DNA of 64,000 nucleotides from a candidate division WS6 bacterium OLB21 (GCA_001567305.1 JYPD01000012.1:1-64000); one strand, 5' to 3'; shown: positions 1 to 64,000, numbered from the stretch's first letter. Translations and numbers: made by a program. Notes: generated by a model from the letters alone, not told the origin.

Positions 1-502
1 TGAAAACATTATTGATAATCCTGACTATGTTGTTTTGGCCTATACTGAAGCTGATGGGTTCTATGTCGGACAGCTTACGCAAGAATTATATTCTAATCTT
101 CAAACAGAGGGTTCTTTCGTGTTCGTTTCACCATTCAATTTCTTTAATTCATCAGATGGTGGGAGTTACTCGCTCAGTTATATTTTTGAAGCTGGAGCAG
201 TTTACAAAACAGGTAATAATGTCATCGTCTGCACTAACGGCCAAGATGATTACTACATGATAACAACAAATGCAGGGCAAGATAGTTTCGAGTTTATTGC
301 TAGCGCTTCTCACGCACTACTTGGCATGGGTGCAAACATCCCAGAGAACCAAGCAGTTGGCGGAAGTCCAAACTGTGTAGTAGCCGACGACGAAGGCAAT
401 GGCTCCTATACTCTTCCCAGACCTGTAGGAATTGACTGGCAAATACCCAGAACTAGCGAGAACAGACTTAATCCTTACATTAAGATTACAACCGGAGAAT
501 AA
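1..502 (+). CDS. C-terminal part of an unrecognised protein (5' end outside window)
   Basis: An open frame enters from the left edge (codons in phase with base 2) and stops at TAA 500-502, leaving at least 166 residues. The visible part is polar, rich in G, N, S and aromatic residues, with no membrane segment. That composition resembles an extracytoplasmic beta-rich domain. I recognise no family. It ends 2 bases before a convergent tRNA gene. A start inside the window is unlikely because the frame is open to base 2. Confidence 0.6.
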   Translation, partial: ENIIDNPDYVVLAYTEADGFYVGQLTQELYSNLQTEGSFVFVSPFNFFNSSDGGSYSLSYIFEAGAVYKTGNNVIVCTNGQDDYYMITTNAGQDSFEFIASASHALLGMGANIPENQAVGGSPNCVVADDEGNGSYTLPRPVGIDWQIPRTSENRLNPYIKITTGE

Positions 503-504
503 TT

Positions 505-579
505 TGGTTGCGGGGAGAGGATTCGAACCTCTGACCTTCAGGTTATGAGCCTGACGAGCTGCCACTGCTCCACCCCGCG
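505..579 (-). tRNA. Initiator tRNA-fMet (CAU)
   Basis: On the minus strand the sequence folds into a full cloverleaf with anticodon CAT in the loop CTCATAA, T-arm AGAGG-TTCGAAT-CCTCT and an encoded CCA end (505-507). The acceptor stem CGCGGGG/CCCCGCA leaves C1 opposite A72. This unpaired first position is the hallmark of bacterial initiator tRNA. The anticodon stem is TCAGG/CCTGA, so position 29-41 is A-T instead of the usual G-C of the initiator's three G-C pairs. Confidence 0.95.
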
Positions 580-611
580 ACTATATGAAGTTGGTTCTTA
601 ATAATACATTA

Positions 612-1047
612 TCAACTGCCGAAAATCAATCTCTTCCACCAGTAGAGATTATCTCGCAACAATATTGGGTCTTCGTTTTTTTGCAGAAATTCAATTTCTA
701 ATTCTGGAGGTCGTTGAATGTAGTAGAGGGTTTCACCCTCTTCAGCCAGATTCCAACTATCTCTGGCATAGGTTCTTCGAAACTCAACTGAGCTGAAATA
801 TTTTTCTAACTCGCGAAGCCTTTTTATTTTCAGCATAGATATCGTCCAGTCTTTGTTCCTCTTCTTGAATACGGCGGATATTGTCTTGTCCTTTAGTAAA
901 GGCAGTATTGATATTAAATAATAACGCTATTACAACTATGACGAAGAATAACTGAATGGCAATATCACTATATGTGATTTCTAATGATGCAAGTTTCTTG
1001 GAAATGCTCTTCGAAACTTGTTTGGAATAAAAAGCCAGCTTCTTCAT
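612..1047 (-). CDS. DivIC/FtsB-like septum formation protein (frame break)
   Basis: A small division protein of the DivIC/FtsB type, acting in the divisome at the cytoplasmic membrane. The layout is a short basic cytoplasmic N terminus, one membrane segment (about residues 31-47), a coiled coil, and a C-terminal ending with the family pattern YARDSWNLAEEGETLYYI. The frame breaks in the T5 run at 821-825 (an extra A in the coding sense). Removing one base gives a continuous 144-residue protein, the normal family size. FtsB and DivIC cannot be told apart here. Its start is about 100 bases from the divergent Xer-type gene. Confidence 0.8.
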
Positions 1048-1150
1048 GTATCCTCTAGTTATTGACTTGGGGGCACCTTCGTGTTATGATTTGTGGCCTG
1101 CTCAGTCCAGTTGCCCCAGAATTATTATTAGTATAGCATACTAAATAGCC

Positions 1151-2027
1151 ATGACTTTACAAGAAAGCCAACAACAATTTATAGAGTCTCTACGGGCAAA
1201 AAAAAGGTCTGAATCCACCATTGTAGCTTATAGCAAAGACATAGATCAACTGCTTGTGTTCATGAGTAAACAAGGCCTGCCAAAAGAATGTAAAGAGTTA
1301 ACAACAGAGGTATTAACCAAATATGTAGATGAACTCAAGAAGGAAGGTAGCTATACCCTGAAAACTATCTCTCGGAAAATTAACAGTCTCAAAACCTTTT
1401 CCAAGTTTTTATTAGGCGAAAACCTTATAGTAGTAGATGTAGCAGAACCAATAGCGCATCCCGAATATACTAGTCAGCCACAGAGAATCCTCTCGCCGCT
1501 TGAATATCGTGCGCTTAGAGATTGCGCCAGAACAAACTTGAGGTTATTCACTATGGTAGAACTCTTGCTTCAGACCGGTATTCGCATCGGAGAATTATCT
1601 CGACTAAAAAAAATCCGATCTAAACCTAGAAAAAGGTGAGCTTAGAATTGAGGCTTTTTCAAGTAACAGGGAAAGGATAGTAGAACTTAACAGTCTGGCA
1701 ATTGAGGCCTTACGGACATTTACAGATACAGACAACACATTCAAAAACCAAAAGGATGATTACTTATTTAAAACAAAAACCGGCAGACCAGTTTTGATCA
1801 GGAACATTCGCACTGCCATTAATCGAGCATTCAAAAAAGCAGGCATTAAGAATGCAACTGTCAACGACATTCGCAACACATTCATTGTTTATCAACTTGA
1901 ACAAGGGATTAGAACAGATAGACTTGCTGAACTTGTCGGCCATCAGAAACCATCAACAACAGAAAAGTATCTTGACTTGGTCGCCCAAAGACCAACAAAG
2001 ACTCACACAAAAATTGATCCACTCTAG
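1151..2027 (+). CDS. Tyrosine recombinase, XerC/XerD type (frame break)
   Basis: Site-specific tyrosine recombinase, likely the chromosome dimer resolution enzyme or a relative. The N-terminal SAM-like core-binding domain (about residues 1-90) is followed by the catalytic domain with Arg-I in TGIRIGEL. The C-terminal GH motif (LVGHQ) and a nucleophile Tyr in TTEKYLD are also present. The box II His of the usual HxLRH is replaced by Asn (NDIRN). The frame breaks in the A8 run at 1606-1613. Removing one A gives 291 residues, the usual Xer length. Its closeness to a tRNA gene could suggest an integrase, but length and composition fit a Xer protein. Confidence 0.82.
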
Positions 2028-2068
2028 TATTTCCAATTAACGCTTGCTAGTGATAGAATTGACTCCAT

Positions 2069-2153
2069 AGTGGGCCAGCCCACATGCCATGTTTGTGGCA
2101 TGATGAGCGGTTAGGTTATAACTAACCAGAGCAAAAACGCCTTTGATAAAGGC
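2069..2153 (+). other. Run of hairpins between recombinase and tRNA-Ile
   Basis: Three perfect inverted repeats lie in tandem: CATGCCA...TGGCATG (about 2083-2102), GGTTAG...CTAACC (2109-2127) and GCCTTT-GAT-AAAGGC (2139-2153). In addition AGTGGGCCAG at 2069-2078 is an exact inverted copy of CTGGCCCACT at 2220-2229, which covers the 3' acceptor strand of the following tRNA. The segment is therefore a structured leader or processing region for the tRNA. Its function is unknown. Confidence 0.55.
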
Positions 2154-2227
2154 GGGCTAGTAGCTCAGGAGGTCAGAGCACCGTTCTTATAAAGCGGGGG
2201 TCGGTGGTTCGAGTCCACCCTGGCCCA
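2154..2227 (+). tRNA. tRNA-Ile with UAU anticodon
   Basis: A complete cloverleaf: acceptor GGGCTAG/CTGGCCC, D-stem GCTC/GAGC, anticodon stem CCGTT/AGCGG around loop CTTATAA with anticodon TAT at 2188-2190, and T-stem GGTGG/CCACC with loop TTCGAGT. The discriminator is A2227 and CCA is not encoded (CTT follows). UAU would read AUA codons directly, whereas most bacteria use a CAU tRNA modified by lysidine synthase. Confidence 0.92.
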
Positions 2228-2265
2228 CTTAAAAACCCAAAAGATATTGCTTCTGTCATAGATAA

Positions 2266-4368
2266 TCAGAATAGAATTATCAAGACAACAAAAATTATAA
2301 CTATGACTGAGCAGGCCTCTATCATTTGCCCGAATCTCGGATCGAAGAAGAAGCCGACTGAATCACTCTTTTTTACTTCTGGTTTCTGCATACTACTAAC
2401 AGGTAGAAGCATCTGCGAGTAGTGTAAATGAAAGTAATGAAACAACGCTATGAATACGACAAATATCCATCCCACCATCAGAACAAGTAAATTTTGAACA
2501 AAACCATTGCGTATATTCAGATATTCGGTTGTATCAGTAATAACATTCTGATCGTCACCTCTGTCGAAGATGATTTGCAAGGAATCAATTTCTGAGGGTT
2601 TATCTGAATTTGGCGCTAAGAACATTTTGAAAAAGAATTCTCCAGCGCCTACTTGCTGGTTGAATGAATCAAGATTATCTGAGACTTCGGAGATCGAACT
2701 TGAATTTCCCTTGTCTTTTGCTGGCTTCCATTGGCCGGAATCATAATAGTACCAAACTTTATTATCATTACTTATTTGCATTACAGCATCTCCGTGGGCT
2801 TCAATCTCATTTAGCACATTATATTTTATTCCTACTTTATTCTGGATTGAGGGGCTGTCGCTTCTGAAGTATTGTGGTTCGATATCAATACTGAGAATAC
2901 CTGGACTACTGCCCGGTTCAATCGTGTTTAGCTCTAGACGAAATTGAAAATATCTTCCCTGCTTGTCGGTAGTTACGATGTATCTGTTCGCTTCAGCATA
3001 GCTCGGTATATAGTAGCTGTCTTCTCCATCTGGGCCAGTAAAAGGATTTTCGCAAACAGATTCTTCACAAGCCCGGATCTGAAGTTTTAATCCGTATGCA
3101 CCTCTTCTGAAACTATCATTGATTTCGATTGCGTTTAGGACTCTATTAAATACTGCTATCTCGTCTAGATAACCTTCGTAAGTTTGCTCCGGATTAAATG
3201 CACCTCCGATCTCGTCTTGCTCTTCACCGATAACAAGTGATCCAAAAGATCCAAACTTTCCGCCTTGCGCTAATGTTTTTCTTGATGCAAAATATCCGTC
3301 TTTATAAACCGTAACCGTTCCAGTAGATGACTTCCATGTAACCGCAACATGATGCCATTCTCCATCATTGACAGAAACCCCGGTTCTTATTCCAAATCCA
3401 TTAACATAGACAAGAATATCCGCTGGATCAAAAATTACCCAGTCGTTTCTATTCACTGTTGAGGCATAAGAGACAATTGCCTGATCTCTTTGCTTGGATT
3501 TTATCCAGAACATTGTTGTTATCTCTTCTTCTGGAAAAGACAAAAAAGGATATATTTGCAGGTAATCATTGTTTCCATCAAAATAAAGCGAATTTGAGAA
3601 TATGCCGTCGGCAATTGTGACACCAATATTTTGAGCATCGTTGTTTGAACCAGAAGCGTCAAGGACTTTGCTTAAGCCGGACTCTTCACGAATAGTGTCC
3701 GAATGAAGTAGTAATACATTACCTAGCATGTTCATATTCGCCTGAAAAAAATCCTGGTCGAAGCCTGCATTATCGGGCAAAGGTTTCGCAATCGGAACAT
3801 CTGTTAGAATATTAACTTGTTGCCATGAAGCACCCGACTTGGTGCTGTCAATAATTTGCGATGTGTAAAATCCTGACCCATAAAGCATGCCTTTATCAGT
3901 TAGTTTTAATACAGAAAGTCCACTGTCGTAGCGAGTGTCCTCGTATAAGCCCTCTGTAAAATCTCGATTCGAGGATAAGGTCTGTTTTATCGGAAGCGTT
4001 ATAGCCTTACCTTTTTCAAATCCGATTTCACTCTGATTAAAAATGTATTCAGCAGGATCAGAAAAATCCCAGAGCTGACGGTTAAGAGGTTCGTACTTAA
4101 TGGACAACATAGCTACAACGACAAAGATTGCAATTAATATTGCTAACAAAGAGTAACCGGTCAATAACAATCTTGCCTTTTTAAGTTTGGGATGATAACT
4201 AAATACATACACATCGTTCTTTACGACTTCAATCCCTTTGCTTGGTCTAGAGAATATCCAATTGAAAAAGTGAAGAAAAATTTGTAGAAAAGATGCATGG
4301 CGCAACCTTTTAATGTGCTTGTAATCCTCAGCAGTCAAATGATGTAAGTACTTGGACAGTTTCTTCAT
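2266..4368 (-). CDS. LamG-domain membrane-anchored surface protein
   Basis: A 700-residue protein with a cytoplasmic N terminus, a first membrane segment at about residues 65-88, a large external part and two hydrophobic segments at the C terminus. A concanavalin A-like LamG/pentraxin domain lies near residues 250-420, with the family features DGNNDYLQ, WHHVAVTW and DGYFASR, and the terminal strand YEGYLDEIAVFNR. Such domains bind glycans or proteins outside the cell. I place the start at ATG 4366-4368, 14 bases after the upstream ATPase stop. The open frame extends further upstream but overlaps that gene. It is probably the last gene of the minus-strand VirD4-like operon. Confidence 0.78.
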   Translation of the reverse strand: MKKLSKYLHHLTAEDYKHIKRLRHASFLQIFLHFFNWIFSRPSKGIEVVKNDVYVFSYHPKLKKARLLLTGYSLLAILIAIFVVVAMLSIKYEPLNRQLWDFSDPAEYIFNQSEIGFEKGKAITLPIKQTLSSNRDFTEGLYEDTRYDSGLSVLKLTDKGMLYGSGFYTSQIIDSTKSGASWQQVNILTDVPIAKPLPDNAGFDQDFFQANMNMLGNVLLLHSDTIREESGLSKVLDASGSNNDAQNIGVTIADGIFSNSLYFDGNNDYLQIYPFLSFPEEEITTMFWIKSKQRDQAIVSYASTVNRNDWVIFDPADILVYVNGFGIRTGVSVNDGEWHHVAVTWKSSTGTVTVYKDGYFASRKTLAQGGKFGSFGSLVIGEEQDEIGGAFNPEQTYEGYLDEIAVFNRVLNAIEINDSFRRGAYGLKLQIRACEESVCENPFTGPDGEDSYYIPSYAEANRYIVTTDKQGRYFQFRLELNTIEPGSSPGILSIDIEPQYFRSDSPSIQNKVGIKYNVLNEIEAHGDAVMQISNDNKVWYYYDSGQWKPAKDKGNSSSISEVSDNLDSFNQQVGAGEFFFKMFLAPNSDKPSEIDSLQIIFDRGDDQNVITDTTEYLNIRNGFVQNLLVLMVGWIFVVFIALFHYFHLHYSQMLLPVSSMQKPEVKKSDSVGFFFDPRFGQMIEACSVIVIIFVVLIILF

Positions 4369-4381
4369 TTTAACTGTTTTT

Positions 4382-6923
4382 TTAGCCAGACTTTGGTTTA
4401 AGAGGTGCATTATATCCCCCGGCGCCCATACCCGGCGCTCCCATAAAGCCACCCGGTGCAGGTTTCTTTGATTTCTTACCACTCATATCTGATCTGTCGT
4501 TCATCTCAGCCTCAACTAGACCTTTGTCGCGTCCATATCTAAGCCTTGATAAGTTCTTAACGATTTGTGCAACTTTCATGTTTCCCTCTTTAGGAATGGC
4601 AAAAGGCGCGTGCTTATAATTTGTATTGATAGAGAATGCTTCGGGAGATTCACCTTTAGCAATGATTTTTACATATGCGTTTTGTGTTTTCGAGATTAGT
4701 CAAATCGTTTTGATCAAAAAATCGGAGTGAAAATTGTTTCTAAGAACTGTGCGTCGGTCGTTCCAACCTTCATACTTACAACTGTGCCGACATTTCCGAA
4801 TACCGCATCTCGAATTTTTTCGTCGATCTGGGCGATATATTGGTTGGCAACAATAAGATTAAGGCGATATTTTCTGGCCTCGGATAAGATTTGTGCAAAA
4901 TCTTCTGTAGAAAAGTTCTGAAACTCATCGACATACAGATAAAAGTCTTTTCTTTGTGATTCGGAAATGTCGGCTCTACTCATAGCAGAAGATAAGATTC
5001 TTGGCACTAGAAGCAGTCCAAGAAACTGCGCGTTCTCTTCTCCGATAATACCTTTTGATAGGTTAACTATCAAAATTTTCTGTTCATCCATTATTTTTCT
5101 CATGTTAAAACCAGATACCGATTGTCCGAAAATGTTTCTGGTCAGTTTATTGGTAACAAAGCGGTCAAACTTGGAGACAATGTAGCCAAGAACCTCTGAC
5201 TTATGAAAATCTTGAGTCTTAGCAATTTCATCTGTCCAATATCTTCGAACGAGATCGTCTTTGATTTCTGGAATTATTGTATTGGCATAATCCTCGTCAC
5301 TAAGGATCCTAAGTACTTCAACCAGAGTACTACCAGGTCTTTCCATGACTGTAAGCATAGCATTACGGACTGCTCGCTCAAACCTAGGACCTGTTATACC
5401 CTGATTATGTGGGTCAAACATTTTTTTGCATTAATCCAACAAACGAGTTTACTGTTCTATGTTTATCTTGCTCGTTATAAAATTCGATGATATTAAATCC
5501 AATAGGACGATCGGTGTCTCCCGGATCCCAATAGATTACATCTTCTATTCGATGAGGAGGAATTCTTTCTAAGAGCCATTCTGCAGAATCTCCGTGGGGA
5601 TCCAAGAAAGCTACCCCTCTGCCGTTCAGGATATCTTGATATGCCATCTGCTGGATAAAATAGGATTTTCCAGCACCAGTTTTACCGATAACATACATAT
5701 GTCTTCTTCTATCATCGCTGTCTATATATACCTGCTTCGAAACATCTCGATAAATGTTTGTACCTAACCACAAGTCACCAATTGAAGGAACAGTCGCTGA
5801 GGCCGGAGCTCTTTTTACTCATCAACCAGTTGATGTGGGGAGTATTGACCGTTTGATTTGGAAAATGCATGATAGTCGCAAGTTCTCCTGTATTCAGAAT
5901 CATCTGCTCGCGGGGAATTCTGTAAACGAAATCGTGAATAAATCTATGCTTCTGTTTGTCTTTCATCGATTAATTTTTCGAATTGATTGCTACCTTCTTT
6001 CGTAAATTGGGAGAACGAACTAATCATGCTGTCGAGCGTTATCTCGGCTTGCTGATCAGTGCTTCCGGTTGCAACCAATCTTATATCTACATTAAATCCA
6101 CCTTTTTCGCATTTTTTCTCGATTGATGCCAGCAAGTCTTCAGGAACATCCATCTTCTTTTTTTCTGGATCAGAATTATTTGTTCTCACCTTATCGACGA
6201 ACTTCTTTCCGGTATTTCGCCAAGACTTCCGGCTCCTGTGACAACAACTTGCAAGGCGGCAGACTCTCCCATTCTAAGCTTGCTCATTGTTGTAAGTAGC
6301 GATGCAATTGAGTCGGTAGTGAGTTCTTCATAAGTTCGAATCGGTTTATAACTGTCTTTATCTAGTTTCAAGGCGGCAAACTTCACCTTGCTGTTTTCTG
6401 CGAAAATATTATATTCATCTGTAGTTACGATCTCTGCGGTTGGATAAGCTCCGTTTATCGCTTTTTCAACAGTATTGGCCAGGTTTCTACTAGCTACCAC
6501 ATAGAATCTTATAGATTCAGGTAGACCAACAATCTCAAAACTGACAAACGATCTTGCTTTAGTCAGCTTTTTAAATCCCTTGTAGTTTTCACTGATGCCT
6601 AGAAGCCCTGAAAACATTTGATCTGCAGCCTGAATTTCGACCTCGTTATTCCTGGGAACTCGCACCTCAAAAATTGTGGCTCCTAATGATTTTTTCTCTA
6701 GAGAAGCTTCACGAACTCCTCCTGCGAATCTTTGAAACAGAAGTCTTAACAAAATGAGAAACACTATTACTGTAAAGAGGATCACAAAAAACCCAATCCA
6801 TAGACCTGGGTTAAGAAGCTCGCCAAATACACCAAATTCGTTTCTAGCTGCAATAGTTGGAGTAGTTCGTAAAACAGATTGCAGCAATGGTGCAGTTATT
6901 GTATCTGAAATTGATATCGGCAT
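4382..6923 (-). CDS. VirD4/TraG-like (HerA-type) membrane ATPase (several frame breaks)
   Basis: A DNA- or substrate-coupling ATPase of the type IV secretion/HerA-FtsK superfamily. The N terminus has one membrane segment (about residues 37-65), then a conserved domain, then the motor with Walker A GKTGAGKS, LDPHGD, and Walker B/TraG motif YVDEFQNF. The C-terminal region carries DLTNL...NAYVKI and ends in a Lys- and Gly/Met/Pro-rich tail. Six frame breaks interrupt it, near 6206, 5961, 5812, 5421, 4716 and 4680. Five are one extra base in A/T runs. Repairing them gives 845 residues in exact triplets. No VirB4 partner is present in this window. It follows a P/Q-rich gene and precedes the LamG gene. 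Confidence 0.82.
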
Positions 6924-6978
6924 AATAAGCCTATTGCTAGTAAATGATACACTATGCCAGTTGAACTATCAAAAGACC

Positions 6979-7433
6979 TCAATCGCTATGAGTTCTTTGT
7001 TTAAGGAGCCTATCTAGAAGGACTGCTATCCATGTCGAAGCCTCTGCAGGATTACCTTTACCCTTCATCTGCATTATTTTTCGGGACTGGATAAATGTCG
7101 AGGAATTGTATAGCCAAAAATTCTTGGCCCTGACGGTTGCTGGGGCTTAGGCTTTGCTTCGACCTTTGCCGGCTGCTGAGGACTTTGAACCACAGGTGGC
7201 TGTTGCACTTCTTTTTGTTCTCCTGTTCGTTCAGTTGCTGCTTCAATCTGATTAAGCAACTCATCACCATATTCAGGTGATCCTTCTGCAGCTGCCGGTG
7301 CTGATTCAAAAGATGCAGGGACCTCTGGACTTCCTCTATACGGGGCGGACTGTGCAGCAACTAACGGCTGACCTGTTCCAGTTTGCTGGTCATTATAAGG
7401 ACTATATTGTTGATCGTTTGCGTTCGAAGACAA
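6979..7433 (-). CDS. P/Q-rich protein of unknown function (frame break)
   Basis: A 151-residue protein beginning with a TTG codon directly after the smpB stop. Residues 1-105 are disordered and rich in Q, P, S and A, followed by a short motif GPRIFGYTIPRHL and a helical C terminus ending RLLKQRTHSD. A premature TAA lies in the T5 run at 7079-7083. Adding one A in the coding sense continues the frame through a well-formed helical tail to TGA at 6979-6981. I recognise no family. Its position directly before the VirD4-like ATPase suggests a linked role. Confidence 0.6.
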
Positions 7434-7889
7434 TTATTTCAAGTTGTAATATTTAATATCTCTAGCAATACTTCTTTTTTGCTCTGTCTCTTTTATCTTG
7501 GCTCTCTTGTCATGGAGTTTTTTTCCCCTTGCTAGAGCCAGGCTTAATTTTACATTATTCCTTTGTAAATGCATATCCAAAGGGACAATTGTGCTTCCTC
7601 TCTCTTTTACTCCTCTGGCAAGTTGTTTTAATTCTGAAGCATTTAACAATAATTTTCGATCCCTTGTCTCTGATTTTAGTTGTGCATCAGACATTCCTGG
7701 CCACTTAGCAATATGTGCACCTGTCAAAAAAGCCTCGCCTTTTCTCATGGTGATAAAGCTTTCTTTAAGGCTGATTCTTCCTGTTTTTACAGATTTAACC
7801 TCCCAGCCTTCTAAGACAATACCCGCAGTATATGTTGCTACTGGCTCAAAATTGAAGAGTGCCTTTTTATTTTTAGCTAAGATCTTCAT
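7434..7889 (-). CDS. smpB: SmpB, tmRNA-binding trans-translation protein
   Basis: SmpB binds tmRNA and helps it rescue stalled ribosomes. The 151 residues match the family throughout: start MKILAKNKKA, the GIVLEGWEVKSVKTGR strand pair, GEAFLTGAHI, the RDRKLLL helix, LALARGKK and a basic C-terminal tail. The reading frame runs upstream into the receptor gene only because that gene has a frame break near 7948. In its own frame the upstream gene stops (TAG 7891-7893) two bases before this ATG. The fusion of the two is therefore not real. No tmRNA gene is visible in this window. Confidence 0.93.
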   Translation of the reverse strand: MKILAKNKKALFNFEPVATYTAGIVLEGWEVKSVKTGRISLKESFITMRKGEAFLTGAHIAKWPGMSDAQLKSETRDRKLLLNASELKQLARGVKERGSTIVPLDMHLQRNNVKLSLALARGKKLHDKRAKIKETEQKRSIARDIKYYNLK

Positions 7890-7890
7890 T

Positions 7891-10233
7891 CTAAAACTTT
7901 TCAAGCTGAGCAAGTGAGAGTTCGTAGACCTTTGTTCCGTCAAGACATATAGCTTTCCGTTTTGTCTGTTTGCAATTATTTCTTTGATATTGGTAAAGAC
8001 CGAATTGCTTTCTCCTCTGTAGACATATTGAGCTCGCAAATTAATTTGGTTTACATCCTTTGGAAATATGAGGATTCTCTTTTTTGACGGATCGGCAATA
8101 TATACATTAACTTCATCGACAAATAAGGCTGTAGCAGAAAATAGATTCTCGCCTGAATTCAATCCTGTCAAAACCGGAGTGTCGTCGACATTATTAAGCG
8201 CTCTGTATAATCCCTGTTTAATATTAGCCAATAAGTAAATTTTTAAGTCAGAAATAGCAATATCTGTTCCGCTCGCGAGTTCGTCGAATGAGAATCGTCT
8301 TTCTGGAATTCCGTATGACTCCCCTGATCTTTGCAACATTATTACTGATTTTATGCTCTGATCAACTCCATATATTCTTCCACCAAAGATATCTGCGAAT
8401 TCAATTTGTGCAACATTGCCTAGCCTAAAAGCACTTGTGCCGGCATGACGGGTTATCGTTCCGTCTTCTCGGTTAACTGTGGCAAGCCTTCTGTCTCCAT
8501 CTTCGTCTAAGAGAACGATGTTGCCATTATTGTCTGCAGTAATGCTTCTTGGTCGTGTTAGTCCTGATGCGAATTCTTTAAGATCAGCTCCGCTGAGAGA
8601 TGATCGGTAGATTTTTCCATATTCGGAGTCCGAAATAAACAACTCGTTTTTACTGATAACTATGTCGCTTGGATTAGCTCCTGGGAACAACCCTGCAATA
8701 TCTACAACCACATTCGGATCAACAACTGCTACTGTCTTATTCAAAAGATCGCGGATGCCTTCGAGCTTCTTCAGATTTTCTTCAACTTGTTCAGCAAATT
8801 TTTCTACTTCTTTAGCCTTGTTTAGTTCAGATTCAGCTGTTGAAAGTTTTTCTAGAGAAGCCTGCTTTCTTTCTTCCCCGCTAGTTGCCCTAGATATAAT
8901 TTCTGCAACCTTATCGACCTCTTCAATTAGTTCAACTGCCTTGTTAAGATGCATTTCAGCCTCGTTTTCTCTGGCAATGGTAGCATTTCGCTCTTGGATA
9001 CTAGTTACACTAAAGTACAAGAGCATGACCAATGCAAAAACGGCTATTAATATAACCCTCCAGTTTCTGCCCGGCCCTTTGCCTTTTAAGTAAAGCTGAT
9101 CTTTCTTTACACCAAGAATATCTTCTAATAATAATTTTTTAATCGACAGAAATGCTTTCTTTAATATTAGGAAAATTTTATCAAAGACTACTTTATATGT
9201 CGGTTGATCATAATTTACATCGGTTGTCTGAGCCTTGGCCCTAACTTCTGCAGGGGTAACTGCCAATGGTGCTTTGCCTCTGACTCTTCTTCGGGATTTA
9301 GCTAAAGCAGAAGATAATTTTAGTTTTAGTTCAGAAACCTTTGCCTTTAAAGATCCTATTGGAGAAACACTTTTATTATCTTGTTCATTTTCGCGTTCGT
9401 CTAGGTTTTCGCGTTCCGATTCTGTTTCTGATTCCATTTCTGATTCCGTCTCGGATTCAATATCTGCTTCGGGTTCGACTTCTGCATTCTCTTGTTCAAC
9501 AAGATCTGCCAATGTAAGGTCTTCATCTTCTAGTTCATTTTTTCCAGAACTCACAACAAGCTCTCTTTCTGCTCTAGCACTTTGACGATCTACTTCGTAA
9601 CCAACCATTATTGCTGAGACAAGGGCGTTATTATCAAAAACTCTTTTCTTAAATAGATCATCTGAGAAATTAACGCATACCTCAACAATGTCGTCTCTAG
9701 TTAACTCTTTAACGACAATAGGTGAACTTAGAATAATTATGTCGTTTCTTTTAAGTAGCATACTGCCAATTTTTATTTGTGCTCTTCCGGTAGGGTCCTT
9801 AAGAGCCGGAGCAATATCGGTAAGTATTCCATCTCTATAGATATGAGCATGGCATTGGCCCATACTTACAAAACTGGCTACTCTTTTGTGCACGACTAAT
9901 GCAAGCAAATCAATATCTATGCCTGTTTCGGCTGCTTGATCGTTCTCTAGAATCTTTTGCAAGTAAGCCTGAGTGGATATAATTGCCTTTTCTAAGGCAA
10001 GCAAAGGTTTATCTGTAGGATTCTCGAAATAAGTTTCGTGCAAATGGTCTAGAAGTAGATTTCCTGCGGTACTAACATTGAATGTTTCAGGACCTGTCAT
10101 AGAAATTGCCGCAAAGATTTCTCCGCGTTTGCGCATGAATTCTTCGTTCATAGGTTTGTAGGCATAAACGCTGGCCCACTTCCCCTTTGCCGGTGTTCCT
10201 ATATAGTATTTTTTTTTGAATATTGCTTTTCAT
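7891..10233 (-). CDS. Receptor-like pseudo-phosphatase (PPM fold) with TM and beta-propeller (frame breaks)
   Basis: About 780 residues. The cytoplasmic N-terminal domain (about 1-240) resembles PPM/PP2C phosphatases in its strand pattern, but the metal-binding Asp motifs are lost (GQCH where GDSR is expected, LSSP where SDG is expected). An acidic linker of repeated E/S/T follows (coded near 9418-9490), then a membrane segment (VILIAVFALVMLLYF), a coiled coil and an external NHL-like propeller. It starts at ATG 10231-10233, overlapping the upstream stop as ATGA. Frame breaks lie in the T9 run 10209-10217 (one extra) and near 7948 (one missing). The likely role is sensing or scaffolding; a catalytic role is doubtful. 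Confidence 0.68.
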
Positions 10234-10466
10234 CTTGCGGGATTAACAACTACTGCAAGAATTAGTATCAGAAATAAAAGTATAACATGCAACGCTGCAT
10301 ATATCATGATTGGAACTCGCAACTTTGTTTTAACTAATCTACCCACAACTAGTGTTTGTTTAGAGATTACGAGCATAGTTAATAAGTGAAGAAGCGTATA
10401 TACTATCGCTCCGATCTTGAGGATTGCTAGTATTATTGTGTATTCTGCCGAGGCAAGATCGTTCAT
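10230..10466 (-). CDS. Small two-TM membrane protein, unknown
   Basis: A 78-residue protein with two strong hydrophobic helices (about residues 10-34 and 50-73) joined by a short basic loop (GRLVKTKLR). It starts at ATG 10464-10466, which overlaps the stop of the PH-like gene as ATGA. It ends in another ATGA overlap with the receptor-like gene, so the three are translationally coupled. I recognise no family. It could be an accessory subunit of the downstream membrane receptor. Confidence 0.72.
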   Translation of the reverse strand: MNDLASAEYTIILAILKIGAIVYTLLHLLTMLVISKQTLVVGRLVKTKLRVPIMIYAALHVILLFLILILAVVVNPAR

Positions 10467-11123
10467 GGTTCTTCCCTTCTTCCGCCACCACGGCGATTCA
10501 TAAATTTACTTAGGTCTGTTAATACATTTCTAAACCAAGTTGGGTCAGGAACAGATTCAAATAGAAATTTTCCGCGATCAGAAGCAGTTGTAACAATAAT
10601 GTCACCATAGTCAAATAAAGCAGGAAGGATTCCGACAACATTTTTGTCTGATGTCCTCGATATTTTTTAATGAAGCCTCTGAGACAAATTTACCGGTAAG
10701 GATTCTAAATTCGATATGAATAAATCTTTGGCTGGTAATTAAATAAATGTCGAAATACCAATCTAAAAGTTTAGCGAACGCGTAACTAATGACAGTTGAG
10801 TAATAAATAAGTGCTAACAAAACCCAAGAGCCAACTGACACAAAATCCCAAAGATTAAAACCTCTGGGTAGAAATTCGGGAAACGAAGCGATAGCCCATT
10901 CAATTGCGGCAATAACGATTATTGGCGTGATTAGGAAGGCTAGAACTCTTAACATCCATCCAAGATTAGTAATTACATGTCTACGCACAAGAATATAAAC
11001 AGATTCTCCCCTGTCTTGTGTGGCAAATTCAACACCTTTCGGATATACATCGAGAGTGCCAAGCAAACTCTTGCGAGGCTTGGGAAGGATTTCACGAATA
11101 GATTGAGGTTCTGGACCTGCCAT
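10463..11123 (-). CDS. Bacterial PH-domain-like membrane protein (frame break)
   Basis: 219 residues. A cytoplasmic N-terminal tail leads to two membrane helices (about residues 60-82 and 95-120), then a YdbS/bPH-type domain with the family pattern WYFDIYLITSQRFIHIEF...GKFVSEASLKNIEDI. It ends in a basic RRGGGRR tail. The frame breaks in the T5 run at 10641-10645. Removing one A in the coding sense restores a domain that continues NVVGILPALFDYGDIIV, typical of bPH_2. It is first in the coupled minus-strand operon leading to smpB and the VirD4-like ATPase. Confidence 0.75.
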
Positions 11124-11160
11124 AATTCATTTTAACAGGAGCAATGGCAGAATAAAATGC

Positions 11161-12901
11161 CTAACCTGTTTTCAAAAACCAGGTTAAACTATATATGTAA
11201 TCGGTGGTGCCTTTTGGCTTAACATTGGCAACCCAGCTATTCCAGACAGCTTTGTAAAGCCAACCTGACATAACTTTGGTGCCATTTGATCCGGTTAATC
11301 TGACTTGTTTGACACGGTTAGAGCCATCTCTAACGAAGGTAATGCTCTGCAGTTCTCCCACTCCGTTTTTAACACCTTTTAAGAAATTGTTCGAACCTCC
11401 TGTGGTATAGTTGTTAGCCGCCCAAGTCAAAAATCCATTTAGATCCGACAAGCTGTAGCTGTTTGTTTTCCATTTCCAGTTTGTATATGAAAACTTGGCT
11501 GCTATGTGGTTGTCATTTACATGTCTTAAGTATGAATAAGGAGTACCTACACCTTCAAAATTTGACCAAACAGTATCGTTATTTGCGGTTCCATAACCTT
11601 GACTATTGTCAGAAGAATAAAGTGCCCTAATTATTTGATTTGTATGTGTGCTTCCACTTGAAATGATCACTTTGTTCAGGGTTTCATCGGCTGCCCACCT
11701 TTTGGCATTCCCACCTTTGTATACCTGACAAGATGCAGTTGTGCAGATTGTTCCGCTGTAACTTGCGGCATAAGACCTGGCAGCAATAACCTGAGCCTTA
11801 ATAGCCTCTTCAGGCCAACAATCCCAAACAGTGTTTGGATTATCAATTACATACTTTTGTGGATTTTGCGTTACTTGCTCTTGATTACCACAGGCTTTGT
11901 CTGGAACTTCTCCAAGACCTGCGACATAGTCATTAAGATCCATTACACCGTAGCCTTGCACAGATATTGTTCCAGATCGCTCTTCAACTCTGGTTTGGGT
12001 GTAATAAAAATTTAATATCTGCTCTGCAGTCCAGCCTTTTTGTGCTGCACCATAAGCACCAAATTGAGACAAACCGACTCCGTGACCTTGATACAAATCT
12101 CTGCCGGTACCTTCAAAAAACAGTTCTCCGCTAATGATGACGACATCATCGACCGGTCCACCACCGACTAGTTTATTTTCTTCGGCTAGAATTGCTTTTT
12201 GTTCTTCGGTTAATTGTTCGATTCTTTGTTGAACCTGACCCATTTGTCCGCGAATTGATCCGGCATTAGAAGATGACGAGGCAATGGTGTTGTTAAGACT
12301 GGCAATCTTTTGTTCTAAGGACTTCTTTTTTTTCGGCCAGTGCAGTTTTATCTTTCTCTAATTCACCGATCTGAACAGCGTAAGTTTCGCTTGTTTGTTC
12401 AAGATCGTTTAGCTCGGCCGAAATCCCAAGTATCTGTCGCCTTGATTCTTCGGCAATATATTCTTGATAAACAGCCGTTTTCAAAAAATCATCAGATCCG
12501 ATAATTTGGGTGGTTGTTGAATTTGTTTTCCAAATAATATACGACTGAGTAATTTCTTGATCTTGCACTTTTTGCATCTCCTCTTTTTGTAAACTTTTAA
12601 GGGAAATTGTCTGTTCAAGGTTCTGGCGCTCGAGTTCGTTTATCTCTAGCTGAGTTTCAACATCAGTAAGTTCAGCTTTTACTCGTTCAATTTCTGAAAG
12701 TGTAGAATTTTTGTTTGCCTCGCTGGCTTTGAGAGTGTCTTGCGCTTTTTTTAGCTTGGCAGCTAGTTCTTCGAGTTCTTTTTGTTTAGCGATTATTTCT
12801 TGGTTGATCTCGTCGGATGTTTTTGCATAAACGGCTATAGGAGAATAGATTCCTGCCAGCAGAACGAATATTAAACTGAAGATCACAAATTTGCTTTTCA
12901 T
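11161..12901 (-). CDS. Secreted coiled-coil protein with SpoIID/LytB domain (frame break)
   Basis: 579 residues. A signal peptide (residues 1-26, ending VYA) precedes a long coiled coil rich in E, K and L of the PcsB/CwlO type (about 30-215). A C-terminal SpoIID/LytB amidase-enhancer domain follows with GHGVGLSQFGAYG, ILNFYYT, and the VIAARSYA helix. SpoIID-family proteins act on peptidoglycan glycan strands or activate amidases. The frame breaks in the T8 run at 12326-12333. Removing one base joins the two parts exactly. Likely involved in wall remodelling during division. Confidence 0.85.
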
Positions 12902-12963
12902 CTAATAGATGTAGCGTTTATCTACATCTATTGTTACACATAATCGCAAGTATATACAACGAA

Positions 12964-15074
12964 CTAGACATGCAGGATGTTGTCGCCCCATTCTTCGTAC
13001 TCAAGATAATGCGAAAAAAACAATATTTGATGATTTTGCATGAGCTCTTTTAAAATAACACCCGCCTGCTCTCTGCGTTTGGCGTCAAAGGTGACAAATG
13101 GGTCGTCAAGGATTATTGGTAGAGAATCTGCAGGATGGAGCGTTTTAATTAACGCTAACCTTGTGACGAAATATATCTGATCAACTGTTCCGGCTGACAA
13201 TGCAGATGTAGGGTCGAGCCAATCATTTTTTTCGCTACTGAATACCTCGAGAGAAAAGTTTTCTAAGAGCCTAGCGTCTTTGTATCTACCTGCTGTGATA
13301 ACAGGAAGATACTTTTCGATATATTCTGATACTTTGCTTTGTACAGATTTTGCAGTGTGGGCAATAGCCTCTTTAAGTTTTTGCAGGGCCAGATTATAAA
13401 CTTGTTCTTGACGCAGATAATAATCTAACCTTGATTTTGCAGTTCCAAGTTTTTCTTCAAGTACGGCTATCATTTCTGAATCAACCTGCGCGTCTTGGCT
13501 TCGAATCTTTGAGGCTGTGCTTTCTTCTTTAAGTTTGCCTTGTTCAAGAAGAAGCAGATCTAACTCTCTTCGTTTAGCCAAGAATGCTTGCGAATCTAAT
13601 TTAGCTGCCCTGACTTTTTCGTCTAAGACATTGTGTTCGATGGATTTTATCTCGGTTAGGATTTCTATCTGTTCTTTATTAATGTCATCGATTTTTTTGT
13701 TTCCAAGCAGGCCACTAATGCGATTTTCTAACTCCTTTTTTTGCTCATGCAACGCTTTGTAATCTGCTTTGCGAGTGTAGAAATCTTGCTCACTGTCTAC
13801 GGAAAATTTTGAAAGTAGATTTTGCAGATGAAGTTGCGACTTTTCGAGCATTTCGTTTTTATGAGCGATCTGGTTTTCAATTCTGATTCTTGCGGATTCG
13901 TCTGTTTGTTGATCAGGTTCTTTTGTTTTTAGTGCAAAGAATAAAACCAGCGCTAAAGCAAGCCCGACCAGTAAAAGAACTGGCGAATTTAGACTTAACG
14001 CCAGAGCCAACGAAACAAAAATAATAACTGCAGACGAAAGTATTTGTTTGCTATTTATTGATGCTTGCTTTTTAACCTGTTGCGGTTTTGGAATTAGTGG
14101 CATTTCTTGAAGTTCGATTTCTGTGTTTTTTATATATGTTGCAACCTCGGTAATCTCGCGGGCAACGGCATCTAGATCTGAAACTTTTACAAATGCTGAA
14201 AACTGCTGAAGCTGAATATCGAACTGCTTAATTTTAATGTTTGATTCTTCGACAGTTTTAAGCTGAGATTCAGTTTCGTTAAGTCTTTCTTTAAGTTCTG
14301 CAATTTTTGCTTCTGCCTCTTCTCTTTTTTTATGATTTTCTATTAGCTCTCTTAAGGCAGTGATTTTGTTTTCGACATCTTCAAGCTTTCCAGTGCTTTC
14401 TTTTCCGCTTTTTTTTAGCTTCGAGCAGTAAAGCAAATTCTGATTTCTTTTCTTGTAACTGAGCTTCTAATGATGCGACCAGTTCTTCTGTCTGTTTAAT
14501 TTCTCCGGGATTCTTTGCCAAGCGATCTAAACCTTTTCTAAGATCTTTTATTCTATTCTCTAGTTCAGCAATTACCGCCTGAGCACCACCTTCGTTTGAT
14601 GAACTGACAGCATTTTGAAGTGCTGCAGAAAATTCTTTGTAGCTTTTAAAATTCAGTAAATCCTTATGACGAATAAACGAGGTTGATAAGTATATATCTT
14701 GAGCAGGAATGCCAAGAAGCCTTTGAAGTTCGTTACTGACCTGTAGAAAACCTTCTATAGATGTGTTTTTATCAAGATTAATAAGAACAACACTTCCTTG
14801 GGCAAAGTCCTTTTCGAGCCTGTACAACTTGCTTTCGGTTTCAAATTCTAGAGCAAGAAACGCTTTATTCTGACCCTGCCAAGACTGAATTCTTTGCGCT
14901 GTATTCTTGGACTTGGTTGCAGGATCGGTAAAGAGAGCATCTAGAATCGCGTCGGCAATTGTAGATTTTCCTTGTTCGTTTTGCCCGGTAATAACATTTA
15001 AGCCTGATGAAAAAATTAAATGTTTTATCTGCGAACCGCTTATAGTTTTTTAGGTATAGGCTTTTAATGATCAT
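12964..15074 (-). CDS. YhaN/SbcC-like ABC-type ATPase with internal membrane hairpin (frame breaks)
   Basis: 702 residues of the Rad50/SbcC/YhaN family. Walker A is GQNEQGKST near residue 35, followed by coiled coils, two adjacent membrane helices (about residues 345-385), more coiled coil, then the signature LSAGTVDQIYF and Walker B PIILDDPF. B. subtilis YhaN also carries such a membrane hairpin, which separates it from soluble SbcC. The start ATG (15072-15074) overlaps the stop of the nuclease gene by 11 bases. Frame breaks lie in the A6 run 15011-15016 and the T8 run 14409-14416, each one base too many. It pairs with the upstream metallophosphoesterase in DNA end processing. Confidence 0.82.
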
Positions 15075-16178
15075 CGGTAATTGGTCTAAGCATAGATACA
15101 CCAAGTCTGAGCGCATCGTCGGCAAGGTCTGGATCGGAACTAGTTTGTTTGTACTCTTGAACTAGACGAATGTATCTGCCAATAATAGTATCGGCCGGAA
15201 ACGAAGCCAACTCGGAATCGCTGAGCTGAAATTCTGTTTTATCAGATATTTTTGCGTAGAAACAAATGTCTGCAAGCAGGGTTTTTATAGCATCGATATC
15301 GGGTGCATTATCTAAGCCGACATTGCCTTCGAGAGTAAGATCTAAGAAGTCATGCTTATTAACTTTTGTATTAATATGAGTTATAAGTTCGGCTGTGTTT
15401 AACTCTGAATTGATTGAGTACTTTTCTGTATGGACTGACCTGTGACCAATTCTGATTGGTTCTACCGAAACAGTTTCGCCAAGTTCGACCTTAAGAATGC
15501 TACCTGCACCTGTTTGATCTGCTTGCAAAACCTCTGGCGAGCCACAGTACCAAGCCTTGGTTTTGACAGTACCGACATTTAGGCTACTATGCCAATCGCC
15601 TAAAGCCACATATGCTAAGCCTGAATCTTCGATGTTTTGCTTGTAGATTGGTGAGTTTTCTGGCTTTGCCATTAGATCTACGGAACCGTGAAATACTCCA
15701 ATAGCAGGTAGAGATTTATCTACGCTTAGTTCTGCAAGCGGAGAAACTTTTGTAACTCTGTCTTTGGTTGCTGTTCCATAAACATTAATGCCTAGCTCCG
15801 GAAAAGTTTTTAATGTCGGTTTGTGCTCGCGAAAAATATGGAGCCCCTGCTCTTCGAGTTTTGCAAAAGCGTCTGTAGCAAATATTGAACCCGTTTCGAG
15901 ACGATCGTGATTACCCGGAATAAGTGCAACTTTTACACCTGCGCCAAGCAACTGTGAAAAAACTACCTGAACTTGTGTGACATCGGCACTAGATGGATAG
16001 GGAGAATCGAAGAGATCGCCGGCAAGAACCAGTAGATCGGCTTCTTGGGCTTGTGCAACTTCTGGAATTTTGGCAAAAGTCTGCGAAGAAGATCTCGTTG
16101 CTCGCCAGCCTTACCAGCAAGAAAGCCGAACTTGGAACCTAAATGAATATCGCTTGTATGTAGTATTGTGATTGCCAT
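15064..16178 (-). CDS. YhaO/SbcD-like DNA exonuclease (metallophosphoesterase, frame break)
   Basis: A 371-residue Mre11-family nuclease. Metal-binding motifs appear in order: DIHLG near the N terminus, then GDLFD, GNHDR, FHGSVD and GDWH, each with the expected Asp/His. The C-terminal part (about 250-371) is a helical adaptor, as in YhaO. The frame breaks near 16092-16098 with one base missing. The corrected frame recovers the GDLFD motif, which supports the repair. It is coupled to the YhaN-like ATPase and likely forms a nuclease-ATPase complex acting on DNA ends. Confidence 0.85.
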
Positions 16179-16241
16179 AAAACAAGTTTACTTGAATACA
16201 GTGTTAAATAAAAGTGTAACTAGGTAAACGCACTTTCACCA

Positions 16242-16250
16242 TGCTATAAT
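16242..16250 (+). promoter_or_regulatory. Extended -10 promoter element
   Basis: TGCTATAAT is a perfect extended -10 (TGn-TATAAT), 36 bases upstream of the ATG at 16287. No convincing -35 is visible, as is usual for extended -10 promoters. Confidence 0.55.
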
Positions 16251-16286
16251 CTATTATAAATTTATTATGTCTATCTTAATAACAGA

Positions 16287-16511
16287 ATGAATCCAGAAAC
16301 GACTCCCACAATAAAGGATAATGATAGATTTATCTTGAAATCAACTCTAAGATTAATTGGCATAGCTTATGCAGGTAGCCTTATTGCGATAACCATTTTC
16401 CCTCCAATAATTACTGGAATCAGATTTCTTGCAGCAATTGCAGAACTTCAACAAGGAAACCCACTTGCCGCTGCAGAATTTCCCGACTTAATTGGTGGCT
16501 ACCAGCCATAA
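16287..16511 (+). CDS. Small single-TM protein, unknown
   Basis: 74 residues. A charged N terminus is followed by one or two hydrophobic stretches (about residues 22-50, IGIAYAGSLIAITIFPPIITGIRFL) and a short Ala- and Gln-rich end. It has its own extended -10 promoter and stands alone between the nuclease pair and a 265-base gap. No family recognised. Coding is supported by codon use and the promoter only. Confidence 0.5.
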   Translation: MNPETTPTIKDNDRFILKSTLRLIGIAYAGSLIAITIFPPIITGIRFLAAIAELQQGNPLAAAEFPDLIGGYQP

Positions 16512-16776
16512 TAGTTATAGGCTTATAATCAACTAAGACACCTACACTCTTAGGCTAATTTCAAGCACGAATTATAAAGCGCGCATAATTTTCGCAACAA
16601 ACAGTCAACACCTTCGTAGTTATTTATTAAGAATATACGATAGTTATCCACACAAATGCCCAATTACGATATTATTAAATATTTCTTAATAGATGATATA
16701 TATACTTAAGATATATTTACTATAGGTTTACTTTCTGTGTGATTCGTTATATAATTGCAGAGTAGATATAACAGCT
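16512..16776. other. AT-rich intergenic stretch with one DnaA-box-like site
   Basis: No open frame of note. It contains one perfect TTATCCACA at 16644-16652, several AT-rich tracts and the promoter of the next gene. One box alone is not evidence of an origin. Confidence 0.5.
16727..16755 (+). promoter_or_regulatory. Strong sigma-70-type promoter for the 16777 gene
   Basis: TTTACT (16727-16732), a 17-base spacer, and TATAAT (16750-16755). The implied start of transcription near 16762 leaves a leader of about 15 bases before ATG 16777. Confidence 0.75.
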
Positions 16777-17946
16777 ATGCAAGAAACAACACAAACAGCT
16801 CTTGGTCTTCCAAATAGAAAAGTTACTGGGCCGTTAAACCCACTAACTACGAGCGCAAACGGGGATTCACATTCCGATCCTACCCCACTTCAAGATAGGG
16901 AAACCAGACAAATCGTGCCTGCATATCCATCAATCGATAATATTCTAACTTATCTGTACCTCGAGGAAAGACTAGCTACTCATGGCCTTTCATCAGATCG
17001 CATCGCACAAATCCAAGAAAGAATATCGGGTGTTTTAGGTAATCAAGGCTCAGTAAATATTATTATTGGCGATGCTCTAAGAAATCCAAGTATTAGACCC
17101 ATATTAATGACCGGAATAGAGGCCTTTGACAAGGCTATGCCTGTCTTCCTCGCCCCCTTCTTTGAACATCCTGATTCAACGCTTACTTTTTCCATTCAGC
17201 ATCCAAGTGAAGCACTCAATGACCTCGCTGCAATAGGTAGCGAAAGATACAGAGTATTTGCTTTAGCGAAGGGTTGGAATATTCCATCATTACATGGGGA
17301 GAATCAGCACAGCGTTGATGTTGATCCAAATGACCTTGCTTCGTATCATGTCAAAGTCATTAACAAGCACGAAGATATTCTTGGATCTATGAGAATAGTC
17401 TGGTGCGAAAAACCACAGCCAAGTAAAACCCTTGAAGATATCTTAGACTCATCGTCCTTTCTGGTATTTAATGCGATTAGTGACAGGGGAGAAGTTATTA
17501 ACAAGACAATTGAGGCATGTCAACACATTGAAGGACTAGAAACTGCCATCATAGAGGGAAGACTTGTGACATTTGAAAGGCTGATTGGCGCAAATTACGA
17601 AGATATATATGGAGAAAATAGCAATATCAATTATCGAAACGGAACGCTTGCAATAATGGGTGTATTGACACTGCTTACTTCTGCTTGGCTACTCGAGAAA
17701 GGCATGGATATGGCGATAATACAAGCCGACAGACTAAATAGCGGAATTTATGAAGAAAACTTTAGAGGTGCACTTCATTTGATTCACAATCATAGCGAAA
17801 TGAAGTACAAACATGGAAAGGTAATACAAGATGAAACTAATACCTACATTCTTGATCTCAAGAAAGCAAGAGACCTCATACTAACAAACATGGATACTCT
17901 AAGCGGATTTGCCAAATATGCACTTAACCTAGTAAGAGAGCCCTAG
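16777..17946 (+). CDS. Conserved-looking protein of unknown function
   Basis: 389 residues. A disordered N terminus (about 1-45, rich in T, S, P and N) precedes an alpha/beta-looking body. One hydrophobic segment (about residues 286-306, LAIMGVLTLLTSAWLLEKGMDMA) could be membrane-associated or a buried helix. There is no signal peptide and no motif that I recognise. The gene has a strong promoter and is monocistronic, lying directly upstream of the first histidine kinase. The length and codon use indicate a real gene. Confidence 0.65.
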   Translation: MQETTQTALGLPNRKVTGPLNPLTTSANGDSHSDPTPLQDRETRQIVPAYPSIDNILTYLYLEERLATHGLSSDRIAQIQERISGVLGNQGSVNIIIGDALRNPSIRPILMTGIEAFDKAMPVFLAPFFEHPDSTLTFSIQHPSEALNDLAAIGSERYRVFALAKGWNIPSLHGENQHSVDVDPNDLASYHVKVINKHEDILGSMRIVWCEKPQPSKTLEDILDSSSFLVFNAISDRGEVINKTIEACQHIEGLETAIIEGRLVTFERLIGANYEDIYGENSNINYRNGTLAIMGVLTLLTSAWLLEKGMDMAIIQADRLNSGIYEENFRGALHLIHNHSEMKYKHGKVIQDETNTYILDLKKARDLILTNMDTLSGFAKYALNLVREP

Positions 17947-17998
17947 TTTGCTTAGTTGCAAGGTTGAGACTATTATAGTAATCAATAATATCTAAGTT

Positions 17999-20319
17999 AT
18001 GATTACTGTTCTTTATACAGTTACAATTCTTCACTTTGTACTTGCTGCTTTTGTTATCTTCAAAGACAAGAAAAATCCTGTAAATATTACATTTTCACTG
18101 TTCCTCGTGGGTGGAGCTTTATGGTCGCTCACAAATGCCCTGTTTCAGGAAGCATTAACCGAGCAGGAAATGTTTGGCTGGGCCGCAGCATCTTACTCTG
18201 CGGCAACGGTGATGCTCTTCTTTCTGGCACTTTTTTCCAAACTTATGATCGCAGGCACCTAGGCAAGAAGACTGCAATTGCTCTGGCTCTAACAGGATTA
18301 ATATCTTTCATAGTTGTTTACATTCCCGATTTCGTTCTAAAAGGTGTCAATTTTGAGGGGAAAGCAATTATCGGAGGCCCTGCCCTGCCGTTATTGTTTG
18401 CGACATATATTGCTCTAATGTTCTTTACACTAATCACTCTATATAGAGGAATGATTTTAGCAACTGCTCGCAGAAAAATGCAGCTTAAACTGGTGTTCTA
18501 TGGAATCCTAGTAGTTGTTCTTATCGGAAATACTACCAACCTGATACTGCCTTCATTGAATGTATACTCGTTGGTTGCATTTGGCCCGTCATTCTCTTTG
18601 GTATTCCTGTCGCTTGTAGCCGTAGCGATTCTAAAGTACCAACTGTTAGACATCCGTTTCTTGCTAGGTCGCGTGATTTACTACACCCTACTTGCAGCAC
18701 TCGTATATATTGCCTTTTACTTCTTTGTTAATTTTTACGAACTTACTTTCGGTTCAACAACCTCAATTCCGACTCTTATAGTTGGCGTACCGATTGCTTA
18801 TGCATTTGTACTTGCCTTCTCTGCCTTTGACTCGATCGTAAAAAACTACACTGATACACAACTGATCAATCCGGGATACAATCCTTTAGAAACAATAGAC
18901 CAGCTGACTAGAGCAACTAATCAGATGCTTGATCTTCAGGACATTGCTGAAATATCTTTGGCCACAATTGCCAAAACTATTCGTCCATCAATTGCAGGTT
19001 TGGTTATCGACACAAAAGGATCTGCCTGGAAAACCTTTTCGCATAAAACGGAACTGGATCTTAACTCAAAGGATTATAGTTTCATTGCATCGCTTTTTAA
19101 GGTAGACGAGTTCAAACCGATTTTGCTTGATCTGTTAGATATCGACATCACCAATTCCCCTAATCTGACTAATCAGGCGATCCTGAAAATTATGCATCGA
19201 GACAACATACATGCAATAGTACCTATTAAAGACAACGAAAACATAATTGGACTTCTCGCTCTGGGCGCAAAAGATGGAAACAGTCCATACAACATGCAAG
19301 ATATTCGCCTACTAGAGGGAATATCAGGAAACCTAGGTTTGGCTATTAATCGATCGCTTTTATACAGAGAGATTCAGCAATTCAACAAAGACCTGCAAAG
19401 AAAAGTTGAACAGGCAACATCAGAACTTAAAGAGAAAAACAGTAATCTCGAAGTAGCACTTGCCAAGATAGAAGAAATCCGCAGACAAGAAAGAGACATG
19501 ATAGATGTTATGGGTCACGAACTACGCACTCCTATCTCGATTGTCAGAAATGCCCTAATGGTTCTTGATGGCAAGTTTAAAAAGAATGCAGGAGAAATCC
19601 CTAAAGAGATGCTTGGAAAATATCTGGAAATGGCGATTGAATCAGTCAAACGCGAACTGATTCTTATTGAAACTTTTCTATCTGCAACAAAAGTTGAAGG
19701 TAATAGAATCCAGCTTCGACTACAAAAGATTGACCTAAACGATGTGGTTAATGACTCGCTTGAAGCTCTTGGTAGAGACGCCAAGACCAAAGGATTAAAC
19801 ATTATTCACAAACCAAGCAAAGAACCGATTTACGCTTATGCAGACAGAGTCCGCACCCAAGAAATTATGGATAATTTTGTAAGTAATGCCATTAAATACA
19901 CACCCAGAGGGAGTATAACAATCGATGTTAAGGCAGATAAGAAATGGGTAACGGCAACTGTTAAAGATACGGGCGTAGGAATTTCCAGACAGGATCTGGA
20001 AAAACTCGGCAAAAAGTTCTTTAGGGCTCAACCGCACTACAGCGCAACAGATGGCGCCAGACCAAGCGGAACAGGACTTGGTCTTTATGTAACCTTTGAA
20101 CTGATCGATATAATGAACGGAAAGAGAATTATTACAAGCGAGCTCGGAAAAGGTTCTACCTTCGGATTTGCTCTGCCAATATTTGATGGACAAGAAGAAA
20201 AACAGATCGATCAGACATTTATGACCGATCCAAGCCTTGCCAGTGAAACAGTAGACAACTATGCAGGTAAGCCAATCAATAGAGCCTTAAACAGGTTTAT
20301 GAACAGAGAAGAAATCTAG
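17999..20319 (+). CDS. Membrane sensor histidine kinase with GAF domain (frame break)
   Basis: 773 residues. The N-terminal sensor has about eight membrane helices (residues 1-250, 7TM-type histidine kinase N domain). A GAF domain (about 270-420) and a coiled coil follow, then HisKA with the phospho-acceptor His near 506 in MGHELRTP. HATPase_c carries the N box DNFVSNAIKY, G1 DTGVGIS and G2 GTGLGLY. The frame breaks in the T6 run at 18231-18236, where one T is missing. Its stop TAG and that of the convergent synthase share the palindrome CTAG at 20316-20319. No response regulator is in the window. Its catalytic core is strikingly similar to the second kinase at 22346. Confidence 0.85.
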
Positions 20320-21386
20320 TATTCTCTGTTAATCATATAATCAGCAACACCATCTAAGAATTCTCTGCCCTCCCCTTGCCACTCGAGTCTAGTTTCTAGT
20401 GCAGCTTTTGCCTGGGCTACAAACTTTCTTGTTTGTTCTTGTGAGTATTCCAAAGAACCTGTATCGCGGATAATCTGTCTGACCTTGTCGGCATCTTTCT
20501 GAGTTATATTATGATTACCAAGTGCCTGAGTTATTGTTTTCACCTGTTTTGGAGTTCCGTTTTCTAAAGCCTTGATTATTAAAAGTGTGTGTTTTCCCTC
20601 TCGCAAGTCAGAAGTATTTGCTTTGCCTAGCTTTTCTTCGTCTCCAAACATGCCAAGGATATCGTCTTGGATTTGAAAAGCTATCCCAGCAGGAATAGCA
20701 TAGTCTGTTAAGACTTTCACATCATCGTCAGTCGCACCTGCAAGAATTGCACCAACCGAGATCGGAGTTTCGTAGGTATATGTTGCGGTCTTAAACTCAT
20801 GAACCAAAAAGACATCTTCCTCGCTAACACTTTTTCTTACAGAGCCTACTACATCTAGCATTTGTCCATAACCTACGGTTACAATCTGCTTATGAAGTTT
20901 GCTTAGTGCTTTAACCTTTAGCGGAGCATCAAAGTCTGAATCGGTTAAAATATCACAAGCAAGATGACAGGCAATATCTCCAAGATTAATCGCCATACTT
21001 TCTCCAAAATGGACCGGATCTTGCATTCCATACTGTTGCCTATGGACATCTGCGTATATTGTATGAATTGTCGCTCCTCCTCTGCGTAAAGCGTCCTGAT
21101 CCATAACATCATCGTGAATCAATAGGTACGACTGGATGATTTCGATAAAGGCAGATACTCGCAGAGCCTCTTCTGAATTCTTGCCACGAAGCATAAGATA
21201 GGTATAATACATTAAGGCTGCACGCAAACGCTTGGCTTTTCTGAGAGTATATTCTTTTAGATAAGTCACCGCAGAATGTGCCACCGGAGATATATTCTTA
21301 GCTTGCGGGACAACTTGGTCAAAATATTCATCTAGAAGTGGTTCAAGTTTATTTCTAAACTGCTCTAGTGTTTGTTTTGCGTCCAT
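20316..21386 (-). CDS. Polyprenyl diphosphate synthase (trans, short chain)
   Basis: A 356-residue class I isoprenyl diphosphate synthase that extends allylic diphosphates with IPP. The first Asp-rich motif is HDDVMDQD (D92, D93, D96). The second is QIQDDILGMFGD (D241, D242), followed by the lid-like GKANTSDLREGKHTLL, a form common in GGPP synthases. Tyr87, five residues before the first motif, suggests a short product (C15-C20). That is an inference from known chain-length rules. It lies divergent from the UbiA-like gene and convergent with a sensor kinase. Its product would be the natural substrate for the UbiA-like enzyme. Confidence 0.9.
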   Translation of the reverse strand: MDAKQTLEQFRNKLEPLLDEYFDQVVPQAKNISPVAHSAVTYLKEYTLRKAKRLRAALMYYTYLMLRGKNSEEALRVSAFIEIIQSYLLIHDDVMDQDALRRGGATIHTIYADVHRQQYGMQDPVHFGESMAINLGDIACHLACDILTDSDFDAPLKVKALSKLHKQIVTVGYGQMLDVVGSVRKSVSEEDVFLVHEFKTATYTYETPISVGAILAGATDDDVKVLTDYAIPAGIAFQIQDDILGMFGDEEKLGKANTSDLREGKHTLLIIKALENGTPKQVKTITQALGNHNITQKDADKVRQIIRDTGSLEYSQEQTRKFVAQAKAALETRLEWQGEGREFLDGVADYMINREY

Positions 21387-21453
21387 ATTGATGTAAAGTG
21401 ATGATGGATATATTTTCCACGATTATATAGCAGAAACTGGGTTAGGTCTAACA

Positions 21454-22338
21454 TTGAAGAGTACAATTGTCAAAATTAAAAGAAGGTCAATATTTGAACT
21501 AAAACTGTTCTGGAGCTTTATTTCGAACGATACACTTGCGACAGTCATTCCCGGATTAACAATTACGGTGTCAGCTATTATTAGGGAGGCAATACCATTC
21601 GAGAATGCCTTGATAATTATAGTTGGATCATTTACCTATTTCTCTCTCTATGTATATACATTCACACTTCACAACCAGATAGACTCTGTAGAAGAAGACA
21701 GGATAAATAAACCATACAGGCCATTAGTCACCCTAAATAATCTTGAATTAAATATCAACCATAGAATTTTATTGTTTTCAAGCTTGCTCTTACTTATCGG
21801 TTTTGTTCTGAATATTCTCCATTGGGCGCTTCTATGGGTATTAGTGAGCCTCTTTCTAAGACACCTAGGACATAAACATTGGCTAACAAAGAATTCTATT
21901 GGAATGACCCTGGGAATTCTTTCCATGATTGGAGCTGGTTACGAGATTGTTAATGTAATGAACGAAACTGTTTTGCAATGGGCTATCTTGGTTTCTCTAA
22001 TATTCGGAAACATGGGAGTTATTCAGGACTTTAGAGATGTTAAAGGTGACATTACGCAAGAAAGAAAGACGCTTCCAATTCACCTAGGAGACCTACAAGC
22101 TAGAAGAATGTCACAAATTATCTGTATCGTTTCTCTAGCCCTATTCCTTGCCTTCTCATACAGATACATTGTGATTACAACAACCTCAATATTTTATTTT
22201 TCTGCATTAATATTGATCTATCTGGTTGTAGTTGCGAGACTCTCTACATTCAAATCCTATCTTTATGACCATATAACTTATATGATCCTTTTAGCACTCT
22301 ACAATTTGACACTCTTTAGTTGCATCTTTTTAATATAG
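21454..22338 (+). CDS. UbiA-superfamily membrane prenyltransferase or terpene cyclase
   Basis: 294 residues with about eight membrane helices. The first Asp-rich motif is NQIDSVEEDRINKPYRP (residues 74-90), and the second is QDFRDVKGDITQERKTLP. Both are at the usual UbiA positions, but the first reads NQxDSxxED instead of the usual NDxxDxxxD. It begins with TTG at 21454 and ends 7 bases before the second kinase, so the two are probably cotranscribed. The superfamily includes quinone, heme and chlorophyll prenyltransferases, lipid enzymes and some terpene cyclases. No quinone genes are nearby, so the substrate is open. Confidence 0.82.
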   Translation: MKSTIVKIKRRSIFELKLFWSFISNDTLATVIPGLTITVSAIIREAIPFENALIIIVGSFTYFSLYVYTFTLHNQIDSVEEDRINKPYRPLVTLNNLELNINHRILLFSSLLLLIGFVLNILHWALLWVLVSLFLRHLGHKHWLTKNSIGMTLGILSMIGAGYEIVNVMNETVLQWAILVSLIFGNMGVIQDFRDVKGDITQERKTLPIHLGDLQARRMSQIICIVSLALFLAFSYRYIVITTTSIFYFSALILIYLVVVARLSTFKSYLYDHITYMILLALYNLTLFSCIFLI

Positions 22339-22345
22339 TCTTAAT

Positions 22346-24334
22346 ATGTTTCGATTATTTGGTTCGAAGAGAGATAATTACGATTCGGTACAGAAAGATC
22401 TGGAAGAAATTAATCTACGGCTAGAGATACTAACTGAGGTAAATAAAGAACTGGTTGGGATTATTAATAAACAGAGAGTTTTCGACCTAATAACGAAGAG
22501 ACTTGCTAAAAAGGTAAAAATGAACTTCCCATCAATCTGGATATACGATGAAAAGGAGGATATGATTAAACTTGAAAGCCATTCTATCCCAAAGAGAATA
22601 CAAGTTCTTGCTGAACGAGCTATTGGAAAACCATTGACTAGTATAGGCTTTGACAGAAAAGATCCTAGGCAAGGAAAAAGTGTATATTTCAAAGTTATCG
22701 ATTCAGGAAAGCCCTATTTTAACGACGATCTATATACTCATACTTATCCTTACTTCAACAATAGAATTGCGAAAGCCCTCCAGTCCATATCTGGTATGAA
22801 ATTGGCAATTTCGATTCCAATAATTGTGGAAGATAAGGTGCTTGGTATACTCAGTGCGATATGGAAGGAGAACAGCCTGTCGAAAGCAGACGAATTAACT
22901 CTGAACTCCTTTGCAGACCAGATAGCCATCGCAATATACAATGCCAATCTATATGATAAGGTTCAGAAACAGCTCCAGGAGTTAGCGAGTAAGAACCTAC
23001 GACTTGAATCACTTTATAACCTTACTAGTACCGTATCACAAACCCTCAACCCAGAGAAGGTACTTCAAGCAGCAGTAAATGCTATACCTTTGGATAATGA
23101 GCTGCTTGGGGTAGCTGTGTTGCTTTATGAAACTGAAACAAAGAAGCTTTCAATTAAAGCCACAACTCAAAGCGAACTAGCAAGAAAGGCAGAAGAAATA
23201 GTTGGAGAATTTTCAAACTATGAACTTGACCTATCAAACCCAACACATAGATCTAACATCCTTTTTCAAACAATTAGAGAAGGAACCCCTAAAGAAGCTA
23301 GCAGTATTTCTGATTTGTTATCACCTATTGTTCCGAAATCACAAATTGATGGTTTAAACAGAATTTTACGAATTAACCATATTGCAATGTACCCATTACT
23401 TGCTAGGGGAGAGCCTCTTGGAGCTATTGTTTTCTTTCTTAAACTCAATCAAGACGAGAAAATAAACGGAGAGAAACAACAGTTATATCTAACCTACTCA
23501 TCTCAATTAAGTATAGCTCTTGAGAACGCACTCCTTTTTACTAAATCGCAGGAAATATCGAACTATTTAAGGGAAGCTAGGCAGAGAGAAAGAGACATGG
23601 TCGATGTCATGGGACATGAGCTAAGAACGCCGATTACTATTGTAAGAAACGCCCTAATGAGTATGATTAAAGATTATAGCAAAGACGGAAAAATTGAGGA
23701 CCAAGAGAAATTGGGTAGGTATCTGGATATGGCTATAGAGTCTACGAAACGAGAGATCCGGCTGATTGAGACACTTCTATCTGCAACTAAAGTTGATGGA
23801 AACAGGGTTCAATTAGATCTAACTAAAGTTGATCTCACAGATGTGATAAATGATTCATTAGAAGCAAATAAGGGAGCCATTAAGGACAAACCTCGATTAA
23901 AGGTACAATTTCATCAACCAGACCCAAATATCTTCATCTATACCGACAGAGTGAGAATACAAGAAATCATTGACAATATATTAAGCAATGCGATCAAATA
24001 TACTTCATCGGGGGAAATTGAGATCACCACAAAGGTAACTGGTAGGGAGGTTTGGATCAGAGTTAAAGATACGGGAATTGGGATAAACAAAGAAGACATT
24101 GAGAAATTGGGACATAAATTCTTTAGAGCAAAAGCTTTATTGTCTGATAACCCTGGAGCTGTTCAGCCAAGTGGGACTGGTTTGGGTCTATTTGTCTCCT
24201 TCAACCTAATTAAACTACTTAACGGTTCAAAGAAAATTACTAGCGTACCTGGAAAAGGTTCTGTATTTAGTTTCTCTCAACCTCTCTATAACAAACAGAA
24301 AAATAAGAGAATTGAGGGTTCGATTGTTAGTTAG
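22346..24334 (+). CDS. Soluble histidine kinase with two GAF-like domains
   Basis: 662 residues without membrane helices. A short coiled coil leads to a GAF-like domain (about 25-205), a second GAF-like domain (about 220-400), a linker and HisKA with His424 in MGHELRTP. HATPase_c follows with DNILSNAIKY, DTGIGIN and GTGLGLF. The segment around the phospho-acceptor (RERDM-DVMGHELRTPI-IVRNALM) is nearly identical to that of the membrane kinase at 17999, which indicates duplication. It sits 7 bases after the UbiA-like gene and overlaps the convergent XRE-GAF gene by 8 bases. Confidence 0.88.
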   Translation: MFRLFGSKRDNYDSVQKDLEEINLRLEILTEVNKELVGIINKQRVFDLITKRLAKKVKMNFPSIWIYDEKEDMIKLESHSIPKRIQVLAERAIGKPLTSIGFDRKDPRQGKSVYFKVIDSGKPYFNDDLYTHTYPYFNNRIAKALQSISGMKLAISIPIIVEDKVLGILSAIWKENSLSKADELTLNSFADQIAIAIYNANLYDKVQKQLQELASKNLRLESLYNLTSTVSQTLNPEKVLQAAVNAIPLDNELLGVAVLLYETETKKLSIKATTQSELARKAEEIVGEFSNYELDLSNPTHRSNILFQTIREGTPKEASSISDLLSPIVPKSQIDGLNRILRINHIAMYPLLARGEPLGAIVFFLKLNQDEKINGEKQQLYLTYSSQLSIALENALLFTKSQEISNYLREARQRERDMVDVMGHELRTPITIVRNALMSMIKDYSKDGKIEDQEKLGRYLDMAIESTKREIRLIETLLSATKVDGNRVQLDLTKVDLTDVINDSLEANKGAIKDKPRLKVQFHQPDPNIFIYTDRVRIQEIIDNILSNAIKYTSSGEIEITTKVTGREVWIRVKDTGIGINKEDIEKLGHKFFRAKALLSDNPGAVQPSGTGLGLFVSFNLIKLLNGSKKITSVPGKGSVFSFSQPLYNKQKNKRIEGSIVS

Positions 24335-25112
24335 GAAAGATTTCTTCGCTTGAAAAGATCGAAAGAAGATCGGAACACATAATTCCAATTTGAGAACACA
24401 TTTTCCTTAATGCATTAATTTCAATCTCGTTTATTTCTTCTTTTTCTCGTGATGTCGAGAGATTCACTACCCCAGCTACTTCGCCTCTTCTGTTGTGTAT
24501 TGGAACCGAGACAGCGCATCGAATCTTCATTACTCTTTGGATTAAATCAGCTTCATAAGCCTTCATCGGAGGAGATACCATCCTTTTGACAGATCTTGAT
24601 ACTATTATCCGATTTTGAATTACCGACAACTTCGTCAAAGTTGTTTGTGTTCTTATTGGTTGTGCAAGGTAGGAATTCCTATTAAAGATAAACCTTTCTG
24701 CAAATCGGATAGCCGAACCTCTAGAATAGTATTTTAAATACAGCGACTCGTTTCTCGGGTTATACATAGAGAGAGATGACCCATTATAGCCAAACATCTT
24801 TTCTAGATATGCTAATTTTTGGCCTACTCCAAATTTAATTATTTGATCAGACAGGAAACTTTTTATGCTGTTTAACTTATCGCCCTGAAGAATAAACTCC
24901 TCCAATTCAATACCGAATAAGTCAGCTGTTTCAGCTGAAGTGAGCTTATAAACATCGGCCAAGCTCAACACTGTTTCTTTTGTTGGATTCACCTGTCCAC
25001 TTTCAATCCTAGACAGGCTACCTGTTGACGCGCCAATTGCAAGCTCAACCTCAAGCTGACTCAACCTTCTCTTCATTCTATATTCTCTTAGCTTTCTACC
25101 TAATCTGAACAT
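24327..25112 (-). CDS. XRE-family regulator with C-terminal GAF-like domain
   Basis: 261 residues. An N-terminal helix-turn-helix of the XRE/Cro type (about 5-65, LGRKLREYRMKRRLSQLEV and SLSRIESGQVNPTKETV) is followed by a linker and a GAF-like ligand domain (about 150-255, SVPIHNRRGEVAGVVNLS). It therefore resembles the sensory domains of the neighbouring kinases and may read the same signal. A 7-2-7 palindrome 48 bases upstream of its start (25160-25175) is a candidate operator. Confidence 0.8.
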   Translation of the reverse strand: MFRLGRKLREYRMKRRLSQLEVELAIGASTGSLSRIESGQVNPTKETVLSLADVYKLTSAETADLFGIELEEFILQGDKLNSIKSFLSDQIIKFGVGQKLAYLEKMFGYNGSSLSMYNPRNESLYLKYYSRGSAIRFAERFIFNRNSYLAQPIRTQTTLTKLSVIQNRIIVSRSVKRMVSPPMKAYEADLIQRVMKIRCAVSVPIHNRRGEVAGVVNLSTSREKEEINEIEINALRKMCSQIGIMCSDLLSIFSSEEIFPN

Positions 25113-25159
25113 TCGTAGATGATAACTGAGAAATTATAGCAATGTTGCACTTGCTGGCA

Positions 25160-25175
25160 TTGTATTCTAATACAA
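25160..25175. promoter_or_regulatory. Palindrome, candidate XRE operator
   Basis: TTGTATT-CT-AATACAA is a perfect 7-base inverted repeat with a 2-base centre. It lies upstream of the XRE-GAF gene, where an autoregulator would bind, and a TATAAT -10 on the minus strand lies between it and the gene. Confidence 0.4.
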
Positions 25176-25180
25176 ACCGC

Positions 25181-26039
25181 TCAAATCAGTGTCCACCAGA
25201 AGTCCCCTGTATTAACAGGATGAGCAGTGCATTTATACCTTCTCGTTGTTCCGTTAGGTAGGTTGAACTTATATTCTCTTCCTTCCTCAACACATGGACT
25301 ATTAGGGATTCCATAATCTTCGGGAAAAACATTTACTTCAGACGGTGCACAACTCAAGCCACTCTGACATGCTACATTACTGACAGTGCAAGTTTCCGGA
25401 GGCAGTCCACCATCGGTTCCATAACAACCGTTTGAAGAACCAGCCGCAGAACCTATATCACAACAACCGCCTACCCCATCACTTACAGATGATATCAGCG
25501 AGGATGTTGGAGTTGCTGTTGCACCCGTAGGTGCTACTGAATCATCACCCTGATTCTGTGATCCGGTTTCTGAACACACCGTACTGAAAAAAAATGTAAA
25601 CCCAGGATCTCTGAGGTTGGCATAACATTCTGCCTCATTGGATATAAGCCCTCGCATGATAGTTGCCACCACGGGCTGCGAAAGAAAATACAAAAGCACA
25701 CCTATCACCCATTGGCCTCCTCTTTTTTTTGCCTGCTCTGCTTTTTGTTCATCACCAGCACTTGTAAGGTAGATAAACCCTATAACAACAAGCAGAAGCA
25801 TAAACACTATTCCTCCAAATGCCCAAGCAGCATAAATAAACCTGATAACAACATATTGAAGCTCTCTGAGTTGAGGAGGTTCGCAATTTGGATCGTTAAG
25901 ATCACATGGCAGTGTTAATCCTTGGGCATTGACAGAATCAAAAGAACCTACTAACAAAGGTAACAAGAGCATAGTCAAAAACGACCAGCAATACACCAAG
26001 TCTTTTTAAAAACAAGATTAACGAATCGATTCTTTTCAT
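25181..26039 (-). CDS. TrbC/VirB2-like two-TM protein with long Cys-rich tail (frame break)
   Basis: 285 residues. A signal peptide (ending VNAQG) precedes two membrane helices with the TrbC/VirB2-type loop GFIYLTSAGDEQKAEQAKKRG. A long extracytoplasmic tail of about 150 residues follows, rich in Cys, Gly, Ser and Thr (SSNGCYGTDGGLPPETC). ATG 26037-26039 gives a clean signal peptide if one base is removed from the T5 run 26003-26007. Otherwise translation would start at TTG 25999. It is the most downstream of six related genes but lies beyond a terminator, so it may be transcribed separately. Confidence 0.68.
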
Positions 26040-26081
26040 GTTTATAGTATAGGTCAGCTGTAAACAAAGTTCCAGAAAAAA

Positions 26082-26106
26082 AAAGATCCGCACTAGGCGG
26101 ATCTTT
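26082..26106 (-). terminator. Rho-independent terminator after the 26126 gene
   Basis: AAAGATCCGC-ACTAG-GCGGATCTTT forms a 10-bp stem. On the minus strand it is followed by a run of U (A-run 26076-26084 on the plus strand). Confidence 0.85.
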
Positions 26107-26125
26107 AAGCACATTTTAGTAATAA

Positions 26126-26668
26126 TTACTTACAATTCACACTAATTTGGCCTTGCCCTTTTGCAAATGCTTCGTACTCTGCCTCACAACCAGTACAAAC
26201 TGAATCAGCTGGATCTGCTAAACAAGCTTTACAGCCTACGCTGTTTGGTGCCGATAAACAGGTCTGGAATAAGTTTGGATCTGGTCTTGAAGCGCCAAAA
26301 AAGACAAAGACTAATACTATACCGACTATTGCCAAAAGCATTGCTGCAATACCCATGAAGATGGCAGTTATTGATTTTTGCGCTTCTTCGATTTTACCGG
26401 AATCACCTTGAGACTGAATATACTTGATAGCTGCCATAATTGCATATACAACTGCAATTAGAACAACAATACCAAGAGCAATAACTAAAGCAAGTTGCAC
26501 TCGACTGGTAACAAACTGTGCAGAACCGCTACCGTCTGGACCAGTAAGATTGAATATATCAGCTATTTGCGCAGGCAATAAACTTTGTGCAGCAACAACA
26601 TTGACAAGACCTACTACAACAAAGAATGCCATTAATGCAAAAGCAACTGGAAAGAATCGTTTGGACAT
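26126..26668 (-). CDS. TrbC/VirB2-like pilin-type protein with Cys tail
   Basis: 180 residues. A signal peptide (cleavage after VVAAQ) precedes two long membrane helices linked by the loop AAIKYIQSQGDSGKIEEAQK and a C-terminal tail with six Cys (CLSAPNSVGCKACLADPADSV). The fold matches TrbC/VirB2 conjugative pilins, which assemble into pili or secretion channels. It ends just before a strong terminator and has an 84-base AT-rich upstream gap that may hold its promoter, so it may be highly expressed on its own. Confidence 0.75.
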   Translation of the reverse strand: MSKRFFPVAFALMAFFVVVGLVNVVAAQSLLPAQIADIFNLTGPDGSGSAQFVTSRVQLALVIALGIVVLIAVVYAIMAAIKYIQSQGDSGKIEEAQKSITAIFMGIAAMLLAIVGIVLVFVFFGASRPDPNLFQTCLSAPNSVGCKACLADPADSVCTGCEAEYEAFAKGQGQISVNCK

Positions 26669-26752
26669 AAATATTAAATAATAATTAATGACTAATACTC
26701 TCTATTTACAATTAGTTTAGCCTATCTGGTTATAAATGTTAAGTATTAACAA

Positions 26753-27305
26753 TTAAAACCAGCGCGAACTGATATTTTCACAAGATTGTTCCCATCTTCT
26801 GTACTCATTAAGAGTAATATCGTTGACTACAAGACTCTGCCATTCTTGACCATCGCGTACCTTGCAACAGCCTATGGCTACATTCTGTCTGAAATCATCT
26901 TCGCTATAGCCTTTTAATGTTTCGTCTGTTTCAAGATATTGAAACATGAATTGTCCGCTTGTTCCACCACACTGTGCAAGATTTGTATGCCAAGAATAAA
27001 TATCCCCTATTCCTGTGAAAGCTCCAACCACAGATAAAAACGACTAGAAAACCGAGGAACATAGCAATTCCAATCCAGATATTGGTAATTGTCTTTTTGC
27101 CTGCTTCGATCCCATCCGGTTCTGCCGCACTGGTAATAATTCGGATGCCTGCATAAATCGACAATGCAACCCAGACCACCACCATAACAGTGAAGACCAT
27201 ACTAATTCCAAAAGCGATTACCGATAGAACTCCTCCCGTAGCGATTCCTCCAACATTGGGAATTAGTAATTGAATGCCGCCGATTGTTGTTTGTAGATTG
27301 AACAT
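26753..27305 (-). CDS. TrbC-like two-TM protein with outer domain (frame break)
   Basis: 183 residues. Two membrane helices flank the loop IRIITSAAEPDGIEAGKKTI, the shared signature of this array, followed by a mostly polar 90-residue outer domain with paired Cys (CGGTSG, IGCCKV, SCENI). No cleavable signal peptide is obvious. The frame breaks in the A5 run 27036-27040 inside the second helix. Removing one base joins the parts. It starts 13 bases after the lipoprotein gene stop. Confidence 0.68.
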
Positions 27306-27318
27306 GCTAATTATAATT

Positions 27319-28056
27319 TTACGGAATTAACTGCCATACTCCAGAAATGGAAGTTGGTGTCTCACGATTACAAATATAATTTTCAATTTCTCCATTAGTT
27401 AGAGCCCGATATGCTTTCTTCCCTATAGGTGAACATGCTTGGTTTGTTACCGTACCAATTAGCCTTTCTGGAGGGACCAAATCAAAATCAAAGAGGTTTT
27501 CGGCAAGACCAAGCAACATAGCCAACAACTGAATAATGATTATGCCAAATACAGATATAACTACTCCGATAAGAGCGTTCTTAAAAATTTTAACAGAGAG
27601 TTCGACTTTGTCTGCATTGTCTGCGGCCGTTGTTCGAACAATCATTCCGTACACTGCCATAAGTACAGTAACAACAGCAATAACACCCATTACTGCAGAA
27701 AGTAATAACCGAGTTATTCGCGGGATAGCCATCTGAGGAGGACCGAAATCTATTCCAGAGAAATTGACACTGTTAACAACTTCGTCTGTGGCTTGATCCT
27801 CTCTTTCTTTCGGTTCTGAAGGATCTCCTTTTTTGCAGCTACGACCCTCTGCAATAATCCAATACTGACAAACATCATTGCAATCAGCTGCAGGATCGGT
27901 GAATTTAAGCACAGAACAAGCCGGATCAACAACTAGGTCAGTACGATTTGGTTCACTAACGGGCCCGGAATCCGGATCATCTTGGTCAATAATGGCGCAA
28001 CCAGAAAGTACAGTTAAAGCAACTGCAAATATAAATAGATTGAGTAATTTCTTCAT
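27319..28056 (-). CDS. Lipoprotein with TrbC-like membrane module
   Basis: 245 residues. A lipoprotein signal peptide with lipobox LSGC (Cys20) is followed by a Cys-rich outer segment (about 40-75) and then two membrane helices around VELSVKIFKNALIGVV, matching the two-TM module of the neighbouring genes. A short outer tail with two Cys ends the protein. It starts 3 bases after the stop of the pilin-like gene at 28060, so they share an operon. Confidence 0.72.
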   Translation of the reverse strand: MKKLLNLFIFAVALTVLSGCAIIDQDDPDSGPVSEPNRTDLVVDPACSVLKFTDPAADCNDVCQYWIIAEGRSCKKGDPSEPKEREDQATDEVVNSVNFSGIDFGPPQMAIPRITRLLLSAVMGVIAVVTVLMAVYGMIVRTTAADNADKVELSVKIFKNALIGVVISVFGIIIIQLLAMLLGLAENLFDFDLVPPERLIGTVTNQACSPIGKKAYRALTNGEIENYICNRETPTSISGVWQLIP

Positions 28057-28059
28057 TTG

Positions 28060-28413
28060 TTAATTACCAATTAACTGGATTCCGAAAATTGCCCCAATTA
28101 AACCAACTACTACAGGTGCAACAATGATAATAACAAAACCAATAACAGCATATGTCAATATTTTGTTTGCCTTTGCCTCTTGGTCTGCGTTACCGGCAGC
28201 CGTGAGCTTGGTAAAACCCCCCAGAATGATCATAGCCAGCAAAGCCAAAGTTGCAGCAGGAAGGATAAACGCACTTAGCGAAGAAACAATGCTACTAATG
28301 TTTCCGAAAGCAGGATTGACAGGGTTTTGAATTGGATTCTGCGCTAAAACTTTTGTCGCTGCCACGAAAAAGATAACTATTGAAAGTACGAATGTGCTTA
28401 ATTGCTTTTTCAT
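28060..28413 (-). CDS. Minimal TrbC/VirB2-like pilin
   Basis: 117 residues: a signal peptide ending VLAQN, then two membrane helices with the loop GGFTKLTAAGNADQEAKANK between them and almost no tail. This is the plain TrbC/VirB2 pilin architecture and probably the basal member of the array. I place the start at ATG 28411-28413 (MKKQLSTFV), which gives a proper signal peptide. The open frame extends 7 codons further upstream. Confidence 0.78.
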   Translation of the reverse strand: MKKQLSTFVLSIVIFFVAATKVLAQNPIQNPVNPAFGNISSIVSSLSAFILPAATLALLAMIILGGFTKLTAAGNADQEAKANKILTYAVIGFVIIIVAPVVVGLIGAIFGIQLIGN

Positions 28414-28455
28414 ATTCTTAGAATAGCAGAGCAAATAAATTGATTCAAATTACTC

Positions 28456-29597
28456 TTATCCTCCCAGGAAGTTTTCAGGAAGGATGCCAAGTACATTTAT
28501 TCCCAAGAATCTTAGTATCACGACTGCGCCAACCAAAACCACCAAAGCAATTAGCGCAGAAGTAATCAGTTCCTTTGCCTCTCTTATTTGTTCGGGATTA
28601 TCTGTCTGCATCATTATTGCAGCCTGCAGAAATCTGATTATCATGACACCACCGATTATTCCTATTCCTATTTGAAACAGCCTGGTAATGATTCCATCTC
28701 TTGAATAATCAACGCAACCGATTGCAGTCCAAATTGTATTTGGACTGCTTGTGCATTCAATACAAAGGTTTTTTTCAGCATCGTTTCCTACTATTGTTTC
28801 GCAACCGGTTGCTCCCGGAGCACCTTGTCGCCTTTCATACTCTTCTTCTGTAATCCAACTACCACTGTAACATCGTTTTTCTTTTAGTGTGTATCCTGGC
28901 GGATAGCAATTTTGTTCACAGCCAGACCTTGTTGTTGGAACTAGTGAGGACTTATCTGGATCTTCATCTACTGCCACACAGTTGTTGGGCTGGCATGAAT
29001 AGCTTTGTTCAGGCGCCCGACCATGAGGATCTGTCAACAACAATAGATTATATAGACCTTCTCCGGGAGACCGTCCCTGGTCGTTAGCATTCTTGCAAGA
29101 GATCGGTCCTGGATTACCAGGTACTTGTGCCGGTGTGTATAGATTATTCACAACATTTACGACTCGATTATAGTTTCCTTCAAAGTCATTCTGATATCCC
29201 TGCGGGCAACAGACTATATACTTGGTAAAGCCCACCTGCTTCCAGATTGGATCCATATTTACGGGACAACAATAGAATTCGTTCCAATCACCAAATTTCC
29301 GTCGGTTCCTTTAACTCGTGCGATTCTCTCTTCGGCCAAACAAACCTCTACCCTATCGCCAGATCTTCTGCCTTGTACCGGATTTCCAAAAATACCTTCA
29401 GCAGGCTCTGTTAAACAAACTTTTTCTATTGTAGGTTGCTGCCTTCCATTGGTCATGTTCCTTTCGGTTAAACCATCTGGACAGACTGGTGTTGGAACAC
29501 AGACGGCGCTTCCCACAGCAGAGACATTTTCGGATACTAAAGAAGCAAAGGTTACGAAAGAAGCAATGATTATGAATAAACGGACAATGTGAATCAC
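28456..29597 (-). CDS. Secreted Cys-rich protein with C-terminal TrbC-like module (frame break)
   Basis: 380 residues. A signal peptide (ending VSAVG) leads to a large extracytoplasmic Cys-rich domain with many CC and CxxC pairs (IVCCPQGYQ, CEQNCYPPG, LCIEC) and a C-terminal two-TM module with AAIMMQTDNPEQIREAKELI. The frame breaks near 29279-29284, with one base missing. The repaired frame reads NEFYCCPVNMDPIW, restoring a CCP motif like the one 20 residues later. It overlaps the Clp-like gene stop by 4 bases. Confidence 0.7.
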
Positions 29598-32174
29598 TTT
29601 GGCACATTAGCTAAACTAGAAATATGAATCTCACCGCCTGCAGATAGTGTTCCGCCTACGATCTGCTTGGCAATATGGTTTTCTATATCATCTTGAATAA
29701 CTCTTCTTAATTCTCTGGCACCATATAAAGGATTGTAACCTTTTTTGGCAAGCTCGGCCAACAGGGTTGGAGCATAAGAAAAGGTGATACCTTTTTCTTC
29801 CAGCTTCTCTTCAAGCTCTTTGAGCATGAGTGCTGCAATTTGTTGTACCTCGATGGGAACAAGTGGTTTGAACAGAACAACTTTATCGAAACGATTAATA
29901 AATTCGATGCGTAGATAGTTTCTCAGCCTAGGCATTATTTCTGTTCGAAGCTTTTGGTAGTCGTAACCTTTTGCAGTGTAATCTGCAATCTCTTTTGATC
30001 CAAGATTTGATGTAGCAATAATAATTGTATTCGAAAAATCGACCTTTCTGCCCGCGCCATCTGTTAGTGATCCTTCGTCAAGAACCTGTAAGAACAGATC
30101 AAGAACTTTTGCATTAGCTTTCTCGATTTCATCAAGAAGAAGTAACGAATAAGGCTTTGTCCTAACGGCTTCTGTTAAATAGCCACCCTGAAATGTTCCT
30201 TTCACTTCTTTGCCAAGGAGTCTATCTAAATTTTCTGCCTCCTGATACTCAGACATGTCTAGCCTCAGCATTAGTTTTTCATCGCCGTAATAGACTTTTG
30301 TTAATGCTTTAGCAAGTTCTGTTTTACCAACTCCAGTAGGCCCGAAGAACAGAAACGAGGCAATTGGCCTTTTGCCACTCATAAGCCCCGCTCTTGACCT
30401 GCGTAAAGCGTCTGCAACAGCAATAACAGCTTCTTCTTGTCCAACTATCCTTTTGTTGATTTCTTCTTCAAGGTTTACAAGTAACTTGGACTCCTCTGTA
30501 CTAATTGCACCTACTTTTACGCCTACTTTCGCCGACACGACTTCTTCGATCAACTGTTCATCTGCAAAATTAATACCTCGGCTTTGTGCTTCGACCATTA
30601 CTTCTTCGAGCAAGTCTATTCCTTTGTCGGGCATAACTTTTTCAAAAGAGAACGAACCAGATAATTTGATAAGTCTTACAAGCGCATCAAAACTGACTTT
30701 AACTTTAAATTTATCTTCAAGCTTCGGCAGAACATCCATTAAGATTTGTTGACTAACAGATTCGGATGGTACTTTAAGCTCGACCTGTTTGAACTTTGCA
30801 GACAATGACCGTTCCGGCTTTACTCGGCGTTCGTATCCTGAAGTTGTTGCAACAGCAATTGTTCTTATTTTGTAACGATCAAGAGCATTGATAATTAAAC
30901 CAACCACCTCTTCGGTAACATCTCTTCTGCCGCTAAGTATCTGCTCAAAGTCGTCTAACACTAATATTATGTTCTTGGCTGCTGCTGATTCCTCAAAAAC
31001 GCTTTGCACTCTTTCTTTGAACTTTTCAATATTCTGCGACAGGGCAAAGGCTCTACTAAAATCGAAACCGACAAGGCGCATATCTTTTAAAGATTTGGGG
31101 ACATCTTCAACCACCATACGGACTGCAAGACTCTTGACTAGGGTCGTTCTTCCAACACCGGGGTTTCCGGTCAAAATTACTGCGCTATCTTCGCCTTCAA
31201 CCAGATACGAAATCATTTGCTCCAGTTCTTCTTCTCGGGCAAGAGAATAACTAAAATCTCCTTGTGCAACTTCGGCAGTATAGTCTCTTTGGAATTGAAC
31301 AAGGATCGGTGAAAACCTTGAGGTAAAAGCTCTATTTACAGTAGAAACAGGTTTTAATGCTCTCTTTTGTTTAAATAATTTTTTGTAGCGTGCAATATCG
31401 CTTTTGTTCTGGATCCACAGACCTAAAGAAGCCACTTCTTCTGGAAGAACATTTACACTTTTCAATTCCTGCTTCAAAGGTTCTTTAAGTAGGAAGAGGA
31501 AAAAGGCAAGTTCGTCGACACTATTTGTATGCAGTTCGTAAGCAAGTTCAAAAGACTCTTTTAGAACTTTCACCAACCATTCATCGACATGGGTATTATT
31601 CATTTTGGAATGCGTGCTGCTAATTTTTTGTAACATTTCCTGATTCAAACCGAGCCTTTTTGCTGCGGCCATAACCTTTGGAAAAGAATATAGCTCGTGC
31701 ATTAATAGTGGTAAAAAGTTGTGGTCATCCATGCGCAACAAGTCATCTATAACATTGAGCAAATCATGATCAATAAATGAGCTCAATTCTATCTGCTTGG
31801 GAAGGTCACCCTTGTTCAAAGATGCACGCAAATCGCTTAGCTGTTTGATACGCAACGAGTCGATAAATCTTGTCCTATTTCTGCGTAAAAATAAAGCATA
31901 TAAAAAAGGCAGAACAGAAAAGACTGCCAGTACATCTTTAATTCTGTCGGGATTAAGGATTTCAAATAGCAGAATCTTTCCTTCTTGCAAATCTGTGAAG
32001 AAAAGAATAAGTAAGGTGATCGCCGAAATGACAGTCAGAAAAAAGTCCTAACGACCTATCAAATAATTCGAACTCTCTTCGTAGCCCATATTCCTTTAAT
32101 AAGTAGTCCCAATCAAGGAATAGAGGGATGCCTTTAAACAGTCCGATATTTTCTTTACCTTTACGCAACTGCAT
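29594..32174 (-). CDS. Membrane-anchored Clp/Hsp100-like AAA+ ATPase (frame break)
   Basis: 859 residues. Two membrane helices at about 43-60 and 80-96 replace the usual Clp N domain. A Clp-N-like helical region (about 110-235) precedes D1 with Walker A GNPGVGRTT (about 336-344; the usual Lys is Arg) and Walker B LVLDDFE. D2 has GPTGVGKTE (about 611), Walker B LLLLDEIEKA and sensor motif ATSNLGS. The D1 YRG pore loop is not recognisable. The frame breaks in the A6 run 32039-32044, one base too many. It starts inside the upstream membrane gene (14-base overlap). ClpP partnership is unproven; the position suggests work on the TrbC-like proteins. Confidence 0.82.
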
Positions 32175-32529
32175 AGTTTAAATAGCGGATGAGCTGGATA
32201 AATGGCACTAAAGGTAAAATAAGATAAAAAACAAAGATGGCCAACAACGGCAAAGTGAAGATAGTAAGAATAATGGAACCAGTTACAACCCAAATGAGTC
32301 GTATAGGAATGCTAATAAATACCCCGATCATTGAGTAGTCTTGATACAGGGGTACCAATATATTGGTTGCCATCGGTAAAATATTTAGGTAGCCAAGGGC
32401 AAAACTCCAAATTGCAGATAGTTCCTGCAAGACTTGCCTAGACTGAACAAAATACCACCAAATCCAAAAATTAAGCAGATATTTTTTATCAGCACCACAG
32501 AAGTGATAAATCTTAGAAAAGTTTAACAC
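32161..32529 (-). CDS. Small polytopic membrane protein coupled to the Clp-like ATPase
   Basis: 122 residues, GTG start at 32527-32529. A soluble N-terminal third with aromatic residues is followed by a pair of long hydrophobic helices (about residues 68-115, GVFISIPIRLIWVVTGSIILTIFTLPLLAIFVFYLILPLV region). Its last 14 bases overlap the Clp-like start, so the two are coupled and probably interact. No family name recognised. Confidence 0.7.
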   Translation of the reverse strand: MLNFSKIYHFCGADKKYLLNFWIWWYFVQSRQVLQELSAIWSFALGYLNILPMATNILVPLYQDYSMIGVFISIPIRLIWVVTGSIILTIFTLPLLAIFVFYLILPLVPFIQLIRYLNYAVA

Positions 32530-32567
32530 AGCAAAAGATTGCCGTCATGGGTTAACGGCTCTATAGA

Positions 32568-32576
32568 TGATATAAT
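32568..32576 (+). promoter_or_regulatory. Extended -10 promoter for the 32608 gene
   Basis: TGATATAAT (TGn-TATAAT) lies 31 bases upstream of ATG 32608. A small hairpin GCCGT...ACGGC (32541-32559) lies just upstream. Confidence 0.5.
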
Positions 32577-32607
32577 TCGGCTGAAGTATTTTAGGCCATA
32601 ACTTCGC

Positions 32608-34272
32608 ATGAAAAATGCGCTTAAAAGGTTATCAAGGTACGCCGCAGAGATCTATTTCTTGTTTGTGGCATTAGTCATTATGCTCCCCCTTTTAAGAGAG
32701 GGATACATATTGCTACTGGATATGACATTCACCCCTAAAATGAACTACAGTTTTCGAAGTCCTTTCGGTTTATATAACGAGGCTGCTCGAGACGCAGTAC
32801 TTAACATTGCATCGCAAATAATTGGTTCGCAGTTACTCGAAAAGCTATTGTTGTTCACCCTGTTATTCATGACCGGCTACTTCATGTTTCGACTTCTTAA
32901 ACATTTGAAAGTGAATATAGATGTAGCCCTTGTTGGTGCAACTCTTTATTTATGGAATCCGTTTATTTATAGTCGATTACTTGCCGGTCACTGGGCCTTT
33001 ATATTTGGATACGCTCTGCTACCAATATTCCTAATTTTTTTCAACAAATACTTAAGTAGGAAAAGATTCTCGAATACTTATCTTATTTCTGCTGCGCTCC
33101 TTTGGTTTGCTGCCAGCCTAATAAGTATTCATCATCTATTCATATATTTCATTCCATCTGTTGCCATTACCTTTGCCCACATGCTGCAAACCAAAAACTG
33201 GGAAGGCAAAATTGCAAGACTGGTTTCAATCTGTGCATTTGTGACTCTTTTCTCTTTTAGTTGGTTCTTACCCACAATCCTTTCTGGAGAAGTTTCTAGA
33301 ATCGATAATAATAATCTGCAATTCTTTGCCTCTACTCCTGACCTAAAATATGGACTCTCTACAAACTTACTTGGAATGTATGGGTTTTGGGCAGAGAATA
33401 CAATTGGCGAAACAATAAAACCCTATCTGTCGATCTGGCCAGTTATTTCCATATCTTTAGTGATTATCTCGGCTGCTTCTTTACTGCTGGCAAAACAATG
33501 CTGTAAAAAAAATCAGTATTTATTCATCGTTGCTCTGGCAGGAACTGGTTTTATTGGATTTGTTCTTGCTCACGGATCATATGGAATAATGCAACCTTTT
33601 TGGGACTTCTTCTTTGTAAAGATTCCCTTGTTGCAAATGTTTAGAGACTCACAAAAGTTTCTTAGTTTATATGTCTTAGCATTGAGTATTCTTCTTCCTT
33701 TCAGTATAGGCGCCATCGCTGATTCAGTTAAGATATATAAATTGAGTAAAGAGTCGAAGATAAGAGGATTGAGCATTTTATTGGTTTTGTTAATAATTCT
33801 GGTCAATCCTTTTATGGGATTTGCGGCTGCTGGTCAGATGAAAATATCTGATTATCCAGACAGTTGGTATCAACTTGAGGATAAAGTTATTAGTGAACAG
33901 AGACCCTCTAAGATTCTGATGCTTCCATGGTTAGCCTATGCCAAGTTCGGGTTCAGTGATAAACAAATTGCCAACCCTGGATCAAAATTCTTTAGTGCCT
34001 ATGTTATCGCAGAAAGGATTCCTGCCCTTCTAAAGCAACCTACAAACTGCGAGATCGAATTTAAAGAATATTATAGAGGCGAGATTATTAGTCTCTGCTT
34101 AAACAGCAATAGTGCAAACGCTGACTGGATTAACCAGATTAAAAGCAATGGAATTGACTATGTTGTCATCAATAAAATAAAAGGCTTTGAAGTAAATGAT
34201 TTTTACAACGACAAAGAACACTTTCAGATATTATTTACAGACGACTATACAGAAATATACGAGGTGCTTTAG
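32608..34272 (+). CDS. Polytopic GT-C/YfhO-like membrane protein
   Basis: 554 residues with roughly 11-12 membrane helices over residues 12-410, then a soluble outer domain (about 420-554). The motif LQMFRDSQKFLSLY near residue 350 parallels GFTMFREPQKFYVL in the larger protein at 38991. The layout fits lipid-linked-sugar glycosyltransferases of the GT-C fold or the YfhO family, acting outside the membrane. It starts the plus-strand surface gene cluster. Confidence 0.7.
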   Translation: MKNALKRLSRYAAEIYFLFVALVIMLPLLREGYILLLDMTFTPKMNYSFRSPFGLYNEAARDAVLNIASQIIGSQLLEKLLLFTLLFMTGYFMFRLLKHLKVNIDVALVGATLYLWNPFIYSRLLAGHWAFIFGYALLPIFLIFFNKYLSRKRFSNTYLISAALLWFAASLISIHHLFIYFIPSVAITFAHMLQTKNWEGKIARLVSICAFVTLFSFSWFLPTILSGEVSRIDNNNLQFFASTPDLKYGLSTNLLGMYGFWAENTIGETIKPYLSIWPVISISLVIISAASLLLAKQCCKKNQYLFIVALAGTGFIGFVLAHGSYGIMQPFWDFFFVKIPLLQMFRDSQKFLSLYVLALSILLPFSIGAIADSVKIYKLSKESKIRGLSILLVLLIILVNPFMGFAAAGQMKISDYPDSWYQLEDKVISEQRPSKILMLPWLAYAKFGFSDKQIANPGSKFFSAYVIAERIPALLKQPTNCEIEFKEYYRGEIISLCLNSNSANADWINQIKSNGIDYVVINKIKGFEVNDFYNDKEHFQILFTDDYTEIYEVL

Positions 34273-34287
34273 AATAGAATAGTATTA

Positions 34288-34558
34288 TTGCGAAAATTAA
34301 CTGGAATCACTAGCCACATATTATATAGGTCAGTTACTTGCAGCAGAGATAATCGCTGAAGATGAATCAGCAGACCGACTTAACGGCGAGATCCATAGAA
34401 TAAATCCCCTACACTATGACGCAGCCGCAATTCTTGTGGGTTCCAAAGAAAGAAATCTACCTCTAGAAAAATATTCTATAAGTATCGAAGGCATAGACTG
34501 CAACTTTCGAATAGCGGCTGCGTATTATTTGGCAAAGCATATGCGTGATAAGCGCTGA
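34288..34558 (+). CDS. Possible small gene, degenerate or frame-broken
   Basis: An open stretch of 86 codons (34301-34558, ending TGA) has the composition of a real protein, with a body such as IGQLLAAEIIAEDESADRL and an end of AAAYYLAKHMRDKR, but no start codon. Shifting one base near 34305 joins it to a TTG start at 34288, giving about 89 residues. Without that it is a remnant. No family recognised. Confidence 0.4.
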
Positions 34559-34561
34559 TAT

Positions 34562-34591
34562 TTGTTGTTTAGTACTCTAGTAAGTTATAAT
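34562..34591 (+). promoter_or_regulatory. Promoter candidate for the lipoprotein gene
   Basis: TATAAT at 34586-34591 with TTGTTG 18 bases upstream (34562-34567). The ATG lies 46 bases downstream at 34638. Confidence 0.45.
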
Positions 34592-34637
34592 CAAGCACCT
34601 CTGCCCAGGTAGCGATAACACCAAAATTATAATAACC

Positions 34638-36125
34638 ATGATATATGAACCCAGAATAGATACTGCTAATAGGCAGGAGCAGGACCCGAAAGGAACAGGA
34701 AACAGGAGATTAGTATTCTTGTTACTGGCTGGTACTTTAGTTGTGTCTGCAAGCGGATGCTTTCAAAACGCGGGTCAACCACTCGAGATAACACCTAGTA
34801 ACCCAGTTGTTAGAACTTTTACACCTACCCCCACTCCAACAATGGAGGTATTAGCGACTGCAACTCTGCCGCCAACCGCAACTTTACCACCAACTGAAAC
34901 AGTGGGAGCAGGTGACCCACCAGAAGACGACCCAGAAGATGACAATAATGACCCTCTACCAACAGCAGGCCCCGATGGAGTAATTCGTATCACAGCAACA
35001 CCAAATCCAACAGAGGCTCAGACATTAACTCCAACAACAAGGCCTACTGAAACCGAAACTGCAACAGCACAACCTACTTTGGATAGCGATGCAGTTCTGT
35101 TTGATGCAGATGGAAAAACACTAAATTGGCAGCCGGCTGGATTTATACCAGCATTATCAAACCTTGAAGGTAACCAATATGGATTTCTTAACCCTGATGG
35201 TACAACTACTATCAGAGAAGATGGGGCAATAATCCTCGAATATTTCTCTAGACTCTTTGCAGGAGAGAATATAAGCCAAAGTGCGATAGACATCTGGTCT
35301 CTGGCAGAGACAGATATTAGTAATATCCCAGCGGATTTCTTGGCAGATCAGCATAACAAGATTCGCGAATTAGTAGCTGAGCAGGTTGGATATTCTTCCA
35401 GAGTGGGAGAAAGCAGAATCGACGAAGATCAATTAGCTGCAACTATGAACTACCTGCACGAAGTTTTTGCCGCAATGGCTTCAACTGGATCGCTTCCCCA
35501 ATCCGGAAACAATGCAACAGTCTTTTATGTGCCTGTTCAAGAACTTGTGACTTCATATAACGGCGACATGCTTGATTTATCTGAATATCAAATATTTCAG
35601 ACAGGTAGGCAAGAACCACAGAATCCGGCAGAAGCGATGTCGGCTATTAACCAAATTGCAAGAAACCAAAACAGTCGCCAAATGCAAATTGGAGGAGCTG
35701 ACGGGATAATAAGACGACTCTCGGCACCCTTCAGAAGATTCTTTACTAACAGTAACAGACCTACGAGTCTTTCTGCAGAAAACTACAACGGTCATGTATT
35801 TGTTGTTAGAATGACTGTTGGTGGAAATTCTTACCGCATTAGCCTTGGTGCAGACTCCATTGTGAATTTGTACACATCCAGCGAAGCAACCAGTACACCT
35901 TTTATGCTGGCGACGGGAACAGCAACAATGCCAGCGCCGACATCTACAGATAGCTGGAACGAAACAAGACCAACCGAAACACAACCAACAAGAGAGGCTA
36001 CAGCAATTGTGCCACCAACTGACGAACCTCCACCACCAACTGATCTGCCTATTCCACCAACGGATGTTGTGCCACCGACTGACATGCCACCTCAGCCGAC
36101 TTTAACAAGTGTACCGAATAATTAA
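34638..36125 (+). CDS. Lipoprotein with PT-rich linkers
   Basis: 495 residues. A lipoprotein signal with lipobox SASGC (Cys41) precedes a long Thr/Pro-rich, acidic segment (about 50-150), a folded central domain (about 155-420) of unknown family, and a C-terminal PT-rich tail with PPTD repeats. Such linkers are typical wall-spanning, O-glycosylated stretches, and glycosyltransferase genes are close by. The start ATG is taken at 34638, which leaves a long n-region of 28 residues; a later start is possible. Confidence 0.75.
   Translation: MIYEPRIDTANRQEQDPKGTGNRRLVFLLLAGTLVVSASGCFQNAGQPLEITPSNPVVRTFTPTPTPTMEVLATATLPPTATLPPTETVGAGDPPEDDPEDDNNDPLPTAGPDGVIRITATPNPTEAQTLTPTTRPTETETATAQPTLDSDAVLFDADGKTLNWQPAGFIPALSNLEGNQYGFLNPDGTTTIREDGAIILEYFSRLFAGENISQSAIDIWSLAETDISNIPADFLADQHNKIRELVAEQVGYSSRVGESRIDEDQLAATMNYLHEVFAAMASTGSLPQSGNNATVFYVPVQELVTSYNGDMLDLSEYQIFQTGRQEPQNPAEAMSAINQIARNQNSRQMQIGGADGIIRRLSAPFRRFFTNSNRPTSLSAENYNGHVFVVRMTVGGNSYRISLGADSIVNLYTSSEATSTPFMLATGTATMPAPTSTDSWNETRPTETQPTREATAIVPPTDEPPPPTDLPIPPTDVVPPTDMPPQPTLTSVPNN
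36013..36090 (+). repeat. Imperfect PPTD tandem repeat in the lipoprotein tail
   Basis: The coding sequence repeats a CCACCAACTGA-like unit, giving PPTDEP-PPPTDLP-IPPTDVV-PPTDMP. Such runs can vary in copy number. Confidence 0.6.
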
Positions 36126-36143
36126 TTTTTTATTTAAATTCGT

Positions 36144-38942
36144 ATGAAAATAAAAAAGACAGTAACAGCAATAGTTATAAGCTGTTTGCTTCTCTCTTTG
36201 TTTCCGATTCAAAAAACAGAAGCCACAGTCGGAGAATGCGTAATTGGGACTGTATGCGCATACAAAGATGTATATGATTTCCAAACCTCTACTTATCACC
36301 CCGAAATTGCAAACGGCGTTGAACTAGAACAAAACATCTTCAGAATTGGAATCTGGAATACATCAGGAAGTCCAATCCACAATGTCAGGGTTCATGATGT
36401 TCTTCCTTCTGGTCTAACTTATATACCCACAACCGTTGTCGTTGCTGGTTATACAGGGACATATAATGATCAGGATCTTTTTAACGGAACTGGAATAAAT
36501 TTTGGAACAGTTGCCAATTCCGGATCAATACAACTTAATTTTCTGGTAAGAGTCGACGACTTGCCTGAAGGCAATTACACTTTAACTAACAACGCAACAA
36601 TAACCTGGGACGGAGGATCAATTTCAGATACAGCTTCTGTGTATGTCGAAGCACAAGATCCACCTGTAAACGAAGGAATATTATTGGTGAACGAAATTAA
36701 CCATGCACCAAGAGCCGATTACAGTGCAGGATCTTCATATGCTTTAAAGAATCGAACTGCAGTAAACGCTGATGATCAATGGATTGAAGTCTTTATACGA
36801 CAGAACGGTCTTGACCTTAGCGATTCACGCTGGGAAATGACAATTACCAACAACGGAGGCAGTACTGACACAAGAAACCTATTAACCATTGGATCAAGCT
36901 ATGAATATTTCGGATCAGGATCTGTAACAAATACAGTTAATGGTGCCTATCTTCTTCTTGCTAATCCTTATCTAGAAATCTCAAACGATGCAATAATCAG
37001 CATTAAATACAACGGAATCACAGTCGATGATATGACCGTTAGTGGTTCAAACACAGGTCTTTTAGATGAAACCATAGGAAGGAACGAAAGCAGCACAGAC
37101 ACAAACAGTAACTCAGATTTCAGTAGGAATCACGGAACTCCAGGTAGAGCTAATGAACAAAGAAGCCAAGCACGCTATGAGGCAGAAATCTATATTGACT
37201 CCCAAGCTGGCAACGAAAGAGGTATCGATGTCATTGATGCTGGCGCCAGTAGAGGCATAGCCAAAAAGCTTGAACCGGCATTTGATCTAGCTGGAAATAT
37301 AATGAATGTATCTTCATCTGCCCAGAATGCAGCAGGATACTACAAAGCAATACTTAGACTGAAAGCAGAAAATGCCGATCTTAATAGTTCTGATCATTTT
37401 GCAGAGTTTAACATCAACTACGATAACGGCACAGGTGGATACCATACAATTGGCTATGCTATCCGCGGTAGAGATATCGTATCTAATGGCGTATACCAAA
37501 ACTTTGAGATCGAATTCCGAAAAGGCCCGTCAACAACAAATTCAGTCTTTGAGCTTAGCTTTATACCATCAGCAGGTACAACAGTAATTGTCGACTATAT
37601 CGAAGTTGCTCCATTTTCTCCCAACAATTCTCTACCCCGAGTATACGAGGCCGAAAATATGCACTTCAAAACAGGCTATAGAGCCGACGATGCTGGTACA
37701 GCAGTTGCTTTTGGACCTAAATCTGAAGCTAATGCAGACTCCTTCATGAGCTTCGGTCCATTTACCGCAAGTCACATTACAGGAATCGGTTCAGGACAAT
37801 TCCTAGCAACATATAGAATGCGCTTTGCCAATATTACAGGATCAGCATCCGATTTGGCAGTCCGCATTGATGTTCATAACAAAGCAACAGGAATCTATCG
37901 AGAGAGATTCTTAAGAGTGGCAGACTTATCTGGAAGTTATAAAGACTTCGAGATTTCATTCCCGGCAACCGGTCAAGGTTCAATCGAATTTCGAGTTATT
38001 AACCTTGGGGCAGCTGACATCTACTTTGACAAAGTAACAGTAACCTCAACAAGTTCTGCCAGCATCAGTTATGAGGCAGAGAGTGATTTCGAGTATCCAA
38101 TAGCTCCTGTTGCAACACTAATCAATGCAGGGGCTTCTGGAACACAGGAGGTAAAGGCAGATACAGCAATCAACGCTGAAGGATTCTTAATCAGAGGTCC
38201 TCATGCTTTTGACCAAACAGAAACCAGCAAATACTATGAAGCAAGTTTCAGATTAAGAACAGACTCACCTGCAAGTGGAAACAGCCTACCCGCCGCATTA
38301 CTGTTTATCAGAAACATTGATACAGGACAAATTCTTACAAGTCAGATAGTACATGCCAACACGCTGGTTGAAGATTACAGATCATTCAAGCTGGTCTTCA
38401 ACTCTCCAATCGAGGGCAGACTATCTTATGAGGTCTACTTTTTGAGGACAACAAATGTGATTGCCGATAATGTGGTCGTAACAGAACTGCCAGGCAATCC
38501 AAATCCAAGAGTAAGTCAGGCTGAACAGCTTAGAAGATGGAATAATAACGGCTCAATCGTTGAAGACAGCAAGGCTTCAAACAGCATCGGTCACACAAGT
38601 GGCTATGCGGTGCAAGCTCTAAGCGGAATTAATAACAATCAAGTTGTCTTGTTTAGTGATTCCCAAGAAGTATTCCCTTCGGGAAACTATGAAGCCAAAT
38701 TCCATGTTCGCGGAACTCTCTCCGGAGGATCATCACAAGATATTGCCTATCTTGAGGTATGGAACGAGTTCGGACACCTTAACTATTACCCTCTAAAGGA
38801 ATCAGAATTAGACACCGAATATGGTGTATTCACAGTTCCTTTCACAAAAGTCTCTAACGGAAGAATCTACTTTAAAGTGTTCTACCGCGGAGGTCTTTCT
38901 AACAGCATGTTAATCGATAAAATCGAAGTGAACATGTTATAA
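36144..38942 (+). CDS. Large secreted surface protein with DUF11-like, LTD-like and repeated beta-sandwich modules
   Basis: 932 residues. A signal peptide (about 1-27) is followed by a DUF11-like repeat (about 50-170; the motif VHDVLPSGLTYIP is diagnostic) and a lamin-tail-like domain with VNEINHAPRADY (about 180-335). Four repeated modules follow, each opening with a YEAE/QAE motif (starting near 345, 501, 642 and 792) and closing with an IxxDxIEV-like strand, resembling CBM6/CBM35 carbohydrate-binding folds. No C-terminal anchor is visible. Its start lies 18 bases after the lipoprotein stop. Probably a surface-layer or adhesion protein. Confidence 0.72.
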   Translation: MKIKKTVTAIVISCLLLSLFPIQKTEATVGECVIGTVCAYKDVYDFQTSTYHPEIANGVELEQNIFRIGIWNTSGSPIHNVRVHDVLPSGLTYIPTTVVVAGYTGTYNDQDLFNGTGINFGTVANSGSIQLNFLVRVDDLPEGNYTLTNNATITWDGGSISDTASVYVEAQDPPVNEGILLVNEINHAPRADYSAGSSYALKNRTAVNADDQWIEVFIRQNGLDLSDSRWEMTITNNGGSTDTRNLLTIGSSYEYFGSGSVTNTVNGAYLLLANPYLEISNDAIISIKYNGITVDDMTVSGSNTGLLDETIGRNESSTDTNSNSDFSRNHGTPGRANEQRSQARYEAEIYIDSQAGNERGIDVIDAGASRGIAKKLEPAFDLAGNIMNVSSSAQNAAGYYKAILRLKAENADLNSSDHFAEFNINYDNGTGGYHTIGYAIRGRDIVSNGVYQNFEIEFRKGPSTTNSVFELSFIPSAGTTVIVDYIEVAPFSPNNSLPRVYEAENMHFKTGYRADDAGTAVAFGPKSEANADSFMSFGPFTASHITGIGSGQFLATYRMRFANITGSASDLAVRIDVHNKATGIYRERFLRVADLSGSYKDFEISFPATGQGSIEFRVINLGAADIYFDKVTVTSTSSASISYEAESDFEYPIAPVATLINAGASGTQEVKADTAINAEGFLIRGPHAFDQTETSKYYEASFRLRTDSPASGNSLPAALLFIRNIDTGQILTSQIVHANTLVEDYRSFKLVFNSPIEGRLSYEVYFLRTTNVIADNVVVTELPGNPNPRVSQAEQLRRWNNNGSIVEDSKASNSIGHTSGYAVQALSGINNNQVVLFSDSQEVFPSGNYEAKFHVRGTLSGGSSQDIAYLEVWNEFGHLNYYPLKESELDTEYGVFTVPFTKVSNGRIYFKVFYRGGLSNSMLIDKIEVNML

Positions 38943-38956
38943 TTATAGGATATTAT

Positions 38957-38983
38957 CCCCTCTATCGCTCTGCGGTAGAGGGG
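38957..38983 (+). promoter_or_regulatory. Hairpin that covers the ribosome binding site of the 38991 gene
   Basis: CCCCTCTA...TAGAGGGG pairs perfectly over 8 bases. The 3' arm holds AGAGGGG, the only Shine-Dalgarno-like sequence, 7 bases before ATG 38991. No U-run follows, so it is a poor terminator. Confidence 0.5.
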
Positions 38984-38990
38984 TCCTATA

Positions 38991-41900
38991 ATGCAATCGA
39001 ATCTGATTAGATCAATAAAATCTTCAGTTTTTAGCTCAACTGCCGTTTTAGCAGTAATCTTTTTGGGCGTCCTTTCTTTTGTATTTGTTAAGGAATGGAT
39101 TAATTCTTTGCCACAATTTGGCGGAGACTGGCACTATGTATTCCAAGAACATATACAAGAAGAAAACCGATTTCCTCAACTCTGGGAACATTCAGAGAAT
39201 CTAGGTTCAAGCCAAGCAGGTAGAATTGCTTTAGGATTACTCGATCTTATCCAAGCTCGAATAGCCGATGCTACTGGAGCAGACTTTGCACAAACAGAAG
39301 TTATTATCTGGTTTCTGCCTTTTGTGATGTCTTCCTTTCTTGGAATCTTTTTACTCTCAAAGAAGCTTTTTAAGAACAACAAAGCCGCACTTATTGCCGG
39401 ATTTGTTTATACATTAAATACATACAGTATTGTCTTGTTTGCCGAAGCGGGACATATTAATATTCTCGTGGCTTACGGCTTTGTACCTCTTGCGATCAAT
39501 AGTTTTATTTCACTAATCGGTAAGCCAAATTTCTGGAATGCATTTTTGTTCACATTGCTGCAAAGTGTCGTATTTATATTTGATATCCGCATCGGTTTTA
39601 TTGGACTGATCCCGCTAGTTATCCTCTTGTTCAGTAAATTCTTCTTTATAAGGAAATCATTAAGCACAAAGTTACTATTGTCTCTTTTTTTTGGCGGCTT
39701 TTTATTTATTATAATTAACCTATTCTGGCTGATACCAATAATTACAACTCCGCAGGAGCAAATACTTGCTAGTGGTCAAGCCGATAGCGTCTGGGTAGAG
39801 AGATTAAGCTATCAAGAATTATCTCATGCACTTACACTAAGTCACCCATTTTTCAGTCAAGAGGGAATCTCTTACTTTTCTGCAAATCCCGTTAGTCCTT
39901 TTGCAATTATTTTGTCTGTTTTTTATAATCTTTGGTGTTATCAAGGCAGTTAAAAAAGATAAAAAAACTGTCTTTGTCTTACTTGGTATTCTGCTTATCG
40001 GATCATTTTTTGTGAAAGGAGCAAATGAGCCTTTTGGAAGCGTCTATATTTGGATGTTTGAAAACATCCCGGGTTTTACGATGTTTAGGGAGCCGCAAAA
40101 ATTTTATGTCCTTTCTGCCCTGCCATACTCATTACTATTAGGTTACGGTGTTGTCCGCTTTGCCTCTTTTCTTTCTGAGCTTAATCTACGCAAGCAAAAA
40201 CAATTAAAACTGATCTCGTATTCACTGTTCCTACTGATATACTTTATGATTCTCTTGCCGGTGTTTTCCGGAAAGATCGAAGGGAACCTAAAAGCCCGAG
40301 AGCTGCCTGAGTATTCACACAGAATTGAAGAAATAATTGCGAATAATAAAGATTTTTACCGTGTACTCTGGATTCCTCAAGTAACAAGCTCCGCTTTCCG
40401 CAGCGATAGTAATCCCAGATTAGATTTTAATGTGGCTATTAGCGAACTTGTGGGATCAGATAATTATAACTCTGCATCTATTTATGAATATGTAACCAGC
40501 AACCAGTTTCAATATATTCTAAGCTCTATGTCTGTTAAGTATATTGTTTTTGCCAACGATCCCGAAGTAAACCGCTGGTATTCATCAGGTGTTAAAGAAG
40601 CTGAGAATTATCTTATCAACAGCGGGGATTACACTGTAGTTCAGGACGAAACTTATACTATTTTAGAAAACAAAAGATTCGACAGTCTTTTTACAAGGCT
40701 TAATAGACCGTTAATCACAAATTCTGAAATTGCCGATCTTAATCTGCCCGAAAATACATTTAATGTCGGTAGAAGTTATATTTTCCCTGAAGGCACAGAC
40801 TTAACAGGCGACATCTATGGTAAAACAGATAAAAGACTTTACCTTACTGTTAATAACAGTATCGTAAGCGTTGACGAAGGTAGTATCTCTACACTTGTCA
40901 AACTTGAAGAAAACGACATATTCAATATAAACAATACCGCTTCTCCTTATGTCAAAGTTAATTTTCAAAGACAATCCGATGGTAGTTATATAATTCATGC
41001 AGTCGGAAACAAAGAGAATATTCTTATCGGAGATCAGGAGATCGATCTAAATAATGTTCAATTTAAAAGTACTACTCGCACATATATTGATCCAAATCTA
41101 GAATATTTTGTTCGTGGTGAAGCTGGAGGTATTTCGTTTATGCCAGAAGAAATCGTAGCAGGCACAACTAAAGGCTTTGTTAAGATTAATACTAATCAGC
41201 CTGTGCTAGAGGTTTTTGCAGAAAATTCTCAACAATATGTTGCAGAAAGTTTTAGGGAGGACTCTGTTTTGGAAATTGGTGACTGTAACAACTATGACAA
41301 CACAAGTCTTGAAGACAATCAAATACTGTATAGATTATCAAACGACAGTCCAGATGGTTCAAAGTCGTTTCTGTTATCAGCGAATAACCACATAGCTTGT
41401 TTTAATAAGTCTTTCTTTCCAAGTCCTGAAGATCAAATTGCTCTACTCAGTTTAAATTACAAACAGATAAGCGGTTCGTTGCCCGAAATCTGCATTTTCG
41501 ATCATGAAAAAGATAGCTGTGTGTATAGAACAGAGCTGGCTCAAGCTTCTGCGGTTGAATGGAAACGACTGGAACTACCATTTCTTCTAGATAAAGAAAC
41601 TACAAGATACAGTGTTTATCTGTATACAAATGCTCTGGAATCTCCAAGCAGAAACCTATACGATAATCTGTCCGTAAAGGGATTTAGAAGTATAGATCGG
41701 CTTTCATTAGATAAGATTCCTGCCAACCAACCAGCAGATAGTATTTTTGTGGCCGGTCGCGAACAGACAATTAAGTATAACTCTGAACTGGTGCAAAGAA
41801 TTCCGATTTATAATTCATCTTTTGATATGCCCATAGATCATCGTCTGTTTGTTAAGGACTGTAATAACAAAGACAAAAGTGAACTGGAAGCTAATGGAAT

Positions 41901-42711
41901 AAATGCCTGGCTAGATAATGAATCTGTAGACGGTCGCTATAGCTTAGCTCTAGAGGGTAATAGGCATAGCGCCTGCTATTCTGTGCCAATAGGACTCTTA
42001 AACAAGGTTGTGCAGAATCATTTCACTTTTAGCTACAAAAGTAATAACAATAGCTATGTGAAGTATTGTCTTCTTAATACAAATACCGGGCAGTGCGACT
42101 TGCAAGAAGTTCTCAAGCCATCATCAAAATGGACAGAATACAGCTTTATATTTCGTGCCCGCTCAGAGGCAAATTATGAGCTTTATATTTCTACATTTGC
42201 AGAACAAGGTGACGATCATTACTACTTGGCAAAAATTGACAATCTTAGAGTCTATTCAATACCAGTGGATTATAACCATAAGCTCTATTTGTCTGCAGAA
42301 ATTGCAGGCAATATTGAAAACTCCCCTATTAATTATCAGCGTCTAGGGCATGCAAGCTATTTATTAGATGTTAAGGAATACAAAGGTCAGGATTTGCTTC
42401 TAAAGTTTTCGCAACAAAAGAACCAAGGCTGGATAGTTTATAAAACCAACGATGCTAGTCTTGAAACGGGATTCTTTTCTCGACTGGGCAGACTGCTGGG
42501 AAATGTCGTAACTTATGATGTGCAAAATTTCAAAGTTGATGGCTTTGCAAATGCTTGGTTGCTTGAAGAGATTGATTCAGATTACATTCTGATTGAATAT
42601 CGACCACAAACTCAAGCAGATTTGTATTTACTTGTATCGCTTAGCTCAATGGTATTGATATTACCATCAATTGTATTGATGAGGGTTGTTAAGAGAGTTG
42701 GGAAAAGATAG
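38991..42711 (+). CDS. Giant GT-C/YfhO-like membrane protein (frame break)
   Basis: 1239 residues. About 11-12 membrane helices in the first 440 residues carry GDWHYVFQEH in an early outer loop and FREPQKF late. A very large outer region follows (about 440-1205) made of beta-rich repeats with paired Cys, then a final membrane helix at the C terminus. The plan recalls arabinofuranosyltransferase AftD-type proteins, GT-C enzymes with attached carbohydrate-binding parts, but the match is by architecture only. The frame breaks in the T6 run at 39919-39924; removing one T joins the frames. It is convergent with the glycosyltransferase operon on the minus strand. Confidence 0.68.
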
Positions 42712-42714
42712 ACA

Positions 42715-43562
42715 TTAGCGAAAAGTCTGATCTGAGTTTTCTGAAGCGATTTTACCGAAGACATAACCAAATGCAGCACTTGTGTAACGAACTATTTGGT
42801 AGATAATAAACCCGATCGATAAAATCGGATGCTTGATGAAACGAGGTAAGTTACGAACATATGCCGGTTTTATTGGGACTTTTTGCCAAAAGGTTAGCTT
42901 TCTTGGTGTGCCAGCACTACTTTTATTTGCCAAAGTAGACCCGTAAAAGAAGTGTTTCTTGGCAATATCGGCAAGTCTTTTTGGCTCTCCTAAATGCGTT
43001 TCTTCGCTGTTAATAAACGACATTTTAAAACCAGCTTCTTGCAGCCTATTGAAGATATCATAATCTTCTCCTGCGACCATATTCTCGTTAAAGCCGTTAA
43101 CGCTCATGAATGCCTTTCTTGTTAGAAATCTAGGGGAAATGCCTGAATGCGCAAATTTGAGCATGTCTCGCTCAAATTTGCGCACCTTGGCCCAAAAACT
43201 TACGCTACCATCTGAAGTATTATGTACTGCGACCATGTCAAAGCCCTGCTTAATCTGTTCAATCGCTTCTTCAACAATGCGTTCATCGAGAACAAAGTCA
43301 TCGTCTACAAAATAAAGGCAATCACCAAAACTGTGTTTGGCTCCATAATTTTTTTTGTTTAGATCTGCCCCTATCACATTTTTAAAAACTTCGCCTCAAA
43401 ACTTTTTACAATAGATTGGGTGCCGTCAGTTGAGCCACCATCAACTATTATGATCTCATCTACTTTCTGAGTCTGTTTAGAGATAGACTGCAAAGTATCG
43501 GCAAGATATCTTTCGGAATTCAAAGTTGGAATAACGATGCTTACTGTTAACTTCTTATCCAT
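42715..43562 (-). CDS. Family 2 glycosyltransferase (frame break)
   Basis: 282 residues. The GT-A start VSIVIPTLNSERYL and DEIIIVDGGSTDGT (nucleotide binding) are followed by VDDDF, the DxD metal site, and EDYDIFNR as the likely catalytic acidic motif. A C-terminal amphipathic/hydrophobic region (IKHPILSIGFIIYQIV) suggests membrane association. One base is missing in the T5 run 43379-43383; adding one A in the coding sense joins the frames. Its start overlaps the end of the GT4 gene by 16 bases. Confidence 0.85.
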
Positions 43563-44657
43563 TTCTGCAACTGCTTATTAACGAATTTATAGCTATTATC
43601 CCAGGTCAGCTTATTTGCAAATAATTTTTGCGGAACTGCTCATGTTATCTCTTAATTTAAGATCTTCAAATATCCTGCTTATTGCTAGAGCTAGCTTTTC
43701 TGGACTTTCATCTATTGTATGTAAACCTGTTTGGTAGTGAATAACAGCATCAACACTACCTGCGACCGGATAGACAACGGCCGGAACACCAAGTGCTGCA
43801 GATTCTAATACGGCTAATCCCCAACCCTCTTTTATTGAGGTACTTAGTGTAACCCAACTCTCTGCAACAATAATGTGTTTCTCTTGCTCACTTAAGTAAC
43901 CGAGAAATTGAACATTGTCTTTAAGATGATTTTTATTCACGAATTTCTGGATTCTATGGAAGTATTTCCCTTCTGTCTTTCCAAGTACTCGATATTTAAT
44001 AAATGGATATTTCTTTCTTAGAATTGATATTGCCCTAAGCTGATCTTCTACCCGTTTCAGTGGTCTTAATCCTCCAAAGTAAACAATGCTGGGATATTTT
44101 GTTTTTTGCAAATTAGAAGGGATTATCGGCTGATCTGTTCCTTCGGGAACAATTGCGATATTTTTTTCAGAAATTCCTAGCTTAATTAACTCTTCAGCAG
44201 TAGATTTACTCACTGTCAAGATTCGTTCGTTTCTGTATATGAATCTAAGTACCAATTGCTCCATAACTAATCCAATTATCGATAGCGGAAATGGCAACAT
44301 GTAAAGCCAAATCTTGCCTGCGACTTCATGAATAAGCGTCACCCTCTTTGCTTTGTCAACATAAAGTGGCGTAAAAAACTGAAGAGCATGTATCTCATCC
44401 ACTACAATATCTATGCTTGATTTGTTTTTCAAATAGTAACGCAGTGCATGCCAGATAACCGACAATCTATTGCCCTTTCTAATATAGTTGATCCCGTCTT
44501 CTATACTTGCTTCTCGAAACTCCTTTGGTTTCGACGAAATCCAGGTTACAACATGACCTGCCTTCACAAAACGACTCATGATTTCACCGCTAAACCTCTC
44601 TGCGCCACCGGCCCTCACATTATATGGATCGTATCTGTTGAGAATAAGTATGTGCAT
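43547..44657 (-). CDS. Family 4 glycosyltransferase (frame break near the end)
   Basis: 369 residues of the GT-B fold. The acceptor domain begins MHILILNRYDPYNVRAGGAERF, and the donor domain has YFGGLRPLKR and the retaining-enzyme motif KEGWGLAVLESAALGVPAV. The last 24 residues are recovered by removing one base from the T5 run 43625-43629, which moves the stop to 43547 and gives KLFANKLTWDNSYKFV. It shares one base with the stop of the upstream GT2 gene. It is part of a four-gene minus-strand cell-surface glycan operon. Confidence 0.87.
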
Positions 44658-45469
44658 TAGTTTATCAACCTAAGGGAAGCAACCTCGCGTTTAATAGAAT
44701 CTTTGAAGTAAATCTGTGATTTTCCGTAATAGTCAAGAATCCTGAGCCTATAAAAGACTGCAGTCGTATCCCAGAATGAACGGAGTCCTTCAAAAAAAGT
44801 AATGGTGCTGTTCTTTTTGTCCTCTTGAAGCAAAATTGGAACTTCTGCAATAGAAGTAAATCCAAGTTTGCTCGCAACTGCAAGAAATTCAATTTCAAAG
44901 GCAAATCTCTTCACGAGAAGTCTGGGTAATACCGCAGCAACCACTTCTTTCGTATAGAATTTGATCCCCACTTGAGTATCAGACACTTTGACTCCTGTAA
45001 GGAGTCCTGCATATTTATTGTAAAATCTGCTAAATAATTTTCTAGAAGGCGAATACGAAACCTCTGATTGCTTGTGCCATTTAGAAGGCACAACTAAATC
45101 GAACTGACCACTTCTAATCGTATTTATAATTGTCGTCAGATTACCGGGCAGAATATCTGCTCCAGCATCAACATAGCCTATGTAGTCTCCTTTAGCCCTC
45201 ATCATACCGAAACGCACCGCAAATCCTTTTCCTCTATTTTGTTCATAATGATAAATTCGCACTATGTCTTCTGGAAAAGAAGATAAAGCTTTAACAGTTG
45301 CCGGGGCATATCCATCTACTACAACAATTATTTCGTAACTTATGTTCAGGCTGTTTAATTCAGCTACTCTGCTGTTAATCGTGTCCAGAATAAAAGAATC
45401 TGCCTTGTAAGCAGGGATAACAATCGAAAATAATGGCCTATTTTGTATATTGGTCTGCTTTTTGTTCAC
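44657..45469 (-). CDS. Family 2 glycosyltransferase, DPM1/polyprenyl-phosphate type
   Basis: 270 residues. FSIVIPAYKAD, YEIIVVVDGY, NRGKGFAVRFGMMRAKGDYI and VDAGAD follow the layout of dolichol-phosphate mannose synthase-like enzymes that charge polyprenyl phosphate with a sugar. The usual DAD of the metal site is here DAGAD, with an inserted Gly. No C-terminal membrane helices are seen. Its product would feed the GT-C-type membrane proteins nearby. Overlaps the flippase gene by 32 bases. Confidence 0.83.
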   Translation of the reverse strand: MNKKQTNIQNRPLFSIVIPAYKADSFILDTINSRVAELNSLNISYEIIVVVDGYAPATVKALSSFPEDIVRIYHYEQNRGKGFAVRFGMMRAKGDYIGYVDAGADILPGNLTTIINTIRSGQFDLVVPSKWHKQSEVSYSPSRKLFSRFYNKYAGLLTGVKVSDTQVGIKFYTKEVVAAVLPRLLVKRFAFEIEFLAVASKLGFTSIAEVPILLQEDKKNSTITFFEGLRSFWDTTAVFYRLRILDYYGKSQIYFKDSIKREVASLRLIN

Positions 45470-46662
45470 GCCTAAAAGTAAGTAAGAAATATACAGAAAT
45501 AAGAAATAGAAAAGACATTACTACCATCTGGATATTAAGCACAGCGGCAATTGAATTTCCAAAATAATGTATTAATCCGATCTGCATTAACAAAGATAGG
45601 AACAAAAAAGGATTAATTTTATTATAATCCCTTGAGATTAGATAAAGCACGATATTATTGGCAAGAACAAATATTGTCATGATAACCGTCTGCATGGCTA
45701 AATATGATGCTGCTTCGATGAATTCTAAACCAAAAAACACTTTGAACAAGAAAGGTTCCAAGAAAAGCAAAGGCGATCGTTGCAAAAAGTCCTATTCCTG
45801 AACTGATTATAAGACTTTGCTTAAGATCCTTTAACGAACCGTTGCCGGAAGCGCTTATAGGGAAGAGAGCTATGGAGATAGATCCTGCCAAGAAAAATAC
45901 CAACTTACCGAAGGTAATAACAGCACCATAAATTCCTGCGTCATATGCCGCAAGTGATGATCTTGCCATTACCCCATCGACGATGAACATAAGATTGATC
46001 ACAATAAATCCTATTGAAACTGCAGTTACAGATTTAATACTAAAGACTTCTAGAACATCCACTTCCTTTTCACTAACTGTTAAGCGAGTAGATAATAATT
46101 TGGCGACAATTAATGTTATTAAGGAACCTACAGCCAGTCCAAATAATATCCCGTTAATACCAAGTCCTAAGGCAATAGCAGTTACAGCAAATATCAACTT
46201 TAATACTGATTCAATTATCTGTGTAATAGCTGTATCAGCAAATGACATTGATCCACGCAGAATGCCTCGATACATTGCCAGAAACAGAGAACTTAAAGCT
46301 AGCAAGGCCAACATAGCGAAAGGTGTGATATCTGAAATATTCAAATAACTTCTGAGAAATATCGTGCCAAGTAGAATAAAGCTAATTGCTAGTAGTATCT
46401 GAGCAATTAATAATATCTTAAGAAGATGCTGTTCTACCTGCTTGCTTGAAAGTTTATGTGTTGCCACTACTTTTGTGACAACATTAAAAACAACTGTCTG
46501 AGCAATACTGATAACAAACGAAAGCGACAGAAGCGATACAAGAACACCAAAGTCTTCTGGGCCAATGAACCTGCCTAAGGTATAGAACAAGAAATTCAAG
46601 CCCGCAGTCAGCACTGCCGCAAATGTAAATATCAGCGTTCCTTGTATAAGTTTGTTTGACAT
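45438..46662 (-). CDS. Wzx-like polysaccharide flippase (frame break)
   Basis: 407 residues with 12 or so membrane helices and no large soluble part. The N-terminal FTFAAVLTAGLNFLFYTLGRFIGPEDFGVLVSLLSL region is typical of MurJ/Wzx-type MOP-superfamily flippases, which move lipid-linked sugars across the membrane. I use ATG 46660-46662 (MSNKLIQG) as the start. The frame breaks in the A6 run 45732-45737; removing one base joins the frames. It belongs with the three glycosyltransferases downstream. Confidence 0.82.
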
Positions 46663-46685
46663 TGCTCCAGCGCGACTACAATTTA

Positions 46686-47342
46686 CTAGCTCTGGGATTT
46701 TCTTCGTGATGAGAATGCGAATGCTATTAACAGAACCAAGAGCAATAATAATAAGCAACACAATAACAGTACCCCGGCATTAAGGGAACCTAGAATGCTT
46801 GTGCTTTGTTGTCCAACTGCTAAATAAGGGAAATTATTTGCTTCTGCTGAATAGAAGTAATAAATTGAGCTTTCTGTTTTTTGTGCAGTGTTTTCTCTTA
46901 CCCATGCATTGTCTGAATTATTGTGGGTGAACAAAGAAATATCGTTCTGATTCAGAGATTTTTCGTTTAACCAACTCTTTCGAACTTTAAGATCAAGGCT
47001 TGTTTTTTTAATATCGTTTTCGTTTATTCCATTAAACTCAAATTCGCAATACTCAAAGGCATTGTCTATCTGTGCAGAGTCCTTTTTTGGGTTATCTGAA
47101 AGTTTTCTTAAGATAATTTCACCTTTTATATTGGTCTTTGCCTCTATTGTAACCTTATCGATTGATTCACAACCTGTAGGATAAAAAGAAATTCTATCTG
47201 AGGCAGCAATATCGATTCCATAAACTTCACCATTATCTCTATAAATTGGTGTTACTTGATTTGTATCATATTGGGCAAATGCAAGCGAAGGACTTAACAA
47301 TATGGACAGTGAAAGAATTATTGAAACAAAATACTTGGTCAT
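46686..47342 (-). CDS. Membrane-anchored secreted protein with PGF-pre-PGF-like domain
   Basis: 218 residues. A signal peptide (ending AFAQY), an outer domain (about 25-180) whose second half carries the pattern RKSWLNEKSLNQNDISLFTH...YFYSAEANNFPYLAVG, and a C-terminal membrane helix rich in L and C followed by a short basic tail. That pattern resembles the PGF-pre-PGF domain found on archaeal and some CPR surface proteins. It lies 23 bases upstream of the flippase and is likely cotranscribed. Confidence 0.65.
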   Translation of the reverse strand: MTKYFVSIILSLSILLSPSLAFAQYDTNQVTPIYRDNGEVYGIDIAASDRISFYPTGCESIDKVTIEAKTNIKGEIILRKLSDNPKKDSAQIDNAFEYCEFEFNGINENDIKKTSLDLKVRKSWLNEKSLNQNDISLFTHNNSDNAWVRENTAQKTESSIYYFYSAEANNFPYLAVGQQSTSILGSLNAGVLLLCCLLLLLLVLLIAFAFSSRRKSQS

Positions 47343-47440
47343 GTTCTGGTTAATAAAATTAAAACAGGATAGGTTATTATATCAAATATATAGCCTATAT
47401 CATAACGCTAATGCGTTGAATCCTACTGCCAGATAATACG

Positions 47441-47474
47441 AAAAAGGCCCCGCCGGGTTTCGCCGGCGGGGCCC
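47441..47474 (-). terminator. Strong terminator after groESL
   Basis: GGCCCCGCCGG-GTTTCG-CCGGCGGGGCC, an 11-bp GC stem, with five U on the minus-strand transcript (A5 at 47441-47445) and a short T run on the other side, so it may work both ways. Confidence 0.95.
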
Positions 47475-47487
47475 TTTTACTAAATAA

Positions 47488-49137
<1,650 letters not shown>

Positions 49138-49144
49138 TTAAAAA

Positions 49145-49444
49145 TTATTTAATAATCGCTAAGATTGCGTCTTCGCCCATTATTAGAAAGTCTTCCCCAT
49201 CAACCTCTATCTCCTCTGGGGAATACTTCTTAAACAGAACTTTGTCGCCGACTTTGACATTAAATGGAATGAGTTTGCCATCTGCGTTTAATTTTCCTGA
49301 GCCTAAGGCAACTATTTCGCCTTTTTGTGACTTTTCTTTGTCTACAGTGTCTGGTAAGACTATACCAGAAGCAGTTAGATTCTCTTCACTAACAGGCTTA
49401 ACCAAGATGTTCCCTCCGATTGGGGTTAATTTTGCTTTTGCCAT
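49145..49444 (-). CDS. groES: Co-chaperonin GroES
   Basis: 99 residues. The pattern LTPIGGNILVKPV...TASGIVLPDT (mobile loop) and EEIEVDGEDFLIMGEDAILAI matches GroES throughout. It is the first gene of the groESL operon. The 5' leader is about 100 bases long and AT-rich, without a perfect CIRCE element. Confidence 0.97.
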   Translation of the reverse strand: MAKAKLTPIGGNILVKPVSEENLTASGIVLPDTVDKEKSQKGEIVALGSGKLNADGKLIPFNVKVGDKVLFKKYSPEEIEVDGEDFLIMGEDAILAIIK

Positions 49445-49559
49445 ATTTGCAATTTATTTAAGAAATAAAATTATAAATTAGAATTATTAAAATCCTAACT
49501 AAAGGATCAATAAGAATAGTCTAAGATGATTATTGGCAGCTGAGTGCTTACACTGCTAA

Positions 49560-49589
49560 ATAATATTCTATGCTGACACATATTGTCAA
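49560..49589 (-). promoter_or_regulatory. groESL promoter
   Basis: On the minus strand a perfect -35 TTGACA (49584-49589), an 18-base spacer and -10 TATTAT (49560-49565). The sequence just downstream (near 49540-49558) holds TTAGCAGTGTAAGCACTC, which only partly resembles CIRCE half-sites. Confidence 0.8.
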
Positions 49590-49608
49590 GCGAAATCCCG
49601 ATAACGTC

Positions 49609-50919
49609 TTATTGATTAGCGTTTTCAAAAATCTTTTCTACTTCAATCTTTGCCGAGTCAGTAGGCACTCTTTGCAGAAAGAAAGGAATATAGATTGGTG
49701 TGTATTTAATTCGATACTCGCTGATTCCTTCAAGTGAAGATATATACTCATGAGCCTCAGAAAGACTGACTCCTGCGATCTTTTCGATCAGATCATCTTC
49801 TGAAATGTCTGCTGTTACACCTGCATTTGAACTAAGAGAGAAAGTAACCTCGGAGTTGTCGTCATTAACAGAAATATCCCGAATAACGGGATCAGACAGA
49901 TTTATTGAGCCACCAGCCTGAGTTTCGTTATTTTTTACAACCTCTTCTGCAACAGTTGTCAGATCAGATTTTAATACAGTAATGGCACTTATGGTAAGTT
50001 TCAAGTCTACTGTAAAAGTATCTGCTTCTTTGTCCACTTCAACCGAAGTCTTGAGTTCATCTTGCTTAAACTTTTGACTTCCATCGAGCAAAATATCTTC
50101 TTGAGAAATTAGACCTTTAAGGCTATCTACCAATTGCTGCTTCAATTCATCTTCGGCTGATCCCTTGATGGAATCGATATCTTGTTGGGTCACAATAATG
50201 ATCTCTTTTGTTGTTCCTCCAGTAATATCGTAGTAACTGTTTGCAGTCATCTGGCTGGTTGTATAGCCTGATATAACATAAGTAGAATTAACATTTACGA
50301 TATTGTAGTTTGATCCAAACGATGAGGCTTCGACAGGAACATCACGAACTGCACCGTTATTGATTAATGGTGGAACCGTTACATCTCTGGTGATGACATA
50401 TTGAAGATCGGTATTGATATTTGTTACCGATGTACCCTTTTTAAGCTGGATTGGAGAATCCGTCAGATTACTAATATCAATTAATCCTTTTGCCTTGTCT
50501 CCGGATTCACCTTTGCCTGTTGCCTGTCCTTCTTTAGTGATTGAACTTGTCTTACTTAGCAGATTGGCAGGAATTATTAGTTGTTCGGTATCGATTTCGT
50601 CAACCTTAGTTGATGCTGTAACCTTTTCGTTAACTTTCACTTTGTTTTCGGCAAATATGAGTGTGATGCTGACAAAGGGAAAGAACAGATACGATATTAA
50701 AAAGAAGATTATTATTCCGACACTAAAAGACTGCAACAGTTTCTTGTTGCCTCCGGCAGCATAAAACTGGGCAACAAATCTTTTTACTTTGCCAAAAAAG
50801 GCATTGTCGTTAACCTGCCTTCTGCTAGTTCTTTTAACCTGACTTGTTTGTTTTTGTTGCAACATCGAAGTTAAATCCTTTCCTAAAAAGACCCGCTTTG
50901 TTTCTTGGTTCTGGCGCAT
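49609..50919 (-). CDS. Membrane-anchored beta-rich protein (baseplate J-like), PilM operon
   Basis: 436 residues. A basic cytoplasmic N terminus (about 1-60), one membrane helix (about 66-85), then a long outer part with threonine-rich strands and repeated short domains, of the kind often labelled baseplate J-like in CPR genomes. A later start, ATG at 50863-50865, would reduce the overlap with the upstream gene from 86 to 32 bases. Coupling to the PilM-like gene suggests that it is part of the same envelope apparatus. Confidence 0.62.
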   Translation of the reverse strand: MRQNQETKRVFLGKDLTSMLQQKQTSQVKRTSRRQVNDNAFFGKVKRFVAQFYAAGGNKKLLQSFSVGIIIFFLISYLFFPFVSITLIFAENKVKVNEKVTASTKVDEIDTEQLIIPANLLSKTSSITKEGQATGKGESGDKAKGLIDISNLTDSPIQLKKGTSVTNINTDLQYVITRDVTVPPLINNGAVRDVPVEASSFGSNYNIVNVNSTYVISGYTTSQMTANSYYDITGGTTKEIIIVTQQDIDSIKGSAEDELKQQLVDSLKGLISQEDILLDGSQKFKQDELKTSVEVDKEADTFTVDLKLTISAITVLKSDLTTVAEEVVKNNETQAGGSINLSDPVIRDISVNDDNSEVTFSLSSNAGVTADISEDDLIEKIAGVSLSEAHEYISSLEGISEYRIKYTPIYIPFFLQRVPTDSAKIEVEKIFENANQ

Positions 50920-51622
50920 TATGCGAAACTGAACTGTTGCTCTTTGCGTTTTCAGCTTGCTGTTTTAGATAGTTTAGATTCTTATCTTGATGCTTAAAGA
51001 CAGCTTGATCGACCTGATTATCTGCAAGAGCAACTCCAGATATGTCTGGTTCTGTTTCGAGTCTTTTCCTTTCTTCATCCATGAGTGAGAGATCGTCTGT
51101 AATATCACCGCCGGCATAAACCATAATATTGCCAAGTTCGACCGCTTTGGCCTCGAGTCTTTTGGGCTCGTTTGCGACTTCTTCTTCTGGTTCTTCTTCA
51201 ATTACTGCCTTGACAGTTGTAGATTGATCAACCTCGAGCTCGTCTTCGGCGACAATCTTTTCATCTTTGCGATCCCCGACCAGTTCGTTTTTGAGTCTAA
51301 GCTTTTCGTTTAACAAAACTTCTTTAAGTTCTTTGGCTCTAATCCATATTTCTTTAGTGACATTGCTTATTTTGTCGACTGCCACTAACGAAGCTTTGTC
51401 TGCTAGTTTTCTTCCGATCTCATCTTCTGTAACAAGGACAAGTAGCTTATCGGTTTGAAGCATTTGTTTAGTTAGGAGCTTTAAACTTACAGCGCTGCTA
51501 ACCAAGGCAGCATGTTTAGGAATAACAAGTATTGCCCTATTGCTCTGTGAAAGAAGGACCTTTTCAATAGTAAAGACAATTTCTTCTTCTGTATCAATAA
51601 ATATTTTGTTTGCGTTTGCCAT
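50834..51622 (-). CDS. Cytoplasmic protein of unknown function in the PilM operon
   Basis: 262 residues. An alpha/beta N-terminal domain (about 1-95; FTIEKVLLSQSNRAILVIPK and KLLVLVTEDEIGRKLADKA) is followed by an acidic, Glu-rich disordered middle (about 95-185) and a charged tail ending GFNFDVATKTNKSG. No membrane segment. The start follows the PilM-like stop by two bases. It may be a cytoplasmic adaptor between the PilM-like ATPase and the membrane protein downstream. Confidence 0.62.
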   Translation of the reverse strand: MANANKIFIDTEEEIVFTIEKVLLSQSNRAILVIPKHAALVSSAVSLKLLTKQMLQTDKLLVLVTEDEIGRKLADKASLVAVDKISNVTKEIWIRAKELKEVLLNEKLRLKNELVGDRKDEKIVAEDELEVDQSTTVKAVIEEEPEEEVANEPKRLEAKAVELGNIMVYAGGDITDDLSLMDEERKRLETEPDISGVALADNQVDQAVFKHQDKNLNYLKQQAENAKSNSSVSHNAPEPRNKAGLFRKGFNFDVATKTNKSG

Positions 51623-51624
51623 AC

Positions 51625-52876
51625 TTATACTAATTCAAGAATCATTCTAGCTAAAGCCAAAGGTGTGACATCTGAAGGATCAATTATTCTACCTGTCTGA
51701 TCTTCGATATCTACCAATTGATTTGGAAACAACATTGATGTTTTTGGATATTTTCTGAAAGGTAAAACCTGTAACCAAGGATGCTCGAGTAGCACTTGTC
51801 TAACCTCTGGTAAAGCAGAGCCTCCACCACATAAGTAAAACTGAGTCGGGTACTTGTCGAGATCATCAAGTTCTTCTAAAGAAAGCTCTACTCCTTCGGC
51901 CCAAATGTTTATATCTTTCTTAAGTGCTTTTCTAATTTGAATTTCTTTGTCTTTGGTAAGTTTTCCGTCTGCATATTCAATCTTCATTTGCTCTGCGTCA
52001 TGAAGCTCAAGATCTAGGTCTTTTTGAATTCTTCGTGAAAATACTCTGCCCCCGAAAGCAAACATTTTTGTTCCGACTATTCCACCTTGGTCAACAACCG
52101 CCACATCTGTTGTTCCTCCTCCGACATCGATTATGACTGCGCTAAATTCTTTACTGCGTGCTCCTTTTATTGCTCTGGCAATTGCGTATGGTTGAACCTC
52201 GATGCTTAGAACTTCTAGTCCAAGACTGGCTGCAATCTCTTTGAGAGAATTAACATGCAGCGAAGGTGCAAAAGTCGAAAAAACACGATAGGTAACTTCT
52301 GAACCGGTAAAGCCAAGTGGATTGTCAACTTTTACTCCGTCAATATATGTAGCATTAATTTTGCTGTTCAGCTCCTGCAAGGCAGCAACTGGAATCCCAA
52401 TATCTTCTGCAATATCTGTTGCGGCATCGGCAAAGGCTTGTTGCTTAACATGGGCAATAACTTCTGCCATCTCTGTTTCGTCAATCTTGCTGTCGGGATC
52501 TTCTCTGGTATAGTCAGCCATAATTGTGATTCCCTGCACAAGTTCTCCGGCAATACCCATAACTGTTCTAGTTGGGATAGCGTTCGGTAGGGCTCTTCGC
52601 CCTCTGGTAAGTTTTATTGGCAATGGCATCCGCATCAAGAAGAGCTTCGCCAATAGCACGATCACAGGCGCTGATTACATTCTCGAGATTAACAATCATG
52701 GCACCCTGCATGGCACTGCTATGCTGTCTGACTTTTGAATATCCTTTGATGGCAATCTTAAGGCTAGTGAAATCCACCGAAAACAAAGCAGCCTTAACAA
52801 ATTCGGTTCCGATATCTAGAGCTAGATATATGTCTTCTTGTTGAGTTTTTGGGCTTTTGCGAAAAAAAGGCAACAT
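51625..52876 (-). CDS. PilM/FtsA-like actin-fold ATPase (frame break)
   Basis: 416 residues of the actin/Hsp70 superfamily. Phosphate-1 motif IYLALDIGTEFVKAALF, an SHS2-like subdomain (GVKVDNPLGFTGSEVTYRVFSTFA), phosphate-2 IIDVGGGTTDVAVV and adenosine motif YLCGGGSALPEV are in order. PilM-like proteins organise type IV pilus or related envelope complexes at the inner membrane. The frame breaks in the T4 run 52612-52615. Removing one base restores NKLTRGRRALPN. It is first in a three-gene operon. Confidence 0.82.
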
Positions 52877-52879
52877 AAC

Positions 52880-52898
52880 AACTGTATTATGTACAGTT
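52880..52898. promoter_or_regulatory. Palindrome at the PilM-operon promoter
   Basis: AACTGTA-TTATG-TACAGTT is a perfect 7-base inverted repeat just upstream of the PilM-like start, overlapping -10-like TATTAT/TATAAT sequences. A candidate operator. Confidence 0.4.
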
Positions 52899-53086
52899 AT
52901 TATAATACAGGATTAGAGCAAATGTGTCTTGACCAGATAAGATCCTCTCGAAGTGAAATAATATAGGCCCTTCATGAATCTAAAAGAATACTCTTATCTG
53001 TATTCTCTAGATATTAATCCCCTCCATTATAAGCTAATTCAATCAAGACTATATTGCCGTAACTGTTATATAGAAATCGTCCTTAA

Positions 53087-53135
53087 TGATATAATCTAGG
53101 CAGAATTTGGAATTTCGAACATTATTGTATATAAT
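53087..53135 (+). promoter_or_regulatory. Two tandem promoters for the methyltransferase gene
   Basis: An extended -10 TGATATAAT at 53087-53095, and a second set TTGGAA (53107-53112), 17-base spacer, TATAAT (53130-53135). The ATG is at 53156, 21 bases after the second -10. Confidence 0.6.
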
Positions 53136-53155
53136 TGATATAGATATATACATTC

Positions 53156-54214
53156 ATGGGATCACCAGATATTACACCAGGAATAATAATTGGAAAATTA
53201 GAAGCACCACAAGAGACAATTGCTTCTCAACGACCCGATGAAGATCAAGCTTCAAGGGTTAATATTCTGGGACAGTTACATGGTATTACCCCTGAGCAGA
53301 TAAGAAATTTTAAAGAAGCAATTCCTCTTGCTAATTATTACAATGGCGTTGACCCAGTAATAATGCTTGATCTTGCAGCAGGAACAGGTTTTGTTGCCGA
53401 ACAAATTGCTCAACATGCCATAGATACAGGTATACCGGTAACCATGCATACAATCGAGATTAATCATGCTATGAATGCAGTAGCAAGAGCAAGAATAGAA
53501 TCCTTTCTTGGAGTAGATCCAAGTAGGCGAGATCTCTTTTCTATGCTAGCTCACGATGGAGATATTACAACACAAGGCGGAATTGAGAGATTAGCAAAAC
53601 TGCGGGAAGCGAGTGTTGATATAGTCAGCATTAAAATGGGTTTGCATGAAATGCCGATGGCAAACAAGAGGGAATTATTAAAAGATGTTTATCGTGTTTT
53701 AAAACCGGGAGGCAGATTGGTTTCTTGGGATGTCTTTGTTCCAGAGAGGACTAATGGCACACCTGCCATTGAATATACACGCTTTATTGCGGAAAAAGAT
53801 CGAATTGCAGGTAGAGGGTCAATGGCAATAAGAAGAGAGTTCCATACAAAAGGTGAATTAAAAAGATTACTTACTCAGGCAGGATTTAATCAAGAGATGA
53901 TTAGTATGTCGCAGTACAGTTGGGTCAGAACCTGGGACACCATAGAAAGGTGGTTCTTTGAGCTGGGAAACGAAAATCCGTCAAACTTAATAAGATTAAA
54001 CCAGGCAGCAACGGATTATATTGGACGCTATGACGAATCAATGCTAGGTGATTCAGCTTTTACTGGCACTCTTCGGGAGTATATGGATTTGCATTATACC
54101 AATGGTGGCTTTGACGGAACAGGTATTGATCCAATATTGGCGGATAGACAATATGTAGTCACTGGCTATAGTTTTGAAATTGGAAGCGGAATAAGTATCG
54201 CTATCAAGAAATAG
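53156..54214 (+). CDS. SAM-dependent class I methyltransferase
   Basis: 352 residues. A Rossmann methyltransferase with motif I MLDLAAGTGFVAEQIA (about 68-83), an acidic residue at the end of strand 2 (TIEIN), and motif post-I DIVSIKMGLHEMPMANKRELLKDVYRVLKPGGRLVSWD (about 160-195). The C-terminal part (about 200-352) is an unusual helical extension. The substrate is not evident. The gene has its own promoters and is followed, after 73 bases with another promoter, by the deoxyribosyltransferase-like gene. Confidence 0.78.
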   Translation: MGSPDITPGIIIGKLEAPQETIASQRPDEDQASRVNILGQLHGITPEQIRNFKEAIPLANYYNGVDPVIMLDLAAGTGFVAEQIAQHAIDTGIPVTMHTIEINHAMNAVARARIESFLGVDPSRRDLFSMLAHDGDITTQGGIERLAKLREASVDIVSIKMGLHEMPMANKRELLKDVYRVLKPGGRLVSWDVFVPERTNGTPAIEYTRFIAEKDRIAGRGSMAIRREFHTKGELKRLLTQAGFNQEMISMSQYSWVRTWDTIERWFFELGNENPSNLIRLNQAATDYIGRYDESMLGDSAFTGTLREYMDLHYTNGGFDGTGIDPILADRQYVVTGYSFEIGSGISIAIKK

Positions 54215-54230
54215 TTAACAAATACTGCTA

Positions 54231-54259
54231 TTTACTTACTATATACATTGTTATATAAT
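54231..54259 (+). promoter_or_regulatory. Strong promoter for the 54288 gene
   Basis: TTTACT (54231-54236), exactly 17 bases, TATAAT (54254-54259). It is identical in both hexamers and spacer length to the promoter at 16727-16755. The leader to ATG 54288 is about 20 bases. Confidence 0.75.
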
Positions 54260-54287
54260 AATACTCAATATATATTAACTCTTCATT

Positions 54288-54880
54288 ATGAAGGCAGCAA
54301 TAATTGGAGCAAAACTTAACAATAAGTCAAATATAGAGGCTCAAATAATAAAAAAGGCACTACAAGAAAAAGGGCGTATCTGTTGACTTCTCTTATTACG
54401 AAACCAATACCGATCACGATGCAATTAATCTCGAAGAAACACACAAAAGAAACCAAAAGTTAATAAAAAAATGCTGACTTCTTAATTGCAGAGGCAACCG
54501 AATACAGCAGCGGAATCGGATACCTAATTGCTAATGCCCTTAGCCAGAAAAAACCAGTACTGGCTTTGCATAACATTGATAAAAACCCTAATCCTTCAAA
54601 TATTATTAAAGCAAGTGCATCTTCAAAACTATTAACTTTTGCTGAGTATAAAGACAATACAACAATAGAAAAAGCAACAGTTGATTTTGTATACTCAGTA
54701 AAATCAATGCTTGATACCAAATTCATCCTCATCATCTCTCCAGAGATTGAGAGATATCTAGAATGGGTATCAGATAACCGCAGAATGCATAAGGCACAAG
54801 TCGTGCGCAGAGCCGTTGAAGACACTATGGAAAAAGACAAAGAGTACAAGGACTATTTGAAGAAGGAATACGGAATTTAA
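54288..54880 (+). CDS. Nucleoside 2-deoxyribosyltransferase-like protein with RHH-like tail (frame breaks)
   Basis: 196 residues after repair. The N-terminal domain (about 1-135) has the Rossmann-like plan of nucleoside 2-deoxyribosyltransferases and related base-transfer enzymes (MKAAIIGAKLNN; ADFLIAEATEYSSGIGYLIANAL with the catalytic-type Glu). The C-terminal 55 residues (KFILIISPEIERYLEWVSDNRRMHKAQVVRRAVED) look like a ribbon-helix-helix DNA-binding fold. Two frame breaks, one extra G at 54372-54374 and one extra A in the A7 run 54465-54471, separate the parts. Convergent with the Lon-like gene across a shared terminator. Confidence 0.68.
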
Positions 54881-54891
54881 GTTATGTGATT

Positions 54892-54920
54892 AAGGGCGGG
54901 GCCTTTGGCCCCGCCCTTTT
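54892..54920. terminator. Bidirectional terminator between convergent genes
   Basis: AAGGGCGGGGCC-TTT-GGCCCCGCCCTT, a 12-bp stem, with T run on the plus side and A run before it, serving the 54288 gene and the Lon-like gene. Confidence 0.93.
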
Positions 54921-54925
54921 CGTTC

Positions 54926-56095
54926 TTAGGATACAATACCTATCTCTTCTGGAATGTATTCCCTGAAATTGGCAACAGTTATTTCAAATCTTTCACCTTC
55001 TCCCATTACTATTCTTTTAGCAACTTTGCGCACCAAAGTGGTAAGAGTTCTTTCAAGCTCACGAATACCAGCATCGAACCCCAAAGGCCTAATTAAAAGT
55101 GGCCAGACATCTTCTGCAAACACAATCCTGTCTGCCTCTAACCCTGAATTCTCTAAAACCTTTGGAAGCAGGTAGTCTCTGGCAATATGCATTTTTTCGT
55201 CGTCACTGTAACTAATCATTCTAACTACTTCAAGACGATCAAGTAGAGCTGCACTAATTCCGCCAAGGTTATTTGCGGTAGCCACAAAAATAACATTTGA
55301 TAAATCAATCGGATAATCAAGATAATTATCTCTGAATGTTGAGTTCTGCTCTGGATCAAGGATCTCTAGTAGTGCGGCCATTACATCTGCTCTTGAATTT
55401 TCACTAACTTTATCAACCTCATCCATAAGAATCATTGGATTCATGACGCCGGTTCTAGTTAATGCCTTTATTACCTGACCTGGCTCTGCGTCTGGTTCAC
55501 CTCTAGATCGACCCCTAAGTTCGGTTACCCCAGACAAACCTCCTAAAGATATTCTGACAAACTTTCTGCCCAAAGCCACCGAAATAGACTTTGCGATAGA
55601 GGTTTTACCGATACCTTGAATACCAACTAAACAAAGAATCGGTGCATGTGAAGAACTACCTTGCAGTCTGGCCATTTCTTCAGGGTGTCCACTTTGACTG
55701 GCAGCCATGGCCTGCTCTTTTCGAAGCCTTAAATTAAGCATGGCAACATATTCAAGCATCCTTTCTTTAATATTTTCTACACCGTAATGCGTCTTGTCTA
55801 ACTGTGCCTTAACTCTCTGCAAATCTAGATCATCGGTTGTGTATTTGCCCCAAGGCACATTTGTAATCCAGCCTATATATTTTTCTACTGTTTCGTACTC
55901 TTTGGAAAAAGATCCATACTTAACCATCTTGTGCAATCTTTGCAACATTCCCATACCCTTCTCGAACAATTCTCGAGGCATCGGAGTCTCGGAAATCCTT
56001 TTCATGAGGAGATTTATTTCTTCGATATCACTTATCGCCTGGTTGTTTTGGGTGGGTTGTACTATTGGTGCGACTGGCGCTACTGGTTGCTGCAT
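54926..56095 (-). CDS. Lon-like AAA+ ATPase without protease domain
   Basis: 389 residues. A P/Q/V-rich N terminus (about 1-20), a Lon-type helical linker (about 25-140; ELFEKGMGMLQRLHKM, WITNVPWGKYTTDDLDL) and the AAA+ module with Walker A GIQGIGKTS, GRKFVRISLGGLS, Walker B ILMDEVDK and GIRELERTL. Translation ends at IPEEIGIVS, where Lon's Ser-Lys protease domain would begin. The pore loop is GEPDAEPG in place of the usual TYIGxMPG. The N-terminal LAN domain is also missing. The start is ATG 56093-56095, just after the L25 terminator. An unfoldase or scaffold role is possible. Confidence 0.82.
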   Translation of the reverse strand: MQQPVAPVAPIVQPTQNNQAISDIEEINLLMKRISETPMPRELFEKGMGMLQRLHKMVKYGSFSKEYETVEKYIGWITNVPWGKYTTDDLDLQRVKAQLDKTHYGVENIKERMLEYVAMLNLRLRKEQAMAASQSGHPEEMARLQGSSSHAPILCLVGIQGIGKTSIAKSISVALGRKFVRISLGGLSGVTELRGRSRGEPDAEPGQVIKALTRTGVMNPMILMDEVDKVSENSRADVMAALLEILDPEQNSTFRDNYLDYPIDLSNVIFVATANNLGGISAALLDRLEVVRMISYSDDEKMHIARDYLLPKVLENSGLEADRIVFAEDVWPLLIRPLGFDAGIRELERTLTTLVRKVAKRIVMGEGERFEITVANFREYIPEEIGIVS

Positions 56096-56097
56096 AT

Positions 56098-56131
56098 AAA
56101 AAAGCCATATACAACAGTATATGGCTTTTAG
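56098..56131 (-). terminator. Rho-independent terminator after rplY
   Basis: AAAAGCCATATAC-AACA-GTATATGGCTTTT, a 13-bp stem, followed on the minus strand by further U (A-run 56098-56103). Confidence 0.85.
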
Positions 56132-56147
56132 CAACAAGTCTCAATTA

Positions 56148-56802
56148 TTAGCTCTCAGCTTTTGCAGTTTCTTCTGCAGGAGCTGCTTCTACACCTTCTC
56201 CTTCAGCAACTTCACCTTCTGTCTCTGTAGCCTCTTCTTCAAGAGTCTTTTGAGGTGCTGCAATATATGCTATGACCGAAGATTCAAGGTCTGCAGCGTC
56301 AAGTTCCACTCCCTTTGGTAGTTCGATATCCTTAGCATGAATTGAATCACCAACCTGCTCTAATTTTGAGATATCAACAACAAATTCAGAAGGAAGGTCG
56401 TCTGGAAGACAGTAAACTGTAAGTTCGTCTACCTGATTAACAAGCAATCCTAGGTTATTTTTTACTGCAGGTGATTCACCGGTAATCACAACAGGAATAT
56501 CGGCCATAATTGGCTTGGTCATATCTACCTGATAGAGAGATACGCTGATCACCTCTTGAGAAAGAGGATCTGTTTGCACCTCTTTAACGAGTGCTCGACC
56601 CGACTTCTTATCGTCTACGCTAAGATCGATTAGGTTGCTGTATCCAACTTTGTCGAATAGCTTATTGAACACCTTGGCATCGATTTCAAAAGAAATCGGC
56701 TCTGTTTTTGGTCCATAAACAGACCCAGGAATTTTTTCCTTCTTTTCTTAGGTGCTTTACCTTTTTGCCGCTCACCTTACGGCTTGAAACATTTAGCTTC
56801 AT
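56148..56802 (-). CDS. rplY: Ribosomal protein bL25, CTC/TL5 type (frame break)
   Basis: 217 residues. The N-terminal bL25 5S-rRNA-binding domain begins MKLNVSSRKVSGKKVKHLRKEGKIPGSVYG, and is joined to a C-terminal CTC beta domain (about 95-185) with an acidic Glu/Ala tail. The frame breaks in the T6 run 56732-56737. Removing one base restores the IPGSVYG motif, which is diagnostic for the family. The gene ends before a strong terminator. Confidence 0.9.
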
Positions 56803-56830
56803 GAATTCTTCTTAACAATAATGATAAAAA

Positions 56831-57316
56831 CTAGGCAGCCTTTTTAATAATAATTCTTCTGTCTTCACCTTCTCCGACACTTTCTGTAACTATCCCTTCT
56901 TCTTGTTTTAAACACATATGCACCACTCTGCGTTCAGAAGGTTTCATAGGAGGAAGTTCCATTTCTTGACCTGACTCCTTAACCTGATCTGCCGCTCTGA
57001 GAGCATAGCTTTTTAAATATCGTTCCCTGCTTTCTTTATAATCGTTTACCTCGAGCAGAATTCTAATATCGTCTTCTACCTGTAATTCTTTTGATAACAT
57101 CAAGCCGAGAATTACCTGTATTGATTCAAGGTTTTTTCCGTGATGACCAATCAGCTCGTTAAGATTGTCTCCTAGAAACTGAATGTTCACATAAGTAACA
57201 TTGCGTCCGTTATCGTCATCTCCGAAAGAAACTTTAACTTCTGCATCGAGACCCAACTGAGTAAGAAAATCTTCTGCCAGACTCTTAGCTGTGCTTAATA
57301 TCTGCTCATCCTTCAT
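56831..57316 (-). CDS. khpB: KhpB/Jag (EloR) RNA-binding protein
   Basis: 161 residues from ATG 57314-57316. A KH domain (about 30-105, with IGHHGKNLESIQVILGLM, the GxxG-type loop) and an R3H domain (about 105-160, with ERRVVHMCL). The usual Jag N-terminal domain is reduced. KhpB pairs with KhpA and binds small RNAs and mRNAs controlling elongation and division. The start overlaps the YidC stop by 11 bases, matching the yidC-jag order seen across bacteria. Confidence 0.92.
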   Translation of the reverse strand: MKDEQILSTAKSLAEDFLTQLGLDAEVKVSFGDDDNGRNVTYVNIQFLGDNLNELIGHHGKNLESIQVILGLMLSKELQVEDDIRILLEVNDYKESRERYLKSYALRAADQVKESGQEMELPPMKPSERRVVHMCLKQEEGIVTESVGEGEDRRIIIKKAA

Positions 57317-58598
57317 GTTCAGGTGATTTAGATTTAGAACTAAAATGCGCAAAAACTTTATCACGATTAGTGATAAGCTGCTCGATTATAGCAAATGCGC
57401 TCTGTCCAGTCCAGAAGAGGCTTACACCAGTAGGAAATATACTCGCCCCACCCAGAAAGCCCAAGGACATAAGTATTGTTATGACAGGAAAGATGAACAT
57501 CATCTGTTTTGTTGAAGACTGCATCAACTCTGCAAAATCAGGTTCCTCTACCTTGCCGTCTTCTTTCTTTTTTATTTTTTTTTTGTCTGGTTTATCACTC
57601 TTCTCTTCTTCTGGCTTGGCAAAGGTAGAAAAGCCCATCTGAATTCTTGAAGAGATGTATTGAGTCACACCTACAGCAACCGATATAACAATATACGGCA
57701 TGACGACAGCAAGATTAGAAAAACCATAATCTGTTGCCACTCTAGACAAATCTGCCCCAATGAATTCGAGATTGAGAGCGGTTCCCTGAGTGTAGGAGTA
57801 TTCATCGTTCTCTAGTTCTATTCCATTTATGGAAATGACCAGCTTTTCGTATTCAATGGTTTGCATTGATGGTGGCCTTAGAAAAACATTAAGCTCTTTA
57901 ACATCTGAGGATAAAACTTGGCCATTTTGGAAGTTTTTTACAAAGATGGCAATGTTTGCCAACCTTTGCTCGGCAAGTTTTTTGTCTTTCTCTGCTATTT
58001 GCTCCTCGTTCAAATTATTAGTTTTGTCGTTAATGCTGTCTTGTAAATCTTTAGTCCTGTCAGTGTCGTTTGTCCTTGCAAATGTGAACGATTGCTCAAG
58101 AACTGCGCCATCAGAGGCGGCAACCTTAAAATCAATAGTTTGAAGATCTTCTGTAAATTCTTCGGGCAACTTTATTGTAACTGAGTCTTCTGGGAGTTTA
58201 AGAGCTTCGACATAGGCGACCTCGTTATAAGCATGAACACCTTGATTAACAAGATTAATAATCACATTTCTAACTTGGACAAGTAGAATGATGACAATTA
58301 TCAGGTTTAGACATCCGCCAAGTTGCCCCGGAAGAAATTCTGCCTGAAGCTTTGCCATCTCTTTTGCTAATGCTTCTTGATCGTTCTTATATTTATCTTT
58401 TACTTCTTTTGTTTTCTTCTGAAATTCTTTGCTTTTCTCTGCTGACTTCATTTGCTTTCTTGTCAGCGGAAATGTGATCAGCTTAGCAATTAAAGCGACA
58501 AGCAGAATCGCGATGCCTAGATTCTCTACTAATAGCTGATAGATCAGCATCAGCAGATTAAATATCGGAACATAAAAAAAGTTGTGAAATATATCCAT
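57306..58598 (-). CDS. yidC: YidC/OxaI membrane protein insertase
   Basis: 430 residues. An N-terminal membrane helix, the YidC conserved core with KLITFPLTRKQMKSAEKSKEFQKK (positively charged cytoplasmic loop with the family's KxxxS-type repeat), an unusually long outer loop of about 130 residues (about 130-280) and later helices with FPVITILMSLGFLGGASIFPTGVSLFWTGQSAF. It inserts membrane proteins with or without SecYEG. The long outer loop between the first two core helices is larger than in typical Gram-positive YidC. Confidence 0.92.
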   Translation of the reverse strand: MDIFHNFFYVPIFNLLMLIYQLLVENLGIAILLVALIAKLITFPLTRKQMKSAEKSKEFQKKTKEVKDKYKNDQEALAKEMAKLQAEFLPGQLGGCLNLIIVIILLVQVRNVIINLVNQGVHAYNEVAYVEALKLPEDSVTIKLPEEFTEDLQTIDFKVAASDGAVLEQSFTFARTNDTDRTKDLQDSINDKTNNLNEEQIAEKDKKLAEQRLANIAIFVKNFQNGQVLSSDVKELNVFLRPPSMQTIEYEKLVISINGIELENDEYSYTQGTALNLEFIGADLSRVATDYGFSNLAVVMPYIVISVAVGVTQYISSRIQMGFSTFAKPEEEKSDKPDKKKIKKKEDGKVEEPDFAELMQSSTKQMMFIFPVITILMSLGFLGGASIFPTGVSLFWTGQSAFAIIEQLITNRDKVFAHFSSKSKSPEHEG

Positions 58599-58621
58599 TT
58601 ATTGGGATTAAACGATAGATT

Positions 58622-59024
58622 CTAACAGATTTGCTTATTATACACATCTACGCAAGTTTTTTTTTGATATTCGATCGCTTTGTTTGTAAGATCGAGAGCC
58701 TCGTCGATTTGCCCGTTTTCTATTTAGTTTTTTCACTTTATCTTCAACGGCTTGTTTTAACTTTTGTTCATATTCAATCATAATGGGGACAACCGCCCTG
58801 CTTAGTTCTTCGAAATGATCGTCGAGTGTGGGAATTACTTCGATTAACCTTTGATAGTCAATGCCTTTTGGTAGCTTTTCTAAAACCAGCTTTGCAATAT
58901 CTGTTGCCCTTTGCTCGGTCATTTCTCCTCCTTCTACCTGCTTAGAGATAATTTCTAGAATAGATTGCTGAACTCTTTCTCTAAGTTGATCGGCTTTTTG
59001 TTGTTCGTTGTTTTGATTATCCAT
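58622..59024 (-). CDS. Small helical protein of unknown function (frame break)
   Basis: 133 residues, soluble and strongly helical, rich in K, E, Q and I. The frame breaks near 58723-58725; removing one base replaces an odd Arg-rich end with a natural one, LIENGQIDEALDLTNKAIEYQKKTC, and moves the stop to 58622-58624. It starts 3 bases after the stop of the coiled-coil gene at 59028, so it is in the same operon. No family recognised. Confidence 0.6.
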
Positions 59025-59027
59025 AGT

Positions 59028-59376
59028 TTATTGTGTTTGTCTATTAGGAACCATGACATCTTCAATTTCGTCAACATTCTTGTAGATTAGAGCTAGTGCC
59101 TTCATGATTTCTTTAACATTAACATCATTATACTCTACAAGTTTTTTTTGTGTGCTCAACTTCTCGCAGAATTCTATTAATTAATTCTTCTCTTTTTACA
59201 GATTGATTCAAAACATCGGTGACTTGCTCGTGCAAGAGTTTTCCTTGCGAAATACCCAATTCTCGTTTTAAATCCTCAACGGTTCTTTTTAGTTCACGCA
59301 ATTCTGGAAAAACTGTGTCCCACTGTCGTTTAAGATTATTAAAATCATTGATTAATTGTTGAAGTTTTGGATCCAT
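59028..59376 (-). CDS. Small coiled-coil protein of unknown function (frame break)
   Basis: 115 residues. Residues 1-75 form a coiled coil (LQQLINDFNNLKRQWDTVFPE), and the C-terminal 40 residues are recovered by removing one base from the T8 run 59142-59149, giving KKLVEYNDVNVKEIMKAL up to TAA 59028-59030. It begins 2 bases after the DHH phosphoesterase stop. No family recognised; it may be a partner of that enzyme. Confidence 0.6.
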
Positions 59377-59378
59377 TA

Positions 59379-60323
59379 TTAATCTATTATTTGCTGGTCT
59401 AAATAATTACGCATCTCTTGAGCAATTTTAGCTAAATCTGAATTAGCCGGCAAAGCAAATCCACAGGCGCCCTTGTGTCCTCCTGCACTACTAGGACTAA
59501 TACTCTTTGCCATATTTAGTAGGTCGTATTCTTTTGCTTCTGGGTTAATGGTATTTCTATACAAACCAATCTTTACACGATTATCTTTTGCGGGCTTTGC
59601 TATGGCAATTGCTGATATATCTTTGTGTTTTGAGACAAACAAATAGCTATGTAGCTTTAAATCTTCAGCGTAAGAGCTAAAGTCAATAAACAATAGGTCT
59701 CCCAGCAATGTTTCGTGCTTACTGGCATAACTTTGTGCCTGCTCTTGTTTGGATCTTGTTTCTTGCAGATAAGTCTTAATCGCTTGGTTATTCCAAACGG
59801 TTTGGGGTGAATATTTGCTGAATAATTGAACAAGCAACTGGTTAATTGCATGGTTATTTCGATCAATTGACAGGGCAATATCTAATAAGGGTGATCTCTG
59901 CTCAATATCTGCCAAACTGATTTTACCTCCGTCGATTTTATCGACTTCTTGAATATAGTCTGCAAACAACGACAGATCAGAAACATGCTTAAAATACTCA
60001 TATACTATCCGTGAGGCACTGTCTGCAAATTGCCATCTCCCCGGGAAAGATTCGGTTTCGGGCTTATTGCTGTCATGATGGTCAAAATACAGTCCGCAGC
60101 CTTCAATATACATTAGGTCAGAAATTACTGTTTTGCTGTCAATCCCAGTAACAAGTTCACCAGCTCGTATTTGCGCTGATTCGGTTAGATAAACTTCTGC
60201 CTGTTGATAGACATTAAGAAGGATTGCCGCACAAACGATTCCGTCAAGATCACTATCTGAAAGAATCTTGTTGATTTCATACATTCCTGGGGCTGCTGGA
60301 TCGTATCCGTAAACTTTGCTCAA
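59379..60323 (-). CDS. DHH-family phosphoesterase
   Basis: 314 residues. The DHH domain carries DSDLDG (motif I), a metal-site Asp in ISDLMY, the DHH motif FDHHDS and a late Asp in EVDKIDGG. The C-terminal DHHA1 domain has GGHKGACGF. Relatives are nanoRNases, cyclic-di-AMP hydrolases and exopolyphosphatases. Without further data the substrate is uncertain. No membrane or sensory domain is attached. Confidence 0.87.
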   Translation of the reverse strand: MSKVYGYDPAAPGMYEINKILSDSDLDGIVCAAILLNVYQQAEVYLTESAQIRAGELVTGIDSKTVISDLMYIEGCGLYFDHHDSNKPETESFPGRWQFADSASRIVYEYFKHVSDLSLFADYIQEVDKIDGGKISLADIEQRSPLLDIALSIDRNNHAINQLLVQLFSKYSPQTVWNNQAIKTYLQETRSKQEQAQSYASKHETLLGDLLFIDFSSYAEDLKLHSYLFVSKHKDISAIAIAKPAKDNRVKIGLYRNTINPEAKEYDLLNMAKSISPSSAGGHKGACGFALPANSDLAKIAQEMRNYLDQQIID

Positions 60324-60362
60324 TTTAAATCAATAATCTGTTAGATTATAACATTCAAATCT

Positions 60363-60923
60363 TTAGGCAACTAAACTTTCGCGTCCGGATTTAAGAATCT
60401 TTGCTTTCTTTACAAGATCTAGGACTGCTTTCTCGACTTCAGTTGCAATTTGAGGGTTAAGTAGCTCTCCAGACTCATCAAATTGTTCTTGTACTTTGTA
60501 AAAATGGATATCTCTGGAGCCGACATAAATATCAAGAGCCCGAAGTACCGGCAACAATGCTTCAATTACCCGAACTCCACCCCACATACCGCTAGACACA
60601 CCTGCGATTATTGCCGGCTTAATTCGATAAGGAGACAGATCCTTCTCTGCATCAAGGATTCGTTTCAATGATGGAGGAAAACTGTGGTTGTATTCTGGAG
60701 TTACAAAAATAAAACCATCTGCTTGTTTTATCTTCTCTTGAAAGTCCGGATTAAGAGAAGCGGTTCCATCTTCGGGTAGATTAAGATTACGCGGGTCGAT
60801 AATTTCGGTTGTAATATCTTCTGAGATTTGTACAACAATCTTTTCTACAGCCTTGGCTGCAAGCTCTGACATTCTACCTTCTCTGGTTGTTCCAAGAATT
60901 ATTGGGAGATAAATCTTATTCAT
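60363..60923 (-). CDS. NAD(P)H-dependent FMN reductase
   Basis: 186 residues of the flavodoxin-like fold. An N-terminal phosphate-binding loop LGTTREGRMSE, the FMN/ring motif TPEYNHSFPPSLKR and GVSSGMWGGVRV are all in place. Such enzymes reduce quinones, azo dyes or iron complexes and help in redox balance. It overlaps the preceding anchored-protein gene by 8 bases. Confidence 0.88.
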   Translation of the reverse strand: MNKIYLPIILGTTREGRMSELAAKAVEKIVVQISEDITTEIIDPRNLNLPEDGTASLNPDFQEKIKQADGFIFVTPEYNHSFPPSLKRILDAEKDLSPYRIKPAIIAGVSSGMWGGVRVIEALLPVLRALDIYVGSRDIHFYKVQEQFDESGELLNPQIATEVEKAVLDLVKKAKILKSGRESLVA

Positions 60924-61690
60924 TTGTTCTGGTATTTAATGGTTCGATGAATTCAATGCTTGCCAGCATATCATCAATTAAGGCCTTTTGCTTAAGCGAA
61001 TCAGTGCCGCCAATTGCAATTACATAATCTCTTCCAGCAACGGAATAAAATATATAGTCTGCTATTCCGCTATTTTTTCTTTCAATTCTTGCCTGCGTTA
61101 TGTCCTTCCCGTTCAATTTTTCTAGTCTGCACATCATCAAGAAGGAAATCATTGCCGAAACTAAATGTACCTCTAAAATCTAGGTTACTAATATAGTCTT
61201 TACTATTTTCTCTGTCGAAAGCAAAGAGCGACTCACTGGTTTTACTGCTTAGAAAGGGCATGAAAAAGATCGCAAGTCCCTCGTAGGTAGTGAAATCAGT
61301 GAATGAATCCGTTCCTGCTTTAAAGCTACCACATGTATCGAATTCGCCTCTTTTACCGGGTTGCCATTCAGCAGGTGCTTTTAGCCTAATCTGACAATCC
61401 GACAGAATATAACTGATCCATCCCTCGTATGTATCTGGATCTTGTGCAGTTTCAGTTGGAGTAACGGTTACAGTTATGGTTGCGACAGGTGTATTTGTGA
61501 CTAGCGCAGGAGTAGGCGAAACTACTCCATTTGCTGATCCGTCACCCCGAAGAACGAATCCGCTCACAAAGCCAACGCTGCCACACAGACATCCAAATAA
61601 TATGGTTACGAGTAGTAGAAGTTTTGGCGAAAGCCCTTTTTTGATTTGGATCTGCTGAGCTGGCAATTGTGGATTGTTTATTTCGTTCAT
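60916..61690 (-). CDS. Membrane-anchored extracytoplasmic protein (frame break)
   Basis: 257 residues from ATG 61688-61690. A short cytoplasmic N terminus, one membrane helix (about 23-45, LLLLVTILFGCLCGSVGFVSGFVL), a PT-rich linker and an outer domain of about 170 residues with two Cys (DCQIRL, FDTCGSF). The frame breaks in the T5 run 61117-61121; removing one base joins the parts. The family is unknown. Its linker resembles that of the lipoprotein at 34638. Confidence 0.66.
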
Positions 61691-61758
61691 AATATCAAGG
61701 ATAACACATTGCAAAGTAGATGTTTAACTGGCACAATTTTACTTATAGATTCAATTAA

Positions 61759-64000
61759 ATGACTGCCCTGCCCAAGTACTTAAACAACGAAGACCTTGTC
61801 GCCTTAAATAAATACCTGCGTCTTGCAGATTATATAGGTGCAGCACAGCTATACCTCAAAGACAACCAGCTGCTAGAAGAAGAACTTAAGCCAGAACATA
61901 TTAAAGAAAGAATACTTGGCCACTGGGGAACAGTTCCCGGGCTAAACTTCATCTATGCTTGTTTGAACTTAGTCATAAAGCATAGAAAACAAGAAACAAT
62001 GTTTATTGCTGGTCCCGGTCATGGGTATCCGTCATTACTGGCAAATCTATATCTCGAAGAATCGCTGGCAAACTTTTATCCGGACTATCGAGTCGGCAAA
62101 GAAAGCTTAAAAAGACTTATCAGAGAATTTAGCTGGCCCGGAGGTTTCCCTAGCCATTCAAACCCAGAAACGCCTGGTGCAATCCACGAAGGAGGCGAGC
62201 TTGGCTACGCACTTTCAACTGCATTTGGAGCGGCTTTTGATAACCCAAACCTCGTTGTTGCCTGTGTTGTTGGAGATGGAGAAGCAGAAACGGGTCCAAC
62301 AGCAGCAGCCTGGCACAGCACAAAATTCTTAAATCCTCTTACTGATGGAGCGGTCCTTCCGATTCTGCACATCAACAAATTCAAGATTTCTGGTCCAACA
62401 ATATTTGGCACAATGGATGACGAAGAACTTGAAAACTTGTTTAAAGGATACGGATACAAGCCATACATCGTTTCTGGAGACATTCTATACGAACCTATGC
62501 TTTCTGCCCTCGATTCTGCGATTACTGATATTAAAGACATTCAAAGCCAGGCAATTTCTGGAAGCTATCCGCTAAAACCGAAATGGCCAGTCATTCTTCT
62601 AAGATCAAAAAAGGATGGAATGGGCCAAAAGAATTAAAGGGACTTCCGATCGAGGATTCGTTTCGATCACACGGAATACCTTTAGAAAAAGTTAAAAAAG
62701 ACGAAACAGAGTTCTCTGTTTTAAAAAACTGGCTCGAAAGCTACGAACTATCAGAACTGCTAGATGCTGAATTTAAACCCATTCCAGAAATTCTCGACAT
62801 TCTGCCGGAAAAAGACCTGCGCATGGGTATGACTAAACACGGCAATGGCGGAGCAATAGCTAAAGAACTTATTCTACCAGACCTACAAATATACGAATAC
62901 AGTTCGTTTGAGCCGGCAAAAGAATATGCCAGTAGTATGGGTCGACTTGGTGAATATCTGCGCGATGTAATCAAGCTCAACCCTCGCAACTTCAGAATCA
63001 TGTCACCCGACGAAACCGAATCCAACAAACTTCATTCACTTTTTGAAGTTACAGACAGAGGATATATGTGGCCTGTTCCTTTTGGATCAGAGAATATCGG
63101 TCCCGAAGGCAGAGTCATGGAAATATTAAGCGAACACACTCTGCAAGGTTGGCTTCAGGGATATACACTCACCGGTCGCCATGGTGTATTTATTTCCTAC
63201 GAGGCATTTATGATGATTGTCGCCAGTATGGTAGATCAATACAGCAAATTCCTTAAGCAATCAGATCTTATAAGCTGGAGATCCCCTGTTCCATCAATGA
63301 ATATTGTGTTAACCAGCAATGCATGGAGACAAGATCATAATGGCTTTTCGCATCAAAACCCGGGATTTATCAGTTCAGTTTTAAATGACCAGTGCAACAA
63401 AGTGAATGTTCACTTCCCTGCCGATGCGAATATGTTACTGGCAACTATGGAAGACTGTTTGAGGACTAAAAACATGGTGAATGTGATAATCACCGGCAAG
63501 CGAGAACTTCCGCAGTATATGTCTATTCAAGAAGCCAGACTGCAAATCAAATCAGGAATAAATCGATGGGTTTGGGCGGGGAATCATGATTCTGACCCAG
63601 ATGTCGTGTTTGTTGCAACAGGAGACTACATGACACAAGAAACTCTTGCTGCCATAAAGATCCTTAAAGAGATTGCGCCCGAAATGCGAACTCGCTTTAT
63701 AAATATTAGCGAACTTACCTGCTTTGGAATTGGAGATAATCGCAATTTATGCAGAATTAGCCTTAGAGAATTTCGAGAATTGTTTACAGCAGATCGTGAA
63801 ATAATCTATAACTACCATGGTTATCCAGAAGACATCAAGCATCTAATTTACAATCATCCCGATGCTCATAGATTCCACATCAAAGGCTATGTTGAGAAAG
63901 GCACAACAACAACCCCATTTGATATGGTCGTGCAAAATGGAACAGATCGTTACTCCTTGGCGATCGAAGCGATTGAATACGCATCGGCTGTTAACAACGA
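61759..64000 (+). CDS. Phosphoketolase (xylulose-5-P/fructose-6-P), 3' end outside window (frame break)
   Basis: At least 747 residues, continuing past the right edge. A TPP enzyme that splits xylulose-5-phosphate, and often fructose-6-phosphate, into acetyl phosphate and a shorter sugar phosphate. The N-terminal FIAGPGHGYPS, the diphosphate motif GDGEAETGP, HINKFKISGPT and MDDEEL, and later GRHGVFISYEAFM and TSNAWRQDHNGFSHQNPGF match the family closely. The frame breaks in the A6 run 62607-62612, where one A is missing. In fermentative CPR bacteria this enzyme gives acetyl phosphate for ATP. The first ATG is at 61759 with no clear promoter. Confidence 0.92.

Follow-up and report, generated by a model that had tools for sequence, protein, structure and literature searches.

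The stretch of DNA analysed here (the window; 64,000 nucleotides of the candidate division WS6 bacterium OLB21) encodes six homologous two-TM modules at positions 25181-29597 on the minus strand, and these are, judged from their sequences, ancient orthologous subfamilies and not interchangeable copies. We consider it probable that the six genes form the pilin set of a Patescibacteria-type type IV secretion system (T4SS), made up of anciently separated, position-fixed orthologues that share one hairpin (PF18895) and carry outer domains of their own. Arranged head to tail between 29597 and 25181 and separated by short intergenic gaps, the genes are lettered F, E, D, C, B and A in the order of their transcription. 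Each of the proteins F to A has one hydrophobic hairpin of about 70 residues. An earlier note on this DNA had placed six two-TM modules with a shared loop pattern here; the modules are present at these coordinates and on this strand, and the pattern is real and can be read in all six, as QTDNPEQIREAKEL in F, TAAGNADQEAKANKI in E, TAADNADKVELSVKI in D, TSAAEPDGIEAGKKT in C, QSQGDSGKIEEAQKS in B and TSAGDEQKAEQAKKR in A. The array consists of the following genes:

28456..29597, minus strand: subunit F, with a signal peptide, a Cys-rich N-terminal outer domain of about 300 aa and a C-terminal two-TM module; it carries the motif CxxC...TAIGCV and its module ends in LGINVLGILP.
28060..28416, minus strand: subunit E, a signal peptide and a bare two-TM module, with no cysteine and no outer domain.
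27319..28056, minus strand: subunit D, with the lipobox LSGC, an N-terminal extension, the module and a C-terminal extension.
26753..27305, minus strand: subunit C, the module and a Cys-containing tail, with a frameshift near 27035.
26126..26668, minus strand: subunit B, with a signal peptide, the module and a tail of about 55 aa that has six Cys and the motif CLSAPNSxGC.
25181..25999, minus strand: subunit A, with a signal peptide, the module and a Cys-rich tail of about 150 aa with the membrane-adjacent motif PGFTFFFxxVC.

Whether the modules are related at all was examined by profile-profile comparison of the six module families, in which every pair was matched with a probability of 93-99% and E <= 4e-7, and three neighbouring membrane-protein families from the same loci, serving as controls, all stayed below 1.5%. 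The modules are homologous. Scored against the T4SS_pilin model PF18895 (curated cut-off 26.6 bits), E and F exceed the cut-off with 36.9 and 26.8 bits, A falls just under it with 26.3, D and B reach 20.6 and 14.5, and C gives no match; B and C are nearly invisible to this model, and A, B, C and D are tied to E and F via the profile comparison. The label TrbC/VirB2-like, given to the array previously, is corrected to T4SS_pilin, as a search of the genome with PF04956 (TrbC/VirB2) returned no match (best 14.4 bits, cut-off 27.9). The model for the Mbov_0395 pilin-like conjugal transfer protein (NF045849, cut-off 40 bits) likewise gave no hit above its cut-off, the best being E with 29.6 bits. 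AlphaFold2 predicts E as two helices, residues 10-48 and 53-86, with a short polar loop between them (pLDDT 72), the arrangement expected of a T4SS_pilin. The top Foldseek match of this E model is an archaeal conjugation pilin (PDB 8dfu, TM 0.62/0.69) and is not significant (E = 3.5). The AlphaFold2 model of F (pLDDT 43) is too poor for fold search or comparison. Sequence searches of the PDB with the E and F profiles gave no meaningful match, F showed no likeness to VirB5 in Pfam or PDB sequence searches, and Pfam detected no adhesin domain in the outer domains of ten F-type proteins.

The division into six subfamilies can be recovered from the modules alone. Pilins were labelled by their position in nine genomes from the taxonomic order of the window genome, and a leave-one-genome-out profile classification restricted to the modules, with genus or family mates also left out where present, placed 59 of 59 modules in the position they came from, in most cases by tens of bits. 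On a tree of the modules the labels change 5 times, the least possible for six groups, compared with a mean of 64 after shuffling. On this tree C comes out paraphyletic to B, and E is poorly supported, which is expected for an alignment of only 77 columns. The gene order F-E-D-C-B-A is kept within the taxonomic order and in two further families of the class (f6 and f10), and family f12 has E-D-C-B-B-A with F elsewhere in the genome. Arrays are also present in families f5, f7, f8, f9, f11 and f13, which the F-A profiles do not resolve; those of f8 and f13 begin with a long pilin carrying the F motif, and those of f5, f7, f9 and f11 have no pilin with the GC motif that precedes helix 1 (GC-motif pilin). 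The order is thus conserved across families of the class, and the earlier idea that a pilin-type module diversified anciently into distinct subunits that were kept together is borne out by homologous modules in a conserved order. Since order and outer parts are kept across lineages, we suggest that the six are distinct parts, for example tip and shaft, of one secretion-type surface appendage and not spare copies of one pilin.

A profile of the F motif and module found strong matches far beyond the class, and 20 distant loci with such matches were retrieved and mapped. The GC-motif pilin is the first gene in all 33 arrays of at least two pilins that have it, and its only other occurrences among 190 pilins are the second members of three tandem pairs; the distant loci were chosen by F match and therefore show the position of F, not its frequency. 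At one distant locus (L153, genome G153) the first pilin of an array is F-type by profile, with a degenerate GC motif, and the genes immediately after this array encode PrgI (PF12666), a 222-aa protein and VirB4 (PF19044), which ties F-type arrays to T4SS. The PrgI protein of this locus (11491-12720), adjoining VirB4, carries a C-terminal CarboxypepD_reg (Ig-like) domain. VirB4 is present in 38 and PrgI in 36 of 39 relatives, mostly at loci apart from the array in this class, and searches of the window's own genome (about 1.05 Mb, 87% complete) found neither. The most probable identity of the device encoded by the array is the type IV secretion system of Patescibacteria, for which pilin arrays are known (PMC12102498, PMC10633639).

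Outside the module the subunits differ strongly. Cysteines account for 395 of 7824 outer residues compared with 3 of 4034 module residues, E having none. Counting only complete proteins that have outer cysteines, 44 of 45 carry them in an even number, and B almost always has six; as the proteins are related, no probability is attached to this count. Even numbers are as expected of disulphide-bonded domains outside the membrane. Four types have a motif of their own beside the membrane, CxxC...(Y/W)(T/S)xxGC(V/I) in F, PGF(T/Q)FFFxxxC in A, CLSAPNSxGCxxC in B and GxGxxxxWxxNLxxC in C, with some variation in the most distant members. The earlier note had listed lipidation among the differences in outer parts. 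The lipobox LSGC of D has a counterpart, AVGC, in the nearest relative (G001) and is missing in more distant relatives, so lipidation is not a fixed character of D, and we rejected it as the mark of a conserved anchor, the anchor being one of the roles (tip, anchor and adaptor) that the note had proposed.

Where a subunit occurs in tandem, the module is kept and the outer part varies. B is a single gene in the window and has one to four copies in relatives, and tandem B copies share 80-100% identity in their modules compared with 43-72% in their tails (99-100% and 44-63%, respectively, in G001). Paired F genes have modules 88% identical and N-terminal domains 33% identical in G008, and 100% and 32% in G021. 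Such pairs of F genes, at L058 6080-9557 and L069 8153-10579, combine constant modules with strongly diverged outer domains and may represent tip variants. In G001, synonymous differences (pS) amount to 0.10-0.25 in the module and to a much higher 0.69-0.75 in the tails, whose alignments are uncertain; this suggests that the module undergoes gene conversion or that tails are exchanged. The B module is the most conserved between genera, and F has the largest and most variable outer domain, on a constant module.

The surroundings of the array include further genes of possible relevance to an envelope device:

11161..12901, minus strand: SpoIID-domain protein, coiled-coil at its N-terminus and frameshifted; the genome has no second SpoIID gene, and in most relatives SpoIID is near the array.
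10611..11123, minus strand: membrane protein beside SpoIID, matching a family of about 205 aa found beside SpoIID in relatives.
4714..6923, minus strand: VirD4/TraG-like coupling ATPase, in three ORFs through frameshifts; a single 849-aa gene in G007.
29594..32174, minus strand: ClpB/ClpA-type AAA+ ATPase upstream of the array, with hydrophobic N-terminal segments and a frameshifted N-terminus.
32161..32529, minus strand: small hydrophobic protein upstream of the Clp gene and conserved together with it.

The region 11161-12243 scores 35.9 bits against PF08486 (cut-off 23) and thus belongs to the SpoIID family, which has exactly one copy in every searched genome that possesses it. Among the 20 distant genomes, those chosen by F match, SpoIID is at most 4 kb from F in 17 and is typically divergent and adjacent. 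In the class it is found on the same contig and at most 20 kb from the pilin genes in about 30 genomes, with exceptions that include G034, G012 and G022. The distance in the window is about 12 kb, with SbcC/SbcD-like genes, sensor kinases, prenyl enzymes and a regulator in between. SpoIID of Bacillus is a lytic transglycosylase; taken with the genomic linkage, this makes the SpoIID protein a plausible candidate for the absent function of opening the wall. VirB1 is lacking from most genomes that carry such pilins (PMC12102498). The neighbouring 10611..11123 protein resembles bacterial PH-domain proteins by eye and has no Pfam match. The Clp-type gene adjoins the array in several Dojkabacteria families. 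Its N-terminal region gave matches of 60% with WS6 bacterium OLB20 and of 41-42% with records of Candidatus Dojkabacteria, and the genome is that of a Dojkabacteria (WS6) relative within the Patescibacteria. The N-terminal segments of the Clp-type protein are probably membrane-spanning, and D2 is without the ClpP-docking loop by eye. Directly at the end of the array lies an HTH-GAF regulator (24327-25112), present in G001 as two tandem copies at the same place, with a GAF histidine kinase (22346-24334) beside it. A large membrane protein with a pentraxin/laminin-G lectin-like domain (2266-4482) is located near the coupling ATPase.

These features would fit an appendage built from specialised subunits. 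The subunits would be exported and take up a hairpin topology in the membrane, the K/R-containing loop facing inwards and both termini outwards, from where a VirB4-powered machine would polymerise them into an appendage. The shaft may consist of B, which has the most conserved module and one to four tandem copies, or of the bare hairpin E; we considered and rejected the argument that its minimal form necessarily makes E the major pilin, the module of B being more conserved. F is the probable tip, a reading based on its place as first gene and on its largest and most variable outer domain combined with a constant module, and its disulphide-rich N-terminal domain would cap the appendage as an adhesin in place of VirB5. 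A, C and D would be minor subunits, perhaps of a base or collar. The single SpoIID-family enzyme encoded nearby would open the cell wall as VirB1 does elsewhere, and the finished appendage would make contact with the host. A broader proposal, which we put forward tentatively and regard as somewhat doubtful, is that many Patescibacteria build such a modular pilus, with an F-type elaborated pilin, encoded first and bearing an exchangeable outer domain, replacing VirB5 as the tip and SpoIID replacing VirB1.

The same genes might be read in other ways. It has been proposed for Patescibacteria, by analogy with Bartonella and Anaplasma, that pilin arrays are stores of variants (PMC12102498), and the array could then hold interchangeable VirB2 variants for adaptation to host strains or escape from recognition. 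Low identity between paralogues is in keeping with this, and the tandem B and paired F genes, with their constant modules and divergent outer parts, do resemble variant generation. Interchangeable variants should turn over, however, whereas the six types keep a fixed order and type-specific motifs over families, and extra copies contribute variation almost exclusively in B and F; we regard a variant store as improbable. Rather less strained, if still unlikely, is a fixed channel or scaffold that spans membrane or wall and displays outer recognition domains without forming a filament, the two-TM module acting as anchor and oligomerisation unit. The predicted fold is only a hairpin, a filament would have difficulty accommodating outer domains of up to about 520 residues, the arrays of this class lie apart from VirB4, and neighbours such as the Clp-type AAA+ ATPase and SpoIID would be in place in an envelope complex too. 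The PF18895 scores of E and F, the PrgI/VirB4 linkage at L153 and the published pilin assignments argue against such a scaffold and for the set of T4SS pilins.

Decay of the locus, in which split F and C would be pseudogenes and the variety of outer parts a result of drift, would explain the frameshifts that both genes carry in the window. F is split by one frameshift at about 29260-29310 into ORFs 29259-29597 and 28456-29256; the former (112 aa) was considered as a seventh gene and rejected, as it represents the signal peptide and first ~100 residues of F, and because it supplies this signal peptide F is predicted to be exported. In C the module ORF is 26931-27305 and the Cys tail runs on in the frame of ORF 26753-27031. 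Both genes are unbroken in most relatives, however, and selection is evident from the conserved motifs and the even counts of Cys. Similar breaks occur in other conserved genes of the window, namely those for the coupling ATPase, SpoIID, the SbcC-like protein, the Clp N-terminus, an FtsA-like protein (51625-52876) and a flippase-like protein (45438-46761), which suggests an error-prone assembly. The frameshifts of the window accordingly point to assembly errors, with real mutations also possible, and we give decay hardly any credence. At 7434-10151, SmpB is fused in frame with an NHL-repeat protein; as G007 (L057) has separate adjoining genes for the two, the fusion is likely to result from loss of a stop codon or from an error of assembly.

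Patescibacteria depend on other cells, and T4SS is essential in the one species tested. Fixed, specialised subunits turn an anonymous pilin array into a list of parts with roles that can be put to the test, such as contact with the host, the shaft and opening of the wall, and the outer domain of F would be a genome-readable candidate for what determines the choice of host. A pilin array as such is already known in Patescibacteria; this analysis adds the orthologous subunit classes, the F-first rule, the pattern of outer domains and the link to SpoIID. In the main texts of the openly readable literature, we found no description of such subunit classes, of a rule that places F first or of a connection with SpoIID. 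Arrays of 2-11 VirB2-like genes with an average identity of 25% are widespread in Patescibacteria (Quinonero-Coronel et al. 2025, PMC12102498), and the window, having at least two tandem divergent pilin genes, contains an array of this kind. Both sets comprise tandem, sequence-divergent PF18895-type pilins, here with VirB4 and PrgI in relatives. The paralogues were treated there as variants, whereas here they are conserved orthologous subunits with type-specific outer domains, an F-first rule and a linked SpoIID gene, and types B and C score too low for the Pfam model, which would miss them. The essential T4SS of Ca. Southlakia epibionticum also has a series of pilins (Wang et al. 2023, PMC10633639), six according to a review (PMC12857230), in an unusual T4SS, but its pilins lie inside the T4SS cluster whereas here VirB4 lies at another locus or is absent from the assembly. 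Archaeal conjugation pili (PDB 8dfu, Aeropyrum pernix) are likewise built from helical hairpin subunits, with the match to E being the non-significant one given above. In the Trw system of Bartonella, shaft-type and tip-type genes are multiplied as tandem TrwL (VirB2-like) and TrwJ (VirB5-like) genes, and the tip-type subunit binds a host receptor (PMC3406051). TrwJ is VirB5-like and not pilin-like, whereas F shares the module of the other subunits, so the likeness to Trw is one of arrangement and not of ancestry.
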